From: Roridomyces roridus
Taxonomy: Eukaryota > Basidiomycota > Agaricomycetes > Agaricales > Mycenaceae
Length of the DNA stretch: 64,000 nt
Reading direction: 5' to 3'
NCBI GenBank assembly: GCA_029378245.1
Contig: JARKIF010000057.1
Coordinates: forward strand, 124,001-188,000
The first letter of the stretch is position 1. Each line of letters starts with the position of its first letter. Shown in pieces: positions 1 through 64,000 of this stretch. The position numbers and the translations under genes are program-made. The notes under the pieces were generated by a model, which did no database searches, had not been told where the DNA came from, and was given only the letters and a program-made list of their open reading frames with translations.

Positions 1-531
1 AGGCCAAACTGGGGACCGCCTCAGCAACAACAGAGGCAGTCACAAGGCAATTATGGTGGACAATCTTACGGGGCCGCCAGAGACGATAGGTGCTTCTATT
101 GTCTTGGACCACATTACCAAGAAGACTGCGAGGTTAAACGCAAGCATTTGCTATTGGGAATGATTAGAGTTCAGGATAGGAAGATATTCCAGTACAACGG
201 TCATAGTATTCCGTCAGAACCAAGGAACAAATCCAAAGCCCAAAAGGTCGAGGAGTTCTACATGAGTCGGAATGGGGGGAAGATGCCCCAGGAACCTCTG
301 AAGCAAGCATACATGACAGAAGAGGAGCCGGACTATGATTCGCGTGGGGATGAAATCCTTACCTTACAAGTCGAAGCTCTGCAGTTGCGTCAGATGATCC
401 AGTTGTACGAGATTCGACATGGATCGTTGAAGGATACCGGAGCTGGCGAGGAAGAGCCAGTACCAGAAGCGTCGCAGAACTTGCAAACCAGGGCCGCAGC
501 TGGGCAAGCTAATGGTCAGGGTTTTCGGTAA
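1..531 (+). CDS. gag: Gag, C-terminal part with zinc knuckle
   Basis: The frame is open from base 1 to the TAA at 529-531; the N-terminus lies outside the window. Gag forms the retroelement particle and packages its RNA. A Gln/Gly-rich stretch precedes a zinc knuckle at nt 91-129 (C31, C34, H38, C43). The spacing is CX2CX3HX4C, one residue shorter than the usual CX2CX4HX4C. The tail is charged and has a short amphipathic stretch around codons 120-135. A GGGTTTT heptamer two codons before the stop suggests that some ribosomes shift -1 into the protease frame. Confidence 0.75.
   Translation, partial: RPNWGPPQQQQRQSQGNYGGQSYGAARDDRCFYCLGPHYQEDCEVKRKHLLLGMIRVQDRKIFQYNGHSIPSEPRNKSKAQKVEEFYMSRNGGKMPQEPLKQAYMTEEEPDYDSRGDEILTLQVEALQLRQMIQLYEIRHGSLKDTGAGEEEPVPEASQNLQTRAAAGQANGQGFR
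513..531 (+). promoter_or_regulatory. Candidate -1 ribosomal frameshift site, gag to protease
   Basis: Gag and the protease frame overlap for 19 nt: the -1 frame opens after a TAA at 510-512 and gag ends with TAA at 529-531. Inside the overlap, 519-525 reads G GGT TTT in the gag frame, matching the X XXY YYZ slippery consensus. The first ATG of the downstream frame is only at 654, so a shift explains expression better than internal initiation. A possible stimulatory hairpin lies at 551-572 (GCGT/ACGC and CCC/GGG pairs), farther away than usual. The stop also overlaps GTAAGT (528-533), a possible splice donor, which is the main alternative. Confidence 0.6.
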
Positions 532-1868
532 GTCCGAGGAAGGATCTGCCGCGTGGCCCTCCGGGTAGACGCGACGTTCCCGAGGACGCCCAGAAACCGA
601 AAAAGACGCCGGCCAAGAAGAAGACTGAGAAAATAGAAAAACCTAAAAAGATAGTGATGGATGCAGTTGTGGTGCCTCCTCGGAAGAGAGATCCGAAGCC
701 CACGGTTGAAGAGGTCGAGGATGAAGACGGCCCTCCGCCCACCAGTACTCGAGCAGAAGAGTTGCCCTATCGGGATGTACCACCGGTAGTGGATGCTAAG
801 AGAGAGCCAGCCCTTCCGCGAAAACCGAACCCACAGAAGACTGAGATGCCGAAGGCGACCTCCAATGACACGGAGCGGGCGTACAAGGTAACCTCGGAAG
901 TCGATGATGGAGCAGCGGTCAAAGCATTGAAGAAAAGGATCTTAGATATGGAAATTCCAGTGACAATCCGGCATCTAATGGCAGCCAGCAACCCTCTGCA
1001 GAAAGAAATGAATAAGGTCACGGCCAAACGTCGGCGACCTATCTTCCAAGCCCTCCAAGGCTCTGAGTCGTCCAACTTTGTAGTAAGAGTGGTAGACAGG
1101 GAAACTGGAGAGGTGGTGGTAGAAAGCGAGCTGGACGCCGAGGAATCTCAGAGCGAGACAGGGTCCGAGACCCAGTCCGAGGAGTCATCCGCGGAGGTCC
1201 AGGGAGATCAGGTTCCGGAAGGGGCGGTGCACATTGACGATTTACCATTCGATCAGTATGTATTCGTAACCACGGAAGCAAGCGGGGCTGTACCAGAAGG
1301 ATCCATCGTAATTGAGGATGCTTTTGTACAGTATCACGATAGCTTAGGCTCAGGGAAATCAGGAAAGGATATCTATGTTGGCACGTCTTCCGCAGCATTG
1401 CGAAGTCTGTATCCGTTGATTAATGGCATTGGGACTGTCGAAACACTACTAGATGGTGGTTCGCAGATATGTTCGATAACCGAGGCAGAGGCCATTCATT
1501 TTGGGCTCGCGTGGGATACTTCCGCGACCGTGTTGATGCAAGGATCCACGGGCAAGGTTGAGAGAACGATGGGGCTAGCACGAAATGTAGCTTTCACGTT
1601 CCCAGGTATCACTGTGTTCCTACAGATCCATGTGCTCAGGACAGCGCCCTACAAAGCGCTCCTGGGTAGACCTTTCGAAATCGTTACCAGTGCTGTGATT
1701 CAAAACAAACCGGATGGAACTCAGACAATAACCATGACGGATCCTGTGACACAACGTACAATGACCATTCCTACCAGCGAACGTGGCAAGCAGCGCGTAG
1801 TTGGGAAAGCAGAGAAAGAGCACCCGGTATTATCAGCCGACAGCGAGTCGCCTAAAAGAAATTTTTAA
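513..1868 (+). CDS. Retrotransposon aspartic protease ORF (pro)
   Basis: This frame is open from 513 to the TAA at 1866-1868, about 450 aa if entered by frameshift or 404 aa from the ATG at 654. The N-terminal half is Lys/Pro/Glu-rich and probably disordered. The C-terminal third holds a retropepsin-like region: hydrophobic residues, then LLDGGSQICSI near nt 1447, where DGGS takes the place of D(T/S)G. Further on comes a LLGRPF-type motif near nt 1660, typical of Ty3 proteases. The enzyme would mature Gag and Pol. A separate protease frame between gag and pol is unusual for fungal Ty3 elements. Confidence 0.65.
   Translation, partial: WSGFSVSPRKDLPRGPPGRRDVPEDAQKPKKTPAKKKTEKIEKPKKIVMDAVVVPPRKRDPKPTVEEVEDEDGPPPTSTRAEELPYRDVPPVVDAKREPALPRKPNPQKTEMPKATSNDTERAYKVTSEVDDGAAVKALKKRILDMEIPVTIRHLMAASNPLQKEMNKVTAKRRRPIFQALQGSESSNFVVRVVDRETGEVVVESELDAEESQSETGSETQSEESSAEVQGDQVPEGAVHIDDLPFDQYVFVTTEASGAVPEGSIVIEDAFVQYHDSLGSGKSGKDIYVGTSSAALRSLYPLINGIGTVETLLDGGSQICSITEAEAIHFGLAWDTSATVLMQGSTGKVERTMGLARNVAFTFPGITVFLQIHVLRTAPYKALLGRPFEIVTSAVIQNKPDGTQTITMTDPVTQRTMTIPTSERGKQRVVGKAEKEHPVLSADSESPKRNF
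1856..1868 (+). promoter_or_regulatory. Candidate -1 ribosomal frameshift site, protease to pol
   Basis: The pol frame opens after a TAA at 1853-1855 and the protease frame ends with TAA at 1866-1868, leaving a 13-nt overlap. Within it, 1859-1865 reads A AAT TTT in the protease frame, a canonical X XXY YYZ heptamer directly before the stop. After a seven-base spacer there is a small stem (GTTC 1873-1876 with GAAC 1880-1883). Pol has no ATG at its start; the first usable codon is TTG at 1871, which again favours frameshifting. Confidence 0.62.
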
Positions 1869-4800
1869 GTTTGTTCGAGGAACTCGAGGATGGGGGAGAA
1901 CTCATGACTTCTTGGGATTACGATGAGCGTGGACAACTGATATGTACGGGGTATGCAAAACCCAAGGACAAAGTTGCTACTGAGGAGGATATCACACAAG
2001 CGTATCTATGTGCCTCGAGACAGGTAGTGGACGATGACGAAGCAGCAGCTGAGCTGCTGGATCAGTACCTAGGTCTTAGTAAGACTGAGGAAGGGATGGA
2101 AGTGTTTACCTTCAAAGAAGCAGGCGAGACTGGCGTAGCCCAGAAACGCAACCGTGAGAAGCGTCGGATCAGATGCGGGAAGAATACCCGAAAGATGACG
2201 TTGATACAACTCCGCGGGGAAACTGAGCGATCAGCGCCAAAGTCAATTAGGAAGATGTTTCGCAAGAAAGTGCCTACCATACCCGAGATATTGAGGGATT
2301 GTACAGAGGAGGTAGCTAACTTCCTCGGGAAAAAGTACAAGAAAGTCGCGGACAAGGTCACGCCGATACTGGCCACCTTGCCCGAGAAATATCGGATCGA
2401 GAGGAAGATCACGGGTGACCCCTTGCAGGACATGCCAACTCTAAACCCGAATCCACCTGAATTCGAGGCAGTGGGAAGGTATACTGAGGAGCGCCGTGAT
2501 ATGGTTGATGCAATACATGATGATGGACTCTTAGAAACCGAGGAGCGCAAATTGATGCACCATTTTATGATGCAGCATGAGAAGAGCTTCGCCTGGGAAG
2601 AAAATGAGAGGGGGAGATTGAAACACGAGTTCTTTCCTCCCGTGGAAATTCCGGTTGCAGAACATACCCCGTGGGTGTGTTCGCAGATTCCGATTCCGCC
2701 TGGTCATTATGAAGAATTTTGCAAGAACATCAAGGCGAAGATTGATGCAGGTGTGTACGAGCCTTCGAACTCCTCGTATCGCACTCCGATCTTTGCGGTA
2801 ATCAAGAAAGATGGCAAGTCACTACGGATTGTGCACTCCTTGGAGAGGTTGAACGAAGTTACCATCCAGCATTCCGGAGTCACACCAGGTACAGAGGCCA
2901 TCGCAGAGCAATTTGCAGGACGCGCTTGTGGAGGAGCATTAGATATGTTCGTAGGATATGACAATCGAGACCTCGCAGAAGGTTCGCGGGACTATACAAC
3001 GTTTCAGACTCCCTTTGGGGCCATGAGATTAGTGAAGCTACCCATGGGTTGGACCAATTCGGTTCCCATTTTCCATGATGATGTTACCTATATTCTCAGA
3101 GATGAAGTCCCCCATGTCACCATTCCCTACATTGATGATGTACCTATCCGCGGACCTAAGACTCGATACGAGACTAAGGACGGAGACTATGAGCGCATAG
3201 CCGAAAACAAAGGCATCAGACGATTCGTGTGGGAACACTTTCAAAATTTGAACAGGGTTGTTGCTAGAATGATCTATGCTGGAGGAACGTTTTCGGGAAA
3301 GAAAGCAGTACTTTGCAAAGGCACATTTGAAGTTGTTGGTCATATGTGTACTTATGAGGGCAGGATCGCGGATCCTAAGCGGATTGATGTCATCATGAAG
3401 TGGGGAAAATTGGCAAACTTTACACAAGTCAAGTCATACCTCGGTACAGTTGGCGTCCTCCGGTCCTACATAAAGGACTTTGCGAAAATCCTAGGTCCAA
3501 TAAATGACCTAACGAAGAAGGAAATACCCTTTGAATGGGGTGAAGCCCACGATAAGGCACAAGCAGATGTTCGAGAAGCGCTCAAAGATTGTAAGGCACT
3601 CAAGCCTCTGGATTACGAGCTGGATTCGGACATAGTATTGCAAGTGGACACGTCTTGGAGGGCGGTAGGGTTGATTATCTATCAGGTAGACCCCGAGGAC
3701 CCGACCAAGAGGTGGTACGCGAGGTTCGCGTCAATTACACTAACGGAGAGGGAAGCCAATTACTCACAGCCAAAGCGCGAATTGTTCGGGCTCATGAGGG
3801 CCCTGGATGCAATGTCGTATTGGTTGCTGGGATGTAGGCGGCTGGTAGTTGAGACAGATGCCTTGTACATCCGTGGAATGTTGAAGAATCCTGGAATGGG
3901 ACCAAATGCGACTATTAACCGGTGGATTGAGAAGATTCTCATGTTCCATTTTAAGTTGAAGCACGTACCTGGTGCGACTTTCGCGCCGGATGGTCTGTCA
4001 AGAAGGGATCCGCATCCCGGGGATGAAGTCTTTAAGAATCCAGAGGATGGTTTCGATGACAATGATCCACCTGAGGACCATGAGGAGATTGATCCAAATG
4101 GGCCGCAACCGCTGGAATTCGAGGAATTTAAAGACAAGATAGATACAAGGGGCGGCTATTTACAGACGACTGAGTGCGCGGGGAGCCCCGCGGACTTCGA
4201 GACTGACTGGGCTTGGGCCAGATCTTTGGAGGAGCAAGTCAGGACTTCTGTAAAGAGAGCGTATGAGAAAGAAGGGGAACCTGTACCACAGTTTGTGCAG
4301 GCCGCGGAACCGCTAATTCCAGACTTGGAGTTGAAATGGGATCCGGACAAGCGGGAGCCGTATGACGAGAGTCGGCGCTCTAACTTGGCTAAGATGCAGG
4401 ATAACAGACTGGCCGGTTTAAGGACTTGGCTGGAAAATCCACTGAAAAGGCCGAAGAGTGTTCAGAAGAAAGATTACAGACACTTCGTTCGGTGGGCCTC
4501 ACATTTCTTTTTGAAAGAGGGGAGGATGTATCGAAAAGGAATCGGTACAGCACACCAATTGGTGGTAGATAAAGAGCACAGGATGTACATGATGCGTGCA
4601 GCACACGATAGTCTAGGACATCGAGGATTTTGGGCAACCAAAGAATTGATCAGCCTACGATTCTGGTGGCCGGAGTTGGATAGGGATGTCAGTTGGTATA
4701 TTAAAACGTGCCATAGCTGTCAAGTACGGCAAACGACACTCTTGAAAATCCCGCCTGTCATCACGCACACGCCGAGTCTGTTTCAGCAAGTTCACATTGA

Positions 4801-5739
4801 CGTGATGAAAATGGGAGCAACTTCGAATGGATATTCAATGGTTGTAGACGCCCGCGATTCACTATCGAGTTGGTTGGAAGCACGACCAATTAAGAACGAG
4901 AATGCTGAGACGCTTGGGATGTTCATTCTGGAGGATATTATCTGCAGATGGGGCTGTCCGCGGGTGATCGTAACAGATAATGCGGGCGCGTTCAGAAAGG
5001 CTTTAGCGTGGTTGGAAAAGAAATATGGCATTATTGGGATCAATATATCGCCTTACAACTCGCAAGGTAACGGCAAAATCGAGCAGGGGCACTTCCCGCT
5101 TCGACAGTCGCTAACCAAAGCTACGGGTGGAAACCCGGGGAAGTGGTTCTACTTCTTCCATCAGGTGTTGTGGGCAGACAGGATTACCATTAGGAAAGGC
5201 AAGGGGTGTTCTCCCTTCTTCCTAGTCACCGGAGCGCATCCAATCCTACCTTTGGATTTGGAAGAAGCGACCTGGCTGGTAGAACTGCCTGGCAGAGTTT
5301 TGACCAACTCTGAATTAGTGGGGTTCAGGGCACAGGCCTTGGCCAAGCATCATCAGCATGTAGAAGCCATGAGGTCGCGAGTCACCCACGAGAAAAGGAT
5401 GGCGTTACGGAAGTACGAGAGGTACTTCGAGAACACCATCCAACAGTACGATTTCCAACCAGGAGAGTTGGTGCTGGTCAGACATACCAGTGTAGAAAAG
5501 AGTTTGAATTCAAAAATGGAGAACCGATACCTAGGACCTATGATAGTGGTTCGACGAACCAAAGGAGGAGCGTACTTGGTCGCGGAAATGAACGGCACCC
5601 TGGGTTGTAGCCACAATGCATTGTACCTTGCCGTGGCAGGGGGGTACATTCAAATAAGGTGACACCTTGACAAGGCAGCCATCATGTGCCCACATTGCAA
5701 TGTACCTTTGGCAGTGCACAGCAAAGAAATTAAAATGCA

Positions 5740-5825
5740 GCAAGGGGGAATTGAACCCAAAATGTCCTGCTGTCATCCAGAGAGAGTGGATGGCAGACAC
5801 CTTAACCAACTGAGCTAGAGAAGAG
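5740..5825 (-). promoter_or_regulatory. tRNA-like head (pol III A and B boxes), left arm
   Basis: On the minus strand, TAGCTCAGTTGG (5806-5817) fits box A and GGTTCAATTCC (5747-5757) fits box B. The acceptor ends do not pair and the anticodon region is replaced by a hairpin with a CT-rich loop. This is therefore a tRNA-derived SINE head, not a working tRNA. Confidence 0.55.
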
Positions 5826-5874
5826 TGACAGATGGCCCTCCACATCAAGCCAAACTATGCCCTCAGACTGAGAT

Positions 5875-6065
5875 CCAACAGTGAATTGGCGGTTAGATGC
5901 GGGTTAGGTTAGGTTAGGTTAGGTTTGGTGCACCCCTAAACAAATGACATCCCCCCCGCGGCTTCGTCTGTGAGTGGAAGAACTCGTAATCCACCGTGAA
6001 TGGGCGGTTAGGGGCGATATCTGCTGTGAGTGATGGTTAGGGGCATTATCCAATGTGAATGACAG
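5875..6065 (+). repeat. Degenerate 30-35 bp repeats with a TTAGG-like run
   Basis: Three to four diverged units share GTGAATGGGCGGTTAGGGGC-like sequence (about 5875, 5988, 6023 and 6051). At 5902-5926 there are four GGTTA units followed by GGTTT. They fill the centre of the composite insert between the two arms. Confidence 0.5.
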
Positions 6066-6121
6066 CATCAGATCAGGGCTGGTCAAATAGGGTAGTATTG
6101 GCATCAAATAGAGCAACCAGT

Positions 6122-6210
6122 ATGGTTCTGTAGTGTAGCAGTAAGCGGTCATTCCTAATATAGTAATCCCTACCCTGGAGGTCTGGGGTTCAATTCAGCC
6201 TGCTGGCAGC
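6122..6210 (+). promoter_or_regulatory. tRNA-like head (pol III A and B boxes), right arm
   Basis: A box-A-like stretch with TAGTGTAGCAGTAAG lies near 6131 and box B GGTTCAATTC at 6187-6196. After the T-arm the sequence runs into the same body as the left arm, read in the opposite direction. The head differs from the left one upstream of the B box, as if the two arms had different tRNA parents. Confidence 0.5.
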
Positions 6211-6764
6211 TATTTTGCCCTGCTGTGGCTAGGTGCAATTCATTTAGCAAGGCTGTGACAGGGTACAATGCAATGTGGGCACACTATGGCTGGGTTGTCA
6301 AGCTGTGGCCACAATTAAATGTACCCCCCAGGCATGACAGGGTACATTGCCTATGTGGTACAGCTACACCTCTGAACGGTGCAATGTTCCAAGACAAAAT
6401 TGGAGCGTTTAGGGTTATCCCTTATTTTGCACGACAATCTATTCCGTTACCAGAGAACATCCATAGGGTCATCGACATCTCGAAGGAAACTCTGGAGAAG
6501 CTAGCAAACGACGAGGAATCTGTGGAGCCGAAAACGAAGAAATCTAAGGTGTACCAAGGAAAGGACATTCAATTCAAGGATGTTCGCCTGCGGGTAACTT
6601 CAGAAGACTTTGAAGAGCCAGAGACTGAAGGCGAAGAGCAGTCCGAGGACTCCTCCGCGGAAGATTCGAACGATGATGCAGCAGACAGGATTTGCAAGTC
6701 CAAACGTTTATCGAAATTGGTAGACAAACTACGGACATGAACGGCGAAGCTATAAAAGCGTACT

Positions 6765-7342
6765 CTAAGGCGTACGAACAGGGCGCGCAGTCGCGGTGAA
6801 AGTCAAGGTACCGGACTGGCGAATAGCAAAGAGGGCGTTGAGGCTGTCAGGGTGGCCGCGCTCAATAAGAACCTTGAGGGCGAGGTGCTCGACGTCCGGG
6901 TGGAAGTAAGGGTCGTTTTCGTGTTGCATAAGCCAAGTAAGGATCGCAAAGACCTCGGGAACGTGGGGGAAAAGGAAGGCGGGTGGCACGGAATCAAGGA
7001 GCGCAGGTTCTAGAAAAACTTTGAGTGCCATCCGGGAGTACGGAAAACAAATAGCGCACCCGGAAGTTGGAAGTGAGGAGAGTGACGAAAGCTGTTCCAC
7101 TCGTCCAAGCTCTTGTACTTGCAGTCGGCGTAATAATGGCCTTCGCAAGCCACGCACGCACGACCCCAGGAGAGGAACGAGCAAGTTTTGTTGGCGGCAG
7201 AGCATCGTTGACAGCAGTCGCCGGGTGATGGCTATGATAGGCGGGAATTCAACCGTGAGAAGACAGGTCCGTGAAGCGCACTTACCAGCACCTTGGAGAG
7301 GATAACTGCGGCGAGCAGTTGCTCGCGGGTGAGTCTGCTCAT
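6765..7342 (-). CDS. Antisense cargo gene C: Cys-cluster protein, 157 aa, 3 exons
   Basis: Reconstructed exons are 7342-7286, 7231-7060 and 7009-6765, with introns of 54 and 50 nt and an open frame throughout. Residues 26-56 hold C26, C29, C36, C45, C48, C56, i.e. CX2CX6CX8CX2CX7C. That spacing fits a fungal Zn2Cys6 binuclear cluster, as in Gal4-type DNA-binding domains. The C-terminal 80 residues are probably helical (HPDVEHLALKVLIERG). The third exon's frame was chosen because the donor CCG G|GTGCGC gives a protein-like reading and the alternative does not. It starts 24 bp past the pol stop on the opposite strand. Function is unknown; zinc and DNA binding is inferred from spacing only. Confidence 0.6.
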
Positions 7343-7557
7343 GAGAAAGCATGGACGGACGTCGGGCCTTTTATGGTCCACGCGATAAGTCCATGTGGCG
7401 ATTTTGAAACTTCCGCGGAACGACAAATTCAGGCAGAAAGAGCAGTCAAAATGTTGAATTGGTCTGCTACTTCTATTTTACGAAGACTAGATACGGTTGA
7501 GCGTAAAGGAAGAACATTCTAAGGAGTGGGGATTGTTGGCAGTAACGAAAGTGGGAT

Positions 7558-9142
7558 TTAACATCCTTCGGGCGACTAGAAGGAGTGTCGGCGTGTGATC
7601 GGACAAAAGAAAATGTCAGAACATACAGAAGGGGGTGGCTCGATTTCACCCTTGGCAAGGCGCTCGAACTGAAGCTCGTGCCACTGACGGTCCTCGGCGA
7701 CTTTCAGGTCGGCCTGGAGTCGGTCGATACGACGAAGATGAACGTCGAGACGGATAGCGCTATACTCAAGATCTTTCTTGATCTCGAGGGGAGAGCGGTC
7801 GGAGGACGCCGGGGGAGGGTTCTCAGCGATAAAGGCACGAGCCTTGTCCGCGACGTTGGCAGGCGGATCAACGAAGGCATCTGAGGAACAGAAGACGCCG
7901 TGAGTTTTAACGCTGCAGGAAGAGAATATAAGGACACACCAATAGCAGCCTCGTCATCGGAGATGTTTGCATAGATAGAGCTGGTACGCTGGCGCTTGCG
8001 GGGTGGAAAGTCCTTGAGAGACGGCTCGGGCTTGGTGTACTGAACGACCTTGAGGTACGCAGGAGAGTCGCGGTTCAGAAAGCGAATACGTTCGTAAGGG
8101 AGACGTACCGTCTCAGGGCGTTTTCCCTCGGAGGTGTTCTTGGACTAGAAAAACGGGCAAATCAGATCGTAGGACGTGATCTATGGTGAAGGGGACGCAC
8201 CTTCACGAGGACAGAAACGTTGGAACCAGAGTCAACGATGGTGGGGACCCGGGCGACGGCGCCTTTGTGGAAGTGGAGGCCCGCGAGCTTGGAGGGAGCA
8301 CCAGCAGCACCATCGTCGTCGACGTCCATCTTGAGGAAATGGGCGAATTCGTGAGAGAGGATAAGAACGACTAAAGGAAGAGACGCACCGAGTTAGCGTC
8401 GACAGCGGGAGCTGGGATAATGGACACACCATCCTCGTCGTCTTCTCCATCCTCGACAGTAGGTGCAGAATTGACCTGGGAAAGTGAAGGCGAATATGAG
8501 AAGGAAAAATGGACAGGCAGGAGATTGCGACGGACCTTTTTCTTGGGAGGTTTCCGACCAGTAGTGGCAGCACGCTTGGTTTTGCGATTGTCGGCGTCCT
8601 TCTTGCGAATTTGAGCATCCTTGCGCTGGGCTTGATAATATTGGAGGGCGAGGGCGCATTCCTTCATGGCAGCAGCAGGAGGCTCGAAACCGCACTCCTT
8701 CTTGGCTTCGAGGGCATCATCGCGGACGTGGAAGAGCGCTTCCTTGGCAGGAGTCATCTCGACCAAGTGAAGGGCTTCTTTGAACGCGTAGAGGTGACCC
8801 TGGGAATGAGTTAGCAAAGGCGTCGAGCAATAGAAAATATAGCAGACGCACTCCGAGATTCACTGCCTGAGCAAGTAAGGTCTTGCGGGTAGGGATAAGA
8901 ACGGTCATCGTTTTATCGATGGAACGATAGGCGGCAACGGCTTCAACGAGTTGGGCGCCGGCCTTCATGGCGGCAGAGTCGGGAGAAAGAGGCTCAGGTG
9001 CCATGAGAAGTAGAGAGCGGAATGGGTTGCCTAGGACCAATTGAGTGCCGTTTATATATTGCACGGTGGTGAAATTGGGGAAGTGCGGGTAACGGTCGAA
9101 AAAGGATGAGTCTGTAACGTTGAAATGTTGGTATCCGTTCAT
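7558..9142 (-). CDS. Antisense cargo gene A: hypothetical protein, about 435 aa, 6 exons
   Basis: Exons are 9142-8852, 8799-8389, 8329-8201, 8144-7940, 7880-7627 and 7575-7558, with introns of 51-59 nt, mostly with GTGCGTC or GTGTGTC donors. The joined frame is open and ends in TAA at 7558-7560. I recognise no family. Visible features are an N-terminal MAPEPLSPDSA-type segment that resembles gene B, a helical middle (codons about 98-185) followed by a basic KKKVRR patch, a DSGS motif near the end of exon 3 and an acidic helical C-terminus. The DSGS recalls an aspartic-protease active site, but nothing else supports that. The start could also be the in-frame ATG at 9004; the similarity to B upstream of that ATG favours 9142. 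Confidence 0.6.
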
Positions 9143-9899
9143 GACAGGAATAATATGACAAGTTCGCGGGGCACGCCCGAGGACGGTCGTGTTATTTTTG
9201 TGAGGGGGAGAGAGCCAAGATGGCGCCAAGCTTTTCAAAGATAAAGTTTCAGACTTGCAAATAGACCACCGACAAATCACTATGGCGTTAGACAAAGCAA
9301 TTTGCAAATATGTTACATGCGGGCACCGATCGGCAGAACTATAGTTAGAAGCAGAGTTCGAGGAAACGTGCGCGGGTGAGCAGGTAAGAGTTGGCCAAGG
9401 ATTAGTCGGGTCAGAAATAAGGAATGGTCAATAAGAACCCGTGTGGGGTTCGAGGATGATGAGGGATCAAGAAGTTGTGATCCGGGAAGCGGTCCTAGAA
9501 GCAGTCCGAGAAGTGGTCAAAGCTATGATACAAGGTCGCATGACAAGAGTGTCAGACTACAAACATACTAGGACTAGAGAAGACTCAATGCGCAATACAG
9601 TAGACAACGCTTACTTGAAAGAAAAGACAAAGATATTTGTATTATCTTAAAGAGTGGAAGTTCGTTCGTCACACTATAAAGGCGGGAGTCAAAAGCAATG
9701 ATATTTGAGGCCACGATTGGGCCGACTACTAGATGTACAAAGGGAGAGCACTCTACTACTGCTACTCTAAGTAGATAGAGACGACGTATGTGACGTCGGT
9801 TGTAGTCCGCAGGGTGAAAAACAAATACACAAAAAGCGATTGGCCGTATCGGCTCGCAACAAGATGCCCGCATTCCCAAACCCATCCAGCACAGTCCAC
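9143..9899. other. Spacer between cargo genes A and B
   Basis: These 757 bp lie upstream of gene A and downstream of gene B, both minus strand. No ORF here has a protein-like reading. The part near 9143-9400 would hold the promoter of gene A; I see no clear TATA box or repeat. Confidence 0.4.
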
Positions 9900-12761
9900 C
9901 TAATCCGTCGGTTCAGCAGCCGTGAGATGAGGAGCGGGCGAGGAGTTCGGCGAGCCCATCAGCTCGTCCTCTGGCGCGTGATCCGTCATCGGCGTATCGG
10001 GGGCGTTGAGGGTCGCGATGGCAGGCGTCGACGGAGAAGTCAGACGAGACTCGTCCAAAGCTAGACTCGAATATCAGCCAAACACGGAAAAGAATAAGAA
10101 AGAAAGTTAGACGTACCACCACCCAGAGTACTAAAGCGCGAGATCGGCGTTGGAGGGTGAGATGGATGCGCCGAAGTCGAAGCCACAGGGGCCATTGGAG
10201 GAGCCGTCTCCACGGGTGCCGGGCGCGAGAAATCGGGCGCAGAGTTGAGGCGCAATAGTCCGCTGGTCGACGCTTGGGCAGGGACGTGAGGCAAAGCGAT
10301 CAACTACAACGCATAGAATCAGGGAAGAAAGAATAAAGGAACGTTACGACGTACGCGGGTAGGCTCCATGTGTGCAAAAGCGAACTGGTGACGTTCCTCG
10401 AGGTCCTCCACGAAAGCAGTCGCCGAATCCATGTCGATGTTGTGGAAACGGAAGAGTGAGAGGAGTACGTCGAGGTCGTCACGACCGTTCTGGAACTTCT
10501 TGAAGAGCTCGGCCTCGGGAAGGGACTTGCGGAGCGAGAAGATGTACAACGCCAACTCCTGCAACTGCATCCGATAGAAGGAGCGCTGGTTGAGGAAGAC
10601 GGCGAGCGACGACTCGAGGTTATGGCGTGCGAAAGCCAAACCTTCCAAGCGATGGATCAAGCCTATGAAAAGAAGTTAGGGATAAATAAATAAAAAGTGC
10701 GAAAAGGGAAAAGACGCACTGAAGTTGGACATCTCGATGGCAGGCCGAAGGGACTCGAACATCGCGCTCTGTTCGTATTCGTCAATAGAGTTCGAGCAAG
10801 TCCCGTGGCCGACGCCACAGCCAAGGCACGCGTGTTTCGGTCCCAAAGACCCACAGACGTGGTTGCGCTTGGCGCAGTTCGAGCACGGAGCAGGCGCCTA
10901 GCACAAAACAGGTTGAGCTAGGGCCGCACCAGAAGAGAAAGACAGAGAAACGACGACTCACTTTGAAGTAGTTCTTGCCCGGGATGCGCGAGGCGATGAT
11001 CAAATCCGGATCGAGGGTCGGATCGTCGGGCGAATCCGTGTCTTTGAACAACGATGGGGCGGGGGCAGGAATCGAATCCTGGTCGATTGAATACTGAGGA
11101 TTGCTGAAATAATCGACGACATCCATGGTCTCGGGGATGGGCGTGGCTTTGACGATGAAGTCGTGCGGGATGACGCGAGGAATAACGCCGGGCATTGAAC
11201 GCTCTAAGTTTCAAACGTCAGAACGTCAGAAAAAAAAAAAAAAAAAACAAGAAGAAAAAGAACATACTGGGGCCCGAAGTTTTCGAATGCATCGAGTTGG
11301 CGTACCACTCGTGGGTTTGAAGACCGTCCGGAGGGTTGGTCGGGACCTCGGGCTTGGGGTCGTCAAGGATGTAGCTTTTGTAGCCACCGTCGGGGTTGGC
11401 AGCGTAAGGATGCAGAAACGGACGTTTCTGGTCAGGGGCCTCGGACGGTTCGCTCTTCTGTTTGCGTTTGCACGAGGTTTTCGGAACCTCGACAGGCGGA
11501 AGGTCGGGAGGTGGTGACTCGGGGGGACGAGCAGCCACGGTCGACGGGCGCATCGAACGACGGTTGGAGGGTGCCGGCGACTCGACACGAGTTTTGGGCG
11601 GAAGACCTTTGATGATCAAGGCCTCGTCCTAAAAAACAGTTAGCATAAAAAGAAGAGATGAGAAGATCGAGGGACGCACCTCAGAAGGGACCTCCTCAGA
11701 CTCGACTCCACCCAAAGAAGGACCCGGCGTAACGTCGTTCGAACGACGACGACTCTTGGCCTTGGAGTTCTTGTTGCCCTTCTTCTTGGACGGAGCTTGG
11801 AAGAACGGGGCGGCTGCCGACTTGGGGTGGGTAAAGAGGTTGATGGAAGGAACGGCCTTGTTTTTGGACTTTGTGGACGAATAGCCGAAAGGCGGAGGCG
11901 AAGGCTCCAGTTGGTCCTCGGGCATCTGAAAAGAATTCAAAAAAAACAGCGCAAAGAAAGCGGAGAGGATGGACGTACGCGGTCGTCCTCGTTAAAATAC
12001 AAGTTAGGGGTCGCGAGCCGCGGAGCGGGAGCCTTGGCAGAAGACTTCGCTGGCGTAGGAGTGAGGGCCTTGGCGGAAGATTTCGCTGTCGTGGGAGCGA
12101 GGGCCTTGGCGGCAGACTTCGATGGCGGAGGGACGGGAGCGACATCGGAGCCCTCATCGTCGTCATCGTCCATGGCCATAGCGAAGCGATCGTCCAGCGA
12201 CAACGGCACAGGAGGTGCAGGAGGCGCAGGTGGTGCCGGAGGTGCCGGAATGTCGAACGAAGGAGGAAGGACGGGCTGTAAAAGGCGTCAATAAAACAAG
12301 CGAGGAGACGAAGCGTATTGAGACGCACGCGAGAAGGATCATCGGAAGGAATCATGGGTCGATAGGCAGCTGTGCCTTTCAGGTTCTTGTTGCCAAGACC
12401 GGAGACGTCGTTGAGACGGGTAAGCACGTCAAAGCACTGGGCAAAGAACGCCTCGATCTCGGGGATGACTTCCCCTTGCGCGTGATCGCGATAGCGTTTC
12501 TAAGAAGGAGTTAGCCGTTTCCAAAAAAAAAAAAAAAAAAAAAAGAGAGAAAAGAACAGGACGTACCAAGAACTGAAAATAGTGTTGGGTCTCGCGGACG
12601 AGAACAGACAAAGTAACCGGTTCCAGCGGACGAGTGGTGTCGAAACGATCGGTGAAGAAGACGAAAGCACGGTCACCACCGTCGCGGATGGGTTTCCACG
12701 GGTCCGAGAGGAAGCGAGCCTTGGCCGAGGCAGAGTCGAGAGGTCGAGGCTTCGGAGCCAT
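9900..12761 (-). CDS. Antisense cargo gene B: Zn2Cys6-like cluster protein, about 781 aa, 10 exons
   Basis: Exons are 12761-12567, 12499-12329, 12275-11979, 11925-11680, 11628-11268, 11203-10962, 10897-10720, 10662-10355, 10303-10117 and 10060-9900. The nine introns are 51-67 nt, nearly all with GTRCGT donors, and the joined frame is open to TAG at 9900-9902. Domains: N-terminal region shared in part with gene A; a Pro/Ala segment with three SSAKAL-type repeats (about 174-206); a basic stretch (about 268-284) that could be a nuclear signal; and a cluster C509, C512, C519, C528, C531, C538 (CX2CX6CX8CX2CX6C). A helical region and a Ser/Pro-rich tail follow. Cluster spacing suggests a Zn2Cys6-type DNA-binding protein; regulation of host or element genes is inference. 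The frame is also open upstream of 12761 and the true start may be further out. It is more GC-rich than gag-pol. Confidence 0.68.
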
Positions 12762-13469
12762 AAGTCGGTACGTACTTGGTGGGACCACCACGTAGTCGAG
12801 AATGAGAGGAGGCGTGGTGGAGATACGAGTCGAAGACGAGTAACCAGAAGAGCCCGCCAGGCGAATGCGGGAGGACGACAAGCAGAGTAGAGGAAAAGAA
12901 AACGAGAGGGGCGAAAGTCTTGATGAGTCGACTCTTAAAAAGGGGCTCATGAAAGGAGATTCCTGGGAAAAGATCAGGAATAGACTTGCAATAGAAATGA
13001 CTCGGGACCAGGACCCTGAGTTGAAAAGAAGCCAAGACAACCGGGCAGCCGGTACGGCGCTAAAATTGAATGGCTGGGAAAAACAAGTATAGATAGCACG
13101 AACCTCGAGGACTATGGTCTCGCTGGTTCGTGGGTGGTCTACCAGCACGATACAAGCACGGAACGAATAGAATAACGAAGAAGACGCGTGTCTTCAATAG
13201 TTGGAGCGAAAATCGCGAGAGGGGCGCGTGAGACTCCGGTGAGATAAAAATTAGCGGAAAATCCAGCACAGCCTTTTCAATTAAGGGTGGATCAAAGATC
13301 CGCGGAAGCTACCTCGTGGAGCACGGGAGCTATCGGTGAATGAACGAAGACAATTTGGGCTCAAAATAAAACAATTGAAACAGACGTTCGAGGGGGCTAT
13401 CAGTCCTCGAACCTCTAAATCGATGAATTATGATCGCGCATGTTCACGACCGGGGACGGTCGAGATTTA
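12762..13469. other. Spacer between cargo gene B and the 3' polypurine tract
   Basis: This 0.7-kb stretch should hold the antisense promoter for gene B. The minus frame stays open to 13148 but reads as Ser/Leu/Phe-rich low-complexity sequence. A GAGGGGG run at 13388-13394 resembles a second polypurine-like tract. No gene is supported. Confidence 0.4.
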
Positions 13470-13481
13470 GTGAAGGGGAGA
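13470..13481 (+). promoter_or_regulatory. Polypurine tract
   Basis: GTGAAGGGGAGA lies immediately 5' of the LTR start TGATACG. Such a tract primes plus-strand DNA synthesis in LTR retroelements, and its position fixes the LTR start and the + orientation. Confidence 0.7.
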
Positions 13482-15049
13482 TGATACGACTGCGTATTTC
13501 GCACGCGTGAAATCTGGCTAATTAGCTGTTTTGGTGCGCACACCAATGCCTCTGTCAGGTGATATACAATAAGGGATAGGACCGAGCTCCGTGTCGCTAT
13601 TCGTGTATTAATGAGACAAGTACAAGTCGTCAGTACACTACGCTTGGCTATTCGTTCAAGTGGTCGGTTGTAGTGACTCCAATAGGCGGTTCGCGGGGAC
13701 TACTACTTGTGGAGATACCATACCCAAGGAGATATACCAAGCCCAGGTGTATTCAGAAATGAGCTAGACTAGCTATAGAGCAAAGACGAAGGTTGCGCGG
13801 ACGCGCAGTACTATCATGACAAGGTTCGTGGAGTACCTCGCGGACCGGTATAAGTCTATATATATGTATACAAACAGAGTGGCTCGCGTAGGCGAGTTGG
13901 AGGAAATACTACCATTCGTTCCGGTATTGCAGAGACACCCAGAAAAGAGATGACAAGTGGGCGAGTCGAACTCGCGCAGGCACACTAGTATGATCGAGAA
14001 CTGATCCGAGTACGATCATGATCATGAAACGCGGCGGAGTCGCGGCAGACGATCAGAGCGATGATCGCGTCTGACAGAATATGTCAGGAGTAAGCTCTGG
14101 ATGACGAAGATGGCGGACCGAGGTTATTTATGGACCTGGGTCGAGGGCTGTAGTCATAATGGGAGCTGGCTCAGCAAGAGAGTGTAATGAAACGACGGAA
14201 TCAAATTACCAGGCCAATCGGCTCGAATGCCAAGGCGGCATGACCACCGATCAGACGGGCCAAGCAGCAACATAAGCAACAGGACCACGCGAAGCGGTTC
14301 GAGGGGATGTAATATAGGTGACAGGGCACCTAGGGTTATAGGGAAAGTACGGAAATAGGGATGGCAGGCGCGTAATAGTAGTTATATCATCAGACCAGTA
14401 GGGAGTAGTATATAAGGCCTGTAGATCCCGCCCTTGCAGCATTGCATTGTACGCCTTCTTGCCTAGACATTGGGTCGAAGCTTGATCTGTGGTTATAGTG
14501 CAGTCTTGTGACTTCCGCGGAGATTTGTTGTATCATTTCTCTTAGCTTAGACGCAATATCAAAGGCACCCGAGCTCTGGTTCAACTTGGGTCAGCTATAG
14601 TAACATACTTAAGGGGTAGTGGGTTGCCCTCTGTGCTATAGTTCCTCTTCGTGTTGTATCGAAGTTGTATTGGTGTTTGGATATTGTGTGTTTCGGTCAA
14701 TAAAATATAAAACCTTTTAACATCGTAACCTCGTGTTCGTTGTGAGCAGTCTACAAACCAGTCAAGAGATTCCTCTTAGTTCAAAAGACATTGAACTTGG
14801 TGTGAAACCTCGAGAGCCAACCTACAAGCTTCCGAGAACCAAACCGCGGAGTATCAGTCTTATCTGTATACTTCAGACGACCCCGAACTCAACCGTTAGG
14901 TGTCAGCGTGCTAGTCAAGGAATTGTGTGTGTGTTGTGTGTGTTTTGTGGTTAGTGTGTTGTGGAGTTGTATCGCTTCGCGGTCTACTTCTAGGACATTA
15001 CCTACTCGAGCTATCTACTATACACTAGTGCGCGTGACGCAGCGTATCA
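13482..15049 (+). repeat. 3' LTR of the Ty3/gypsy element
   Basis: The 1,568-bp unit starts TGATACG and ends CGTATCA, a perfect 7-bp terminal inverted repeat with TG...CA ends. It has a TATATAAGG box near 14409, a plausible transcription start downstream of that, and AATAAA at 14699-14704, followed by a T/G-rich region, matching a U3-R-U5 layout. No second copy is in the window because the 5' LTR lies to the left, so the target duplication cannot be checked. Confidence 0.68.
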
Positions 15050-15284
15050 GCGCACTTGGACAAAAGTGAGAACGAGCGCGACTCCGTAAAGGATCAAAGT
15101 CAATGTCGGCATTTCACAAGTGAAGGAGGCGCGCAGATACTCACTGTGAACGTGACGGAAGGCTTGTGCGCTTTTCAGAATCACAAGCTACAGCAGAACC
15201 CTCGTAAGGGATGGGCAGGCCCGTTGCTCAGCTAGCGCTCGTGGGTGATCGAGACAGTGTCGGAGAGGGTCGAAAGCGAATGCT

Positions 15285-15640
15285 CAGCAGGTCTGAATCG
15301 AGAACGAAGCGCGCGCGCTGGGCTTCTTCCTCAGCTGAGAACATTCCACGCTAAAGGGCGCTAAAGGGGCTATGAGCATACAAAAAGGAATTCGGATAGA
15401 ATCTCGCCTTCAAGTGTGTCTCCCTGTCCAGGCCCTTGGTATCCAAGTAGCAGTTGCCATCCGAAGTGGCGAGGACGACGATGTCAGCAGGGACTCGGCC
15501 ATTGTCCTTGTGCATGACGATATTGCCCACCTCCGACCTCGAGCTTCTTCCAGGGCGTGTGTTCCCATGCTGCGGCACCGGCATGCAAGTTGGGGGTCGA
15601 TGTCGGGCAGTTGAGGATATGAGTGGCCGCTACGCATACC
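15285..15640 (-). pseudogene. P4-ATPase (flippase) fragment, copy 1
   Basis: Read on the minus strand, 15552-15409 gives WKKLEV..., NIVMHKDNGRVPADIVVLAT and DGNCYLDTKGLDRETHLK. This is the actuator-domain signature of phospholipid flippases (Drs2/Dnf type; consensus GD-IV, PAD-VVL, C-ETKNLDGETNLK). A short frame break lies within the EVG/GNIV junction. After LK a likely intron starts GCGAGA (GC-AG type) and ends before 15356, followed by acidic SAEEE and LDSD residues. Only about 120 codons of a protein normally over 1,100 aa remain. Confidence 0.6.
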
Positions 15641-15689
15641 CGCATTATCGCTGACACCTACGTTGAGCTCTCTGAAGATATTGTGTCAT

Positions 15690-16090
15690 GTCTTACTTTG
15701 AGCATTGGGAATGTCGTCAGACGCAATCCTGACTCTTCTCGTTGATGGCAGAGTAGTCGGGTAGCGCAGGGTGCCGTGGTAGATGTAGAAGTTCTGTTGG
15801 CGGGTCCGAATCAAGATCGAAGCGCGAGCAAGGGACTTCTTCCTCGGCCGAGGACATTCCAGTTGTGCTGAGCGCTTTTCAAAGCTAAAAGGGGCTGAAT
15901 GAGTATACCAGCAGCAGCTCGGATAGAAACTCGCCTTCAAGTCCGTTTGTCCGTCCAGGTTCTTGGTCTCCAAATGGCAGTTACCATCGGGGTCTGCAGT
16001 GGCCAGGACGACCAAGGACATTGTACTCGATGTTGCCGGCCTCGCGTTTCATGCAACTTGGATCGAGGACGGGTGGTGGGGGATATGAGT
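15690..16090 (-). pseudogene. P4-ATPase (flippase) fragment, copy 2
   Basis: This is a second, diverged copy of the same segment: LVVLATADPDGNCHLETK then NLDGQTDLK near 15999-15935, a GC-AG-like intron start (GCGAGT), then SAEEE/FDLDSD and NFYIYHGTLRY, matching the P-NLY-Y-G-L region that follows in P4-ATPases. The exon after the intron is out of frame between FDLDSD and NFY. The tandem spacing from copy 1 (about 0.45 kb) suggests local duplication before decay. Confidence 0.6.
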
Positions 16091-18834
16091 AGCTACTAAG
16101 CAGACGTGCGCTGGTAGTGGCGTGTTGAGGGGATCTTCAGGGTGCTGGGAATAGGTGTTTGAGGCGAGGAGGATCAGAAACGAGTGAGATATTTACACTT
16201 CATCTCGACTCAGCAGCACACCAAATCCGCACTAAGCGGACTTGCACAATGACGGCGGCGGCGGTGGGCACGGTAGAGTCGATAACGAAGCAGCACTCGA
16301 CCGTGGGGACTGTTTAACTATTAGTATTGCGCGAATTGACCCGACAAGACCACAAACGAGCGAAGCACCATTCACATTTTCTGGTGCCAAGACCACTGGC
16401 ACGGAGCAGTGGGAATGGAGCGCCGATAGCGCACCACAACTCGGTAGACGGTATCTGCGACCCCAAGGGCTAAGGAGAGGCGCATTAGAGCCAGACCAGC
16501 TGGGAAACGATTGCAATGCACAAAAAGATTGCACGCACTTGGTCTTGCGACCTCAGGCCCTGGAGCAAATAGAGACTGCCACTGCTCGTTTGAGTTCATA
16601 CACATCGCTACACATGATGCGGTTGAGTCCAGGATGAAGAGAGTATTCTGTCAGATGTACTCATTCTCACCGAAGAAGATTTCAGACACTGCCAACGCAC
16701 CTGTCCAGCTATTGTTCGGCTCCCCAATTTCCATCACGCCTCCGAGGCCCTCAGGATACTCCTGACATGATTTTTGAGTCTAGTCGAGTGTCGATGCACA
16801 TGGAGGGAAGGGAAAGGAAAGGATCGAGATTCGACAAGGAGAGCGATCATGGATTTGCTTCCGTGGATCCGTGAGCTGATTGAGTAACAGGAGGCAAAAC
16901 GGCGGTGCTGGACCAAGAGAGAGGGAGGGAGAGAGAGAGAGGCAGGAGCACAGAGCAAAGGATCAGGTGACTATCACATGACCAATAAATACATCGCGTT
17001 GCAGTTGGGTCTCGGCTGCCAGAACTTAGTATCAAAAATCTGGCTCTATAGAAAGTCTTATAATATTGCCAAGAAGAGCTTTAGCTCCTTTGCTGAATCA
17101 ATATTGGCTGTTTAGCAGCTGTGAATTGCAGGGGAAGATGCCCCCATCATTTTGATTGCACAGCAGCTTACTGAGCGATAAGCAATCTGTGGCTGTGCTG
17201 GGCTTATCTTTAGCGATCTCCATGGAACCTTCAAGTCCACCTGTTGCAGCCCAACTCGAGGCTATCCTACACCAACTACAATCGCTGGACATCGACAGCG
17301 TTCAATCCAGCTATGGTCAGACTCTCCAGGCCTTTGTCGACGCCACAAAATCGCAGCTGGAAACCCTTAGAACTAGTGACTAGGGATTCCACCAGCTCTC
17401 AGAGAGATGAGGTTGCTGGTGCCCACTCTGACCAGTCTGGCTTCGGCGCGCAATCAATTCTCGCCTTCTCTCCACCGGCCTCTCATTTCAAATGTACTTT
17501 CACCCCAGCCGCCCACAACTGACTCGGCGGATTTATTGGGTCTAGGATAGACTCTTGACGGCTGGCCTTTTGCTTCCAAGGAGACCGGGATCGAGTTGCT
17601 TTGAACGACTGTTTGGTGAGATTCACAGTCATGTTGTTTTTAACCTATGTGCGTCTGCGGATTCGGCGTGTCATGTGGCGGAGGACTATGCATTGGTGCT
17701 GAAACGTTGACGAACAGAGACCGAGTTCTGGTGTGTGGTTCTCATGCCTCCCTATTCGCGGCCATTCTAAGTAAATTTGATGCGTTCTACGAGGTGTTCA
17801 CAATCCGTACTGAGTTGGTTGCAGATCTACTTGAGTTTGATTTCATTTGGAATCAACGGGCGGCGCGCTCTGCGAGTAGCCACTTTATTTGCTTTCATGC
17901 GGCACAACTGACTGTTTGAAAGGCCGTCATGTCAGTCAGCTCTCTCTCTCCCCCCACGCCGACAACCGAACTGAGTTCTGCAGTTGATTTGGTATGTATT
18001 CTCATCTGCATTCTCAGATCGAGTCGCTGAGCAGGGTCGTGGAATATTGACCCCTGTTTCCAGGATCAAGTGGGCGGCACGGGTGTGCGCGTCAAGTACG
18101 TCCCAAGTTATTTTCAGTGAGCTAGCATTCGGGTTGTCTGCGATTGAGCTGCTGAGCAGATCTACCAGAAATTCCCTTCAGTTTGAATCTGTGTGCGTGT
18201 GCGCGAGGCTGAAGCCGAAGCCAGGAAGCGTGGGCCAACAAACCTAGTGTACAGATAGACTCGAACCAGATCCCAAGGGTGTCCGCTCGTATCAAAGACA
18301 GTCGTTTGATGAGGTTATTTGGTAGGTCAAATAACGCACTGGTCTCGAGTCTAGTGTACAGAGTTACAAGTTAGTTCTTTTGACCAGATTTCCGGGGACT
18401 GCAGCACGACACAAGATCTAGAGCTTTGATTCCTCAGTTTGGAATCCCTCATTGTCCCAGAATAATAGACTCGCGTCTCATTGCCGCTTTGAATTCCGCA
18501 TGGCTCAGCGACGCGAGGTGACACAAAGAGTCACCGTGACCGCGTTTCTCGTGTCCTCCCTGAATTTATGCACGAAGCCAAAGCCCCCTGCCGTGCCGGT
18601 TTGGTTCCTAGTTTCAAATACTAGAAGCAATTCGAAGTCCAAGTCAAGTTTGTTTGATTGCAACCTGCGGAAGGTGTTGCTCTACTTGCATAATGGTACA
18701 CAATGCGTGTATGAAACACTTTTTTTTTAAAAAAAAATTGAGCAATTAGAGAAGCCTTGTGCTCCAAGGGTACAGGACTGGCAAATAACCGTGTGAGACA
18801 TGACACGACAAAGACAGCGGCGTGATGACGATGT
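16091..18834. other. Decayed region without a supported gene
   Basis: No ORF here gives a convincing protein. A short + strand reading at 17221-17383 (MEPSSPPVAAQLEAILHQ...) looks protein-like and amphipathic but has no partner exons I can place. A T9/A9 inverted run sits at 18720-18738. The rest holds diverged low-complexity DNA. Confidence 0.4.
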
Positions 18835-19353
18835 TCAAGGCCTCGTAACCACCGAGCTGCGTGGAGCAGATACAGAGGAGGGCAACGTGACGGTGATATT
18901 GAGCATCAGAGCGTCCTGCGAGCCCGATAGCGAAGTCTCCCCGAACGGACACAAATGCAGTCTGTGTTTCTCAGATTCCGGTGAGTACGGGCGCTCGAGC
19001 GGAAGGATGACCTAAACAGATTTATCAAAAAACGGAGAGGGGGAGAGATATACACACCCGTAATTCACAGTGCACAAAGCTCGGGACCAGGCGTTGAAGC
19101 GTGCTGCGACTTGTTGGTGGCGGGAGCGATTGGTAGCGTGTCGAAGTCCGAAGAACGATGGAAGGATATTGGCGTCCTCAATCCGCGGCAGCAGGATGAG
19201 CCGAATGCCATCCTCCCAAAGTGCAGTGTCAAAGAGGAATGACCTGTGGCCACCGTTAGCAAGAACTGAGGAGGGAGGAGAACGATACACACCGAGCAAC
19301 TCCGCTGGCCAGGGTCGTCTCCGCGTCCGTCCCAAAGTTGACGTCAGTGACAT
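18835..19353 (-). CDS. Doubtful two-exon hypothetical gene, 153 aa
   Basis: Exons 19353-19069 and 19011-18835 join across a 57-nt GT-AG intron (donor GTGAAT) to an open frame ending in TGA at 18835-18837. The first exon includes FLFDTALWEDGIRLILLPR and the second LHLCPFGETSLSGSQDALML, both more protein-like than the neighbouring frames. I do not recognise the family. The start at 19353 is the first good ATG, and the frame is open to 19617. It could be a fragment of a larger decayed gene. Confidence 0.33.
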
Positions 19354-21014
19354 TGCTGCGCCCGCCGAAGCGCGCTGATGGGTGTCAGAGAAGTCGAGAT
19401 GGCGAGTGAGGGTTTGACGGCAGGATGGGTGGATGGGTGGAGCGCAGGATGAAAGTCGCGAGGTGAGAGGGATCACGTGCCGTTGAATTCGACGCACCTT
19501 GAATGTGAATGGTGAGTCAAGACTATTCATCCTCGGGTGTGCATTGCAGCTGCATAAAAAAGAACGTGAACTGTGTCGCAGGGAACGCATGAAGCAAGGC
19601 CGTTGAACCATGTGCAATGTTGCGAGCGCGGGGAGGATCTGATCTACAAGTTGTCTGTCTCAGAGAAGAATGAAGAATTAAAAGACACTTCCATTCTATC
19701 GAATATTCCGAGTCGAATATGCTACGGTGACGATTGCTCAAAGGTCCTGGTGGCAAGCAACTCCCATGAAACAGACCTGAAGTCCAAGAATTTGCCGAAT
19801 GGCTGAGTGAAGAGTCAGAGATGCTTGAAGCCAGTAGCATTGAAGTAGGACATCAAGGGAGATAGTATGTAGCCTAGATTTCTTGAAATGGCAAGAACCG
19901 GAACTTGAAGGAACCAGTGCAGGCTGAAGCCTGAGGCCTGATGTCCGAGCTCGGAAGACTTAACACTGATTCCTGAAGATCGCGACGACAACGAGAGCGA
20001 GAACGCCGGGGACGGTCACGGCGGAAGAAGGACGCCGCTTCGATTACGTCATATTAAATCCCTCCTCCTTGCCTCCTCCGCACCGCCCAAGCACCACTCT
20101 CTAGTCTCCTTGTACTCTTGTTCTCGGGGCCGCCGAATCGCTCAAACAAGACTTCCCATGGCCGGGACTCGAGCTTTCCAGCATCTGGGGACACTGCATG
20201 TGGGAGAACAAACTCTGTGACGTGGTATACACAAGAGGTGCGTCGCTGGCGTCCAGGCCCCAACACCTCTCACATTGGCTAGAATGCGGTTGTTCTACGT
20301 CGGTGTCTATCTCCCTTGAGCGCCGGACGTATTCTGTGCAAAACTGGGCAGCTCCGGTCGGAGGAAGATACTCTGAGTGAGTACAGCCCTCGTTAGATAT
20401 CCCTTCCACCAAATCTTCCCATCCACAGCCCGACTCCCACCACAGAGCAGGGCCCTTGTCCCCAACTCTGTCCCCTCCCCTCATTTGCCGTTCCTAGCCG
20501 TTTTTTGATACCCTACAGGTGCCACATCGCTGCCTAACGCTTCAAGCCACCAAATGCAGATACCTCTCTTGGTGTGTACTCATCTAGATATCCGGTCCGC
20601 ATTCCAAATTCCAAATCCCCTCCCTGCCCACCCCGCCTGACGCTCAATCCCTCCTTGCCGCGTGCCCGACGGCCCCAGCACGCTGTCGTCGCTCCTCTGC
20701 ACGCAAAACCGGCTCTCCGTGACCCTCCCGCGTACAACCGCTCCTCCACACACCATCTCCCTGCCGACACCCGCGGATTCCTACCCTTGCAGACCGCTGA
20801 GCCTCCTCCCCTACCCTAAGGCAACAGCAGCGAGCGCGAGGATGGGAGGGAGTCAAGTATGCGCAGTAGCCGCCTTGCATGCTCAACCGGCCCGCCAAAC
20901 ACGAGGTGGACATCTGCCTCGTGTTTCTGGTGTGGCTTCTTTTCTCACTCGTGGCTTCTTTTCTCACTCGTCGTGCTCTCCCTCTCACCACCACCACAAC
21001 ACCCACCCCTCACT
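19354..21014. other. Region without a supported gene
   Basis: Overlapping ORFs here are low-complexity, C/T-rich frames. A 20-bp direct duplication (GGCTTCTTTTCTCACTCGT) is present at about 20933-20972. Nothing else stands out. Confidence 0.4.
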
Positions 21015-21410
21015 CACTGGCGCCGCCGATCTGGCGCGACGGTATACGACTGCACTGCCGACCCAGCGTGCGGTCGAGTGAGGCCCCTTCATCCGCTAGC
21101 GCTGCCATCCCGGCGCGCCGGTATTCGACTGCGATGCTGATTCAGCGCGCGGTCGGCTGAGGGATATTGGTGTCCTCTCACTCACTGGCAGTGCCAACCA
21201 GGCATGCCGGTCCACGACTGCGCTGCCAACCCGGCGTGCGGTCGAGTGAGGGACCTGGTGTTATCCCTTCTCGCTGGCACCGCCATCCACGCGTGCCGGT
21301 GTGCGACAGCGCTGCCGATCGGGCGCGCAGTTGGGTGGGGATTTTCTTCCGAGTCGTCTACTGGCGCCGGCAGTCAACTCCACTGGTAATCCAGCGGGCG
21401 TTGGGAAGGA
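21015..21410 (+). repeat. Minisatellite, about 86-bp unit, four full and one partial copy
   Basis: Units begin near 21018, 21101, 21187, 21276 and 21361 with CTGGCGCCGCCAT-like sequence, followed by a CGACTGCGCTGCC core and GCGTGCGGTCGAGTGAGG. Copies are diverged (roughly a fifth of positions vary by eye). ORFs across it in both strands are products of the repeat. Confidence 0.7.
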
Positions 21411-21948
21411 GAATGTGATGTCACTGGCTTTGGGCTACTGTAAACTGCCGCTTTGTTTACATCCCTGTATTAGATACGACTGCACCAATATTTCACCCCA
21501 AACTTCCGTTACTGTATGGTCGACATGCACGGTCCGGGACACAGAGTCTTTACACCCTATATGTAGCAGTGTACGGGGTCCTCTTCATGAGCTTCTCTGG
21601 TTATTACTTCATATAGCAACTGTTCCTCAAGGCAGCCTTGAGGTTCTTTTGCCTTTCGGAGCTATGCCGCGGAAATTTTGAATTTTCCCGGGACGGAAAT
21701 GGTGCGCAAATCTTTGATCGTGATTGACATTGACATGAGAAAACTAATTTATTTCCGCGCCACGTAAATGTTGCGGGAATGCTGCGCAAATGCTGCGGAA
21801 ATAAAGAATTTCCGCGCCGCGGAAAAGATGCTTCCCCCCCTGTGTACCGTCGCACGTGGGATCGTCCTGTACCAGCCGAAAGCGCGAGCCGCCGCTGAGA
21901 AGCAGGTCGCCAGTGCGTCATTACTTTCTCATCATGTCAAGATATTGA
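21411..21948. other. Spacer with CGCGGAAAT-type motifs
   Basis: Between 21660 and 21830, short variants of GCGGAAAT/ATTTCCGCG recur in both orientations (about six), making the stretch self-complementary. No gene is seen. Confidence 0.4.
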
Positions 21949-23115
21949 AATGAGGTCGTTTCAGCTCCTCATGAGTCGGGTGTATCGAAGTCGAAACGTG
22001 CACCAAAAACTCTAGAGCCACAGAAAGCGCGGGTCCTGACTGAGGACACTTGCTACATCTCCGCGTTCAACGAGATATACCAGAACCCACCGCTTGAGAC
22101 TTCCTCCCTCGATTACGTTGCTGCGGGGAGACATCTGCCATGCTCCCTCTGTGTTGCCCGCCATGGCCTCCAAGTTGATATTCCGGCTCCACGACTCCCT
22201 CCCGGCGTAGAGCTCCCTCTTTTTGTAGATTCATCTTCGCCCGATCCCCCGTCGGCAGCGGAAAAGAAGTTCAAGCTATCGAAGAAAGAGCGTCTGCGAG
22301 CTGAAGCAGAGCTTTTGGTGTTGGGTAAATCCCTATATCGCACCGAGCGCGTACTCTCGGCGAATCGCAACCATCCAAAATCATCCTACTTCCCCGCCCT
22401 TCCTGTGGGTGCCGTGCTCAACAACCTTCTTGTTCTAGACTCTTTGTCAAAACTAGAGTCTCTGTTGCAGTCATGGGCCTTTGCCTCCTCGTACCGCGCC
22501 CGGTTATACGCCGTTATTCACAGCCTCCGAGCTACCATCTTGTCTGACCGGGAGGAGGCTCGTTTGCGGCGAAATGCAAGACAGCGAGAGCGCCGACGCA
22601 ACAATTCAAAGAAACAGATTGTCTCCGAGTCCGAGGAAGACAAGGATGAGATGGTTGAGGCGGAAAGCGAGGAGGGAGACCCTGGTGATGACGAGGGAAG
22701 GGCGACGGTGCAGCAGGATTTGGAGGAGATGGGTGTGGGTGACGATCCGGACGTGACGATGGTGGAAGAACAAGATGAGGGTACCGGCTCTGACGAGCAA
22801 GCGCATCCCCGCTCTTCACCGGTTCCTCCGCCACCCAAACGTGCAAGGCGGGCATTGCAGGAGGTTACTAACGAGAAACGGCCCAAGCCCGGCCGCGCAT
22901 CCCAGAAGTCATCCGCGGTCCGCTCTACAAGAGCCAAAGCGACACTCAATAAATCGTCCGTCGTCTCGTCAGCCGGCGCGGGCTCATCCACTCGCAAACA
23001 ACCATCAGCGTCAGAGACAGCGCAGTCGTATGGTCCTGCATATGTTATGTCGCGCCGTCGGGCTCGACTAGATTCTCTTCGTGACGAGGCCGATCCTGTA
23101 GACGAATCTGACTAG
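21949..23115 (+). pseudogene. RecQ-helicase-like C-terminal fragment
   Basis: The frame is open from a TGA at 21946 to TAG at 23115, about 388 codons, without a convincing start. Near the beginning is TCYISAFNEIYQNPP... followed by HLPCSLC, which fits the zinc-binding module after the helicase core of the RecQ-like proteins common in agaric genomes. Helical sequence follows (YRTERVLSA, SKLESLLQSWAF, ARLYAVIHSLRAT), then a basic RRNARQRERRRNN stretch, an acidic stretch and a basic Ser-rich tail. The helicase core that should precede it is absent. The assignment rests on recalled family features, so it is tentative. Confidence 0.45.
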
Positions 23116-23180
23116 AGCTTCGAGTAGATTAACACGGTCGCTGTATACCTAGTTGTTGTACAATATAAATGTAGCATTAC

Positions 23181-23425
23181 TTATTCGACACTCGATTCCC
23201 CCTCGCTCTCCGTCTCTGTCTCCGGCTCCTCGCTCTCGAGTGCTTCCTCATCCTCAGAGTCACTTTCAATCTTCTCTTTTCCACACAGCCTGTCGAGAAG
23301 CGTCTCAAACTCGTTCTAATCTAACCAATCATGATTCAACTCCCCGGTTGCAGGATCCACGATTACACCCAAATGTGATCCACTATAGAGTGGTTCATCG
23401 CTGTGATCAGTGCTGTCCCACTCTT
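23181..23425 (-). pseudogene. 3' part of a degraded gene, split by the copia element
   Basis: Minus-strand reading from 23425 gives EWDSTDHSDEPLYSG, GVIVDPATGEL, HDWLD, an in-frame TAG, NEFETLLDRLCGKEK and a strongly acidic tail ending in TAA at 23181-23183. It is convergent with the RecQ-like fragment, with stops 65 bp apart. Removing the copia element and one CTCTT joins it in frame to 30885-30777. Family unknown. Confidence 0.5.
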
Positions 23426-23662
23426 TATCAGAATCTGTACACTTTAGTTCTCTCACTGGTACACCGTAATGGTAACGAGTCTTATTCACCTGTACACTTT
23501 AGTTCTACATGTAAATGAGCCTCTATGTAAAGTGGAAAGAACGGCGAGCTCACCTCTCACTGGTACACCGTAATGGTAACGAGTGAGAGGCAAACACGAT
23601 CACGGCTCATGCTATCAACACCGCGCACAGCCACCCAACATGCGCGTAGGCTGAAACCAACA
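23426..23662 (-). repeat. Copia 3' LTR
   Basis: 237 bp; read on the minus strand it starts TGTTGG and ends CTGATA. It differs from the other LTR at one position (CCCAACATG versus CCCGACATG). It contains an internal repeat of ACACCGTAATGGTAACGAGT (two copies, 61-62 bp apart). Confidence 0.85.
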
Positions 23663-23736
23663 CACCCCCTCAGCCTAAGCTGCGGGAAGGCTGCGGAAAA
23701 CACCCCCTCACGCTCGCAAAATTAAAACACCCCCTC
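23663..23736 (-). promoter_or_regulatory. Triplicated polypurine tract
   Basis: GAGGGGGTG (minus strand) occurs at 23663-23671, 23701-23709 and 23728-23736. The first abuts the LTR and the last overlaps the pol stop codon, so only the first is in the position expected for the working primer. Confidence 0.6.
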
Positions 23737-26700
23737 AGCACAAACCCAACTCGACACGGTGACGGATAAAAGCTGGGGTAGGAAGAGCCTTGGTAAGGGT
23801 GTCGGCGGTATTGTCGGCAGAAGGGATGTGGGGGACAAGGACCTTCTTCCTCTCGACGCAGTCGCGGATGTGGTGATAGCGGTTCGCAATGTGCTTGACA
23901 CGCGCATGGAAGGCTTGGTCGTTAGCAAGGATTGCAGCTCCGTTGTTGTCTCCATATATCATGGTAGGAGAATCGACCGTCACCGTGAGTCCCCTCAGTA
24001 GCATCCGCAACCAACAAGCCTCCTTGGCCGCCTCCGAAGCCCCGATGTACTCCGCCTCCGTGGACGACACGGCCACGCATTTCTGTTTGCGAGATGCCCA
24101 CGAGATGACACCCGAACCCAGCGTAAAGGCATAGCCCATCACCGACTTGGTTTTATCCCGGTCATTGGCGAAGTCTGAGTCGCTCCAGCCCTGAAGCTCG
24201 ATATTGTTTGTTCCACCGAGGACGAGCCCCAGTTCACGCGTGCCTTTGAGGTAACGGAGAACTCGAATGGCGGCTCTCCAGTGCTCGAATGTGTAGCAGT
24301 CGAGGAAACCAGACAGGTGACTGACGGCGTGAGAAATATCTGCGCGAGTTCCCATGGCCAGATAACCCATGCTGCATACGAGGGAACGATAAGGGGTAGA
24401 GGCCAGTCGGTCCACGTCAAGCTGAGAGAGGGGAGGGTCGGACGACTGGGGACGACGAAGACGCAAACCGGCTTCCATCGGGGTTGGTGCAGGGTGGGAG
24501 TCCGTCTGGAAGAACTGGGTGATGAGACGGTCAATGAGGGCGGTTTGGGAGAGGGTAATAGTCCGGCGTTCGGGATCGCGCACAACACCGATACCAAGGA
24601 AGAAATGAATGTCTCCGTCCGAAATTTCCCATTTGGACATCAATTTTCCCTTGAACCACTCGTTGGCCTCACGAGAAGAAGCCGCAGAGCACATGTCGTT
24701 GACATGCACAGCAACCAGATTTGTCGCTCCGTCCCGTACCCTGACGTAGACACACCACTCGCAAAGTAGACACTTGAAACCCCATTCCACCAGGTTGTCG
24801 TGCATCTCTTTATTCCACACTCGACCTGCCTGCTTCAGCCCATACAACGCCCTCAGCAATCTCCACACCCACGACTCCTTCCCTTCAACCTCAAAATGGC
24901 GGGGTTGACGCGTGTATTGAACCTCGTCCGAGGGAAGCACGCCATTGAGGAAAGCTGTCTTGATATCAAACTGTTGAATATCCCAGCCACGCGAGGCCGC
25001 AATGTGAAGGATGGCTCTGAAGGACTCAAGACGAGCCGTGGGGGAAGTGGTGACGGTGTAGTCCCTGCCAAAGACCTGGCGATTACCACTAACGCAGTAT
25101 CGAACCTTGTGGCGGTCAACTTCGCCCAAGACATCGCGCTTCCGGGTGTAAACAGGCATGAGGTCAAGAAGGGTCTTGCCAGGAGGGACCTCCGAACGGG
25201 GAACAAGTTCGTACACCCCCTTACGCTGAAGGGCATCAAGCTCCTCGTGAGTACCGGCTGTCCATTGTTCCGCATCTGGCGCTGCCATCGCTTCCTTGTA
25301 ATTGCGCGGGTCGTCCGGGTACTCGACGTTGATGGGATTCTCGGCGAGATACGCATTGAGCTGGGCGAACATGGCAGTCTCCTCTCCATCGTCGTCCTCG
25401 GGAGTATCGGCTATGGTCGCTTCCCACTCCTCGAGGATGACCTGCTCCCCCTCAGGTTCTGGAGTTGTCTGTGCAGCCAGGACAAGACGGTCGGGAGCAC
25501 GACGAACACGTCCAGAGCGACGAGGGCCCTCAGGTGGCCTTTCGGGGGAAGGAGGGGGAGGAGGCACAGCGAATGGAGAGTCTACAGGGTCAGCAGACGT
25601 AGTCAGCGGCACATCCAAGACCGATTGGTCATTGGGCACACCAGACATGGTGGGCAGGGGTTCAGTAGGCCGCGCCGCGATGAGTGGCCGCTGAATGGAA
25701 ACTTTGACCACGTCGCCGGACTCAATGAAGCGAACATCAATGGAGTCAAAGACTTTCCCTGAGGAGCATTGCCAGCAGCGGTAAGCTTTGGCTTGAGGGG
25801 AGTAGCCAATCAGAACACATTCAATGGAACGGTCTAACAGCTTGGGGTTATGACCGCGGACGAGAACGAAAGCCCGACATCCTATCTCCCGGAGGTGAGA
25901 GATGTTCGGTTTGTGCCCCTCGAACGCCTCAAATGGAGTCCATCCGCCCTGTGATTTAGACGGACAGCGAGCGTGCAGATAAGCAGCCGTAACGACGAAC
26001 TCATCCCACAAGAAGAGTGGAGCGTTGCATGCAATGCGCATAGCACGAGCCTTGTTAAGGATGGTGAGGTGGAAACGTTCGACCTTCCCGTTCTGAGCAG
26101 AAGTCTCAGCTGCGGTGTAGCGGATCTTCGTCCCGCGTGCCGCACAAAAATTGGAGAATCTTGTCGATTTCAGCTCGCCGTTGTCAATGTTGTACTTCTT
26201 GACCTTCCGCCCCGTCTGCATCTCAACGTCGAGCTGCCACGCAATGAGAATGTCAAATGCATGTGCCTTGTCCGCCACGGGAATGGAAAAACCACGCGAG
26301 GTCGCGTCGTCAATTATGTCCAACATATAGTAATTTCCACTCCGGGAACGAGTATCAAATGCTCCGCACATGTCCACAAACACCAGATCCAACGCCCCCT
26401 CAGATTTAGGACCCTCCCTCTGCTTTGGTATCGTTGCCGCGACCTGTTTGCCACGGATACAAGCGTCACAAGGGGTAGGAGGGGATGAGGTGTCAAGGAC
26501 CATACCGTCGGCTAGTTGATGTTGGTAAAGGTCGACGACGGCTTGGTGGTGGGCAAGGCCTAAGCAGCGGTGCATCAAGTCAATGGAGACGGCAGCGACG
26601 GGAGAGGTAGCAGGTACAGGCATGGTGCAGTCCAGCTTGTAGAGCCCCCGCGAGTCGAGTACACCAGTGCAGACAGTGGCTCCGGCCGCATCTGTGATCC

Positions 26701-27118
26701 AGGTGCCCTTGGCGTCAAAATGACAAGAGTAGGCGACGTCCACGCAGAGACGGGATACGGAGAGGAGATGGATCGACGAGGTAGGGACATGGAGCGCATG
26801 ACGAATGACCAGATCGGAATTGATGATCGTACCAACGCCCACCGCGTCAATGGAGCTGCCTTGGAAACCGGTCACAGCGCGCGGTGGAATTGGGCGGTAG
26901 GAGACGAAATCCGAGATGTAGGGCGTAATCGAGGTGTTGCATCCCGAGTCCGAATACAGCTCGTACGAATCAGGTGTCGCCCGAGCCGCGTTGACCGTGT
27001 AATTCCGCCAGTCTACCGATGCCTTGGGTTTGTCCTCGACATGGAACACCTCGAATTCGTACATGGCATCGTTCAGGTCATCGGTCCGGAGCGTGCAGAA
27101 TATAAAGTCATTTTTCAT
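23735..27118 (-). CDS. pol: Copia pol: protease, integrase, RT, RNase H, 1,127 aa, RT motif altered
   Basis: One long frame. Protease: ELYSDSG around residues 53-58. Integrase: HHCC site (H183/H190, C217, C220) and catalytic D249, D312, E347. RT: motif A with D718 (QFDIKTAFLNG) but HVND at 805-808 where active enzymes have YVDD, so the first active-site Asp is replaced by Asn. RNase H: SDSDFAND, SSTEAEY and YGDNNGA. The ATG at 27118 lies in a remnant of a foreign TIR, and no zinc knuckle is found between gag and the protease, so the gag-pol junction has been rebuilt. The frame is intact but RT activity is probably lost. Confidence 0.85.
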   Translation of the reverse strand: MKNDFIFCTLRTDDLNDAMYEFEVFHVEDKPKASVDWRNYTVNAARATPDSYELYSDSGCNTSITPYISDFVSYRPIPPRAVTGFQGSSIDAVGVGTIINSDLVIRHALHVPTSSIHLLSVSRLCVDVAYSCHFDAKGTWITDAAGATVCTGVLDSRGLYKLDCTMPVPATSPVAAVSIDLMHRCLGLAHHQAVVDLYQHQLADGMVLDTSSPPTPCDACIRGKQVAATIPKQREGPKSEGALDLVFVDMCGAFDTRSRSGNYYMLDIIDDATSRGFSIPVADKAHAFDILIAWQLDVEMQTGRKVKKYNIDNGELKSTRFSNFCAARGTKIRYTAAETSAQNGKVERFHLTILNKARAMRIACNAPLFLWDEFVVTAAYLHARCPSKSQGGWTPFEAFEGHKPNISHLREIGCRAFVLVRGHNPKLLDRSIECVLIGYSPQAKAYRCWQCSSGKVFDSIDVRFIESGDVVKVSIQRPLIAARPTEPLPTMSGVPNDQSVLDVPLTTSADPVDSPFAVPPPPPSPERPPEGPRRSGRVRRAPDRLVLAAQTTPEPEGEQVILEEWEATIADTPEDDDGEETAMFAQLNAYLAENPINVEYPDDPRNYKEAMAAPDAEQWTAGTHEELDALQRKGVYELVPRSEVPPGKTLLDLMPVYTRKRDVLGEVDRHKVRYCVSGNRQVFGRDYTVTTSPTARLESFRAILHIAASRGWDIQQFDIKTAFLNGVLPSDEVQYTRQPRHFEVEGKESWVWRLLRALYGLKQAGRVWNKEMHDNLVEWGFKCLLCEWCVYVRVRDGATNLVAVHVNDMCSAASSREANEWFKGKLMSKWEISDGDIHFFLGIGVVRDPERRTITLSQTALIDRLITQFFQTDSHPAPTPMEAGLRLRRPQSSDPPLSQLDVDRLASTPYRSLVCSMGYLAMGTRADISHAVSHLSGFLDCYTFEHWRAAIRVLRYLKGTRELGLVLGGTNNIELQGWSDSDFANDRDKTKSVMGYAFTLGSGVISWASRKQKCVAVSSTEAEYIGASEAAKEACWLRMLLRGLTVTVDSPTMIYGDNNGAAILANDQAFHARVKHIANRYHHIRDCVERKKVLVPHIPSADNTADTLTKALPTPAFIRHRVELGLC

Positions 27119-27147
27119 TGAAAAATATCTGGCTCAAGTGGTGGGCT
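27102..27147 (+). repeat. 46-bp inverted remnant of the TIR element at the gag-pol junction
   Basis: The sequence matches the right end of the element at 29655-29700 (and 28350-28394) in reverse orientation, nearly perfectly. It contributes both the gag stop codon (27134-27136) and the first ATG of the pol frame (27118). It probably marks an earlier insertion, or a deletion/inversion that also removed the gag zinc knuckle. Confidence 0.6.
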
Positions 27148-27441
27148 TCTTGGGGAAGGCAGGATGATGAGCCGCAAACGCCGTCACTTGGAGTGACGCT
27201 CTGGGCAGCGCCGCTTTCGTCGCAAGCCGGTGCTCGATGTACTTGGGAGAGAGATCTGGGGCAACCATCAAGGAGTCGACGAAGCTTGTGTACGGGGCGA
27301 GCGCGTGGAGAAGGAGAACGGTGTGTATCCCGTCAATGGTAGGGGGACCGCCCGCAAAGACAGCTTTGACACTGTCCCTGATAGCCTCACTCGTCTTCGC
27401 CCATGACTTAGGGTCGTCCGAGAACTGGATGGCGAGGGTCT

Positions 27442-29700
27442 ATGACAGCATTTATCATTGAAAATTACAGTGTCAATGGTGCAGATGCAAGGCATTAATT
27501 CAATGTAGTGGTACACAAGTTTATATGACAGCATTTATCATTGAAAATTACAGTGTCAATGGTGCAGATGCAAGGCATTAGTTCAATGTAGTGGTACACA
27601 AGTTTATGCATCTTTTCAGGTTTAGTTCCCAGGTTTTGCTGGACAGGGAAGTCAACTAGACATGGCAATATGACCCTGACACAGGTTATAGATGCCTATC
27701 ATGTGGTAGCACCATCCAAGGCAAGCATGGGACACAGGTCCTAAAAGTGCAAGTTGAGACGCAACTCCCAGATGCAGGACGCAACTCCCAGACGAGGTCA
27801 TGTGATTCAATTTTGGATCAGATGTTGATCCAAGATTCTGATACAAGTGATGATATGGTCACATGTTCCCACAATCTTACATAATCCATGATCAGGCGAT
27901 ATTCAAATGTCTCGAAAACTCTGAATCCCATCATGAATCCACTTGTTATCTATCTATTACTGTATCTTTTTGAGGAGAACAATGGGTGGATATAAAGTGT
28001 TTGGAATTTCATTTGATCAATGAGATGTTACACTAATGAAAGATACTACTTTGTAATCTCAGTTGCCCATGTGGTAGAATCTCAAAACATGTCAAAGGCC
28101 AGCAGCCAAAACATGGCCAAATGAGGAAATTTCCAGTTTTGGTATTTCAAATTATCTCTATAACATAATTTCCTCATAGAACTTAACTTGGAAGTCACAT
28201 GACCTGCGTCTCTGAGTTGCGTCTCAACTTGCCACTTGTGTCTCTGTCTTGTGTCTCAACTTGAGATCATGTGATTTGTGTCTTGGACTTGCGTCAAGCC
28301 GAAATAGCCTGACATGTGACCTGCACTTGCGCTGACTGGATTGTCTCCGCCTACCACTTGAGCCAGATATTTTTCAATGAAAAATGACTTTATAAGTTTA
28401 TGCATCTTTTCAGGTTTAGTTCCCAGGTTTTGCTGGACAGGGAAGTCGACTAGACATGGTGATATGGCCCTGACACAGGTTCTAGATGCCTATCATGTGG
28501 TAGCACCACCCAAGGCAAGCATGGGACACAGGTCCTAAAAGTGCAAGTTGAGACGCAACTCCCAGACGCAGGACGCAACTCCCAGACGAGGTCATGTGAT
28601 TCAATTTTGGATCAGATGTTGATCCAAGATTCTGATACAAGTGATGATATGATCACACGTTCCCATGATCTTACATAATCCATGATCAGGTGATATTGAA
28701 AAGTGTCGAAAACTCTGAATCCCATCATGAATCCACTTGTTATTGTTGTCCGTCTACTACTGTATCTTTTTGAGGAGAACAATGGGTAGATATAAAGTGT
28801 TTGGAATTTCATTTGATCAATGTGCTGTTACACTAATGAAAGATACTACTTTTGTAATCTCAGTTGCCTATGTGGTAGAATCTCAAAACATGCCAGAGGC
28901 TAGGCTCGTGACCATCCGCGTTCGCCTCACGTGGCTGCGCTTATCACGATCGGCGAAGCGGCTGGGACATCTGGTGACCCTTTTGGGTGAGCCAGCGAAA
29001 CATGAGTTTGGACTTGGCGAAAAAAAGTTGTTTGAGTTTCAAGACCGCGGCAGATGATGCTAGGAATGTTGTTGCAGAGGTAGTGGTAACGTTCCCAACG
29101 TTATTGGAGCTTTCGGGGACCGTTCCGCTGTCAATTCAGCACTCAGTGGCAAAAGTCAAATTTACCCTCGAAAAAAAGTTGGTCTCGTTCGACTCAGAAT
29201 CCAAAAATAAGCGACTTTCTCTATACATGTTTTGACACTTTCTTTTTGAAGGTTCACGAAGAAAATTTCCTAAGTCCGAACTCATGCTTGGCAGGTCCTG
29301 CCAAAATGATGACCAAATATCCCAGTCGTTTTAGGAAGGTTGATCCCTTGCTCGTCTCGTGATCACCCGACTAAACCCGACTGGTCGCGAGTCTAGCCAG
29401 AGGCCAGCAGCAAAAACATGGCCAAATGAGGAAATTTCCAGTTTTAGTATTTCAAATTATCTCCATCACATAATTTCCTCATAGAGCCTAATTCGGAAGT
29501 CACATGACCTGTGTCTCCAAGTTGCGTCTTAACTTGCCACTTGCGTCTCTGTCTTGTGTCTCAACTTGAAATCATGTGATCTGCATTTTGGACTTGCGTC
29601 AAGCCAAAATAGCCTGACATGTGACCTGCACTTGTGCTCACTATATCGTCTCCGCCTACCACTTGAGCCAGATATTTTTCAATGAAAAATGACTTTATAA
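27442..29700. mobile_element. Non-autonomous TIR element, dimeric, inside copia gag
   Basis: Flanked by GGGTCT (27436-27441 and 29701-29706). The ends are imperfect inverted repeats (CAGCATTTATCATTGAAAA against AGTCATTTTTCATTGAAAA). Inside are an 83-bp tandem duplication (27441-27606) and two direct copies of a unit of about 0.8 kb (27606-28393 and 28394-29700), the second interrupted by a MITE. There is no transposase ORF. The structure suggests a tandem dimer moved as one unit. Confidence 0.6.
28901..29395. mobile_element. MITE nested in the TIR dimer (hAT- or MULE-like)
   Basis: The 495-bp insert has ends TAGGCTCGTGACCA and TAGACTCGCGACCA (as inverted repeats) and is flanked by GCCAGAGGC on both sides (28892-28900 and 29396-29404). 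The other copy of the host unit lacks it, which proves the boundaries. The duplication is 8-9 bp, compatible with hAT or Mutator-like transposases. It has no coding capacity. Confidence 0.7.
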
Positions 29701-30522
29701 GGGTCTCCCGTAAGGTCGCAACTTGGTGGATGGGGCCACGCTGCGTATGACGCTTATGGAGCACGAGCCATACCGCCGACGCCGTCTTGCATTCCTCGAT
29801 GGACGGTAGCTCCGACGAGTCGCACGTGAGCTGAAGGTAGGAGTGCAACGCCATGTCGTTGTCGTGCCATATACGAGACGCCTGGGGGTACATGTCGAAC
29901 GATGGGGGAAGTTCGGTGGGATCCAGCCAACGAGTCGCACCCGACTGCAAGCCTATATGCGCGTGAACGTGTTTCGACCATGTCGCGTAGTTGTCGTGCG
30001 CCAGCGAAAGTTTGTCCTCCGCTTTCCACGTCCCCGGGTTGAGGCTGAAAGGCTTGATATAGGGTCCCGCAGTAGCCACGTAGTGCGATACGGAAGAGTG
30101 GTGTCGGGCAGCTCCACCCTCCTCATCCGAGGAATCCGAGGATGGATACATGCCGTCGCCATGATGAAGGGGAGGCGGAGCCGGACGGTAAGGACGTGGC
30201 TCGTGGAAAACGGGTGTCGTGGGTGGAGGGTGATGGTAGACGGGTGTCGCTGGCGGTGGGACATAGGCCTCGGACCATGGGTCGCGTGGACGGAATGGGT
30301 TACGGCTCGACCAGGACGAGGGTAATGCGGACGCCATGAAGGGTAACGCGTAGACGAACGAGCGAATCTGGCGGGACGAACGAGCGACGGGATGACGATG
30401 ACGGATGAAGACGGGATGACGCAGGGACGGAATGGAGGACGAGGAGACGCGTGTGTAGGTGTGGTGAGGTCGAGACCACGAGTGTACAGGTCCTTGCGCG
30501 CGTTCGGAGACAGCGAGCTCAA

Positions 30523-30534
30523 ATGCCCATAACC
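30523..30534 (-). promoter_or_regulatory. Primer-binding site, half-tRNA-iMet type
   Basis: Directly after the 5' LTR the minus strand reads GGTTATGGGCAT. GGTTATGGGC is complementary to the anticodon loop side of initiator tRNA-Met (CAU), the internal-fragment priming known from Drosophila copia. Confidence 0.6.
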
Positions 30535-30771
30535 TATCAGAATCTGTACACTTTAGTTCTCTCACTGGTACACCGTAATGGTAACGAGTCTTATTCACCT
30601 GTACACTTTAGTTCTACATGTAAATGAGCCTCTATGTAAAGTGGAAAGAACGGCGAGCTCACCTCTCACTGGTACACCGTAATGGTAACGAGTGAGAGGC
30701 AAACACGATCACGGCTCATGCTATCAACACCGCGCACAGCCACCCGACATGCGCGTAGGCTGAAACCAACA
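30535..30771 (-). repeat. Copia 5' LTR
   Basis: Same length and sequence as the 3' LTR except for one base. Both copies end in TA, not the usual CA, at the U5 boundary, so the TG...TA termini belong to the element and are not damage to one copy. Confidence 0.85.
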
Positions 30772-30885
30772 CTCTTGAACACAATCTGCAGCCGAACGAG
30801 ATGCAGCAGACGTATGGGCGATATATTGTAAAATAATTGTTGCGGAAACATCCGCTTGGAACTCCGTGTCTGGGTCGCAACTGAA
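30772..30885 (-). pseudogene. 5' part of the gene split by the copia element
   Basis: Minus-strand reading from 30885 gives FSCDPDTEFQADVSATIILQ then a Ser/Ala-rich stretch ending at the insertion point. The frame continues on the far side of the copia element at 23425 after removal of the 5-bp duplication. Upstream of 30886 the frame has stops, so this gene was already decaying or has unseen introns. Confidence 0.45.
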
Positions 30886-30889
30886 TCAT

Positions 30890-32245
30890 AGTTCCGTATT
30901 TTGGGCACCATCTTGACGTTGCGGTCCTGGGGAACATCTGAGGTGAGTTCAAGACTTTTCAAAGAAATAATCTTCATTCTTTTAGCATAGACTGCCGATC
31001 TGCCGAGGATGTGATGCAAAACTGATGCGCCATCTCAGCCATCATAAGTACACACTGGGATCGCGAAAAATGCTCTGTGTCTCTGCCTTGTTCCACATGA
31101 GTTTGGCATTCAGGTAGTAGATCTGGTACTTCCATCTGTCTACTTACTCAGAGCCATTTCTGCGCTGCTGGAACATTGCATCTGCAAAGAGTTCAGAACA
31201 TTGATCTGCTATCACGCAGTGATGAACCGATGATAGCTTCTGATTAAACCTGTATTGGCTCGCTCGAGCCGCGAATTCACCTATCGGCATTGTCAGATGA
31301 TCACACCAGAAGGTTGAAGTCCGGGCAGTAAGTAGCTTCGAGTAAATCGAAGTTGAAAATGTTGTAACCCAAATGTCTGCCAACCTTGTACTGACCTGAA
31401 ATTGCACTCCAAAACCGGGTTACCGTATGAACATGCAATCCAAATGTGTTCCAATAATATTTTTACAGTATATGTGCCATACTATGCAGACGCAGAGCTG
31501 AACGCCGATCGCGCGGAGGAAGGACACGGCGAGGTTTCAGTGTCACGTTCAGAATGCGAACTGTGCTCAGACGCGGCGGAGGAAGGAGTGGGTGAGCTTC
31601 CGAGACTTTGTGGGCGGCTTGTGCTGTGAGTGTCGTCTTCATCGGCACTTGCAGGGGAGCCCGAACTTGCCGGAGAACCACTGCGGCAGCGGGCCAGCGA
31701 GGATTCTGGTAAGTTGCCTCGCCGTACCTCCATCTCGTGAAGCAGCAGCTGCGCATATTCGGCGCCATTCTTGAGATACTCTGCTAATTTCCCATCTTCT
31801 AGCCGTTGATAGCCACGATCGAATTGGTTGATAGCGGCGTGCCCACGCTGCGACCCGAGCGGAAACTATGCAACTCCTCGTTCTTGTAGAGCTGCAGCAG
31901 GATCTATCGGTCTTCACATCAAGCCAAAGTACTCGTTCGTTCGCAATCAGACTGTAGACAGACATCCCCGGGGGATCCAGATCTGCACGGTAGGCATTGA
32001 TATCTTCCTCCGCAGCGACGTGACGATCATGAATCGTTGGAAGTGCAATCGCGCTTGAGTCGGGATAGAACGAACTTGGTAATATATGTACGATGCGTTC
32101 GCGAATTCAAACCCCAGCTGTACCTCGTTGTGCACGATCAATTGTTTTGTTCATTTACTTTCAACAGGTTATTGGGCCCAGCGTCTCGCCTCTACAATCA
32201 AATAGCTTGTTAAAACCCTTTGTTCCTCATTCGTAATCGACGACA
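30890..32245. other. Decayed region
   Basis: Short minus-strand readings around 31020-31400 (NIFNFDLLEATYCPDFNLLV and others) look like worn exons with stops, possibly from the gene split by the copia element. No gene can be assembled. Confidence 0.35.
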
Positions 32246-33690
32246 TGACGGTCACAGTGTCGGAGACGATAGTAGTCATCTCCCGTGTCCCTGTCCTGCG
32301 GCCCAACGACGGTAATTGGATCCTACTTGAAACCCGTTTCCGACATTTCGCCAGGTCGAAGGAGGTCTGAGAGCACTTCGAAGGCATCTCGTGGCTCCGC
32401 ACGCCACCTGCCAGTGAAGCCGAGATCAGTGCTTGGCAGAAGAACGAGGATGAAGCACACAATTACCTCGCGCAGCGTCTCGAGGACACTACGCTCCTGC
32501 TCGCCGACGAGCTCGGGACAACGAGTTTACCGCGCTTAGCTCGCACGTCGTTGCGTCGATGCAAGCCGAATTCGATGCGTTCACACGCGGGGAGAACGGT
32601 GATGTCCGAGCGCACCTGGAGAAGCTCCAGCTCGGGTACAAGGCGCTTGTTGCCGTTGGCGTCAAACTGTCGGATAGTCAATGTGCAACACGAATCATGC
32701 GCGTCCAGGCTGAGAAGAAGACGGGGGAACAACACTCACAGGAACTGGGTGAGGATATTGGCGCTGCGTTCTTCTTCTTCCGAGCGCACGGGTGGTGGGG
32801 ATGATGGAGGGTCGAACGGAAGGGGTAACGACCAGCGCCCGAGAGGGGTATACTGGAACTGCAGGGTCGAGGAATCATGTCATTCGATGACGACAGCGCG
32901 TGGTTGGACAGCGCTCCCGGTACTGTTGGTAGGACCATAGGATCGGGTGAGCTCCGAGTAGCGCCCGAGACTGTGACCCGGGAAAGATTCGCCGCGCCAT
33001 TCCTGGTGTCTGACGCCGACGGCGTATGGTGCGTCGTTACCGATCGTGGTGGAAACTGTTGCTGAATCCCCAAGTTAGCGATCACTTGGAGTCGGACCCT
33101 CGGAGGATTTCGGACTCACCAATAGTCGGAATGCAGTAGCCCGGACATGGATTCGATGCCTGCGCTTGACGATAGCAGCGGGGCAGAATCCGACTACGAG
33201 GACATCGTACCGGGAGGTCAAGTTCCCGCAGAAGTTTTAAACAATTCTACGTGACAGTCCACCGTCAAGTCCACCATCAAGTCCACGGTGGAATTGAGCC
33301 CATCGGATCCAATGCTCTCCAACGGATTCAACGCTCTCAGCTCCCGCCAAGGCTATGGAAACGGCTGACGCCGTGTACCCGACATCCACTCACACGGAGG
33401 ACACTGCCGATATCAACGACAATACACAAGAGATCGCTCGCGCGTCGAGGAACGCGCGAGTTGGCCGAAAGAGAATATTTCGGCCCGCCGCCGCGTGTTG
33501 GAGGGGATTGAGGGAGTATGACGCTGTGCTGCCTCCTGTAAATTTTCCAGCTCTCAACAGTCCTGATCCAACGACGCAGCAGGATAACGCACCTATGCCA
33601 GCACTCCTCCCGATCCTCCCTTCCCCGGATACTCCCATTCCATCTCTGAGCGCCGATGCAAATGTCGTCGTAGATAGCTGTAGGTGAAGA
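32246..33690 (+). pseudogene. Degraded copia-type gag and linker
   Basis: From the ATG at 32246: RVPVLRPNDGNWILLETRFR, then a TGA in place of Trp (KEV-stop-EHFEG), AWQKNEDEAHNYLAQRL, a frame change, then MQAEFDAFTRGENGDVRAHL and LGYKALVAVGVKL. This matches copia gag order (NW-L-F, W, then EF--F/V--HL/L--GV-L). Downstream, a Cys-containing stretch near 32840 and an acidic ESDYEDIVPGG segment with stops may come from the same element. It differs from the intact copia element at 23-31 kb. Confidence 0.5.
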
Positions 33691-34258
33691 TATGCAATCA
33701 GTCTCGCTGGGAGGCTACGGAGCGGTTATAGCAAAGCCGAAAGCGAATGAGGCGTTTGGTGACACACCAAGCTGCAGATTCACATGCCGTCGAGGGTGTC
33801 TGCTTGATTCAAAGAGTTTGTCAGGCGGTCCTCATCGTATCCCCGAGCCAAACTGCGATATGGAAGTACATGGTGGTGGTCAAGAGCAGTCAAGAGCAAG
33901 AGGTTGAGTCAAGACTGAGAAGAGTGAGACGGAGATCAGAATCACGGACAGCGGGTCAATGATCACGAGCTTGTCACGAGCCTTCCCGCGACACGTTCGA
34001 GACGCGTCGCGCACGCGATATTTAAAATTTCACCATTGACTGAAGTGCAATTGAGGGAAAACTCGAGTTTCGAGACCAGGATTGATTGCCCCGACTTTCG
34101 GGACAGAAGTGGTGTTCCTTCTCTGGAGGGGCAACTCCATCACGTCGAAACAAGAATCGATTCTGAAGCGCTAGCGAAACTCGAGTGAATCACAATCGCC
34201 TCCCCAAACAAAAGTGCGTTCTGACCGCCATATAGCCAAAGGAGTGGCAGGAAAAATG

Positions 34259-34860
34259 GTGATCATGAATCGACCGCCGAACATTTTTGCAACTTTGGAA
34301 GAGGTAAGTATGAGGAACCGTCATTCGTGGGCATCCGAGCAAGCGGAAACAGAGTATTGGCGTGCGTCGTAACGGCGCCGCAGTGAAACATCCCTGGCGG
34401 GGCTGACAGCTCTGCATTCTAGGCTTTGTGGCTTTGCGATTTGACTTTAGTGATGCGCCAGCGCTCGGCATACATTGCAGATGGTACGATCGATATATTG
34501 TCACGCCGGATGTATAATCTTGCACAGGCGACTGGCCAAAAGATTAGAAGGAAAAACTCAAAGTTACTGATATTAGTAAGGACTCGCTGAGCAATCCGTA
34601 AAAAAGGTTAAAACACCGCCGCGGGAGTTGCTAAGAAAACCGGAAACCGGGTCCAAATCCAGCTTTGAAAATTTGAGCACACGTAATGGCGAATCAACCG
34701 CGAACGTTTTTGAAATTTTGAAAGAAGCATGAGGAAACGTCATTCGTGGGTATCCGAACAGCGGAAGCAGAGTATCGGAGAGTATCGGGGTGCATAGGGG
34801 TGCATCGTACGATATACGGCTGCCGTAGTGAAACACTCCTGGCAGGGCATTTGGGCCGCT
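34259..34860 (+). repeat. Direct repeat pair of about 150 bp
   Basis: Copy 1 (about 34259-34405) and copy 2 (about 34680-34860) share blocks such as GAGGAA(A)CGTCATTCGTGGG and GCAGTGAAACA(T/C)(C/T)CCTGGC. They are diverged, with a small internal expansion in copy 2. The flanking 33700-34258 and 34861-35603 hold no supported gene, apart from a short + reading at 35129-35300 (MTGISTKLDHSQLDAEG...) that I cannot assign. Confidence 0.5.
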
Positions 34861-35603
34861 TCATATGTACTTTGTGTCCGCTATGTACACTGTGACTGTT
34901 CCTCAGCAGGATTCGGGAATTCATCCTTGAATCACCTGGATTCATCATTGGTTTCATCAGACTTTTAGCGCGCGCTTGCACTATTGCAACCGCGCGCCTC
35001 CCGATACATGTTGATTGCTCGGGATGATCCACATACCCGAATACAGGCCGCTAAACCCGCAAATTTGAGATCTGCGCGGTTTATATTCTACAACTCTTTC
35101 GTTAAGCCGACACACTTCCCCCCTTCTCATGACCGGCATTTCCACCAAGTTGGACCACTCTCAGCTTGATGCTGAGGGAAGTATTTCCCTCAACTATTTC
35201 AACTTCACGTTCGGCACACAAGGTCTCGCTGAAGGGGTGACTGACTTGGTCAAAGATGTGATACGTGCGGATGCATTTCTTCCCTACCACACCAAGTTCA
35301 GTGCTTACTTATTACATAGATCTCCCAGTGAATCAAAAAGGGAGCAATTGGAAAGGGAGAGGTAAAGGGAGAGGTCAAAGAAATGTACGTCCACTTGGTT
35401 CGACGCGCTCCGGTATTGACCAACTATTCCGGCGCCAGCTACGGGTTCATGGGGCTGAATATCGAACCTGTTGTTGTTGTTCCGCGGATCGGGCTTCAAC
35501 CGCCACCTCCAGTACTGGGTCACCTTCCTTTTCTCGGGCTACCACCGCGTGCAGCCTAAATGAGCTTCATGATGCAGAAAGTCTGAGTTCAATTTCGTTA
35601 TAA

Positions 35604-36668
35604 ACTATTATCACTTCAACTGATGAACAATCATTAGTTCTTGAGGTCCAGGTCATCAGAAATGGCCAGAAGTACACGGCGGCGCCTCCCAATCGGTTCC
35701 GGCCGCCACAGACGATTCAATGCCCTTGGTTCAACATGAGCACCCAAACCTGCGGAGAATGGAAGGAAGTCAAGGGGCCCAAAGCCTTCGTCCGCGTGTA
35801 TGGCGCAGAGTACTCTCCTCGTATGGGCGAAGATGCTGAGAAGATCGCTGCCGTGATCAGGCGGGTTGTCGACGAGCCTGACGCCGTAGTCAGGCCGCCC
35901 ATGCCCCAGCCAGAAGGCAGGGATCGCCTTGGCGCGCCGTGGCACTTCCTTCTCTCTGGCATCTCGTCCCAGTCGCTGAATGCCCTTACGTCTCAGTGTA
36001 TGTGGTCCACATCGACGGTGTCTTTCTTCGTCCTCCCCTTCGACGTTCCCCTCCCGAACTATATCGTGTCCCTCAAGAGCACGCCGCATGCCACCTGCCA
36101 AAGTGTCGCGGACTGTGTCAAAGAGAAACTGCAGACGATGGAACAAGCGACTCTATTCCTGGCGGAGCGGCTTGAAGGTGCGTTGAAGCGTCTCCTACGC
36201 CCGCGGCATGCTCACGGGTTCTGTGCAGGGAACGACTCGGAGACCGCCGCCGTGGCGATGGTCGACTCCATTTTCGTCCATTCGCTGGAGGTGGACCAAG
36301 ACGTGGTATTCAATGTCCACTGCACACCTGCACCTGGCCTCGGACTCGAAGATTACCTCGAGTGGGTCGGCTACGTTCGCTCCCTCGAGTACGAGACATT
36401 CTACGGAAGGCTCGTCCCTCATCTTGAAGCCGAGCAATATTTTTGTGCTGGATGCAAGGCTTCCGACCACCCCACAGGCCTCTGTCCGCTCCCGCTGACG
36501 CCTGGCTGGCTGGGCCCGTCGTCCGACGCTTTCTTGTCCAAGAACCGACCTAAGCGACCGGCGCGACGCTCTCACGTCGACGGTTCTTCTAGAGGCGACT
36601 CGGGTCGGAAGCAGAAATCTTCTCGGCGCGATGCATCTCTCCGGCGCTACGCTTCTGCCCCGCCGTGA
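35604..36668 (+). CDS. Non-LTR-retrotransposon-like ORF1 with zinc knuckle
   Basis: Open from 35604 to TGA at 36668; the first good ATG is 35736 (310 aa). A block around codons 70-130 reads PWHFLLSGISSQSLNAL, a CMWSTSTVSFFVLPFDVPLP stretch and NYIVSL. This resembles the gag-like ORF1 of Tad1-type LINEs in agarics, recalled from family knowledge. A knuckle CAGCKASDHPTGLC (CX2CX4HX4C) follows, then an Arg/Ser/Lys-rich tail. An RT-endonuclease ORF should follow but none is present in the next 2 kb, so the element is 3'-incomplete or the ORF has been separated from it. Confidence 0.45.
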   Translation, partial: TIITSTDEQSLVLEVQVIRNGQKYTAAPPNRFRPPQTIQCPWFNMSTQTCGEWKEVKGPKAFVRVYGAEYSPRMGEDAEKIAAVIRRVVDEPDAVVRPPMPQPEGRDRLGAPWHFLLSGISSQSLNALTSQCMWSTSTVSFFVLPFDVPLPNYIVSLKSTPHATCQSVADCVKEKLQTMEQATLFLAERLEGALKRLLRPRHAHGFCAGNDSETAAVAMVDSIFVHSLEVDQDVVFNVHCTPAPGLGLEDYLEWVGYVRSLEYETFYGRLVPHLEAEQYFCAGCKASDHPTGLCPLPLTPGWLGPSSDAFLSKNRPKRPARRSHVDGSSRGDSGRKQKSSRRDASLRRYASAPP

Positions 36669-39034
36669 AAAATTCCCAACGTTGAACCAGAGGCATTTGC
36701 TCATCATCCTTTTACCGGTCCATACGTCGCGGAGACGGTACCGGTGTTTACCGAGTGTACCGATACTTGCAAGGGCCTCCCTCCAGAACTGACAGCTGAG
36801 CAAGGTACTTGCTTGTAGTTTACTTTACCACTATAGTATTATCTCATTATTGCCGTGATAATTTGGTCAACCTTGTCCATGCGTATGACTCCAAATTCCC
36901 GCTGTTTGGAATGCCAACTACCTTGACAAGATGACTGACAATCATGGGAGGGAAACCTATTCTCAGAAATGCGCGTCCAAACCAACGGGAACGATGCGAC
37001 TACTGCCTCGCCTGAGATTCAACATCGCAATGGCTATGTTCAATTCGCGCCACCACCGACAGTATTACTGCAGGAACCGGCCTTGGAGTTGGACTCGGTG
37101 CTTTCTCGTCCTAATAATAATGACGGTCCTATCACCGACCCGAGCGCCGGCGACTACGTTTTGGGTTAGATCTTGTGGTGGACACCTTTCAAAATGCTGT
37201 CGTATGTATTCCTGTCTCCGGTAAATTTCGTGGGTCGCGATCGGACATAAGCAGACGGGCCTACAGAAACTGCCGCACTGCTGCCTAGCGGTAGTAGTTG
37301 GTAGTGGTGGGGCAGGTATATATACAAAGCAAGTGTTTGTGAACGGGGAATGTGCAAGTCTCGACATGTTGTCTCGGCCGATCAATAGGGCTGGATTGAA
37401 GAAATCTGAACTTACTCGTCGAGGTGGTACAAGAAGTTTCGCGCGCGAAAACGCCGGAAATCCGTCTCCATGGAGGTCGCCGTAAGATCAGAGAAGGTCG
37501 CGATACGGTCGCGAGTACTTGTCAGACGCTAAATTTGCGCTAAGTAATAGTATCAGACCTCGCGCTGTCGTCGGCCTCGTCAGAGAGATCGGGTTCCTCG
37601 CGAGCGATATTAACCAATAGTGATTTAACCAGGTAAGCGCAGGTATGGTTCGGGATGCTCGAGCGCCTTACGGGAGCCTCCCGGGATCGTATGGTATAAA
37701 ATAAGCTATTCATTGGTAAGTACTCTTCGAAGATACCCGTCAGATTTACGTTCCGCAGCAGCAATGCGTCAATCCGAGCTTTGATCGATCTTCTTCTATA
37801 CGGATGTCAGCGTCAGGGAACGGAATGGAATAGACAGATACATACCAACTCTTGCGAGTACATACGTATCGTAAGCCTCAGTATCATAAACAGTAACCAA
37901 GCAAGCTGCCACCTGCTAACGGGGCGGATCGTCTGTATCCACGAGTTTCTCAGCCAATTTCACATCCCCTCGCGAGTGGTACCACCACCTCGTCGCCGTA
38001 CACGACGACGTATGGATTACTATCCTGTGACCGTAGGCGCATTCCCCTCGGGTCTCCGTCTTCGCTCTCGGTAGGCAGTGTCGGCGTTGTGGTAGCGGGA
38101 GCAGGCGGCGCTGTCGTTCCGATTATAGCCCCACCCCCACCTCCGGAGGGAGCCTCGTCGGCAAGCGGCGTGGCCATCCGGATGAGAGGGGGATACAGGA
38201 GTCAGAGTGTAGAGATATCGAAAGGAAGCGTGGACAAACTTTCGAGAAGACGCCGGCGTTTGTGAGCCGCTGGCTCGCTGGACGCAGCAGAGCCTCCGCT
38301 GAGGTGGTATCAGCGTCGGCGGCGTCATCGGCATCGGGAGAGTCTGGTGAGGCGGCCGTGGGGACCTTGTAATCAATCAGGTGGGGCAGAACGAAGGGCA
38401 GCCCAGCCCAGAAGCGGTAGCGCCATGCTATAACCTCCCAGGCGCCATGAATGGTCAGTTCGCGAAACGTGATGCTGGTACAAGGTGCAAGAGGGATAAA
38501 TGACGAGGTCGATGCGGTGCGGAGGAAGATGTGGGTTGGTGCTCAACGTGTGTAGGGTAACTGCTCCGCCGTGTCGGCGTATATTCGCAGAGTTTACGGA
38601 ACGATAGTTTGTCGAGAGAGTAAGTAATAGCTGGCGCCGGGTGGTCTTCTCATGCAGCATGGGCGAAGGAGTACACCAGGCAGGGCGGACAGAGGGTAGG
38701 CCTTCAGAGCGGCCATACTGCTTGGATAGACGGGCGGTGTGGCACGATGGGCAGTTACATGACTCCACAAGAAGGTGCGGAACGGCGAAGAACTCAATCT
38801 AAAGAGTGGGTTTGGATTCATGAGTGCTGAAGAGCGGTAAGAGAGTCCTAGCGGCCGCACCTATGATTCAGCCCGTCGAGAACTACATCCGCTTCCTCAA
38901 TCCGAGCCAAAAGTCGCGAAAATCGGGAAATAGATCCCTTGAGCTTGTTGCAGAAGGCCCCCACGGGCGTCGGGAGAAAGGATGGGCCAGTGTGTCGTCG
39001 CGGTGGTCGTGTGGTGACTGGTCCTGGCGAGAGG
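36669..39034. other. Region without a supported gene
   Basis: Only short ORFs in all frames. A minus reading at 38177-37950 (ending RGMRLRSQDSNPYVVVYGDE...) is the most protein-like but stands alone. No clear repeat or RNA gene is seen. Confidence 0.35.
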
Positions 39035-39036
39035 TA

Positions 39037-39268
39037 CTGTACCATTTCGATCAATTCAAATGGTCACAAGTCACAGCTGATTTTTCATACGTAAATTTCC
39101 GTATGTCACAGGGTCACAGACGAAATTTTCGCTCTGCCGAAGCTTGCCGAGGCCTGCCGGCGGATCAAATTCCCTTTTCGGGACGTGCCGGCCGTCGGCT
39201 ACGAATGGGTCCATTCGTATGGAAAGTCACACGTCAAAGTGCCATCCGAATCGATCGAAATGGTACAG
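39037..39268. mobile_element. TIR MITE 1 (Tc1/mariner-like)
   Basis: 232 bp starting CTGTACCATTTCGATC and ending GATCGAAATGGTACAG, flanked by TA on both sides. It shares its whole length, in reverse orientation, with MITE 2. Confidence 0.7.
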
Positions 39269-39743
39269 TATTCGTAACGGTGTTGTCACGTCTCGGTCGG
39301 TCACAACTCCACATCGGTCATGTCCTTTCTGTGTCGTTCAGCCTCACAGCACACTCCTCTTGACAGAGTAGGGGACTGCGAAATGGGCCACTGCCCCGGA
39401 AACCCACGGATAATACCTAAGTTATATCCTCTCCGGCCCACGACGGCACGTCACGGTGACACCAACGGCGAGGTGATATTTGCATCACCTGCACGGCGAT
39501 TGAACGTCGGAGGCTGCGCGGGCGCTGGGCCTATCCAAAGCGCCGAGGTCTGCGCGGAAGATGCAGCTCCCTGAGGAAAGTCGTGGATCGTCAATGTGCG
39601 GCGGTAATTGCGCATGCCGCTCGAAATTCGAACGGCTGTCCCTCGCAAATCCCTCGTGTGGTGTGTACAGTAGGCGATTGAGGTCCTCGACGTGGGTGTG
39701 AGAGGTGTCGAGTTGAGATCCTTATTGACGAATGGGACGACAA

Positions 39744-39985
39744 CTGTAGTATTCCGTTCAATTCGAATGGACATATGACGTGTGACTTTCTATACGAATG
39801 GAACCTTTCGTATGCGACGGCCGGCACGTCCCAAAAAGGCGATTTGATCCGCCGGCAGGCGGCGGCACGCACCGGCAGGGCTCGGCGGAGCGAAAATTTG
39901 GCTTGTGACCCTGTGACATAGAAAATTTTCCGTATAAAAAATTGGCTGTGACATGTGACCATACGAATTGAACGAAATACTACAG
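39744..39985. mobile_element. TIR MITE 2, inverted relative of MITE 1
   Basis: 242 bp with ends CTGTAGTATTCCGTTCAATTC and its imperfect inverse. Its reverse complement aligns along MITE 1 (shared GTCACAGGGTCACA, CTGCCGGCGGATCAAAT and GGGACGTGCCGGCCGTCG), diverged by eye by about a fifth. Flanks are AA/AA, not TA. Confidence 0.6.
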
Positions 39986-40061
39986 AACTTGATTGGATGG
40001 TGGTCGACCGGTGGTCGCTTATGCGCCCTTAACGTCTCATCTGGCTGAAGAGCTTAGAGTA

Positions 40062-40373
40062 GAGCGTATTGGATTTGGAAAAAAGTGCACTTTAAGCGAA
40101 ATCTCGGGTAAAGTGGAGCGGATTTCGTGAAATCACAAAGTTGATGGAGAGCAGTAAATCGCGAGTTTCTTGCTCATTTCAGGTCCAGCAGACGTGCAAG
40201 CAAAACAGGTGTTTACACACTCATCTCTGGGAATGTCCTCTGCAAAGACTCGCAGAACGGTGGCGAGCTTGCTTCAGGGCGAGATCATCCCCATCAATTT
40301 TGGCGAAACTCGCTTAATCCTAAGCGAGTTTGGTTCGACAAAAATTCCACTTTTTTCGAGATCCAATACGCTC
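40062..40373. mobile_element. TIR MITE 3 (Tc1/mariner-like)
   Basis: 312 bp with termini GAGCGTATTGGAT and ATCCAATACGCTC flanked by TA (40060-40061, 40374-40375). The TIR continues imperfectly through a GAAAAAAGTG block. It is unrelated in sequence to MITEs 1 and 2. Confidence 0.65.
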
Positions 40374-40598
40374 TAGTCCATAAAGAGAAGCGCCGCTATT
40401 AGTCATCCATGGCGCTTGAAGTTGATGCCGTGATATCCTTGCCGTGATATCCGTAAGTAGTTGCACCGCATCACCGCGGTCTTTCTTCCCCAACCATGTC
40501 CACGACACCACCTTTCGACTCTTCTCTGTAGTCCGATGTAGAGGCACTTTTTTGCGCGCCACCTCATCTAACGTTCATGTATAGGCGAGGGACATTCG

Positions 40599-42075
40599 AT
40601 GCCCGACCGGGCCGACCCAGATTGCACAAACTGCTTCTCATTCGGTGAATCTTGTACATATCTTCCAGCTACATGCAGAATTGTAGGCCATCACAAACGC
40701 GACAGCTGTGGAGCTGGAGTTATCCGGCATGCACCAAACCACTCTATGTCCGCTTGCCAGGTCTGCCGTGTAGCCGCTTGCCGTGTTGGAGCTCGTGGTG
40801 GCTCGTGGTGGCTCGTGTCGTCACTCTCCCGGCTCCACAGGTACTCCGCTTCATGATGACCTTCGATTTTGCATTTAGCTGGAATCCGATGAAACATCCG
40901 AAGAAGAGGACGAGGACTTCAAGGCCCTCATGAGTCAATTCAAGCAACAGCTTCTGTGGCTCCAATACTACTTTCAGTTTCGTACGCAAGGTCATTACCG
41001 CTCGGAGGCTTCCGACGCAGCCCTTCTGACTGCTCTTGCCAGATAGATCAAGGAAAAATATCTTGGACCTCAAGCGCCGACGTACACACTACCAAGGGGT
41101 GCATTCCAGTGGGATCTATTTCCTGTGTGCCATCACCTCTTCCCATTTCTGATTCTAAGTGGGAAAATGCCTTCTACCACTTGCGGCCTGTCTACACCCT
41201 GACTTGGCACACCATCTCCGGCAGCTCTACTTCATCAACGTTCACCCAATCTCGACCCGCCCAAGCTTCGAGGCCTCCCTCTTGCGGTTTCGGTTCCCTC
41301 ATCTGTGAGTCGTTTTCCGCATTTGCTCGATACATTCAATTCAACTAAGCAGTATTCGGACGATCCCGCTACTGACGGACGGGCATACTGTCTCCCCTCG
41401 ATGGGAGTTCGCCTTGCAGATACGCATGGCCGACGCTACACGATGCCCAGTTTTATCGCCGTGAGTCTTAGTCGTTGTAGTTTGAGCAAAGCGGAGGTTT
41501 CTAGCTGACGACATTGTATTTCTTGGGAACAACGGCGTCGTCGGTGTCTTGGATGTACCTGGTATGTGAATCAAACTTCGTCGATTCGAATGTGACTCCT
41601 TTATGTGCAGGACCTCGATGTGCGTTCAATCCAATATCACCGCAACTATGTAGAGGATGAACGATGGAATCGCGCTTTCTGGTATTCCGGGCGCTTGTGC
41701 GTCTGTTCCTAAGCCTAACCATCCATCAGGGTGTATCATCCTGGACGGCAAGCTATCCACGTTCCTCGGACGCACGCCGAGTTTACACGTTGACTCGGAA
41801 GAGTGAATATCTGCTTTTTTACCACCCCCGTGTTGACTGACCGGTGGGTGCTCAGCTTTAATGTGGCTCCTCCCCTCGAGGTCGACCACGAATACTGGGA
41901 ATTCCCGCACGGGTTCTTGCAGCCTTCCGCTCTTTTGTCCTTTCCCACGTGGTTCGATCGTGCGAGGAATGGACTGCGTGTACTTACCTGTTCTTGAAAC
42001 TGGACGAATCCAGATCCTCACAAAGACCTTGCGTCGGTTGTGCAGTCTATTTGATTGGAACTGAATCATGAATCT
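40599..42075 (+). pseudogene. Zn2Cys6 fungal transcription-factor pseudogene
   Basis: Near the start, ADPDCTNCFSFGESCTYLPAT is the second half of a Zn2Cys6 cluster (third to sixth Cys region). In order and in shifting frames follow: acidic DETSEEEDEDF with a helix; QWDLFPVCHHLFPF; LYFINVHPISTRPSFEASLL (fungal_trans-type LYF-HVHP---RPSFE motif); YSDDPATDG; VEDERWNRAFW; and FNVAPPLEVDHEYWEFP. All match the order in basidiomycete fungal_trans regulators, with several frame changes and stops between them. The first half of the cluster and the start codon are not identifiable. Confidence 0.6.
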
Positions 42076-42930
42076 GGATGGATGGAAAGCGAAGCCTTGG
42101 CCGAGACATGTCAATCGAGCTGGGTCGAGAGCGACTACTCACCTCCGAGGGCGCAGCAGAGATTCGGATCAAGGGTATCCAGAGTTGGAACCATCTGACA
42201 TGGAGAACGAGGAAGAGCGCGGCACCCCGGTACCGGACTTGGCACTTGGTGTGGCAGCGTGAATGGTGCGTGGTGGTGGGACCAAGCCGGTACCATAGGC
42301 ATCGGCCCGGGCTGTCAATGTTTCTCCAACAATTCTCCAAGGTTCAACCAAGTTCAATCAATCGTTTCTGCGGGCACCGGGCAACGTTTGACGCTCGTGG
42401 TGTGAAAATCCAACCTTCTTTGGGGCGAATCTCTCCAAGTGTGAGTCAATGTGTAAAAAGGATATGACCCTGAAGCCTCGTGTCCTCACGAATCACTGAA
42501 AATTTCAAATGAAAGCACGCGGCGTAGTCGCCGCAGCCCGGTTTAGTCGAATTGATCGGGACGAGCGTGAATTTCGTCCAAATACGAGATCGGACTACCA
42601 CAGGTGCAAAGGTACATGTCATACATACAAGAAGTACAGAAAGAGCGCAACGTAAAAGGAATAATCCGACAGCGAATACATGGGGCGCACAACTCAAATT
42701 CAGGCAGATACGCTTACATTGCCATATCTCCTCAGAACGTCAGACCACGCAGCGAAATCCGCCGGATCTCCAGCTATCGTGGTGAAACCAATGTCCCCAT
42801 CGGTGTCTACGTGCAATGAGATCAATCCGGATGTCTGTTTTTCACGAAGGCGTACCAATTACACAACTTTGCAGAGACTCACGGACACCTCCCCGGCCGA
42901 CTATGGTGGATTTGAAACTTTGAGGGCTTC
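42076..42930. other. Region without a supported gene
   Basis: No protein-like frame or repeat is seen between the transcription-factor pseudogene and the next gene, whose 3' end points this way. Confidence 0.35.
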
Positions 42931-43784
42931 CTATAATCTCGTTGAGAACAAGGAACGGTCCCCGAGAACATGCTTAAACTGACGCATATTGGTATTCAAT
43001 ATCCGGCGAGTCACCTCGTCGACGGAGTAGGCAGAAAAGTCCAGTTTTCCCCTGGTGTCTGAGTACGTTTTAGCGCCAACAGAATCATGTCCAGGGACGT
43101 TACCCACTTAGTTGGAGGTCGTTGAGCTCTTGAAGAACGCGGCCGTTCAATGGAGTCTCAATTTCAACTTTCCTTGCCTTGAGAACTTGTTCTACTTTCT
43201 CGTCTGTGTTGATGTGCAGCGCAACCTGCGGTAGGTTAGTCGGTCGCTTCTCACCGTTATTCTAGGCCGGGAACGCACCTGGAATAACTGTACGGCTGTC
43301 CCCAGCTGACTGCCCAACAGTTGTATTTTGGCCTTGGTCTCGTCTGCAAGAAAGAACGCGACAATCGCAGTGCGATCTGCTGGCATTTGGCGTCGAATGT
43401 CTTCCGTGGTGCTGCTCCAAATCAGTGCTTCGGAGCCTTGGACGATAAAGCTCCAACTCACGCCTGCAGTTGCGCCACAGCCGCCGTACCCGTGTCCCCC
43501 TTCACCTTGGCACTCAGCGAAAGCAGATCATTCATCTGGGTGGCGAGCTCGCCCAGGCCTGCTTTGTTGTCGTCTATGCACTGAAACAACGATGTCATTC
43601 GGGCTTGAAAGAAAGGCATGACTATGCTTACCGCTGCCCGCCGAATTATCTCCTGCAAAGCTGTCGCTGCTAGCCTGAGACCGGGGATAGGTGCTTCGCC
43701 AATAACGGCGAGAGGGAGAGTCAGCGCCTGCGTCAGGGAGCCCTTGGTGCGGCCTTGCCGTCGCGTCCAGAACTTGGGGGGCAT
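42931..43784 (-). CDS. MLKL/HeLo-like helical protein E, 215 aa, 5 exons
   Basis: Exons are 43784-43632, 43580-43462, 43411-43279, 43225-43104 and 43051-42931, with introns of 50-53 nt and an open frame to TAG at 42931. The N-terminal segment APIPGLRLAATALQEII then DDNKAGLGELATQMNDLLSL has the look of the helical-bundle N-terminal domains (MLKL_NTD or HeLo-like) that head many agaric NLR and kinase-like proteins. The rest is also helical, with KAKIQLLGSQLGTAVQLFQ. No C-terminal effector or nucleotide-binding domain follows, so it is a stand-alone bundle. It is a paralogue of the gene at 46156-47002. A role in signalling or cell death is inference only. Confidence 0.62.
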
Positions 43785-46155
43785 CGAGGTCTCTGGCGTT
43801 AAAACTGCATCCCTGCATCTGTTATGTACTTCCCCCCTTAATCAAAAGGAAGGTGTCACATACCCATCCGGCGGAGCATGACATAAAAACTCGCAATGAC
43901 TGCAGCACCAATGGACGTACTAGGGTGGCAGAGGAAACTTTTGGGACTCCAATGAAAAGCCTTTAAAGCACTCCGGGTGGACATGAAAGCGTACTTCTGC
44001 AATACACTGAGCAGATCTTGTGGGCCGCCTGCCACGCGCGAACAACGTGTAAGAACCATCTGATGGGTAGTGTGCATCAGAACAATTTGTGGGGTTCTGA
44101 TACAATTGACGCGATCCAGATAAAGTTTACAGTATAGCCAGCCGCCTTCCTGGCACAGGAAGTGAAGCAGCCAGATGAATTACCGGGCGGTGTATATTTC
44201 ATTTATACGCTAGGCATCTTCCAGAAAAGGCGCTTCCATACGGCAGTAGGACGCAGGCAACGGCCCGGGAATGATGGCTTGAGAGCAAAATCAAGGCGCT
44301 GGTGATCCAATATGTAGGGTTGTCCCCCTCGCCCCGGAGTCTCGTAGATCCAGGACACGTTGGCACATGATCCACGCACCCAGCGCCACTGTGCCACACG
44401 CCAACATCGTCCCATAGCTTATGAGGGCTTCTGCGTAGCGAGACTCGCCCTCTGGCACACGGCGATCGCCAGCCCCAAACCTACATGCATGCGAGCCACA
44501 CTCCGACGAGAATTCGAGGGGCAATACACATGGGCGCATGGCGCTGCAGCAGGCGTCAAGGGTGTCCTGCGTCCGGTGCGGACGGGCGGTGGTTTGAGCA
44601 GAGCGAATGGGGAATCGACGGGAGAGTCTTCAGCGGAAGGAGGTTAGTTCCAGTGTAGTATGCCACGAAGCAGGGTCGTTGTACGTCGGTGCTGGAGATG
44701 CCGCCGCGGCAGGGTTTGTGAAGAGTACGCGGGACTAGAGACGCGGAGGGCTACGAGTAGCTTGTTGAGGCTGTAGAAAAGAAGCTCAGCTGGTCCTACC
44801 GGGTGCCTATGGGTAAGACTCCGCGTACAAACCCCAGCGAGCCTCGGTTACTAGACCGCCGATATGAGAGGATTCACTGAACGAGAAAAAGTCAGTTCTC
44901 CGGTGGAAAAGTAGCCTTCGGGACAGCGTGGCAGAGTTCATGTAAATGGTGCTCGACCTGTTTCTGGCGAGGTATGATCAGGACAACGCCGGACGTGCCT
45001 CAGCGCAAGCATACGTAGCGCACGAATTAAGCAGTGAGCACCGAAGCGAGGATCTGGGTAGGCTCAAACACATACCGTTTACTCTCAACGCAGTGGCCAT
45101 CCATTCCCCAGAGTTTTGAGACTTTTCAACGGGTGTACTTAGGTCTTTGCACGAAAGGGTGGAAGAAGATTGAATCGAGATGATGCCATAATGATGATGA
45201 AGAGGGACAGCCACATCCGCCGAACTTTCACTCGTCTACCTTGCGTCTACCTTCATCACTCTTATTTCTCTTATGGCCGGTTTGGCTTCTCAAGATCTCG
45301 AGACACTTTCGCCTGATGGACTCAGAGCATCGTCGGGCTATCTCACTGGCAGCACATAATCTACTCCGAGTGCACCCCGATGGCATTGTACCACTATTAC
45401 CCCATGGCTTCACATGCATGCGCCATGGGCCCACACGGAACGAGGGCTGGGATATCTCGGCGGAGAATGTGCTCTGCGGCCCGTGGGTCCTGCTCACATC
45501 AAGGGTCCCTAATGTCCGCATTTTCTGTCGACCGCGAGCCCGCTCTTCTTGTCGCCGGTCCCTTCCAAGTTCACACTCTCGCCATCACCTCTCAATCCGC
45601 CAACCACTGTCGGGGCCCACTCTCGTCCGGTAGCAAGGAGCTGCATGCAGGTAGCTGGTGTTTCGGGGGCCTCCCTGTTGCGGGTTCTCGGCGGCGATGG
45701 AAGGGAATGGAGAAATGCAGCAACGAGGTAGAGAAGGAGGAACAGGCCGAAAGAGGATGGTACTGGGGGGCGTCTCTGAAGCTGCTCCGTTGGGATGTCG
45801 AGAGGCCTTAGCCCGGAGCTCGACGCAGGTATGCCATTCTTCCCCTTGCTCGCGCCGTGGATACTCGAGGAGAAACACTCGCTCCCTGCGCGGTGCCTTT
45901 ATTTTTATTATTAAGATAACTTTTAAACGCCAGCCAGCACAGCTGAAAATCCAACTATCGTTTCTTCACAACATCCAACCATGCGGAAAGCCCCCCCGAA
46001 GTTCCCGCCATCGTAATGAATGACATGTCCCCTTCGCTGACTATTGCTTGATGAGATTTATCTGAATAGTCCGTTCCTGCCCGCGCTTACCAATTACAGA
46101 ATATCGCAGTGATTCACTGACACCTTTATGGCCGGCCATGACGGAGTTGAAACTT
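43785..46155. other. Region between the two helical paralogues
   Basis: No gene can be assembled. A minus reading at 44539-44291 has a hydrophobic stretch (SYGTMLACGTVALGAWIMC), and 45240-45830 (+) has Ser/Arg-rich overlapping ORFs; neither has supporting exons. Confidence 0.35.
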
Positions 46156-47002
46156 CTAGGGCCTGTACATGCCATTAGGTGGAAGAAATTGGATAACAGG
46201 CTTCAACTGACGCATCTTCACGTCCAGCATGTGGCGATTGACCTTGTCGTCGTCAGCGAAGGAAAGAAGTTCCAGATTTCCCTTCGCTTCTGTATGTGAT
46301 ATTAGAGGCAATACAGTCATTTCGAGGACTGGCAGTTACCCAGTTCAGCGTGTTCGAATACCTGATCAACGCTCTTCGATGCATACGTAGTCTGCATCTT
46401 TAAACCCTCTAGTTCTTGGCGGACTTCTTCGACCTTGTCGTCCGTGTTGAGTTGCAGTGTGGTCTGGATGAAATCATTTATCGCTTTCCACCAGCCTTCA
46501 TCATGAACACACCTCGAAAATCTGGACAGCAGCCCCCAGCTGTTCGGCCAATGTTTGGATCCTCGCCTTGGTACGTTCTTGGCGAAAGAACATGGCAAGC
46601 CCACGTCGATCTGTTGGCATGCGCTGTCGAATGTCTTTCGTGATGCTGCTCCAAATCAGTGTCTGGGACCCTTGGTCTGAAAAATCAAACTCACGCGTGC
46701 AGTCGCGCCACAGCATCCGCCTCCGCACCGGTACACATATCTTCCGTCGCCTTCATACTGAGGAAAGCCAGATATTCCATATTGGCGGTGATATCGCTGA
46801 GGTCTGTGCTGTTCTTAGCTCCACACTAAAGTAGTTATGACCTTTGAGCTTGGAGGAAGCGGGCGAACCGAAGACTCACTGCTTCTGCCCGTCCATGTAT
46901 ATCCCGCAAAGCTGTCGCCGTTGATTTGAGGTGAGGGGAAGCTTTGTCCATGATGGTGAGAGAGAAATCCGAAGTCGCGGCGCGGTCGGGAGAAGTAGAC
47001 AT
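46156..47002 (-). CDS. MLKL/HeLo-like helical protein F, 214 aa, 5 exons
   Basis: Exons are 47002-46880, 46825-46695, 46645-46513, 46463-46340 and 46289-46156, with introns of 49-54 nt and an open frame to TAG at 46156. All four intron positions and nearly all phases match protein E. Shared text includes DIRQRMPTDR, KARIQTLAEQLGAAVQIF, QLNTDDKVEEV and MRQLKPV. The first exon lacks the Pro-Gly motif of E. Both copies keep open frames despite strong divergence, which suggests each is or was under selection. Confidence 0.62.
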
Positions 47003-49465
47003 GGGTTCGTGGTGGGGAGAGCGACAAGGACGTGGATGGCCCGTGGTTTCAAATAATAAAGTATCTCAGGTGGGAGTGGGTAGGAGGCCAGGCGGTTTCG
47101 TGCCCGCTCGAAACGACTGCGGCACGCATCCTGGTCGCGAGACACACGTGTAATGGAGTGATGGGAATTATGACGCCACCAAACCCTGACGCCACCAAAC
47201 CCCCAGAGACTCCTCGGAACTTGTGGGCAAACTTTGACACATGTTCCAGGCGTTTTCGGAGGGGGACAAGAAGGACAAACTTGGCCTTGGCTGGCATGAG
47301 GCGATGGGAAAGCACAGTAAAGCCAAAAGGGATTCTGGCGGATCGATGGATGTATTCCAGGCAGGACCAGAACGAGGAGCCTGGAGCATGATGAAGTCTA
47401 CAGCCTTGAATGCTGCTGCCTTGAGGGCGTCAAGTCCACGTGGAGGAAATGTTGAGGGTTCGTCATGAGTTCCTGACGCGATGTTTTTTTCACAATGAGC
47501 AGTAAGAGCGGACAATACAACGGGCGGTGCTAAATGCGCAGCATGACGCATGGCAGGACAGAAGAGAGGTACAGAACTCACTCGGGAAGACTTGCCGAAA
47601 AGGTCTAACAGCTCAACTTGCCAGAGACGCCCTTGGAAGGAGAAACAGGACAAAGATCCCGGTCAGAGGTAAGACACGGAATGGCGCCGGCGGCTACAGT
47701 GTGCGTAAATTACGTCTGGCATGCATGGCGGTAAACATGAGGCTATGGCGGAGCCGCGGAGAAGCGATCCAAGTATTTTGGAACTATCACACAAAGCCGC
47801 TCGGTGCTCGCGGTGGGGAAGAAGTTTGCGCACAGGGATCCGGAAGCGGTGGCGATCAGGGAGTCTTCGTGAAAAAAACCACTAATAGCATTAGTAGAAG
47901 AACGGCAAGGAACCTGTTCACGGAAAGAAAATGCATAGGCTGTGGTGGCAGGTAAGCCCTCACCTCGCAGTTTTCTAGAGCTGGATCCGAGTCGTAGCTC
48001 CTGATGTGGAGCCGCGGGACAGCGATGTCAATGTCACAAAAAGCCGCCCGCGAAGATAGACAGTAACGCCGGCGCACAGGAAAGTGTGCAGAGCGGAATG
48101 CCTTCTGCCTTTAAGGCGATGAGCGAACTCGATGATTAGAGCCTTCGTAGAACAAGCCTCGCGTAGAGAAGCAGCACCGAAAGCATCCATGATGCAAAAC
48201 AATGCCATCCGGCGCCTAATAAGAGGGTATTGTGTCCGCCCAGTCCTCATCTTTGAGTCTCGGAGAGCCAGGAGGTATTGACGCAGCTCCTCAGGTCGGT
48301 CAGACGACGGCGGAGTATTGACTTCAGGCATTCGGAATGACGCCGGCACGTCGTGGAGCAGAGAGTACACCGAGCACACTGAAAACTGGAGGCATTGATG
48401 ATGCATGAAGCTGAAGGCGTGAAGGCGGGAGCAGCGGAGCGCCGGGTCGGTGGGACTAAAGAGAGAGTTATCTATGGAAGGACTAACAGAGCGAGAAAGA
48501 ATATTCAACCCAAGGACAGAACCGTTGCGGCCATCCAACCGCAATCAATCACATTCAGCTAAAAGCCCTGCCAGTGTGTTTGGACTGTTTCTTGCTTGTT
48601 GATCACCGACATTCTCAGTGGTCACCGTTGACACCATCCTCACCAATATCAACCTCGACTCTCGCAGGGCCCAACTAGTACTCGCGCCGGAATTGCCAGT
48701 CGATCGGAGCACTTTGTTCGTTGCATGAGCCCGAGCTGATACTCAGGGTATTCCACTCACTCTGAATGGTCAGATTGGTTATGTTCGAAAAAAACTTCTC
48801 CCTGGAAACAATCGGTAATGTTCAGACTTGTGGTCTATCGTCTCAGGTCTTTCCCAGTACCGGTGCACTGACATCGCAAGGTTCATAAGTAGAGGCAGCA
48901 GTAGCTGGCATCGCTCTTCAAGCACTGGCTTCGACTGAACTCCATCGAAAGGTAGTAAAGTGCTTGGCCTGTCTATATCCCCTCACTTGAATTGAAACTG
49001 AAAACCCATGCTGCCCGAGAGCTTACCAGGGATCACGGTTGGCGACATTGATGGGGGCCTGGATAAGGTCGGGACTGCCCAATCACTTGCACTTCAAGCG
49101 GCCGATCAACCTCTATGCCAATTTCATTCCGCAGATGATTTTCCTCCAGTCCATCTTTGGTTCCTTCACGATGCGCCAATGCGTGTCCCAAACGGCCTCG
49201 GGTAAGTACTTAATGGGTGAACTGTTTTGTGGAATGGACGGCATTGGATGTAGGGAGATACCAAGGAAGGGACATCCCTGAATGAGTCGAATCAGCAAGC
49301 AAGAGACTCGAAGAACTGCCTAGACTGAAGTGCAACGGGAATGCCGGCTGAGGATCGGCACAATCGGCTGGACGATCAAAACATTGGTGCGAATCAAAGT
49401 CTAAGCGAGCGGCAGTCAAATGAAATTGCCAAAAGCGTCAAGCGATGTCCATCACATCAGCTTGA
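47003..49465. other. Region without a confident gene
   Basis: A minus ORF at 48331-47975 (MPEVNTPPSSDRPEELRQYL..., 118 aa) is moderately protein-like (RRRMALFCIMDAFGAASL) and might be an exon of an unrecognised gene. The rest holds nothing I can support. Confidence 0.35.
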
Positions 49466-49473
49466 GTGTTCCG

Positions 49474-49675
49474 CACCTAGTGCACCTCCGGAATGCTGAC
49501 TAATGGACCTCGAAGGTCCCATTATATGTTGGTTTGATGGGGCCTTAGTGGTCCCCGGCGGAGGTATGTAATGGCGGCGATGGCGCATGTAGCTATTTTG
49601 GGTCACATCCGACGCCCAACGGAGCCTCCGTCAGGCGCCATAGGGACCACCGCCATGTGCAGGAGCATCGTCTAG
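49474..49675 (+). repeat. Left TIR of the 3.9-kb element
   Basis: 202 bp, matching 53171-53372 in reverse complement except for one A/G change near its inner end. Confidence 0.85.
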
Positions 49676-52600
49676 GCCTACCCAGGGGCACGGGACGCGT
49701 TATGCACGCCTGTCGCAAGCAGGGAGTTGAGTGCAGTGGGAGCAGAGCGGTAGGCAAGTGAGAGGGAGGTTGTAGCGGGACCTCTGCCTGCGAGCGGGGG
49801 AAGCGTTCAGGGCGGGATTGGGGTTCCCATGCACGCTGCGTCGCGCATTCATTAGGTGATTAGGTGCGGGTCAGGCCCTGTATTGGACAAGGCGGCAGGG
49901 CATATGGAACAGATTTCGACGTGCGGCGGCGGGACCTCCGCGGCCTCCGCCTGCAGCTGGAACTGGGGTTATTATTCTGCTGTTCATGCGTGCTCGTGAG
50001 GAGCGCGTTATGGACTGCATGCGCATGGGCGACGAAATGACTGCGGGAGAGCGGTTTGAACAGGAAATAGCGCCCCAATATTGTACGGTACTTGTACCAG
50101 TTGAAGGCCTACCGGACCATGGGCTTTCCAAATCATATATGGGGTTGTAGATGAGGAGATGGCAAATGAGGGAAGCTGTAGCCCAGCGCTGGGCCGAGAG
50201 TGCCTACGCACCTCCGCCTCTGAAATCAGCACCTCCGCCGCTTCTGACGCCCCCAACAGATGTAACAGCCCCTCTAATCTCTGTGTATTGAAATCCAGAG
50301 AGGTCCACCGTAGTAGATTTCTGGCAGGATGTTGACAGAATCACAATGGGTTGCAAATGGGCTGAGTGAGACGGGCGAACATGAAGCGAGCGGAGGTGGC
50401 GGTGGTGCCGGCTGCAGAGTTCGAACAATTGGTTGATCCAGTTCCTGCCCCACCATTATGTCTTTTTAGCATAGATAGAATAATTTCTCATCTATTACTA
50501 CCTCCTGGCCTATGTATTAACTCAGGGGAATGCATTTCTCACTATTGGTGACAAAATTTCCCACTGATGCTGCACTTGACTTGAAGTTGAACTTGCTCAT
50601 GACATTGAATCTCAGAGGTCAGCATTCAAAGACCCATAGAAGATCTTGTATCAAAGTTAGAGCCAAAAATCCACATTTTCACAAATTCTGGAGGTTTGTA
50701 TAAATGGCGGAGGTATGTTCTGTTCAACTTCTCCCGGAGCACGGAGCCAGCTAGGAAAGGTATTTCTGCATTCAAAGAGATGGTTTCAATGTATATGAGC
50801 CAGATTTGAGGAACAGAACATATTCTTGGGATTGCACAATACAATTAGACGAATTGAACACAAAATGCAACTGGGAACCAGTAGGTTTCCCTGTTCAAAG
50901 ACTGCATTTCACCAATATAGCACATCAGGAAAACAAAATCCATCTGGCTGATCTGGCAGCAAATCAATCAGACGCGCCAGGCTGCCAGAACTGCATATGG
51001 CAGCATAATGACACGCATGGCGCCAGAATCGATTCTGGCACCACAAATACACTACTGGTGGAGTATCAAAACCTACTGAATTTCGCATTGTACACAGATT
51101 ACACGGGAACGGCGCCAACGGCGCGACTCTGGCGTCTGCCGACCAAGGCCGCACCAGCGGAAAAGATCGCGCGAGGCGATGCGGGGGAGGGAGGGAGGAA
51201 GGCAGCGCGAGGGCTCGAAACGATCCCGACCCGGGGGCGTGAGATGATACGACGTGCTACATGAACAAGGGTGTGAGAAGCCGGAACGGTAACGAATATT
51301 AATGAATAGTGGACTCACCCTTCACCTGCATCACTTCTCCTTCGACACTGCCTACCCTTCGGACGGTCTTCTGAGCCAAGTGGTCCGACATTAGTGCCCG
51401 TGGCTTGAGCAGCTGCCTAGAAGGCCAGAGACCAGGAAGGAGCTCTTGTGTGTATCTTGAAAACCAATGAGGAGGACTTCAGGACGCGACGCAGAGTTTC
51501 TAGAGCCAAGTCATCGAGAAGTATCAAGAAGTGTGGCAGAATGGATCCAAGAGGTCTTCAAGTTGTCTTGAGCATCGAAGGCGTCGAGACACAGGCATTG
51601 AGGAGCAATTGAAGGGTTGGCATCGTCGCGCGAGGGGAGAGAGGGAAGGAAGATGAGGGAAGAAGACAAGTGGTGCTGCGGGCGTTTGATCAACAATGGC
51701 GCAATTGTTGATCGGACTCGGATCTTCCGGACCACGTGCGTTCGGACTTGTCGTTTTGAAGAATTCCATGGCTTCAAGGCACCTCAAGGCAGCGAGCCAG
51801 AGGATCTACTCGATGGCTCTCAAAGCGCAGAACGATCGCGCAGCTTGATACAGACGAATCTCTGTCAAGATTGTCAAAATCATTTTCGGCAGCTCGGGCG
51901 CCATGTCAACCAGACGGATCAGATGCTGCCAGAGCTCGCCAGATGCGCCAGATGGATTCAGTTTTGCTGATGCAAGAAATGGCCCTGTAATTAAATCAGC
52001 AAACCCGGGCGGCCTCCCTGATGTTATCGTAGCTTGCTCCGAGGCCAAATGCCTGTGAAAAGAATCTTATCGAGTGAAATCAAGACAATCCTTGTTTTAT
52101 TCACCTGCTGATTGGCTAATCAAAGATCTGCGAGAAAGTCCGATGCTGTGTGATTGACACCTCCGCCTTCCTTTCACCACCACTGCACGAGCATCGTCCA
52201 AGGTTAGCTGCAATCGACTCCACATGGCCATGAACGTCAAACCGCATTCATTCTCAGTCTTGCATTAGACTGTATCCCTGCCCAAAGCTGCGAGTGAACA
52301 TGATTGCCAACACCTCTGCCACCTCCGCCGCGCCTGCTTGGACTCCGTCGCCTACCCCATGAGCTGACTTGACTCTTTCTGCACCATTTCTCCGCGGCCA
52401 GTACGACAAACTCGCTGTCTCCGGTTCACTGGGTGGTATCAAAGAAGGTTCACAGTGCAAACGGAGGCTCGCCGCTCGGCACGCGTGGTCGAGGTACGTC
52501 AATATCCACTGTGGATATTTGCAGCCTGGGATAAGTATTTGACTGTTCACTCACATTTATGTTAGGCAGGAATTAATGTACTGAAAGTAGCTGAACAATG

Positions 52601-53170
52601 TAACCACCGGTCAATGGCATTCTACGCCGTGGCCACAATTTCCTTGAAACCTAGGCTTTGCCTCTGTACTACCACCACTTCAGACTCAAGCCAGCTGTTA
52701 CGCCGAGTAGTGCGTCCGCACCGTGGTTCGCACAGCCCACAGCTGCAAGTCGCCTCCGCCACTTCTGCAATCAGGCGGAGGTTCCGCCGCAGGCCGAAAT
52801 CGCCTTCTCACCGCCCTCCCACTACTGCAACTGCGCAGCCAGACCCACCCCTCGTGAGTACTTGTGTGTACGGCGTGCGCTGTGGCCTTAAGTCTGGCTG
52901 CACGCTACCCCCGCACGCGTAGATCCTGAACTGCCGTCCACTCGCCCTCCCGCCTCCTACAATACAGCTCCCGGCGGCCTGAGCGAGTGTGCGGCGTAGC
53001 CAGCGTAGCGTGTACAGCGACCCCAACTCCGACCTGCACACCACCCCCGCTCGCAGGCGGAGGTCCCGCTAAAACTGCCCTCTTGCTTGCCTACTGCTCT
53101 ATTCCCACTGCACTTGACTCGCTACTTACGCAACAAGCGCGCATAACGCGTACCGTGCCCCCGAGCGGGT

Positions 53171-53372
53171 CTAGACGATGCTCCTGCACACGGCGGTGGT
53201 CCCTATGGCGCCTGACGGAGGCTCCGTTGGGCGTCGGATGTGACCCAAAATAGCTACATGCGCCATCGCCGCCATTACATACCTCCGCCGGGGACCACTA
53301 AGGCCCCATCAAACCAACATATAATGGGACCTTCGAGGTCCATTAGTCAGCATTCCGGAGGTGCACTAGGTG
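53171..53372 (-). repeat. Right TIR of the 3.9-kb element
   Basis: Reverse complement of the left TIR with a single mismatch. The GC-rich sequence inside it (52980-53170) corresponds more loosely to 49676-49860. Confidence 0.85.
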
Positions 53373-53380
53373 GTGTTCCG

Positions 53381-53846
53381 CTGCCCTCGGCAATCAAAGG
53401 TCAATATTCAAATTCACTGACCTTTCTTTGTCCCAACTCTGATCTGCTCGTCGACGTCTGGGGTTGCGGGCATTCTCAAGATTCGGCCAATTGCTCTTCT
53501 GACAGAAAATAATTCAATCGTGAACCGTCCTCGACAAACCTAGGCCTGACCTCCCTCTTGACCTCCAGCGATCCGAGCGTTGCAACATATGATTTCGGGT
53601 TCCGAAGGCTCTTCTTGCCCACCTGCCGCCGACTCGACCACGATGCCGGCGCTCTCAGCGGCGGGTCTCACTCGACAGCCCGCCCGAGATGACCGTCCAT
53701 TCCGCTGTTACCCGCGCGGCCCGCAGCAGATGTACGCGGATGCCTTTGTCTGAGATCGCCCTCCATTTCGTTAGAAATGGAGGGAAAGGTATATTTACCA
53801 GCCCAACCGGCCTACACAAATCGTTGTCTCCCAGACAAAAAGCGCA
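53381..53846. other. Upstream region of the membrane-protein gene
   Basis: 466 bp between the TIR element and the next start codon; it presumably holds that gene's promoter. No motif stands out, apart from a CGCCCTCCATTTCG/TAGAAATGGAGGG partial palindrome near 53757-53783. Confidence 0.35.
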
Positions 53847-54801
53847 ATGCCATCGTTGCCTGCTACTCCCCCAAGCACACCTGCTTTGCTGCCCTCCCCC
53901 GCTGTCGCTCTGGCTGCTTTTGTGTCATTCTTTGCCGTCGTTACTGTCCTTTACGCTCTGCATGGCTACCTTTCCCCTAAAGTGACTCACTGGCGGTCTC
54001 ATCTTACGGATGTCGAGGTGCGCCGCCGCCGTCCTCAAGAGGCTGCCCGCGCTCAGATTCTCAGTGCAAAGGTATGTCTCAGTCTTGTCTGTTATCGTCC
54101 ACTTCTGACCGCCAACGCAGGCCGAGCTCGCTGCGCAATCGCGGCTCGTGTCGATGCACAAGGAGCTGATGGGCCATGTCACCCGCTCCTCCCTCCAGCC
54201 CGCCGTCCCGCTCAATACACCCAAGATTCCGTTTCCGGCCGTCCTTGCTGGAACGGCTGCTTTCGTCAAGCGTGAAGGTCGTCTGCCTCCTGCAGTATTC
54301 GTGCCGCTCCACCTTCGCCCGTCCGTCCGGTGCTCCTCTCTGCGTGTCGTCTTTACCCCGCCGCTGCCCGCCGACGAGGTGGTATCAATCCCCACGACGG
54401 ACGTTGTTATAACTCCGAAACCCATCTCATCGCCCCCTGTCTCTCCCACCCCTGCGCCTGGGCAATACATGTCCTGTCCACGTGCACGCCTCATTGCCAA
54501 CTTGGCTGTCGACTACGACACGGACAGCGGGTCGGATTGCTATGAAGACGATAGCGAAGACGGCGACGAAGAGAAAGATGACGACGACGAAGAGCTCGTC
54601 ATCAAAGATCTCAGTCTTGCCCCTCAACAACAAACCATACGTCAACCACCCCTCCGCAACTCGCGACTGCTCAACCTGTGGCGGGCGGCAGGGCATACGC
54701 CTCCTTCCAAGGCGAAACAAATAACTTGCAAGTCGTCCAAGCGCGTACCGCGCGGCAAGCGAGCTACCGAAAACAAAGAAAATTCATCCATCCATTGTTG
54801 A
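53847..54801 (+). CDS. Hypothetical single-pass membrane protein, 301 aa, 2 exons
   Basis: Exons 53847-54071 and 54121-54801, with a 49-nt intron (GTATGT...CAG). Residues about 18-43 (PAVALAAFVSFFAVVTVLYA...) form one hydrophobic segment after a short Pro/Ser-rich head, so it is probably a signal anchor. Then come a basic helical stretch (VRRRRPQEAARAQIL), a Pro-rich region, a highly acidic run (YEDDSEDGDEEKDDDDEE) and a basic Lys/Arg tail. I recognise no family. The reading frame is clean across the splice. Confidence 0.55.
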
Positions 54802-55306
54802 CCTCCAGGCTCCAACTCGCTTTACCCTGCTCTGTCTCGACAAACATCAAATTATATCTTCGCTCTCTCCATCAAATTGTTTTCGAACCCCGTCAACGCC
54901 CCACACCCCTCTCCTCATCCCATAATTCCCTCCTCATGGATGGTCTCGCACCTAATCATTCGGGGCACCCTCCTAATGCGTGGTTATTCCAACATATAAC
55001 GTGGCATAATGCGTGGTAGTACTCCAATGCGTCACATAACGCGTGGGATATCTAGATCTAATGCGTGGCAGTTCCCATTTGTCGGCTGGTCGTCTGTACT
55101 CTAGTAGTAGCGGGTTCCGTGAAATCAAACCCGAGTTGATCTCAACGAGTCCGTGTCTGATCTAGTGCTGATTGGGCTACTGCCACTGCCCTGGGACGAA
55201 GGATTGACAAAGGTCGAGCATGAGCATTTCACGCTGCATTCAATTCGAGTCAAAACAAATTACAAGATCTACCAGGTGCGATACTCCCCCGAGTTCTGCT
55301 TGAGCG
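54802..55306. other. Convergent 3' spacer
   Basis: 505 bp between convergent genes. AATGCGTGG/CATAACGCGTGG-type motifs recur about five times between 54975 and 55065. No gene is seen. Confidence 0.4.
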
Positions 55307-56544
55307 CTACATGAGTCCAAAATGCTTTCGTGGTCGCGCCTACAAAAGGACAAGTCAAAGACGACGAAGGTGAGGCGAATTGAAGAACGCACGTAAAGAA
55401 GGTCATCCTCGTCGTCATCACCCGAATCGTCTTCGTCTCCTTCTTGCCTCTCGTACCACTCGTAGCCCATATTGAAAACGATTTCCGGGATATCGGGGAA
55501 AGACCCACGAAACGATGTTTTGGAAAAGCTCCGCCATCCGGTGACAAAGACGCGTTGTAGCTTGCATCCGGAGTGGGTGATCAGGGAGGTGAGCAAGGAG
55601 GTGGGGTTCTCGCTCATGATGGCACCCGAAATCTGCAGGGTACGAAGCGCTGGTACAGTGAAAATCTGCAGCACGGGATCGCCGTAGTACGGTTCTGAAT
55701 GCACCATCACGAGGGTTTCCAGTCGGGAGAGATGGACGTCGCCTTGAATTGGCTTTCTCCCCTCACAGTCGACTATACGTAGGCATAGTAGGTTTACTGC
55801 GCTTTGGAGGAGGGGAATGTACTTGGTTGGGCTGATATCCTCGAGCGTCAGGGATGTGAGCTGGGAGACGGGTAGCCAGCTCCAATGACGGACGTGATTG
55901 AGAGTAACTTCTCGAAGCCGGGGGAAGTCGGCGGGCGTCGCATTTGGGTGTCTGTCATTGGAGCGCTCGTCGACTTTGAGGGAGAGCCTGTAAAGACGTG
56001 GCATTGGTCCTTGAATGAGAGCGACCTGCGTGTCCAAAACGACCAGTTCCACAAACTCCCAACGCTGACGATGCAGCAGAATCGGTTTTAGAAACTTCTT
56101 CGACAGCCGCAAGTCTGGCTCCAGTTGGATGGAGATGGGACACGATCCCGACCTCTCGAGCCAGGTGGTGAGAATTCGGAGGACGTAGCGTTCGTCTTCT
56201 TCATCCACAAATGGAAGCAGGATGGCTCGCCAGAGTTTGGGTGTGGCCAAGGCTATCTGCCGCCAATTCCCGCAGATGTGGGTGAGGGCAGTGGGCGATT
56301 CCCGGCCCGTGAGCGGAGGACAGGCGGGATATGGCGGTAGAAAGTGGATGAATATCTCGGAAATGACCTCGTTTGCGAGTGAGAGGACGGGGTACTTGTA
56401 CGCGTCCATCCGCTGCTGACACGGAGCCCTCTCCTCTCGCAGCACGCGAATCCGTTCTTCCAGTGCACGAATCTCGGCATCTATTTCGGTTATACGTGCA
56501 CGGTCTGCAGCGCGGCGAGTCTTGTCGGTATCGTCGTGAGTCAT
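55307..56544 (-). CDS. F-box protein, about 394 aa
   Basis: Exon 1 (56544-55393) codes for an N-terminal coiled coil (ITEIDAEIRALEERIRVLRE) and then the F-box PVLSLANEVISEIFIHFLP ... HICGNWRQIALATPKLW, the layout usual for agaric F-box proteins. Leucine-rich-repeat-like sequence follows (LTSLTLEDIS, LRIVDC, LETLVMV, LRTLQISG), and an acidic stretch sits near the end. A 53-nt intron (55340-55392) leads to an 11-codon last exon; without splicing the frame continues to 55240. It would bind Skp1 in an SCF ubiquitin ligase. It is divergent from the esterase gene across 760 bp. Confidence 0.78.
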
Positions 56545-57304
56545 GTGTGCGCGAGAGAGCGTTGTAACTTGTGGTGGAGCGTAAGAGGGATGTCACCGTG
56601 ACGTCACGAACAAGCATCAAGCATCCGAACGTCACGTGTCATCGCGAAAGTTCTTCCAAGCAACTTCCAAGATTCATCTTGCGCCGACTCTTGCGACGAA
56701 TTTTCGGCAACAGCTTCGCCCCAGTCTCAAAGTCTTGATTGGCCAGCGGACCCAATTCCCACGGTATCCAGTTCCAGAGATCATCTCTTGACAAGTTGAA
56801 GAAAAGCTGGGCCTACTTACCTCAGAGCTAGAATCAAGAGGCAGCAGATCAGTTGATCCGTGACACAGTGTTGATAGCTCCGGTTGCTTGTGATTTGATG
56901 TAAATAACCACCAAAGGTGTCGAAACGCGGGGCAAGGCCAGTGAGGTCCAGTTTTAAGTCAAGAGAGTGAGCTCAGGCCGGTTGGGAGCATAAAGCAGGC
57001 AAAGGCGACGATGGAAGACTGACGACGACCGTCGGCAAGAGACGGAGTTTAGCGGCTTTCACGGAGGTGAAGCTCGTTTAGGAAGGGGGGGGGTAGATCA
57101 ATCAGTGTCGCGGATCAACTGATTTGGAGCCTCTTGCTAGAATCGGAGTCAGCTGAGCGCTGATCTCTGCTCATGGCCCTGGGTTTCTTGGGCTGGCACG
57201 CAGGATCACGCGGAGCGCTGCGGTCGGCAACGTCTGATTTACGCCCGCCATGTGCTCGTGATCGGAGCCGCACAGGATTTGCCTCTCCACCCACGGCCTC
57301 GTAC
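56545..57304. other. Divergent promoter region (F-box gene / esterase gene)
   Basis: 760 bp separating two divergent genes; both promoters should lie here. GTCACGTGTCAT (near 56631) contains the E-box-like CACGTG. A G9 run is at 57086-57094. No ORF is supported. Confidence 0.4.
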
Positions 57305-59462
57305 ATGCTCCCACTGCTCTTGAGTGGCGCTCTCGCCGTCGTATCCTGCGTGGCCTCGACGCACATCGTCTCTTTACCATACGGCACCTTCCGAGGCGTT
57401 CCCCAGGGTAATCTAACTGAATTCCGCAGTGTACCCTTTGCGCAAGCGTGAGCATCTCGATTGGCTTCAAGTTTCTCCACGCTGAACACCCTTCTCAGAG
57501 GACGGTTTGAACTTCCGCGTGCACCGCGGCGTCTCCACGGCATCCAGAATGCGACGGTTTATGGTGCCTCTTGTCCACAACAAACGTTCAGCGCGTTGCC
57601 CGTGGAGTTGCCTGGTTCTGACAATGATCCTCAGCTCACGATTTCGGAAGATTGTGCGTCGCGAACATCCTTTTCCTTACTTCTCATATTGATATGTGTT
57701 CAGGCTTGACTCTCGACGTGTATCGGCCCATCACAGCGAATCACAAGTCCAAGTTACCGGTCCTTGTGTGGATCTTTGGAGGTGGATTTGAAACAGGAAA
57801 CACGCGCGACACGGATGTGAAGCCCGTCGTTGAGCGCGCCATCGTCACCGGCCAATCCGTCGTCTCGGTGGTCATGAATTATCGTTTTACCGGTGAGACT
57901 CGCGTTGATCTGCATTTTAGTTACTTGACAGCTTCAGCGTTCGGCTTTTTGGCAGGAAAAGAGGTGGCGCGTGCGGGTATCTCGAATCTGGGGTTACGCG
58001 ACCGTGCGTGATTCATCCTTTGACACGCCACTCAGTTCATGATTTTTTCCAGAGATATTCGCTTTGAAGTGGGTCCAGGAGCACGTCGCTGCATTCGGTG
58101 GCGATCCTTCCCGCGTGGTGTTGTACGTCCCTCTTTGGTTTTCATACCCGAATCTAACGAGCCGTCAAGAGGTGGTGTAAGCGCTGGAGCGATCTCGGCG
58201 TCGCTGCTGATGCTCGATAACCTCGAGGGCTCGAATAAATTGTTTCACGGGGCTATACTGGAAGCCGGCTCGCCTGGATCTGAGCCTTCCGTCCTTGACG
58301 GCCAAGACCAGTATAATTTCCTCGTGTCGGCAAACAACTGCTCGCATGCCCACGACACCCTCGAGTGTCTACGCAAAGTGCCGTTCGACGCGTTCATGAC
58401 GACTGTGAATGAAACACCGGATTTGTTCTCGAACAAGAGTCTCAATACAGCCTGGCGGCCGAGAGTCGACGGAGATGTTATCTTGGCCAATCCGCTGCTC
58501 ATGCTCCAGCGTGGGCTGTTTAGCAGGGTGGGTCATTCAGTCGGAGACCATTCAGATTCTCATCTTGATAGATGCCCTTCTTGACTGGAGACTCGGATGA
58601 CGAGGGAACGTATGTGGTTTTCAAGTCTTCTGATCTCAAGTCTCAAAACGTTGAAGCATATTCACCCTGGCACTCTTGAACATCACGACCAACGGCGAAT
58701 TTTTGAACTACGTTCACGCAAAGTATGTTATCGAATCAATATTTGGTGCCCAACTCACTCCATCTAGTTACTTCCCCGCCGCAACAGAAGCCCAAATAGC
58801 GAAAATGGGACATTTATATCCCAATGATCCCAAAAAAGTTGAATCGCCTCCCAATATTCTTGCAGAAACTAATCATTTGTTGTAGGGCTCTCCCTTTGGC
58901 ACAGGCACCAATAACCAGTTAAGCCCTCAATTCAAACGTCTCGCTTCGTTCCAGGGTGATTTGATCTTCGTCGCTCCCCGGAGGTTCTTCCTTGAACACG
59001 CGTCTTCGAGGCAGAATACCTGGAGTTGGCGTACGTCTTTACTTTGCTTCTCAGTTGATACTCAAGTAATCGACGTCTAGTGAGTACTGCGTTCAAGAAC
59101 TCTTCGGAACTGGGCTCGGTGCATACCAGCGACGACGCCATTTTGTTCCCTAAGACGCCTGATAGTGACTGGACCGCTGCCGATGCGCTGAGTGGGTCTT
59201 TCGTTTTTCATTCTCATTCCCGCTCAACGCATCGACAGTTAACTTCATTAATACCCTTAATCCTAACCGCCCCGCCGAAGGATCGCACCATTCCGCCTTG
59301 GAAGTTCCCTGGCCAAAGTGGCATAAGAAGGAGCCGGTGTCGCTGACGTTTAGTGATACCAAGGTGAGCGTTACGGCGGATGATTTCCGGGCTGAGTCCA
59401 TGGGGTATTTGAATGAGGTGTTGCTTGAGGAGGCGAAGAAGGAGAAGGCGTGGTTCGTCTAG
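57305..59462 (+). CDS. Secreted type-B carboxylesterase, 546 aa, 12 exons
   Basis: Exons: 57305-57447, 57499-57653, 57704-57892, 57932-58003, 58053-58122, 58170-58527, 58572-58609, 58657-58722, 58768-58837, 58886-59030, 59081-59191 and 59239-59462; the frame is open throughout. An N-terminal signal peptide (LPLLLSGALAVVSCVAS) is followed by typical COesterase motifs: YGTFRGVPQG, CLTLDVYRP, PVLVWIFGGGF (oxyanion hole), FALKWVQEHVAAFGGDPSRV, GGVSAGA with the nucleophile Ser, and SVHTSDDAILF with the likely catalytic His. It should hydrolyse carboxylic esters outside the cell. Length is normal. The intron at 58838 has a weak donor (GTTGAA). Intron 3 is only 39 nt. Confidence 0.88.
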
Positions 59463-59702
59463 TAATCGTAGCTTCATCAGTTTAGTTTTGCGCGACGCGA
59501 CGCGCGTTTGACGGGTGGCGTGATCGTTGCTGTCAGCCATCAAAATTCGGATCTCTTCTGTCACCGCTGTCTTCCTCCTCCTTGCTTCCTCCGACTCGAG
59601 AGCGCGCCAGACCGAGCTCTGCAACTCCCCACAGCCTGCTCCGAAATTGCTTCCTCATCTAATTTAACTCTTTCCCACACCGCTGCCACGTCGCCGTCCC
59701 CC

Positions 59703-60420
59703 ATGTCTCTCGAAATCCGGGCATTCATCTACGGAGGCGACGACACTCGATGCCAAGTCGTTCTGCGCAAGGACATTCCAGAGCAAGCGCAGAACAACTT
59801 TGCGATGCTCGACGGGTGGGCGCAGAAGAGCGTCATCGCTATTGGGGTCGACCTGAAGCACACGCAGAGGTGGACCTGCGAGGAATGTGGCAAGCCTGCA
59901 CGCGAGACGTGGTTCGACCCTCGACCGTCGTTGCGTGTGTCTGAGCCCGTCGTCGTACTGCCCATCCATCATCTGTGCGAAGCCGGTGGCGGGGCGTGCC
60001 ATGCCGCCGTGGAGACCCGTGTGCGTGGGGCACCACCTGCCCCCTCCGTGCGCCCCTCGATGCCAGATGGATCACCTATTCCGTTGGCTGGGAGCTGTGC
60101 CAAGTGCCAGCGCGATGAGACGGCTGAGGAGGGCTTCAAGATGAGCCGGTGTAGCAAGTGTAAATTGACGAGATATTGCAGGTATTTTTTAGTTCTTGCG
60201 TCTTGGGAGTGTCGACTCATCTCGTCACAGTGCGGGATGTCAGAAAGAGGATTGGACTCGGCACAGCAGGGTACGTCTCTCACCCCCGTTTTGGTCTCTA
60301 TTTCAAACAGCTTGCATGCAGACGTGTAAAACCATTAAAAGCGTACAGTGGTTCAACTGGGGCGAGCCTGAACCCGAGTCTGAGGATGAAACGTTGAAGA
60401 TGCCGGGCGCATTTGTATGA
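59703..60420 (+). CDS. MYND zinc-finger protein, 205 aa, 3 exons
   Basis: Exons 59703-60181, 60231-60270 and 60322-60420, introns 49 and 51 nt. The C-terminal third is a complete MYND finger split by both introns: CAKC, then CSKCKLTRYC, SAGCQKEDWTRH and TC, a C-C-C-C-C-C-H-C ligand order. The N-terminal part has a further CEEC and a pair of His/Cys near residue 100 but no recognised fold. MYND fingers mediate protein-protein contacts. It lies 240 bp after the esterase on the same strand. Confidence 0.8.
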
Positions 60421-60871
60421 TATGTGTTGCCAGTGAAACTTTTTTACCACCAAGTCCTCGTCAGATGAGCCAGGAACGTTGACGCCCTGAATCATGCTGC
60501 ACCCATGGCCACCATCTTCCTGAGATTGGAAGCCGTGTAATCACCTTCTGTTCCTTCTTCAGATCCGGAAAGACTCGCACCGTGCTCATCGACCGCGGGA
60601 CTTAGCTGTGCGTGGATCTGCTAGTACCCAGAAGACGCGAATTGGCACCCACGGCCCTGGTCGGGTGCTGTCCTTCGTCAAGATATCAACAAGATATCTG
60701 ATGTCAGGTTTCGCTGTTCTTCCTGACTCCTACGAAATTTGAAGAACAAGCGCATCCATTTATGGCCTCATCGATCATCTCCCGCCCCATGATAATCTGG
60801 TGGACATTTATGTCTTATAAGATATCCTTTATCGTCCGATGAAACATACACTCCCTTCTTTCCTCACCACA
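60421..60871. other. Intergenic spacer
   Basis: 451 bp between the MYND gene and the membrane-protein gene. TATAAGATATCC near 60817 is a plausible TATA region about 50 bp before the next start. Nothing else is seen. Confidence 0.4.
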
Positions 60872-62084
60872 ATGATCCCCATGGACGACTACGTAGGCAC
60901 CTGGCAAGACCTTCTTTACAGCGCCAGTCAAGCGGGCGTGGAACTCCTCTTCTACGGTTAGCTTCCACGTTCTTCGCTCGGTATCCAATTTGAATTCCTG
61001 GAGCAGGATTCTACCTCCACGTCTTCATCTCGGCGATACACAACCTACTCTACCGTTGCAGCGCAGCGGGGAAAAGCATACTAATCTTGGCGAGCTGTGC
61101 GATGTTTTTGGTTGGAACTGTGCAGCTCGCATTGCAACTTGTCTCGGTTGGGGTGTATATTCGGATTCTTCAGCAGCAGATGGGTGCTGGGGCGGATGGA
61201 TATAATACCCTTATAGTGCTCAGCCATATCATCCTGGCTTTCAACACGTTGGTACCTATCTTCTGTTGACTCTGTGCGCCGGCTGATTCATCTCACAGGC
61301 TGGTGGCAGATAGTCTATTTGTGAGTTCCCTTCACTTGAGAGATGGGATCTGCTTAGAGGGCAGACATACCGATGTTACATTCTCTGGGGCCGCCGCAAG
61401 GCAGTCATCCTCCTTCCCGTACTGCTCATGTTGTCCACCCTTGGTACGTCTATCCCAAGTCGAACAAAATAGTCCTTGGTGATGTTTTTTTCAGCTCTCG
61501 GAGTAGCGATTCAATTCCTCCCCGCCCTCTACACGATTAGAATCACGCAGATTGAATTCATCGTCGTCGCGGTGACGAATGTCCTTCTCACCGTCCTCGC
61601 GGGTGTGTATTCCATTACGCCTTATAGTGTCATTTGACCAAGGCGTCCATGCAGCAAGTCGAATATGGTGGATCCGCCGGAAGGGAGGTCCTGAAAGTGT
61701 ACTGCGTCAGCGGTGTAACAGTGCTTTTGCATTCATGTATGTCGGCACCCTCCCTCTCTCCCACTTTGCTCAATCCTCATCCTTAATTGGAAGCCTCGAA
61801 TCCGGCGTACTCTACTGCATCTGGAGCATTTTGCTTGTCTGCACGATATCCATTAAACCGGAGGCGGATTCGATCGTTTTTGCGGTTGTATTGGGGAGCG
61901 CAAAGCAGGGCGTGGTTCGTGTTGAATACTCTTGTGGGCTAAGGTGTTGTTGACTTGTGTGCAGAACATGATCCCGACGCTTTCTCTCGTACTAGGGAAG
62001 GATGCTGGAGCCCCGGAGCCCAACTTGACGGAGCACCCGGGAAAGGTCGGAAATCGCGCTGGTGTAGATTCGATTGGAGTGTAA
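60872..62084 (+). CDS. Multi-pass membrane protein, 285 aa, 8 exons
   Basis: Exons: 60872-60956, 61007-61247, 61299-61320, 61365-61443, 61495-61602, 61655-61736, 61794-61914 and 61965-62084, including a 22-nt exon; the frame is open to TAA at 62082-62084. About seven hydrophobic segments can be seen: YLHVFISAIHNLLY, ILILASCAMFLVGTVQLAL, IVLSHIILAFNTLVADSLF, AVILLPVLLMLSTLALGVAI, FIVVAVTNVLLTVLAG, YCIWSILLVCTI and IVFAVVL. The pattern with R-YILWGRRK after the third segment is typical of a large agaric family of uncharacterised integral membrane proteins. Substrate or ligand is unknown. Confidence 0.72.
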
Positions 62085-62206
62085 TCTGTCCGCTCTGTCA
62101 GAGCCCGCTTTCCTCATTGGGGCCGCTTCCGCCTGCGGGTATAGATCCTCCTCCTCCTCCTCCTCTGCGCTCCCTTATGATTGACAACAACACTGTTGGC
62201 GAAAAC

Positions 62207-62297
62207 ACACGCATGGTGAAGCGGTTATCATGCTTGTCAGCGCGATTCCCGCTACACCACGAAGCAAGCGGCAGGGGCTCGACTCCCCTTGCGTGTA
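62207..62297 (+). tRNA. tRNA-like unit (possible intron-containing tRNA or SINE head)
   Basis: ACACGCA (62207-62213) pairs perfectly with TGCGTGT (62290-62296), and AGGGG/CCCCT form a T-stem around a seven-base loop CTCGACT. TGGTGAAGCGG fits box A and GGCTCGACTCC fits box B with one change (C for T54). GCTTG (62232) could pair with CAAGC (62265) as an anticodon stem with an oversized loop, as if it held an intron of about 21 nt. The anticodon cannot be fixed: the two possible registers give different triplets and one lacks U33. The A/T-rich stretch with many GGAATG/CATTCC motifs after it could be a SINE body. Confidence 0.42.
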
Positions 62298-63410
62298 TCT
62301 TCATCACGAAAACGGGAAAATCATTCCACTGCATTGCAATGATCGGAATGCAGCAGAATGACCGAAATTCCCGAAATCATTCCGATCGGTTCGGCAGCCA
62401 TTGCCCACGCACAAGAATTCCGGCAGGCTTGGCAGATGCCAAGCATTGGGCATGCCTATGACCATTGTAATGCATTGCAACACCGCACACAAGCGGTCAT
62501 TCCAGCCCATATAATTACTCAATAATGCTTATAATAATATTGCTCACATTCACACAAATCAAGGAGGGAGAAAAATGAATAAATTGGGAAGTGCTATGTA
62601 CGGGACTACGATACATCGACCGTTGACGGCATAGTGATAATCATGCGGAGATGAAGAACAGGCGGTTTGGGAGAGTTCGTTGGGTAGACGAGGGTAGACG
62701 TTGAGCAGGACTTCGGCACATGGGGCAGCACTAGCTACAGCTTCAGAAACAGGTATAATTTGAGGTTTGGCAGCGACTTTGAAGTTGAAGGGCTGTGCGG
62801 TACGGAGTTGAAGACGTGCGATCGACAGGCTTGAGCGAGTTTGTGGCGTTCGGCGCGAGGGGACTTGACGAGATGTCCAAAGGATGGGTCGGCACAACCG
62901 GAACCAGGAGCATGGGACGAACTTGAGTCCTGGCGGAGACAGCGACGATCAGATCCTCTTGGCCAGCGGTGGCACGCTCGACAGTGCCAAGGACGAAGAG
63001 TTCTCAGTTGTGACGATGAGTCGGCCCACGAGGGACGCGGTATCCAGGCCTTCGTGTGTTGAGGCTTCATGCAACTCGTCGAAAGGCGCGGGCAGGAGAG
63101 GGAGGGAAGGAAAGAAGAGAGAGAGCACCTTGCACGACGTCCAGCGGATGGTATGCGGCCACGACAGCTTCAAGACTAAAGTGCTTGCTCCGCTTGAGCC
63201 GGTATCGGGAAACTGTGGGTAGTTGACAACAACGGTATAGAAGATGGCCCAGGGACAGTCGAGGGACTTCAACAAGACACCGCTCCGACAATCAACTCCC
63301 TACAACTTCATTCGCTCCACCCTGACGTCGGAGGACACGCACTTGCCATTCCATTTCATACCAACGACTCGATTATGCGCGTTATCATCCTGGACCTCTC
63401 AATCTACCCG
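62298..63410. other. Region without a supported gene
   Basis: Between 62318 and 62500, short inverted blocks (ATCATTCC/GGAATGAT, GCATTGCAATG) recur. The rest has only overlapping short ORFs with biased composition; a minus reading around 63060-62900 (VERATAGQEDLIVAVSAR) is not enough for a gene call. Confidence 0.35.
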
Positions 63411-63755
63411 AGTCGATCCCCGCTTCATGGGTATGCGAGACATACCCATCCAACCATTTTCACGTCACGTCCAGTGGAGTCGACTACCAAGCCATTCTCC
63501 CATCGCTTTTCAGTGGTCATCCCCAGCCACTCCCAATCCTCAATCCAATTTCCTCCCCGCATCCAAGTCTGCAAAAAGCGACCTCGTTCAACAAGCGGCG
63601 TTATATCAATCAACCGCGACTCTAACAAGTCCATTCGCTCTCGGGGCCATTGGCTCAACTCACGATTGGTGGGTATGCGAGCTACGACCCTCTCCATTCT
63701 CGCTCCGAGACCAGTCGATCCCCGCCTCATGGGTATGCGAGACATACCCATCCAA
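63411..63755 (+). repeat. Two 43-bp direct repeats, each with a perfect hairpin
   Basis: ATGGGTATG-CGAGA-CATACCCAT (9-bp stem, 5-base loop) occurs at 63427-63449 and 63729-63751, each inside the same flanking sequence (GTCGATCCCCGC...CCAA). A half copy, GTGGGTATGCGAG, lies at about 63669. The ORF of 189 codons across this stretch (63244-63813) is not protein-like. Downstream to 64000 nothing is seen. Confidence 0.6.
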
Positions 63756-64000
63756 TGCGCGTCCATTGTTTCATCCAAGGCCAGTCCATTGTCTCAGTCT
63801 ATTTATCCGTTGACCTCCGCCGCTACATCTCAACCTCTTTATCGGACTTCTCCGGTCAACTACTTCAGTATCTCGAGTATCGTTTGTTTAATAGATCCTT
63901 TTGCTGCCGAGCGCGCCGAGCCCAGCCAATTTTACCCCTTTTGGAATTTCGTTGCAGAATGTGCAACGAAACTTGTCACGTGTGCGCGAGTGAACTTGAC

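Follow-up and report, generated by a model that had tools for sequence, protein, structure and literature searches.

Opposite-strand, intron-bearing genes that probably encode zinc-cluster regulators are carried by a Ty3-type LTR element of Roridomyces roridus

The genome of Roridomyces roridus (Mycenaceae) contains an 18-kb Ty3-type LTR element that carries, between pol and its 3′ LTR, a cargo of intron-bearing genes on the opposite strand; judged from their sequences and by analogy, their products are probably nuclear zinc-cluster regulators acting in the interest of the element. Most of the element (18.1 kb; C455:120941-139049) lies in the window, the 64,000-nucleotide stretch that we analysed, and is laid out as follows (window positions).

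1..1868, plus strand: end of gag and part of the protease, the element starting left of the window; open frames 1-531 and 513-1868; DUF4100 (E 2e-10) and a sub-threshold aspartyl protease (E 0.0014)
1856..5595, plus strand: pol frame with RT, RNase H and integrase, interrupted by an insertion at 5596
5596..6372, no strand: MITE-like insertion of 777 bp, missing at the same site in other copies
6373..6740, plus strand: remainder of the pol region beyond the insertion
6765..7342, minus strand: gene A (A2/A1 fusion), exons 7342-7286, 7231-7060 and 7009-6765; 2 introns; Cys6-Trp domain in exon 2
7558..9004, minus strand: gene B (369 aa), exons 9004-8852, 8799-8536, 8475-8389, 8329-8201, 8144-7940, 7880-7627 and 7575-7558; 6 introns
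9900..12761, minus strand: gene C (781 aa), 10 exons, 12761-12567, 12499-12329, 12275-11979, 11925-11680, 11628-11268, 11203-10962, 10897-10720, 10662-10355, 10303-10117 and 10060-9900; 9 introns; six-Cys cluster in exon 7
12762..13469, minus strand: stretch upstream of gene C, a putative antisense promoter region by its position
13470..13481, plus strand: polypurine tract, adjoining the 3′ LTR
13482..15049, plus strand: 3′ LTR, 1568 bp

The 5′ LTR (C455:120941-122508) was found immediately left of the window, where the first-pass annotation had proposed to look for it, and has the same sequence as the 3′ LTR at 1567/1568 aligned sites. Both LTRs have TG...CA termini, and the four bases GCGC flank the element on either side as a target duplication. 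Directly after the 5′ LTR, where a tRNA primer-binding site would be expected, TC is followed by TGGAGCCCACCGCGAGGG. The polypurine tract and 3′ LTR had been placed together at 13470-15049; the end of the LTR stands, while the LTR proper starts at 13482 and the 12 bases before it are the polypurine tract. Integrase follows RNase H in pol, which is the Ty3/gypsy order, with Pfam placing RT at 316-496 of the frame (E 0.0015, below cut-off), RNase H at 590-695 and H2C2 at 904-960, and gag has its own CX2CX4HX4C knuckle. The 777-bp mobile insertion that splits the end of pol in the window copy had been missed earlier.

Three minus-strand genes had been described between the end of pol and the polypurine tract, with 2, 5 and 9 introns (about 16). 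Their position, strand and coordinates hold, as do the counts of 2 and 9; gene B has 6 introns, which brings the total in the window copy to 17, and the fullest copies of the element have four cargo genes (A1, A2, B and C). Gene A of the window copy, which matches NCBI protein P0002 exactly, combines the paralogues A2 and A1 in a deletion fusion, because approximately 890 bp that other copies contain between 13-bp repeats has been lost at 6940-6952. One intron of gene B ends in an AAG acceptor; it is likewise spliced out in the NCBI model P0005. Using a gene finder, the cargo minus strand scored 240 in total, against a score of 0 for the cargo plus strand, the gag-pol minus strand, both LTR strands and 100/100 dinucleotide shuffles; A1 was recovered exactly and A2 only as a single exon from an internal start. 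Because B, C and pol had served as training data for this finder, the score test is partly circular, and substitutions by codon position provide the independent test.

Between the window copy and the copy on C90, changes in gene C fall at 41/767 first, 25/770 second and 111/770 third codon positions, compared with 87/477 intron sites. The third-position excess is strong in the spliced frame (p = 2.3e-17) and absent from the unspliced frame (p = 0.25). Since the changes concentrate at third positions of the spliced frame only, the cargo encodes protein. Moreover, dN/dS is 0.05-0.19 for gene B (5 pairs) and 0.05-0.23 for gene C (8 pairs), and none of the 12 copies in which 700 or more of the 782 codons of gene C are present contains an internal stop. 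Indels that are not a multiple of three number 1 in C467, 5 in C90 and 5 in C211, whether real or made by the alignment, and 0 in the remaining 9 of these 12 copies. Constraint on A1 is less clear than on the other genes, with dN/dS of 0.26-0.91 against C224 and C82 on 8-15 changes (for A1 and A2, only pairs with more than 100 codons and 8 or more changes were listed), and the A1 of C211 has 1 stop. Left out of the ranges were the A1 of C26 (0.35-0.65), which has 2 stops and an end out of register, and the A2 of C224 (0.55-0.83), which is deleted and misaligned. Judged from these substitution patterns, the cargo genes are under purifying selection.

The introns themselves have been kept at 172/172 instances in which both exon flanks are present, and 170 of these have GT..AG ends, the acceptor being altered in the other two (C224 and C82). 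That antisense placement preserves introns, as had been suggested, is thus borne out, and the retention of all testable introns indicates that unspliced sense RNA is the form in which the cargo moves.

Other copies in which gag-pol, antisense genes and LTR follow in this order, for which the first-pass annotation had proposed a search, do exist: cargo of at least 2 kb occurs at no fewer than 14 loci in the R. roridus genome. In the aligned copies, no LTR boundary of another element, which would have set the cargo apart, interrupts the stretch between 6740 and 13469. Cargo is present in 9/10 loci with a full 3-kb match to pol, two of the nine being without A2 and most of B. The tenth, C13, has lost its cargo through a deletion whose join shows matching sequence; this deletion may postdate insertion. 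Identity within LTR pairs is 1567/1568 in C455, 1567/1567 in C467, 1561/1568 in C90 and 1567/1568 in C13, and such near-identical pairs are, by sequence identity, the mark of recent insertion. Given the LTRs of the cargo-free C13, the cargo may be dispensable for an individual insertion.

What the cargo encodes is suggested by cysteine spacing. Zn2Cys6 clusters have the spacing CX2CX6CX5-12CX2CX6-8C, and this pattern is found in 10/10 A- and C-type clusters from three element families, all of which also fit the narrower CX2CX6CX8CX2CX6-8C. In the A-type domain, six Cys and one Trp are invariant in 8/8 sequences. The six-Cys spacing is thus shared with Zn(2)-Cys(6) proteins of PF00172, whereas the invariant Trp between the third and fourth Cys distinguishes the A-type domain from them. 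PF00172 (Zn_clus) matches 4/8 A-type domains with a best E of 0.013, below significance and short of the Pfam gathering score. Full-length A1, A2, B and C gave no Zn_clus match and no Pfam match of any kind with E < 0.1, and neither single ORFs nor spliced cargo proteins gave one above cut-off. When the A and C domain profiles were compared, hhalign returned a probability of 2.7% (E 0.017), leaving a common origin of the two unsupported. A search of solved structures with the A-type profile gave scavenger receptor chains at E 1.7 and 2.1, which we take as chance. The B and C proteins have basic stretches, and AlphaFold2 models of P0001 and P0005 had a mean pLDDT of 40 and 45, too low to use.

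Two other Ty3 families of R. roridus, here II and III (the window copy belonging to family I), also have antisense genes with a Cys6-Trp A-type domain, which run opposite to pol wherever the contig includes it. Family II has its own LTR pair (C458:1129518-1130940 and 1144739-1146161), and family III is found on C469, C116 and C257. Genome-wide, the A-type domains are linked at E 5e-9 between families II and III and at E 4.5e-4 to 0.0012 between III and I. An antisense gene of family III is likely a relative of gene C by a weak link, its protein matching that of family I at E 0.008 among 19 proteins; E-values from such comparisons between families come from very small sets, and genome searches with either of these two proteins did not find the other. 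Gene B had no significant relative in families II and III (best E 0.24-0.30), and its genome matches were confined to copies of family I. A BLASTP comparison between two small genes, from families II and III, gave no match, and the gene finder did not recover the family II A-type domains. Below threshold, Pfam gave DUF6319 (E 0.0043) and UBA2_C (E 0.041) for one family II gene and zf-C2HC5 (E 0.014) for the gene C-like protein of family III. Cargo gene content and order differ among the three families. An element on C112 is more distant (its integrase shares 66% identity with that of family II and its pol 56% with that of the window copy) and has predicted multi-exon antisense genes; these lack significant homology to A, B and C and it was not counted as a further cargo family.

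Taken together, the conservation of the proteins among copies and the relatives of some genes lying likewise antisense in sister elements suggest that the cargo aids the spread of the element, probably as regulators. The genomic RNA is the sense strand, on which the antisense introns would escape recognition, so that reverse transcription copies the cargo with its introns included. Transcription of the opposite strand, followed by splicing, would yield the cargo mRNAs, starting either from a single promoter near the 3′ LTR, upstream of gene C, or from one for each gene. From composition and analogy we infer that A1 and A2, with their Zn2Cys6-like six-Cys domain, C, whose cluster has matching spacing, and B, which like C has basic stretches, enter the nucleus. 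There they may bind the DNA or chromatin of the element and tune LTR transcription or counter host silencing, in the manner of HTLV-1 HBZ and of the role suspected for plant antisense ORFs.

The first-pass annotation had left two readings side by side, a cargo that serves the element and captured host genes. We favour the former because the genes are under purifying selection, A-type relatives occur in two other Ty3 families and searches of this genome found no host copy. Genes captured from the host, whether passengers or beneficial to it, would explain why the introns are of ordinary fungal type, and antisense capture would account for their entry; yet protein searches of the R. roridus genome found no free-standing copy of the cargo genes, with every match located within these elements or next to them, relatives are found again in two diverged families, and selection has been maintained across copies with near-identical LTRs, so that we regard capture as distinctly improbable. 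Somewhat less unlikely is that the cargo proteins are other accessory factors, acting in nucleic acid binding in the particle, packaging, nuclear import or integration, with no control of transcription or silencing. Its small size and many cysteines make the A-type domain compatible with general nucleic acid binding, and it approaches Zn_clus only below significance; purifying selection is compatible with any role in the element cycle. However, an opposite-strand origin implies expression apart from gag-pol, which better suits a regulator than a particle part, and gag already has a knuckle for the latter.

There is very little probability that the cargo derives from an independent DNA transposon or a piece of a virus that went in backwards before the families spread. 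Protein searches beyond the species matched only R. roridus proteins (1, 2 and 4 hits), which would suit such an origin, but these searches need shared 5-residue words, so diverged relatives may be missed and we do not claim restriction to the species. Against it, Pfam found no transposase or viral domain, and since gene content and order differ among families I, II and III, a single inserted block would need much rearrangement. Slightly more improbable still is an active antisense transcript whose reading frames are incidental. Antisense retroelement transcripts can act through double-stranded RNA control of the element (PMC7264820), but the substitutions track codon positions of the spliced frame only, dN/dS of B and C stays within 0.05-0.23 and gene C is stop-free in 12/12 long copies; as the sole role, an active transcript is contradicted by these patterns.

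Returning to regulators that serve the element, we propose with more reserve, as something that may well not hold, that a clade of mushroom Ty3 elements has evolved an opposite-strand counterpart to the accessory modules of complex retroviruses, made up of several spliced genes, including duplicating zinc-cluster regulators in at least three families, that controls transcription or defeats silencing, antisense placement making the introns compatible with retrotransposition. Intron-rich genes in LTR elements are puzzling, as retrotransposition should strip introns, and antisense storage is a clean solution. With more than one gene, insertions both recent and older, a copy whose cargo was deleted and sister families to set beside them, these elements offer a natural test of the purpose of antisense ORFs, which the plant literature has left open. 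Should the proteins turn out to be regulators, or suppressors of silencing, fungal LTR elements would possess an accessory gene set of the kind found in complex retroviruses.

Extra genes are known from other retroelements. HTLV-1 HBZ is a spliced antisense gene encoding a regulator (PMC2386809); it is a single gene for a bZIP protein, whereas the R. roridus cargo has no bZIP match in Pfam. LTR elements of bdelloid rotifers have extra ORF3 genes common to different element families (PMC5408684), which, unlike the R. roridus cargo, are described there as enzymatic or env-like. Closer are the aORF-3R of plant Ty3 elements (Grande gene23, RIRE2, Retand TRP28), which lie antisense between pol and the 3′ LTR, are present in most copies, are conserved as proteins and have a suspected nuclear or DNA-binding role (PMC7264820; PMC11963269). 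The R. roridus cargo shares their antisense position, presence in most copies and protein conservation; it differs in its fungal host, its Cys6-Trp domain, its gene number (as many as four) and its introns, of which the window copy has 17, and the word intron is absent from the main text of either paper. The first-pass annotation had taken a three-gene antisense cargo with about 16 introns in a fungal Ty3 element to be new. One antisense gene of a fungal Ty3 LTR element is already described, brtn of Boty/BcGypsy1 in Botrytis cinerea and Sclerotinia sclerotiorum, likewise between pol and the 3′ LTR (PMC7264820; PMC8365987), although there a single gene is described, in ascomycete hosts, and our comparison is with its description only. 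Single antisense genes are therefore known from plants and Boty, and the multi-gene, many-intron antisense cluster of R. roridus is a new variant.

The antisense genes sit in a complete LTR element of 18.1 kb (C455:120941-139049, on the contig whose positions 124001-188000 form the window, in a Roridomyces roridus (Agaricales, Mycenaceae) assembly of 90.8 Mb), whose pol domain order is of the Ty3 type. A 5′ LTR had been sought to the left of the window; it is present, and the pair is identical at 1567/1568 sites. In the window copy, the space from pol to the polypurine tract holds genes C, B and A, all on the minus strand. The first-pass annotation had proposed three antisense genes with 2, 5 and 9 introns. 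The three genes and the counts of 2 and 9 hold for the window copy, but gene B has 6. NCBI protein P0002 is letter-for-letter equal to the predicted first antisense gene, A. The features are:

Window 5596-6372: MITE-like insertion of 777 bp, interrupting the end of pol in the window copy
Locus L019, 4706-5467: MITE-like element
Window 13482-15049: 3′ LTR, with its partner 5′ LTR just outside the window
Minus strand: gene C, 9 introns, 781 aa
Minus strand: gene B, 6 introns, 369 aa
Minus strand: gene A, 2 introns

The MITE-like insertion has 89-nt inverted repeats, with TGAACGG on either side. A 98%-alike piece of it occupies a different gag-pol position in the C211 copy, and it has therefore been mobile within the element family. 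Further repeats occur at window 23426-30772 (238 bp at 99.6%, 507 bp at 94% and 304 bp at 92%).

Other copies contain approximately 890 bp extra at 6940-6952, where a gene of its own, A1, is located. It shares 25% identity with its paralogue A2, and both have two introns. Gene A of the window is a fusion of the two across a 13-bp repeat, and thus a full cargo comprises four genes, C, B, A2 and A1, in that order starting from the 3′ LTR side. Full-length or near-full-length cargo is found in C467, C90, C211 and C464.

The expectation that further copies would carry the antisense genes was borne out, with at least 2 kb of cargo at 14 loci (C455, C467, C90, C211, C135, two on C464, C257, C68, C473, C224, C82, C438 and C26). 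The full 3-kb pol stretch is matched at ≥97% by at least 10 loci, a lower bound given that 40 of 55 candidates were scored, and cargo is present in 9 of these 10. In the tenth, C13, the sequence from within A1 to upstream of C is deleted, with a short match at the join, which indicates that C13 lost its cargo; its pol frame is interrupted by a stop. Among the nine, gene B is reduced to its first part in C473. C224 (L027) and C82 (L028), also of the nine, have no A2 and little of B, and share a changed acceptor at intron 7 of gene C. LTR pairs are identical at 1567/1567 sites in C467, 1567/1568 in C13 and 1561/1568 in C90; those of C464 (98.5%) and C211 (98.2%) were each compared over part of the 3′ LTR. 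Internal deletions end at identical points (window 3650|7786 and 12510|13058) in two loci, C464:149500-159000 (L023) and C257:499800-509200 (L024), as would follow from segmental duplication or from movement of an already deleted copy.

Antisense placement had been suggested to let introns survive retrotransposition, and retention is complete as predicted: none of the 172 intron instances in B and C that are flanked by exon sequence on both sides has been lost (172/172 retained), and 170 of the 172 have GT..AG ends. Since copies of spliced antisense mRNA would be intron-free, all copies seem to have descended through sense genomic RNA.

The spliced frames also carry the imprint of coding constraint. 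Between the window and C90, gene C differs at 41/767, 25/770 and 111/770 sites at codon positions 1, 2 and 3, and its introns at 87/477; the codon-position effect is significant in the spliced frame (p = 2.3e-17) and not with introns ignored (p = 0.25). No internal stops occur in the 12 copies spanning at least 700 of the 782 codons. dN/dS is 0.05-0.23 for gene C (8 pairs) and 0.05-0.19 for gene B (5 pairs); for comparison, pol gives 0.03-0.07 against C90, C467 and C13, and 0.37 against C464 on 14 changes. For A2 it is 0.06-0.29 in the 12 pairs that include neither C82 nor C224; against C82 it is 0.19-0.38. The four listed A1 pairs that involve none of C26, C224 and C82 give 0.03-0.07; 10 pairs with C224 or C82 give 0.26-0.91, based on 8-15 changes. 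This constraint acts across lineages of copies, which speaks for a role of the cargo in the element's own spread.

With the MITE excluded, gag-pol and LTR windows are ~94-100% alike among copies. At 11.1-12.9 kb, gene C identity is lower, 79-91%, in C90, C211, C68, C224, C82, C438 and the second C464 copy. Copies thus differ much more in the first half of gene C (window 11101-12900), in introns as well as exons, than in the DNA on either side. Against C90, dS is 0.123 for pol, 0.10 for B, 0.122 for C exons 6-10 and 0.337 for C exons 1-5. The excess, which extends to the introns, is best read as probable exchange between old element lineages rather than accelerated protein evolution, dN/dS being 0.16 in each half of the gene.

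Two sister Ty3 families carry the Cys6-Trp (A-type) domain of A1 and A2:

C458:1129518-1130940 and 1144739-1146161: family II LTRs, listed as 100% alike
C469, C116 and C257 (contig end): family III

Family II on C458 has pol on the minus strand, with an integrase 68% identical to that of the window, and three A-type domain copies plus further genes on the plus strand; a second copy on C201 is 99.3% alike over 7.75 kb. The LTR starts TGATA in both elements, after GGGGGAGA in family II and GGGGAGA in the window. Within a family II locus, L038 1143-4009 is a predicted 7-exon ORF that we take to resemble a fungal transposase. The family III integrase is 82% identical to that of family II, and its A-type genes and a gene common with family II (81% over 43 aa) lie opposite to pol wherever the contig includes pol. 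Family III also has a gene C-like gene (C469:2248026-2248572; 23% identical across 163 aa, with E 0.008 in a set of 19 proteins) whose product has cysteine spacing identical to that of gene C. A genome search with each one failed to retrieve the other, and so its relationship to gene C is suggestive only. Every hit of the genome protein searches with the cargo and sister-family genes was located in or next to these elements, barring one weak hit (C268, E 0.058) that adjoins another pol in opposite orientation. A more distant Ty3 family at C112:3979600-3989599 (L034, 2805-8246) has predicted multi-exon antisense genes, for which comparison with A, B and C gave no significant relation.

Six Cys and one Trp are invariant in 8/8 A-type domains from the three families, and CX2CX6CX8CX2CX6-8C fits 10/10 A-type domains and six-Cys clusters of gene C type. 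The recurring Pfam match is PF00172, the fungal Zn2Cys6 cluster (4/8 A-type domains; best E 0.013, below significance). B and C include basic runs, among them PRKRQR and KRKQK. From these features, and by comparison with HBZ and with the antisense ORFs of plant elements, we infer that the cargo proteins may be nuclear, DNA-directed regulators of the element.

In the literature covered, mainly open-access papers, we found no report of an LTR element with a cluster of several intron-bearing antisense genes. The nearest known systems are the antisense ORFs of plant elements and Boty, listed with function unknown (PMC7264820), the antisense ORFs of Retand clusters, most frequently TRP28 (PMC11963269), brtn of BcGypsy1 (PMC8365987), and HBZ, which is spliced (PMC2386809).
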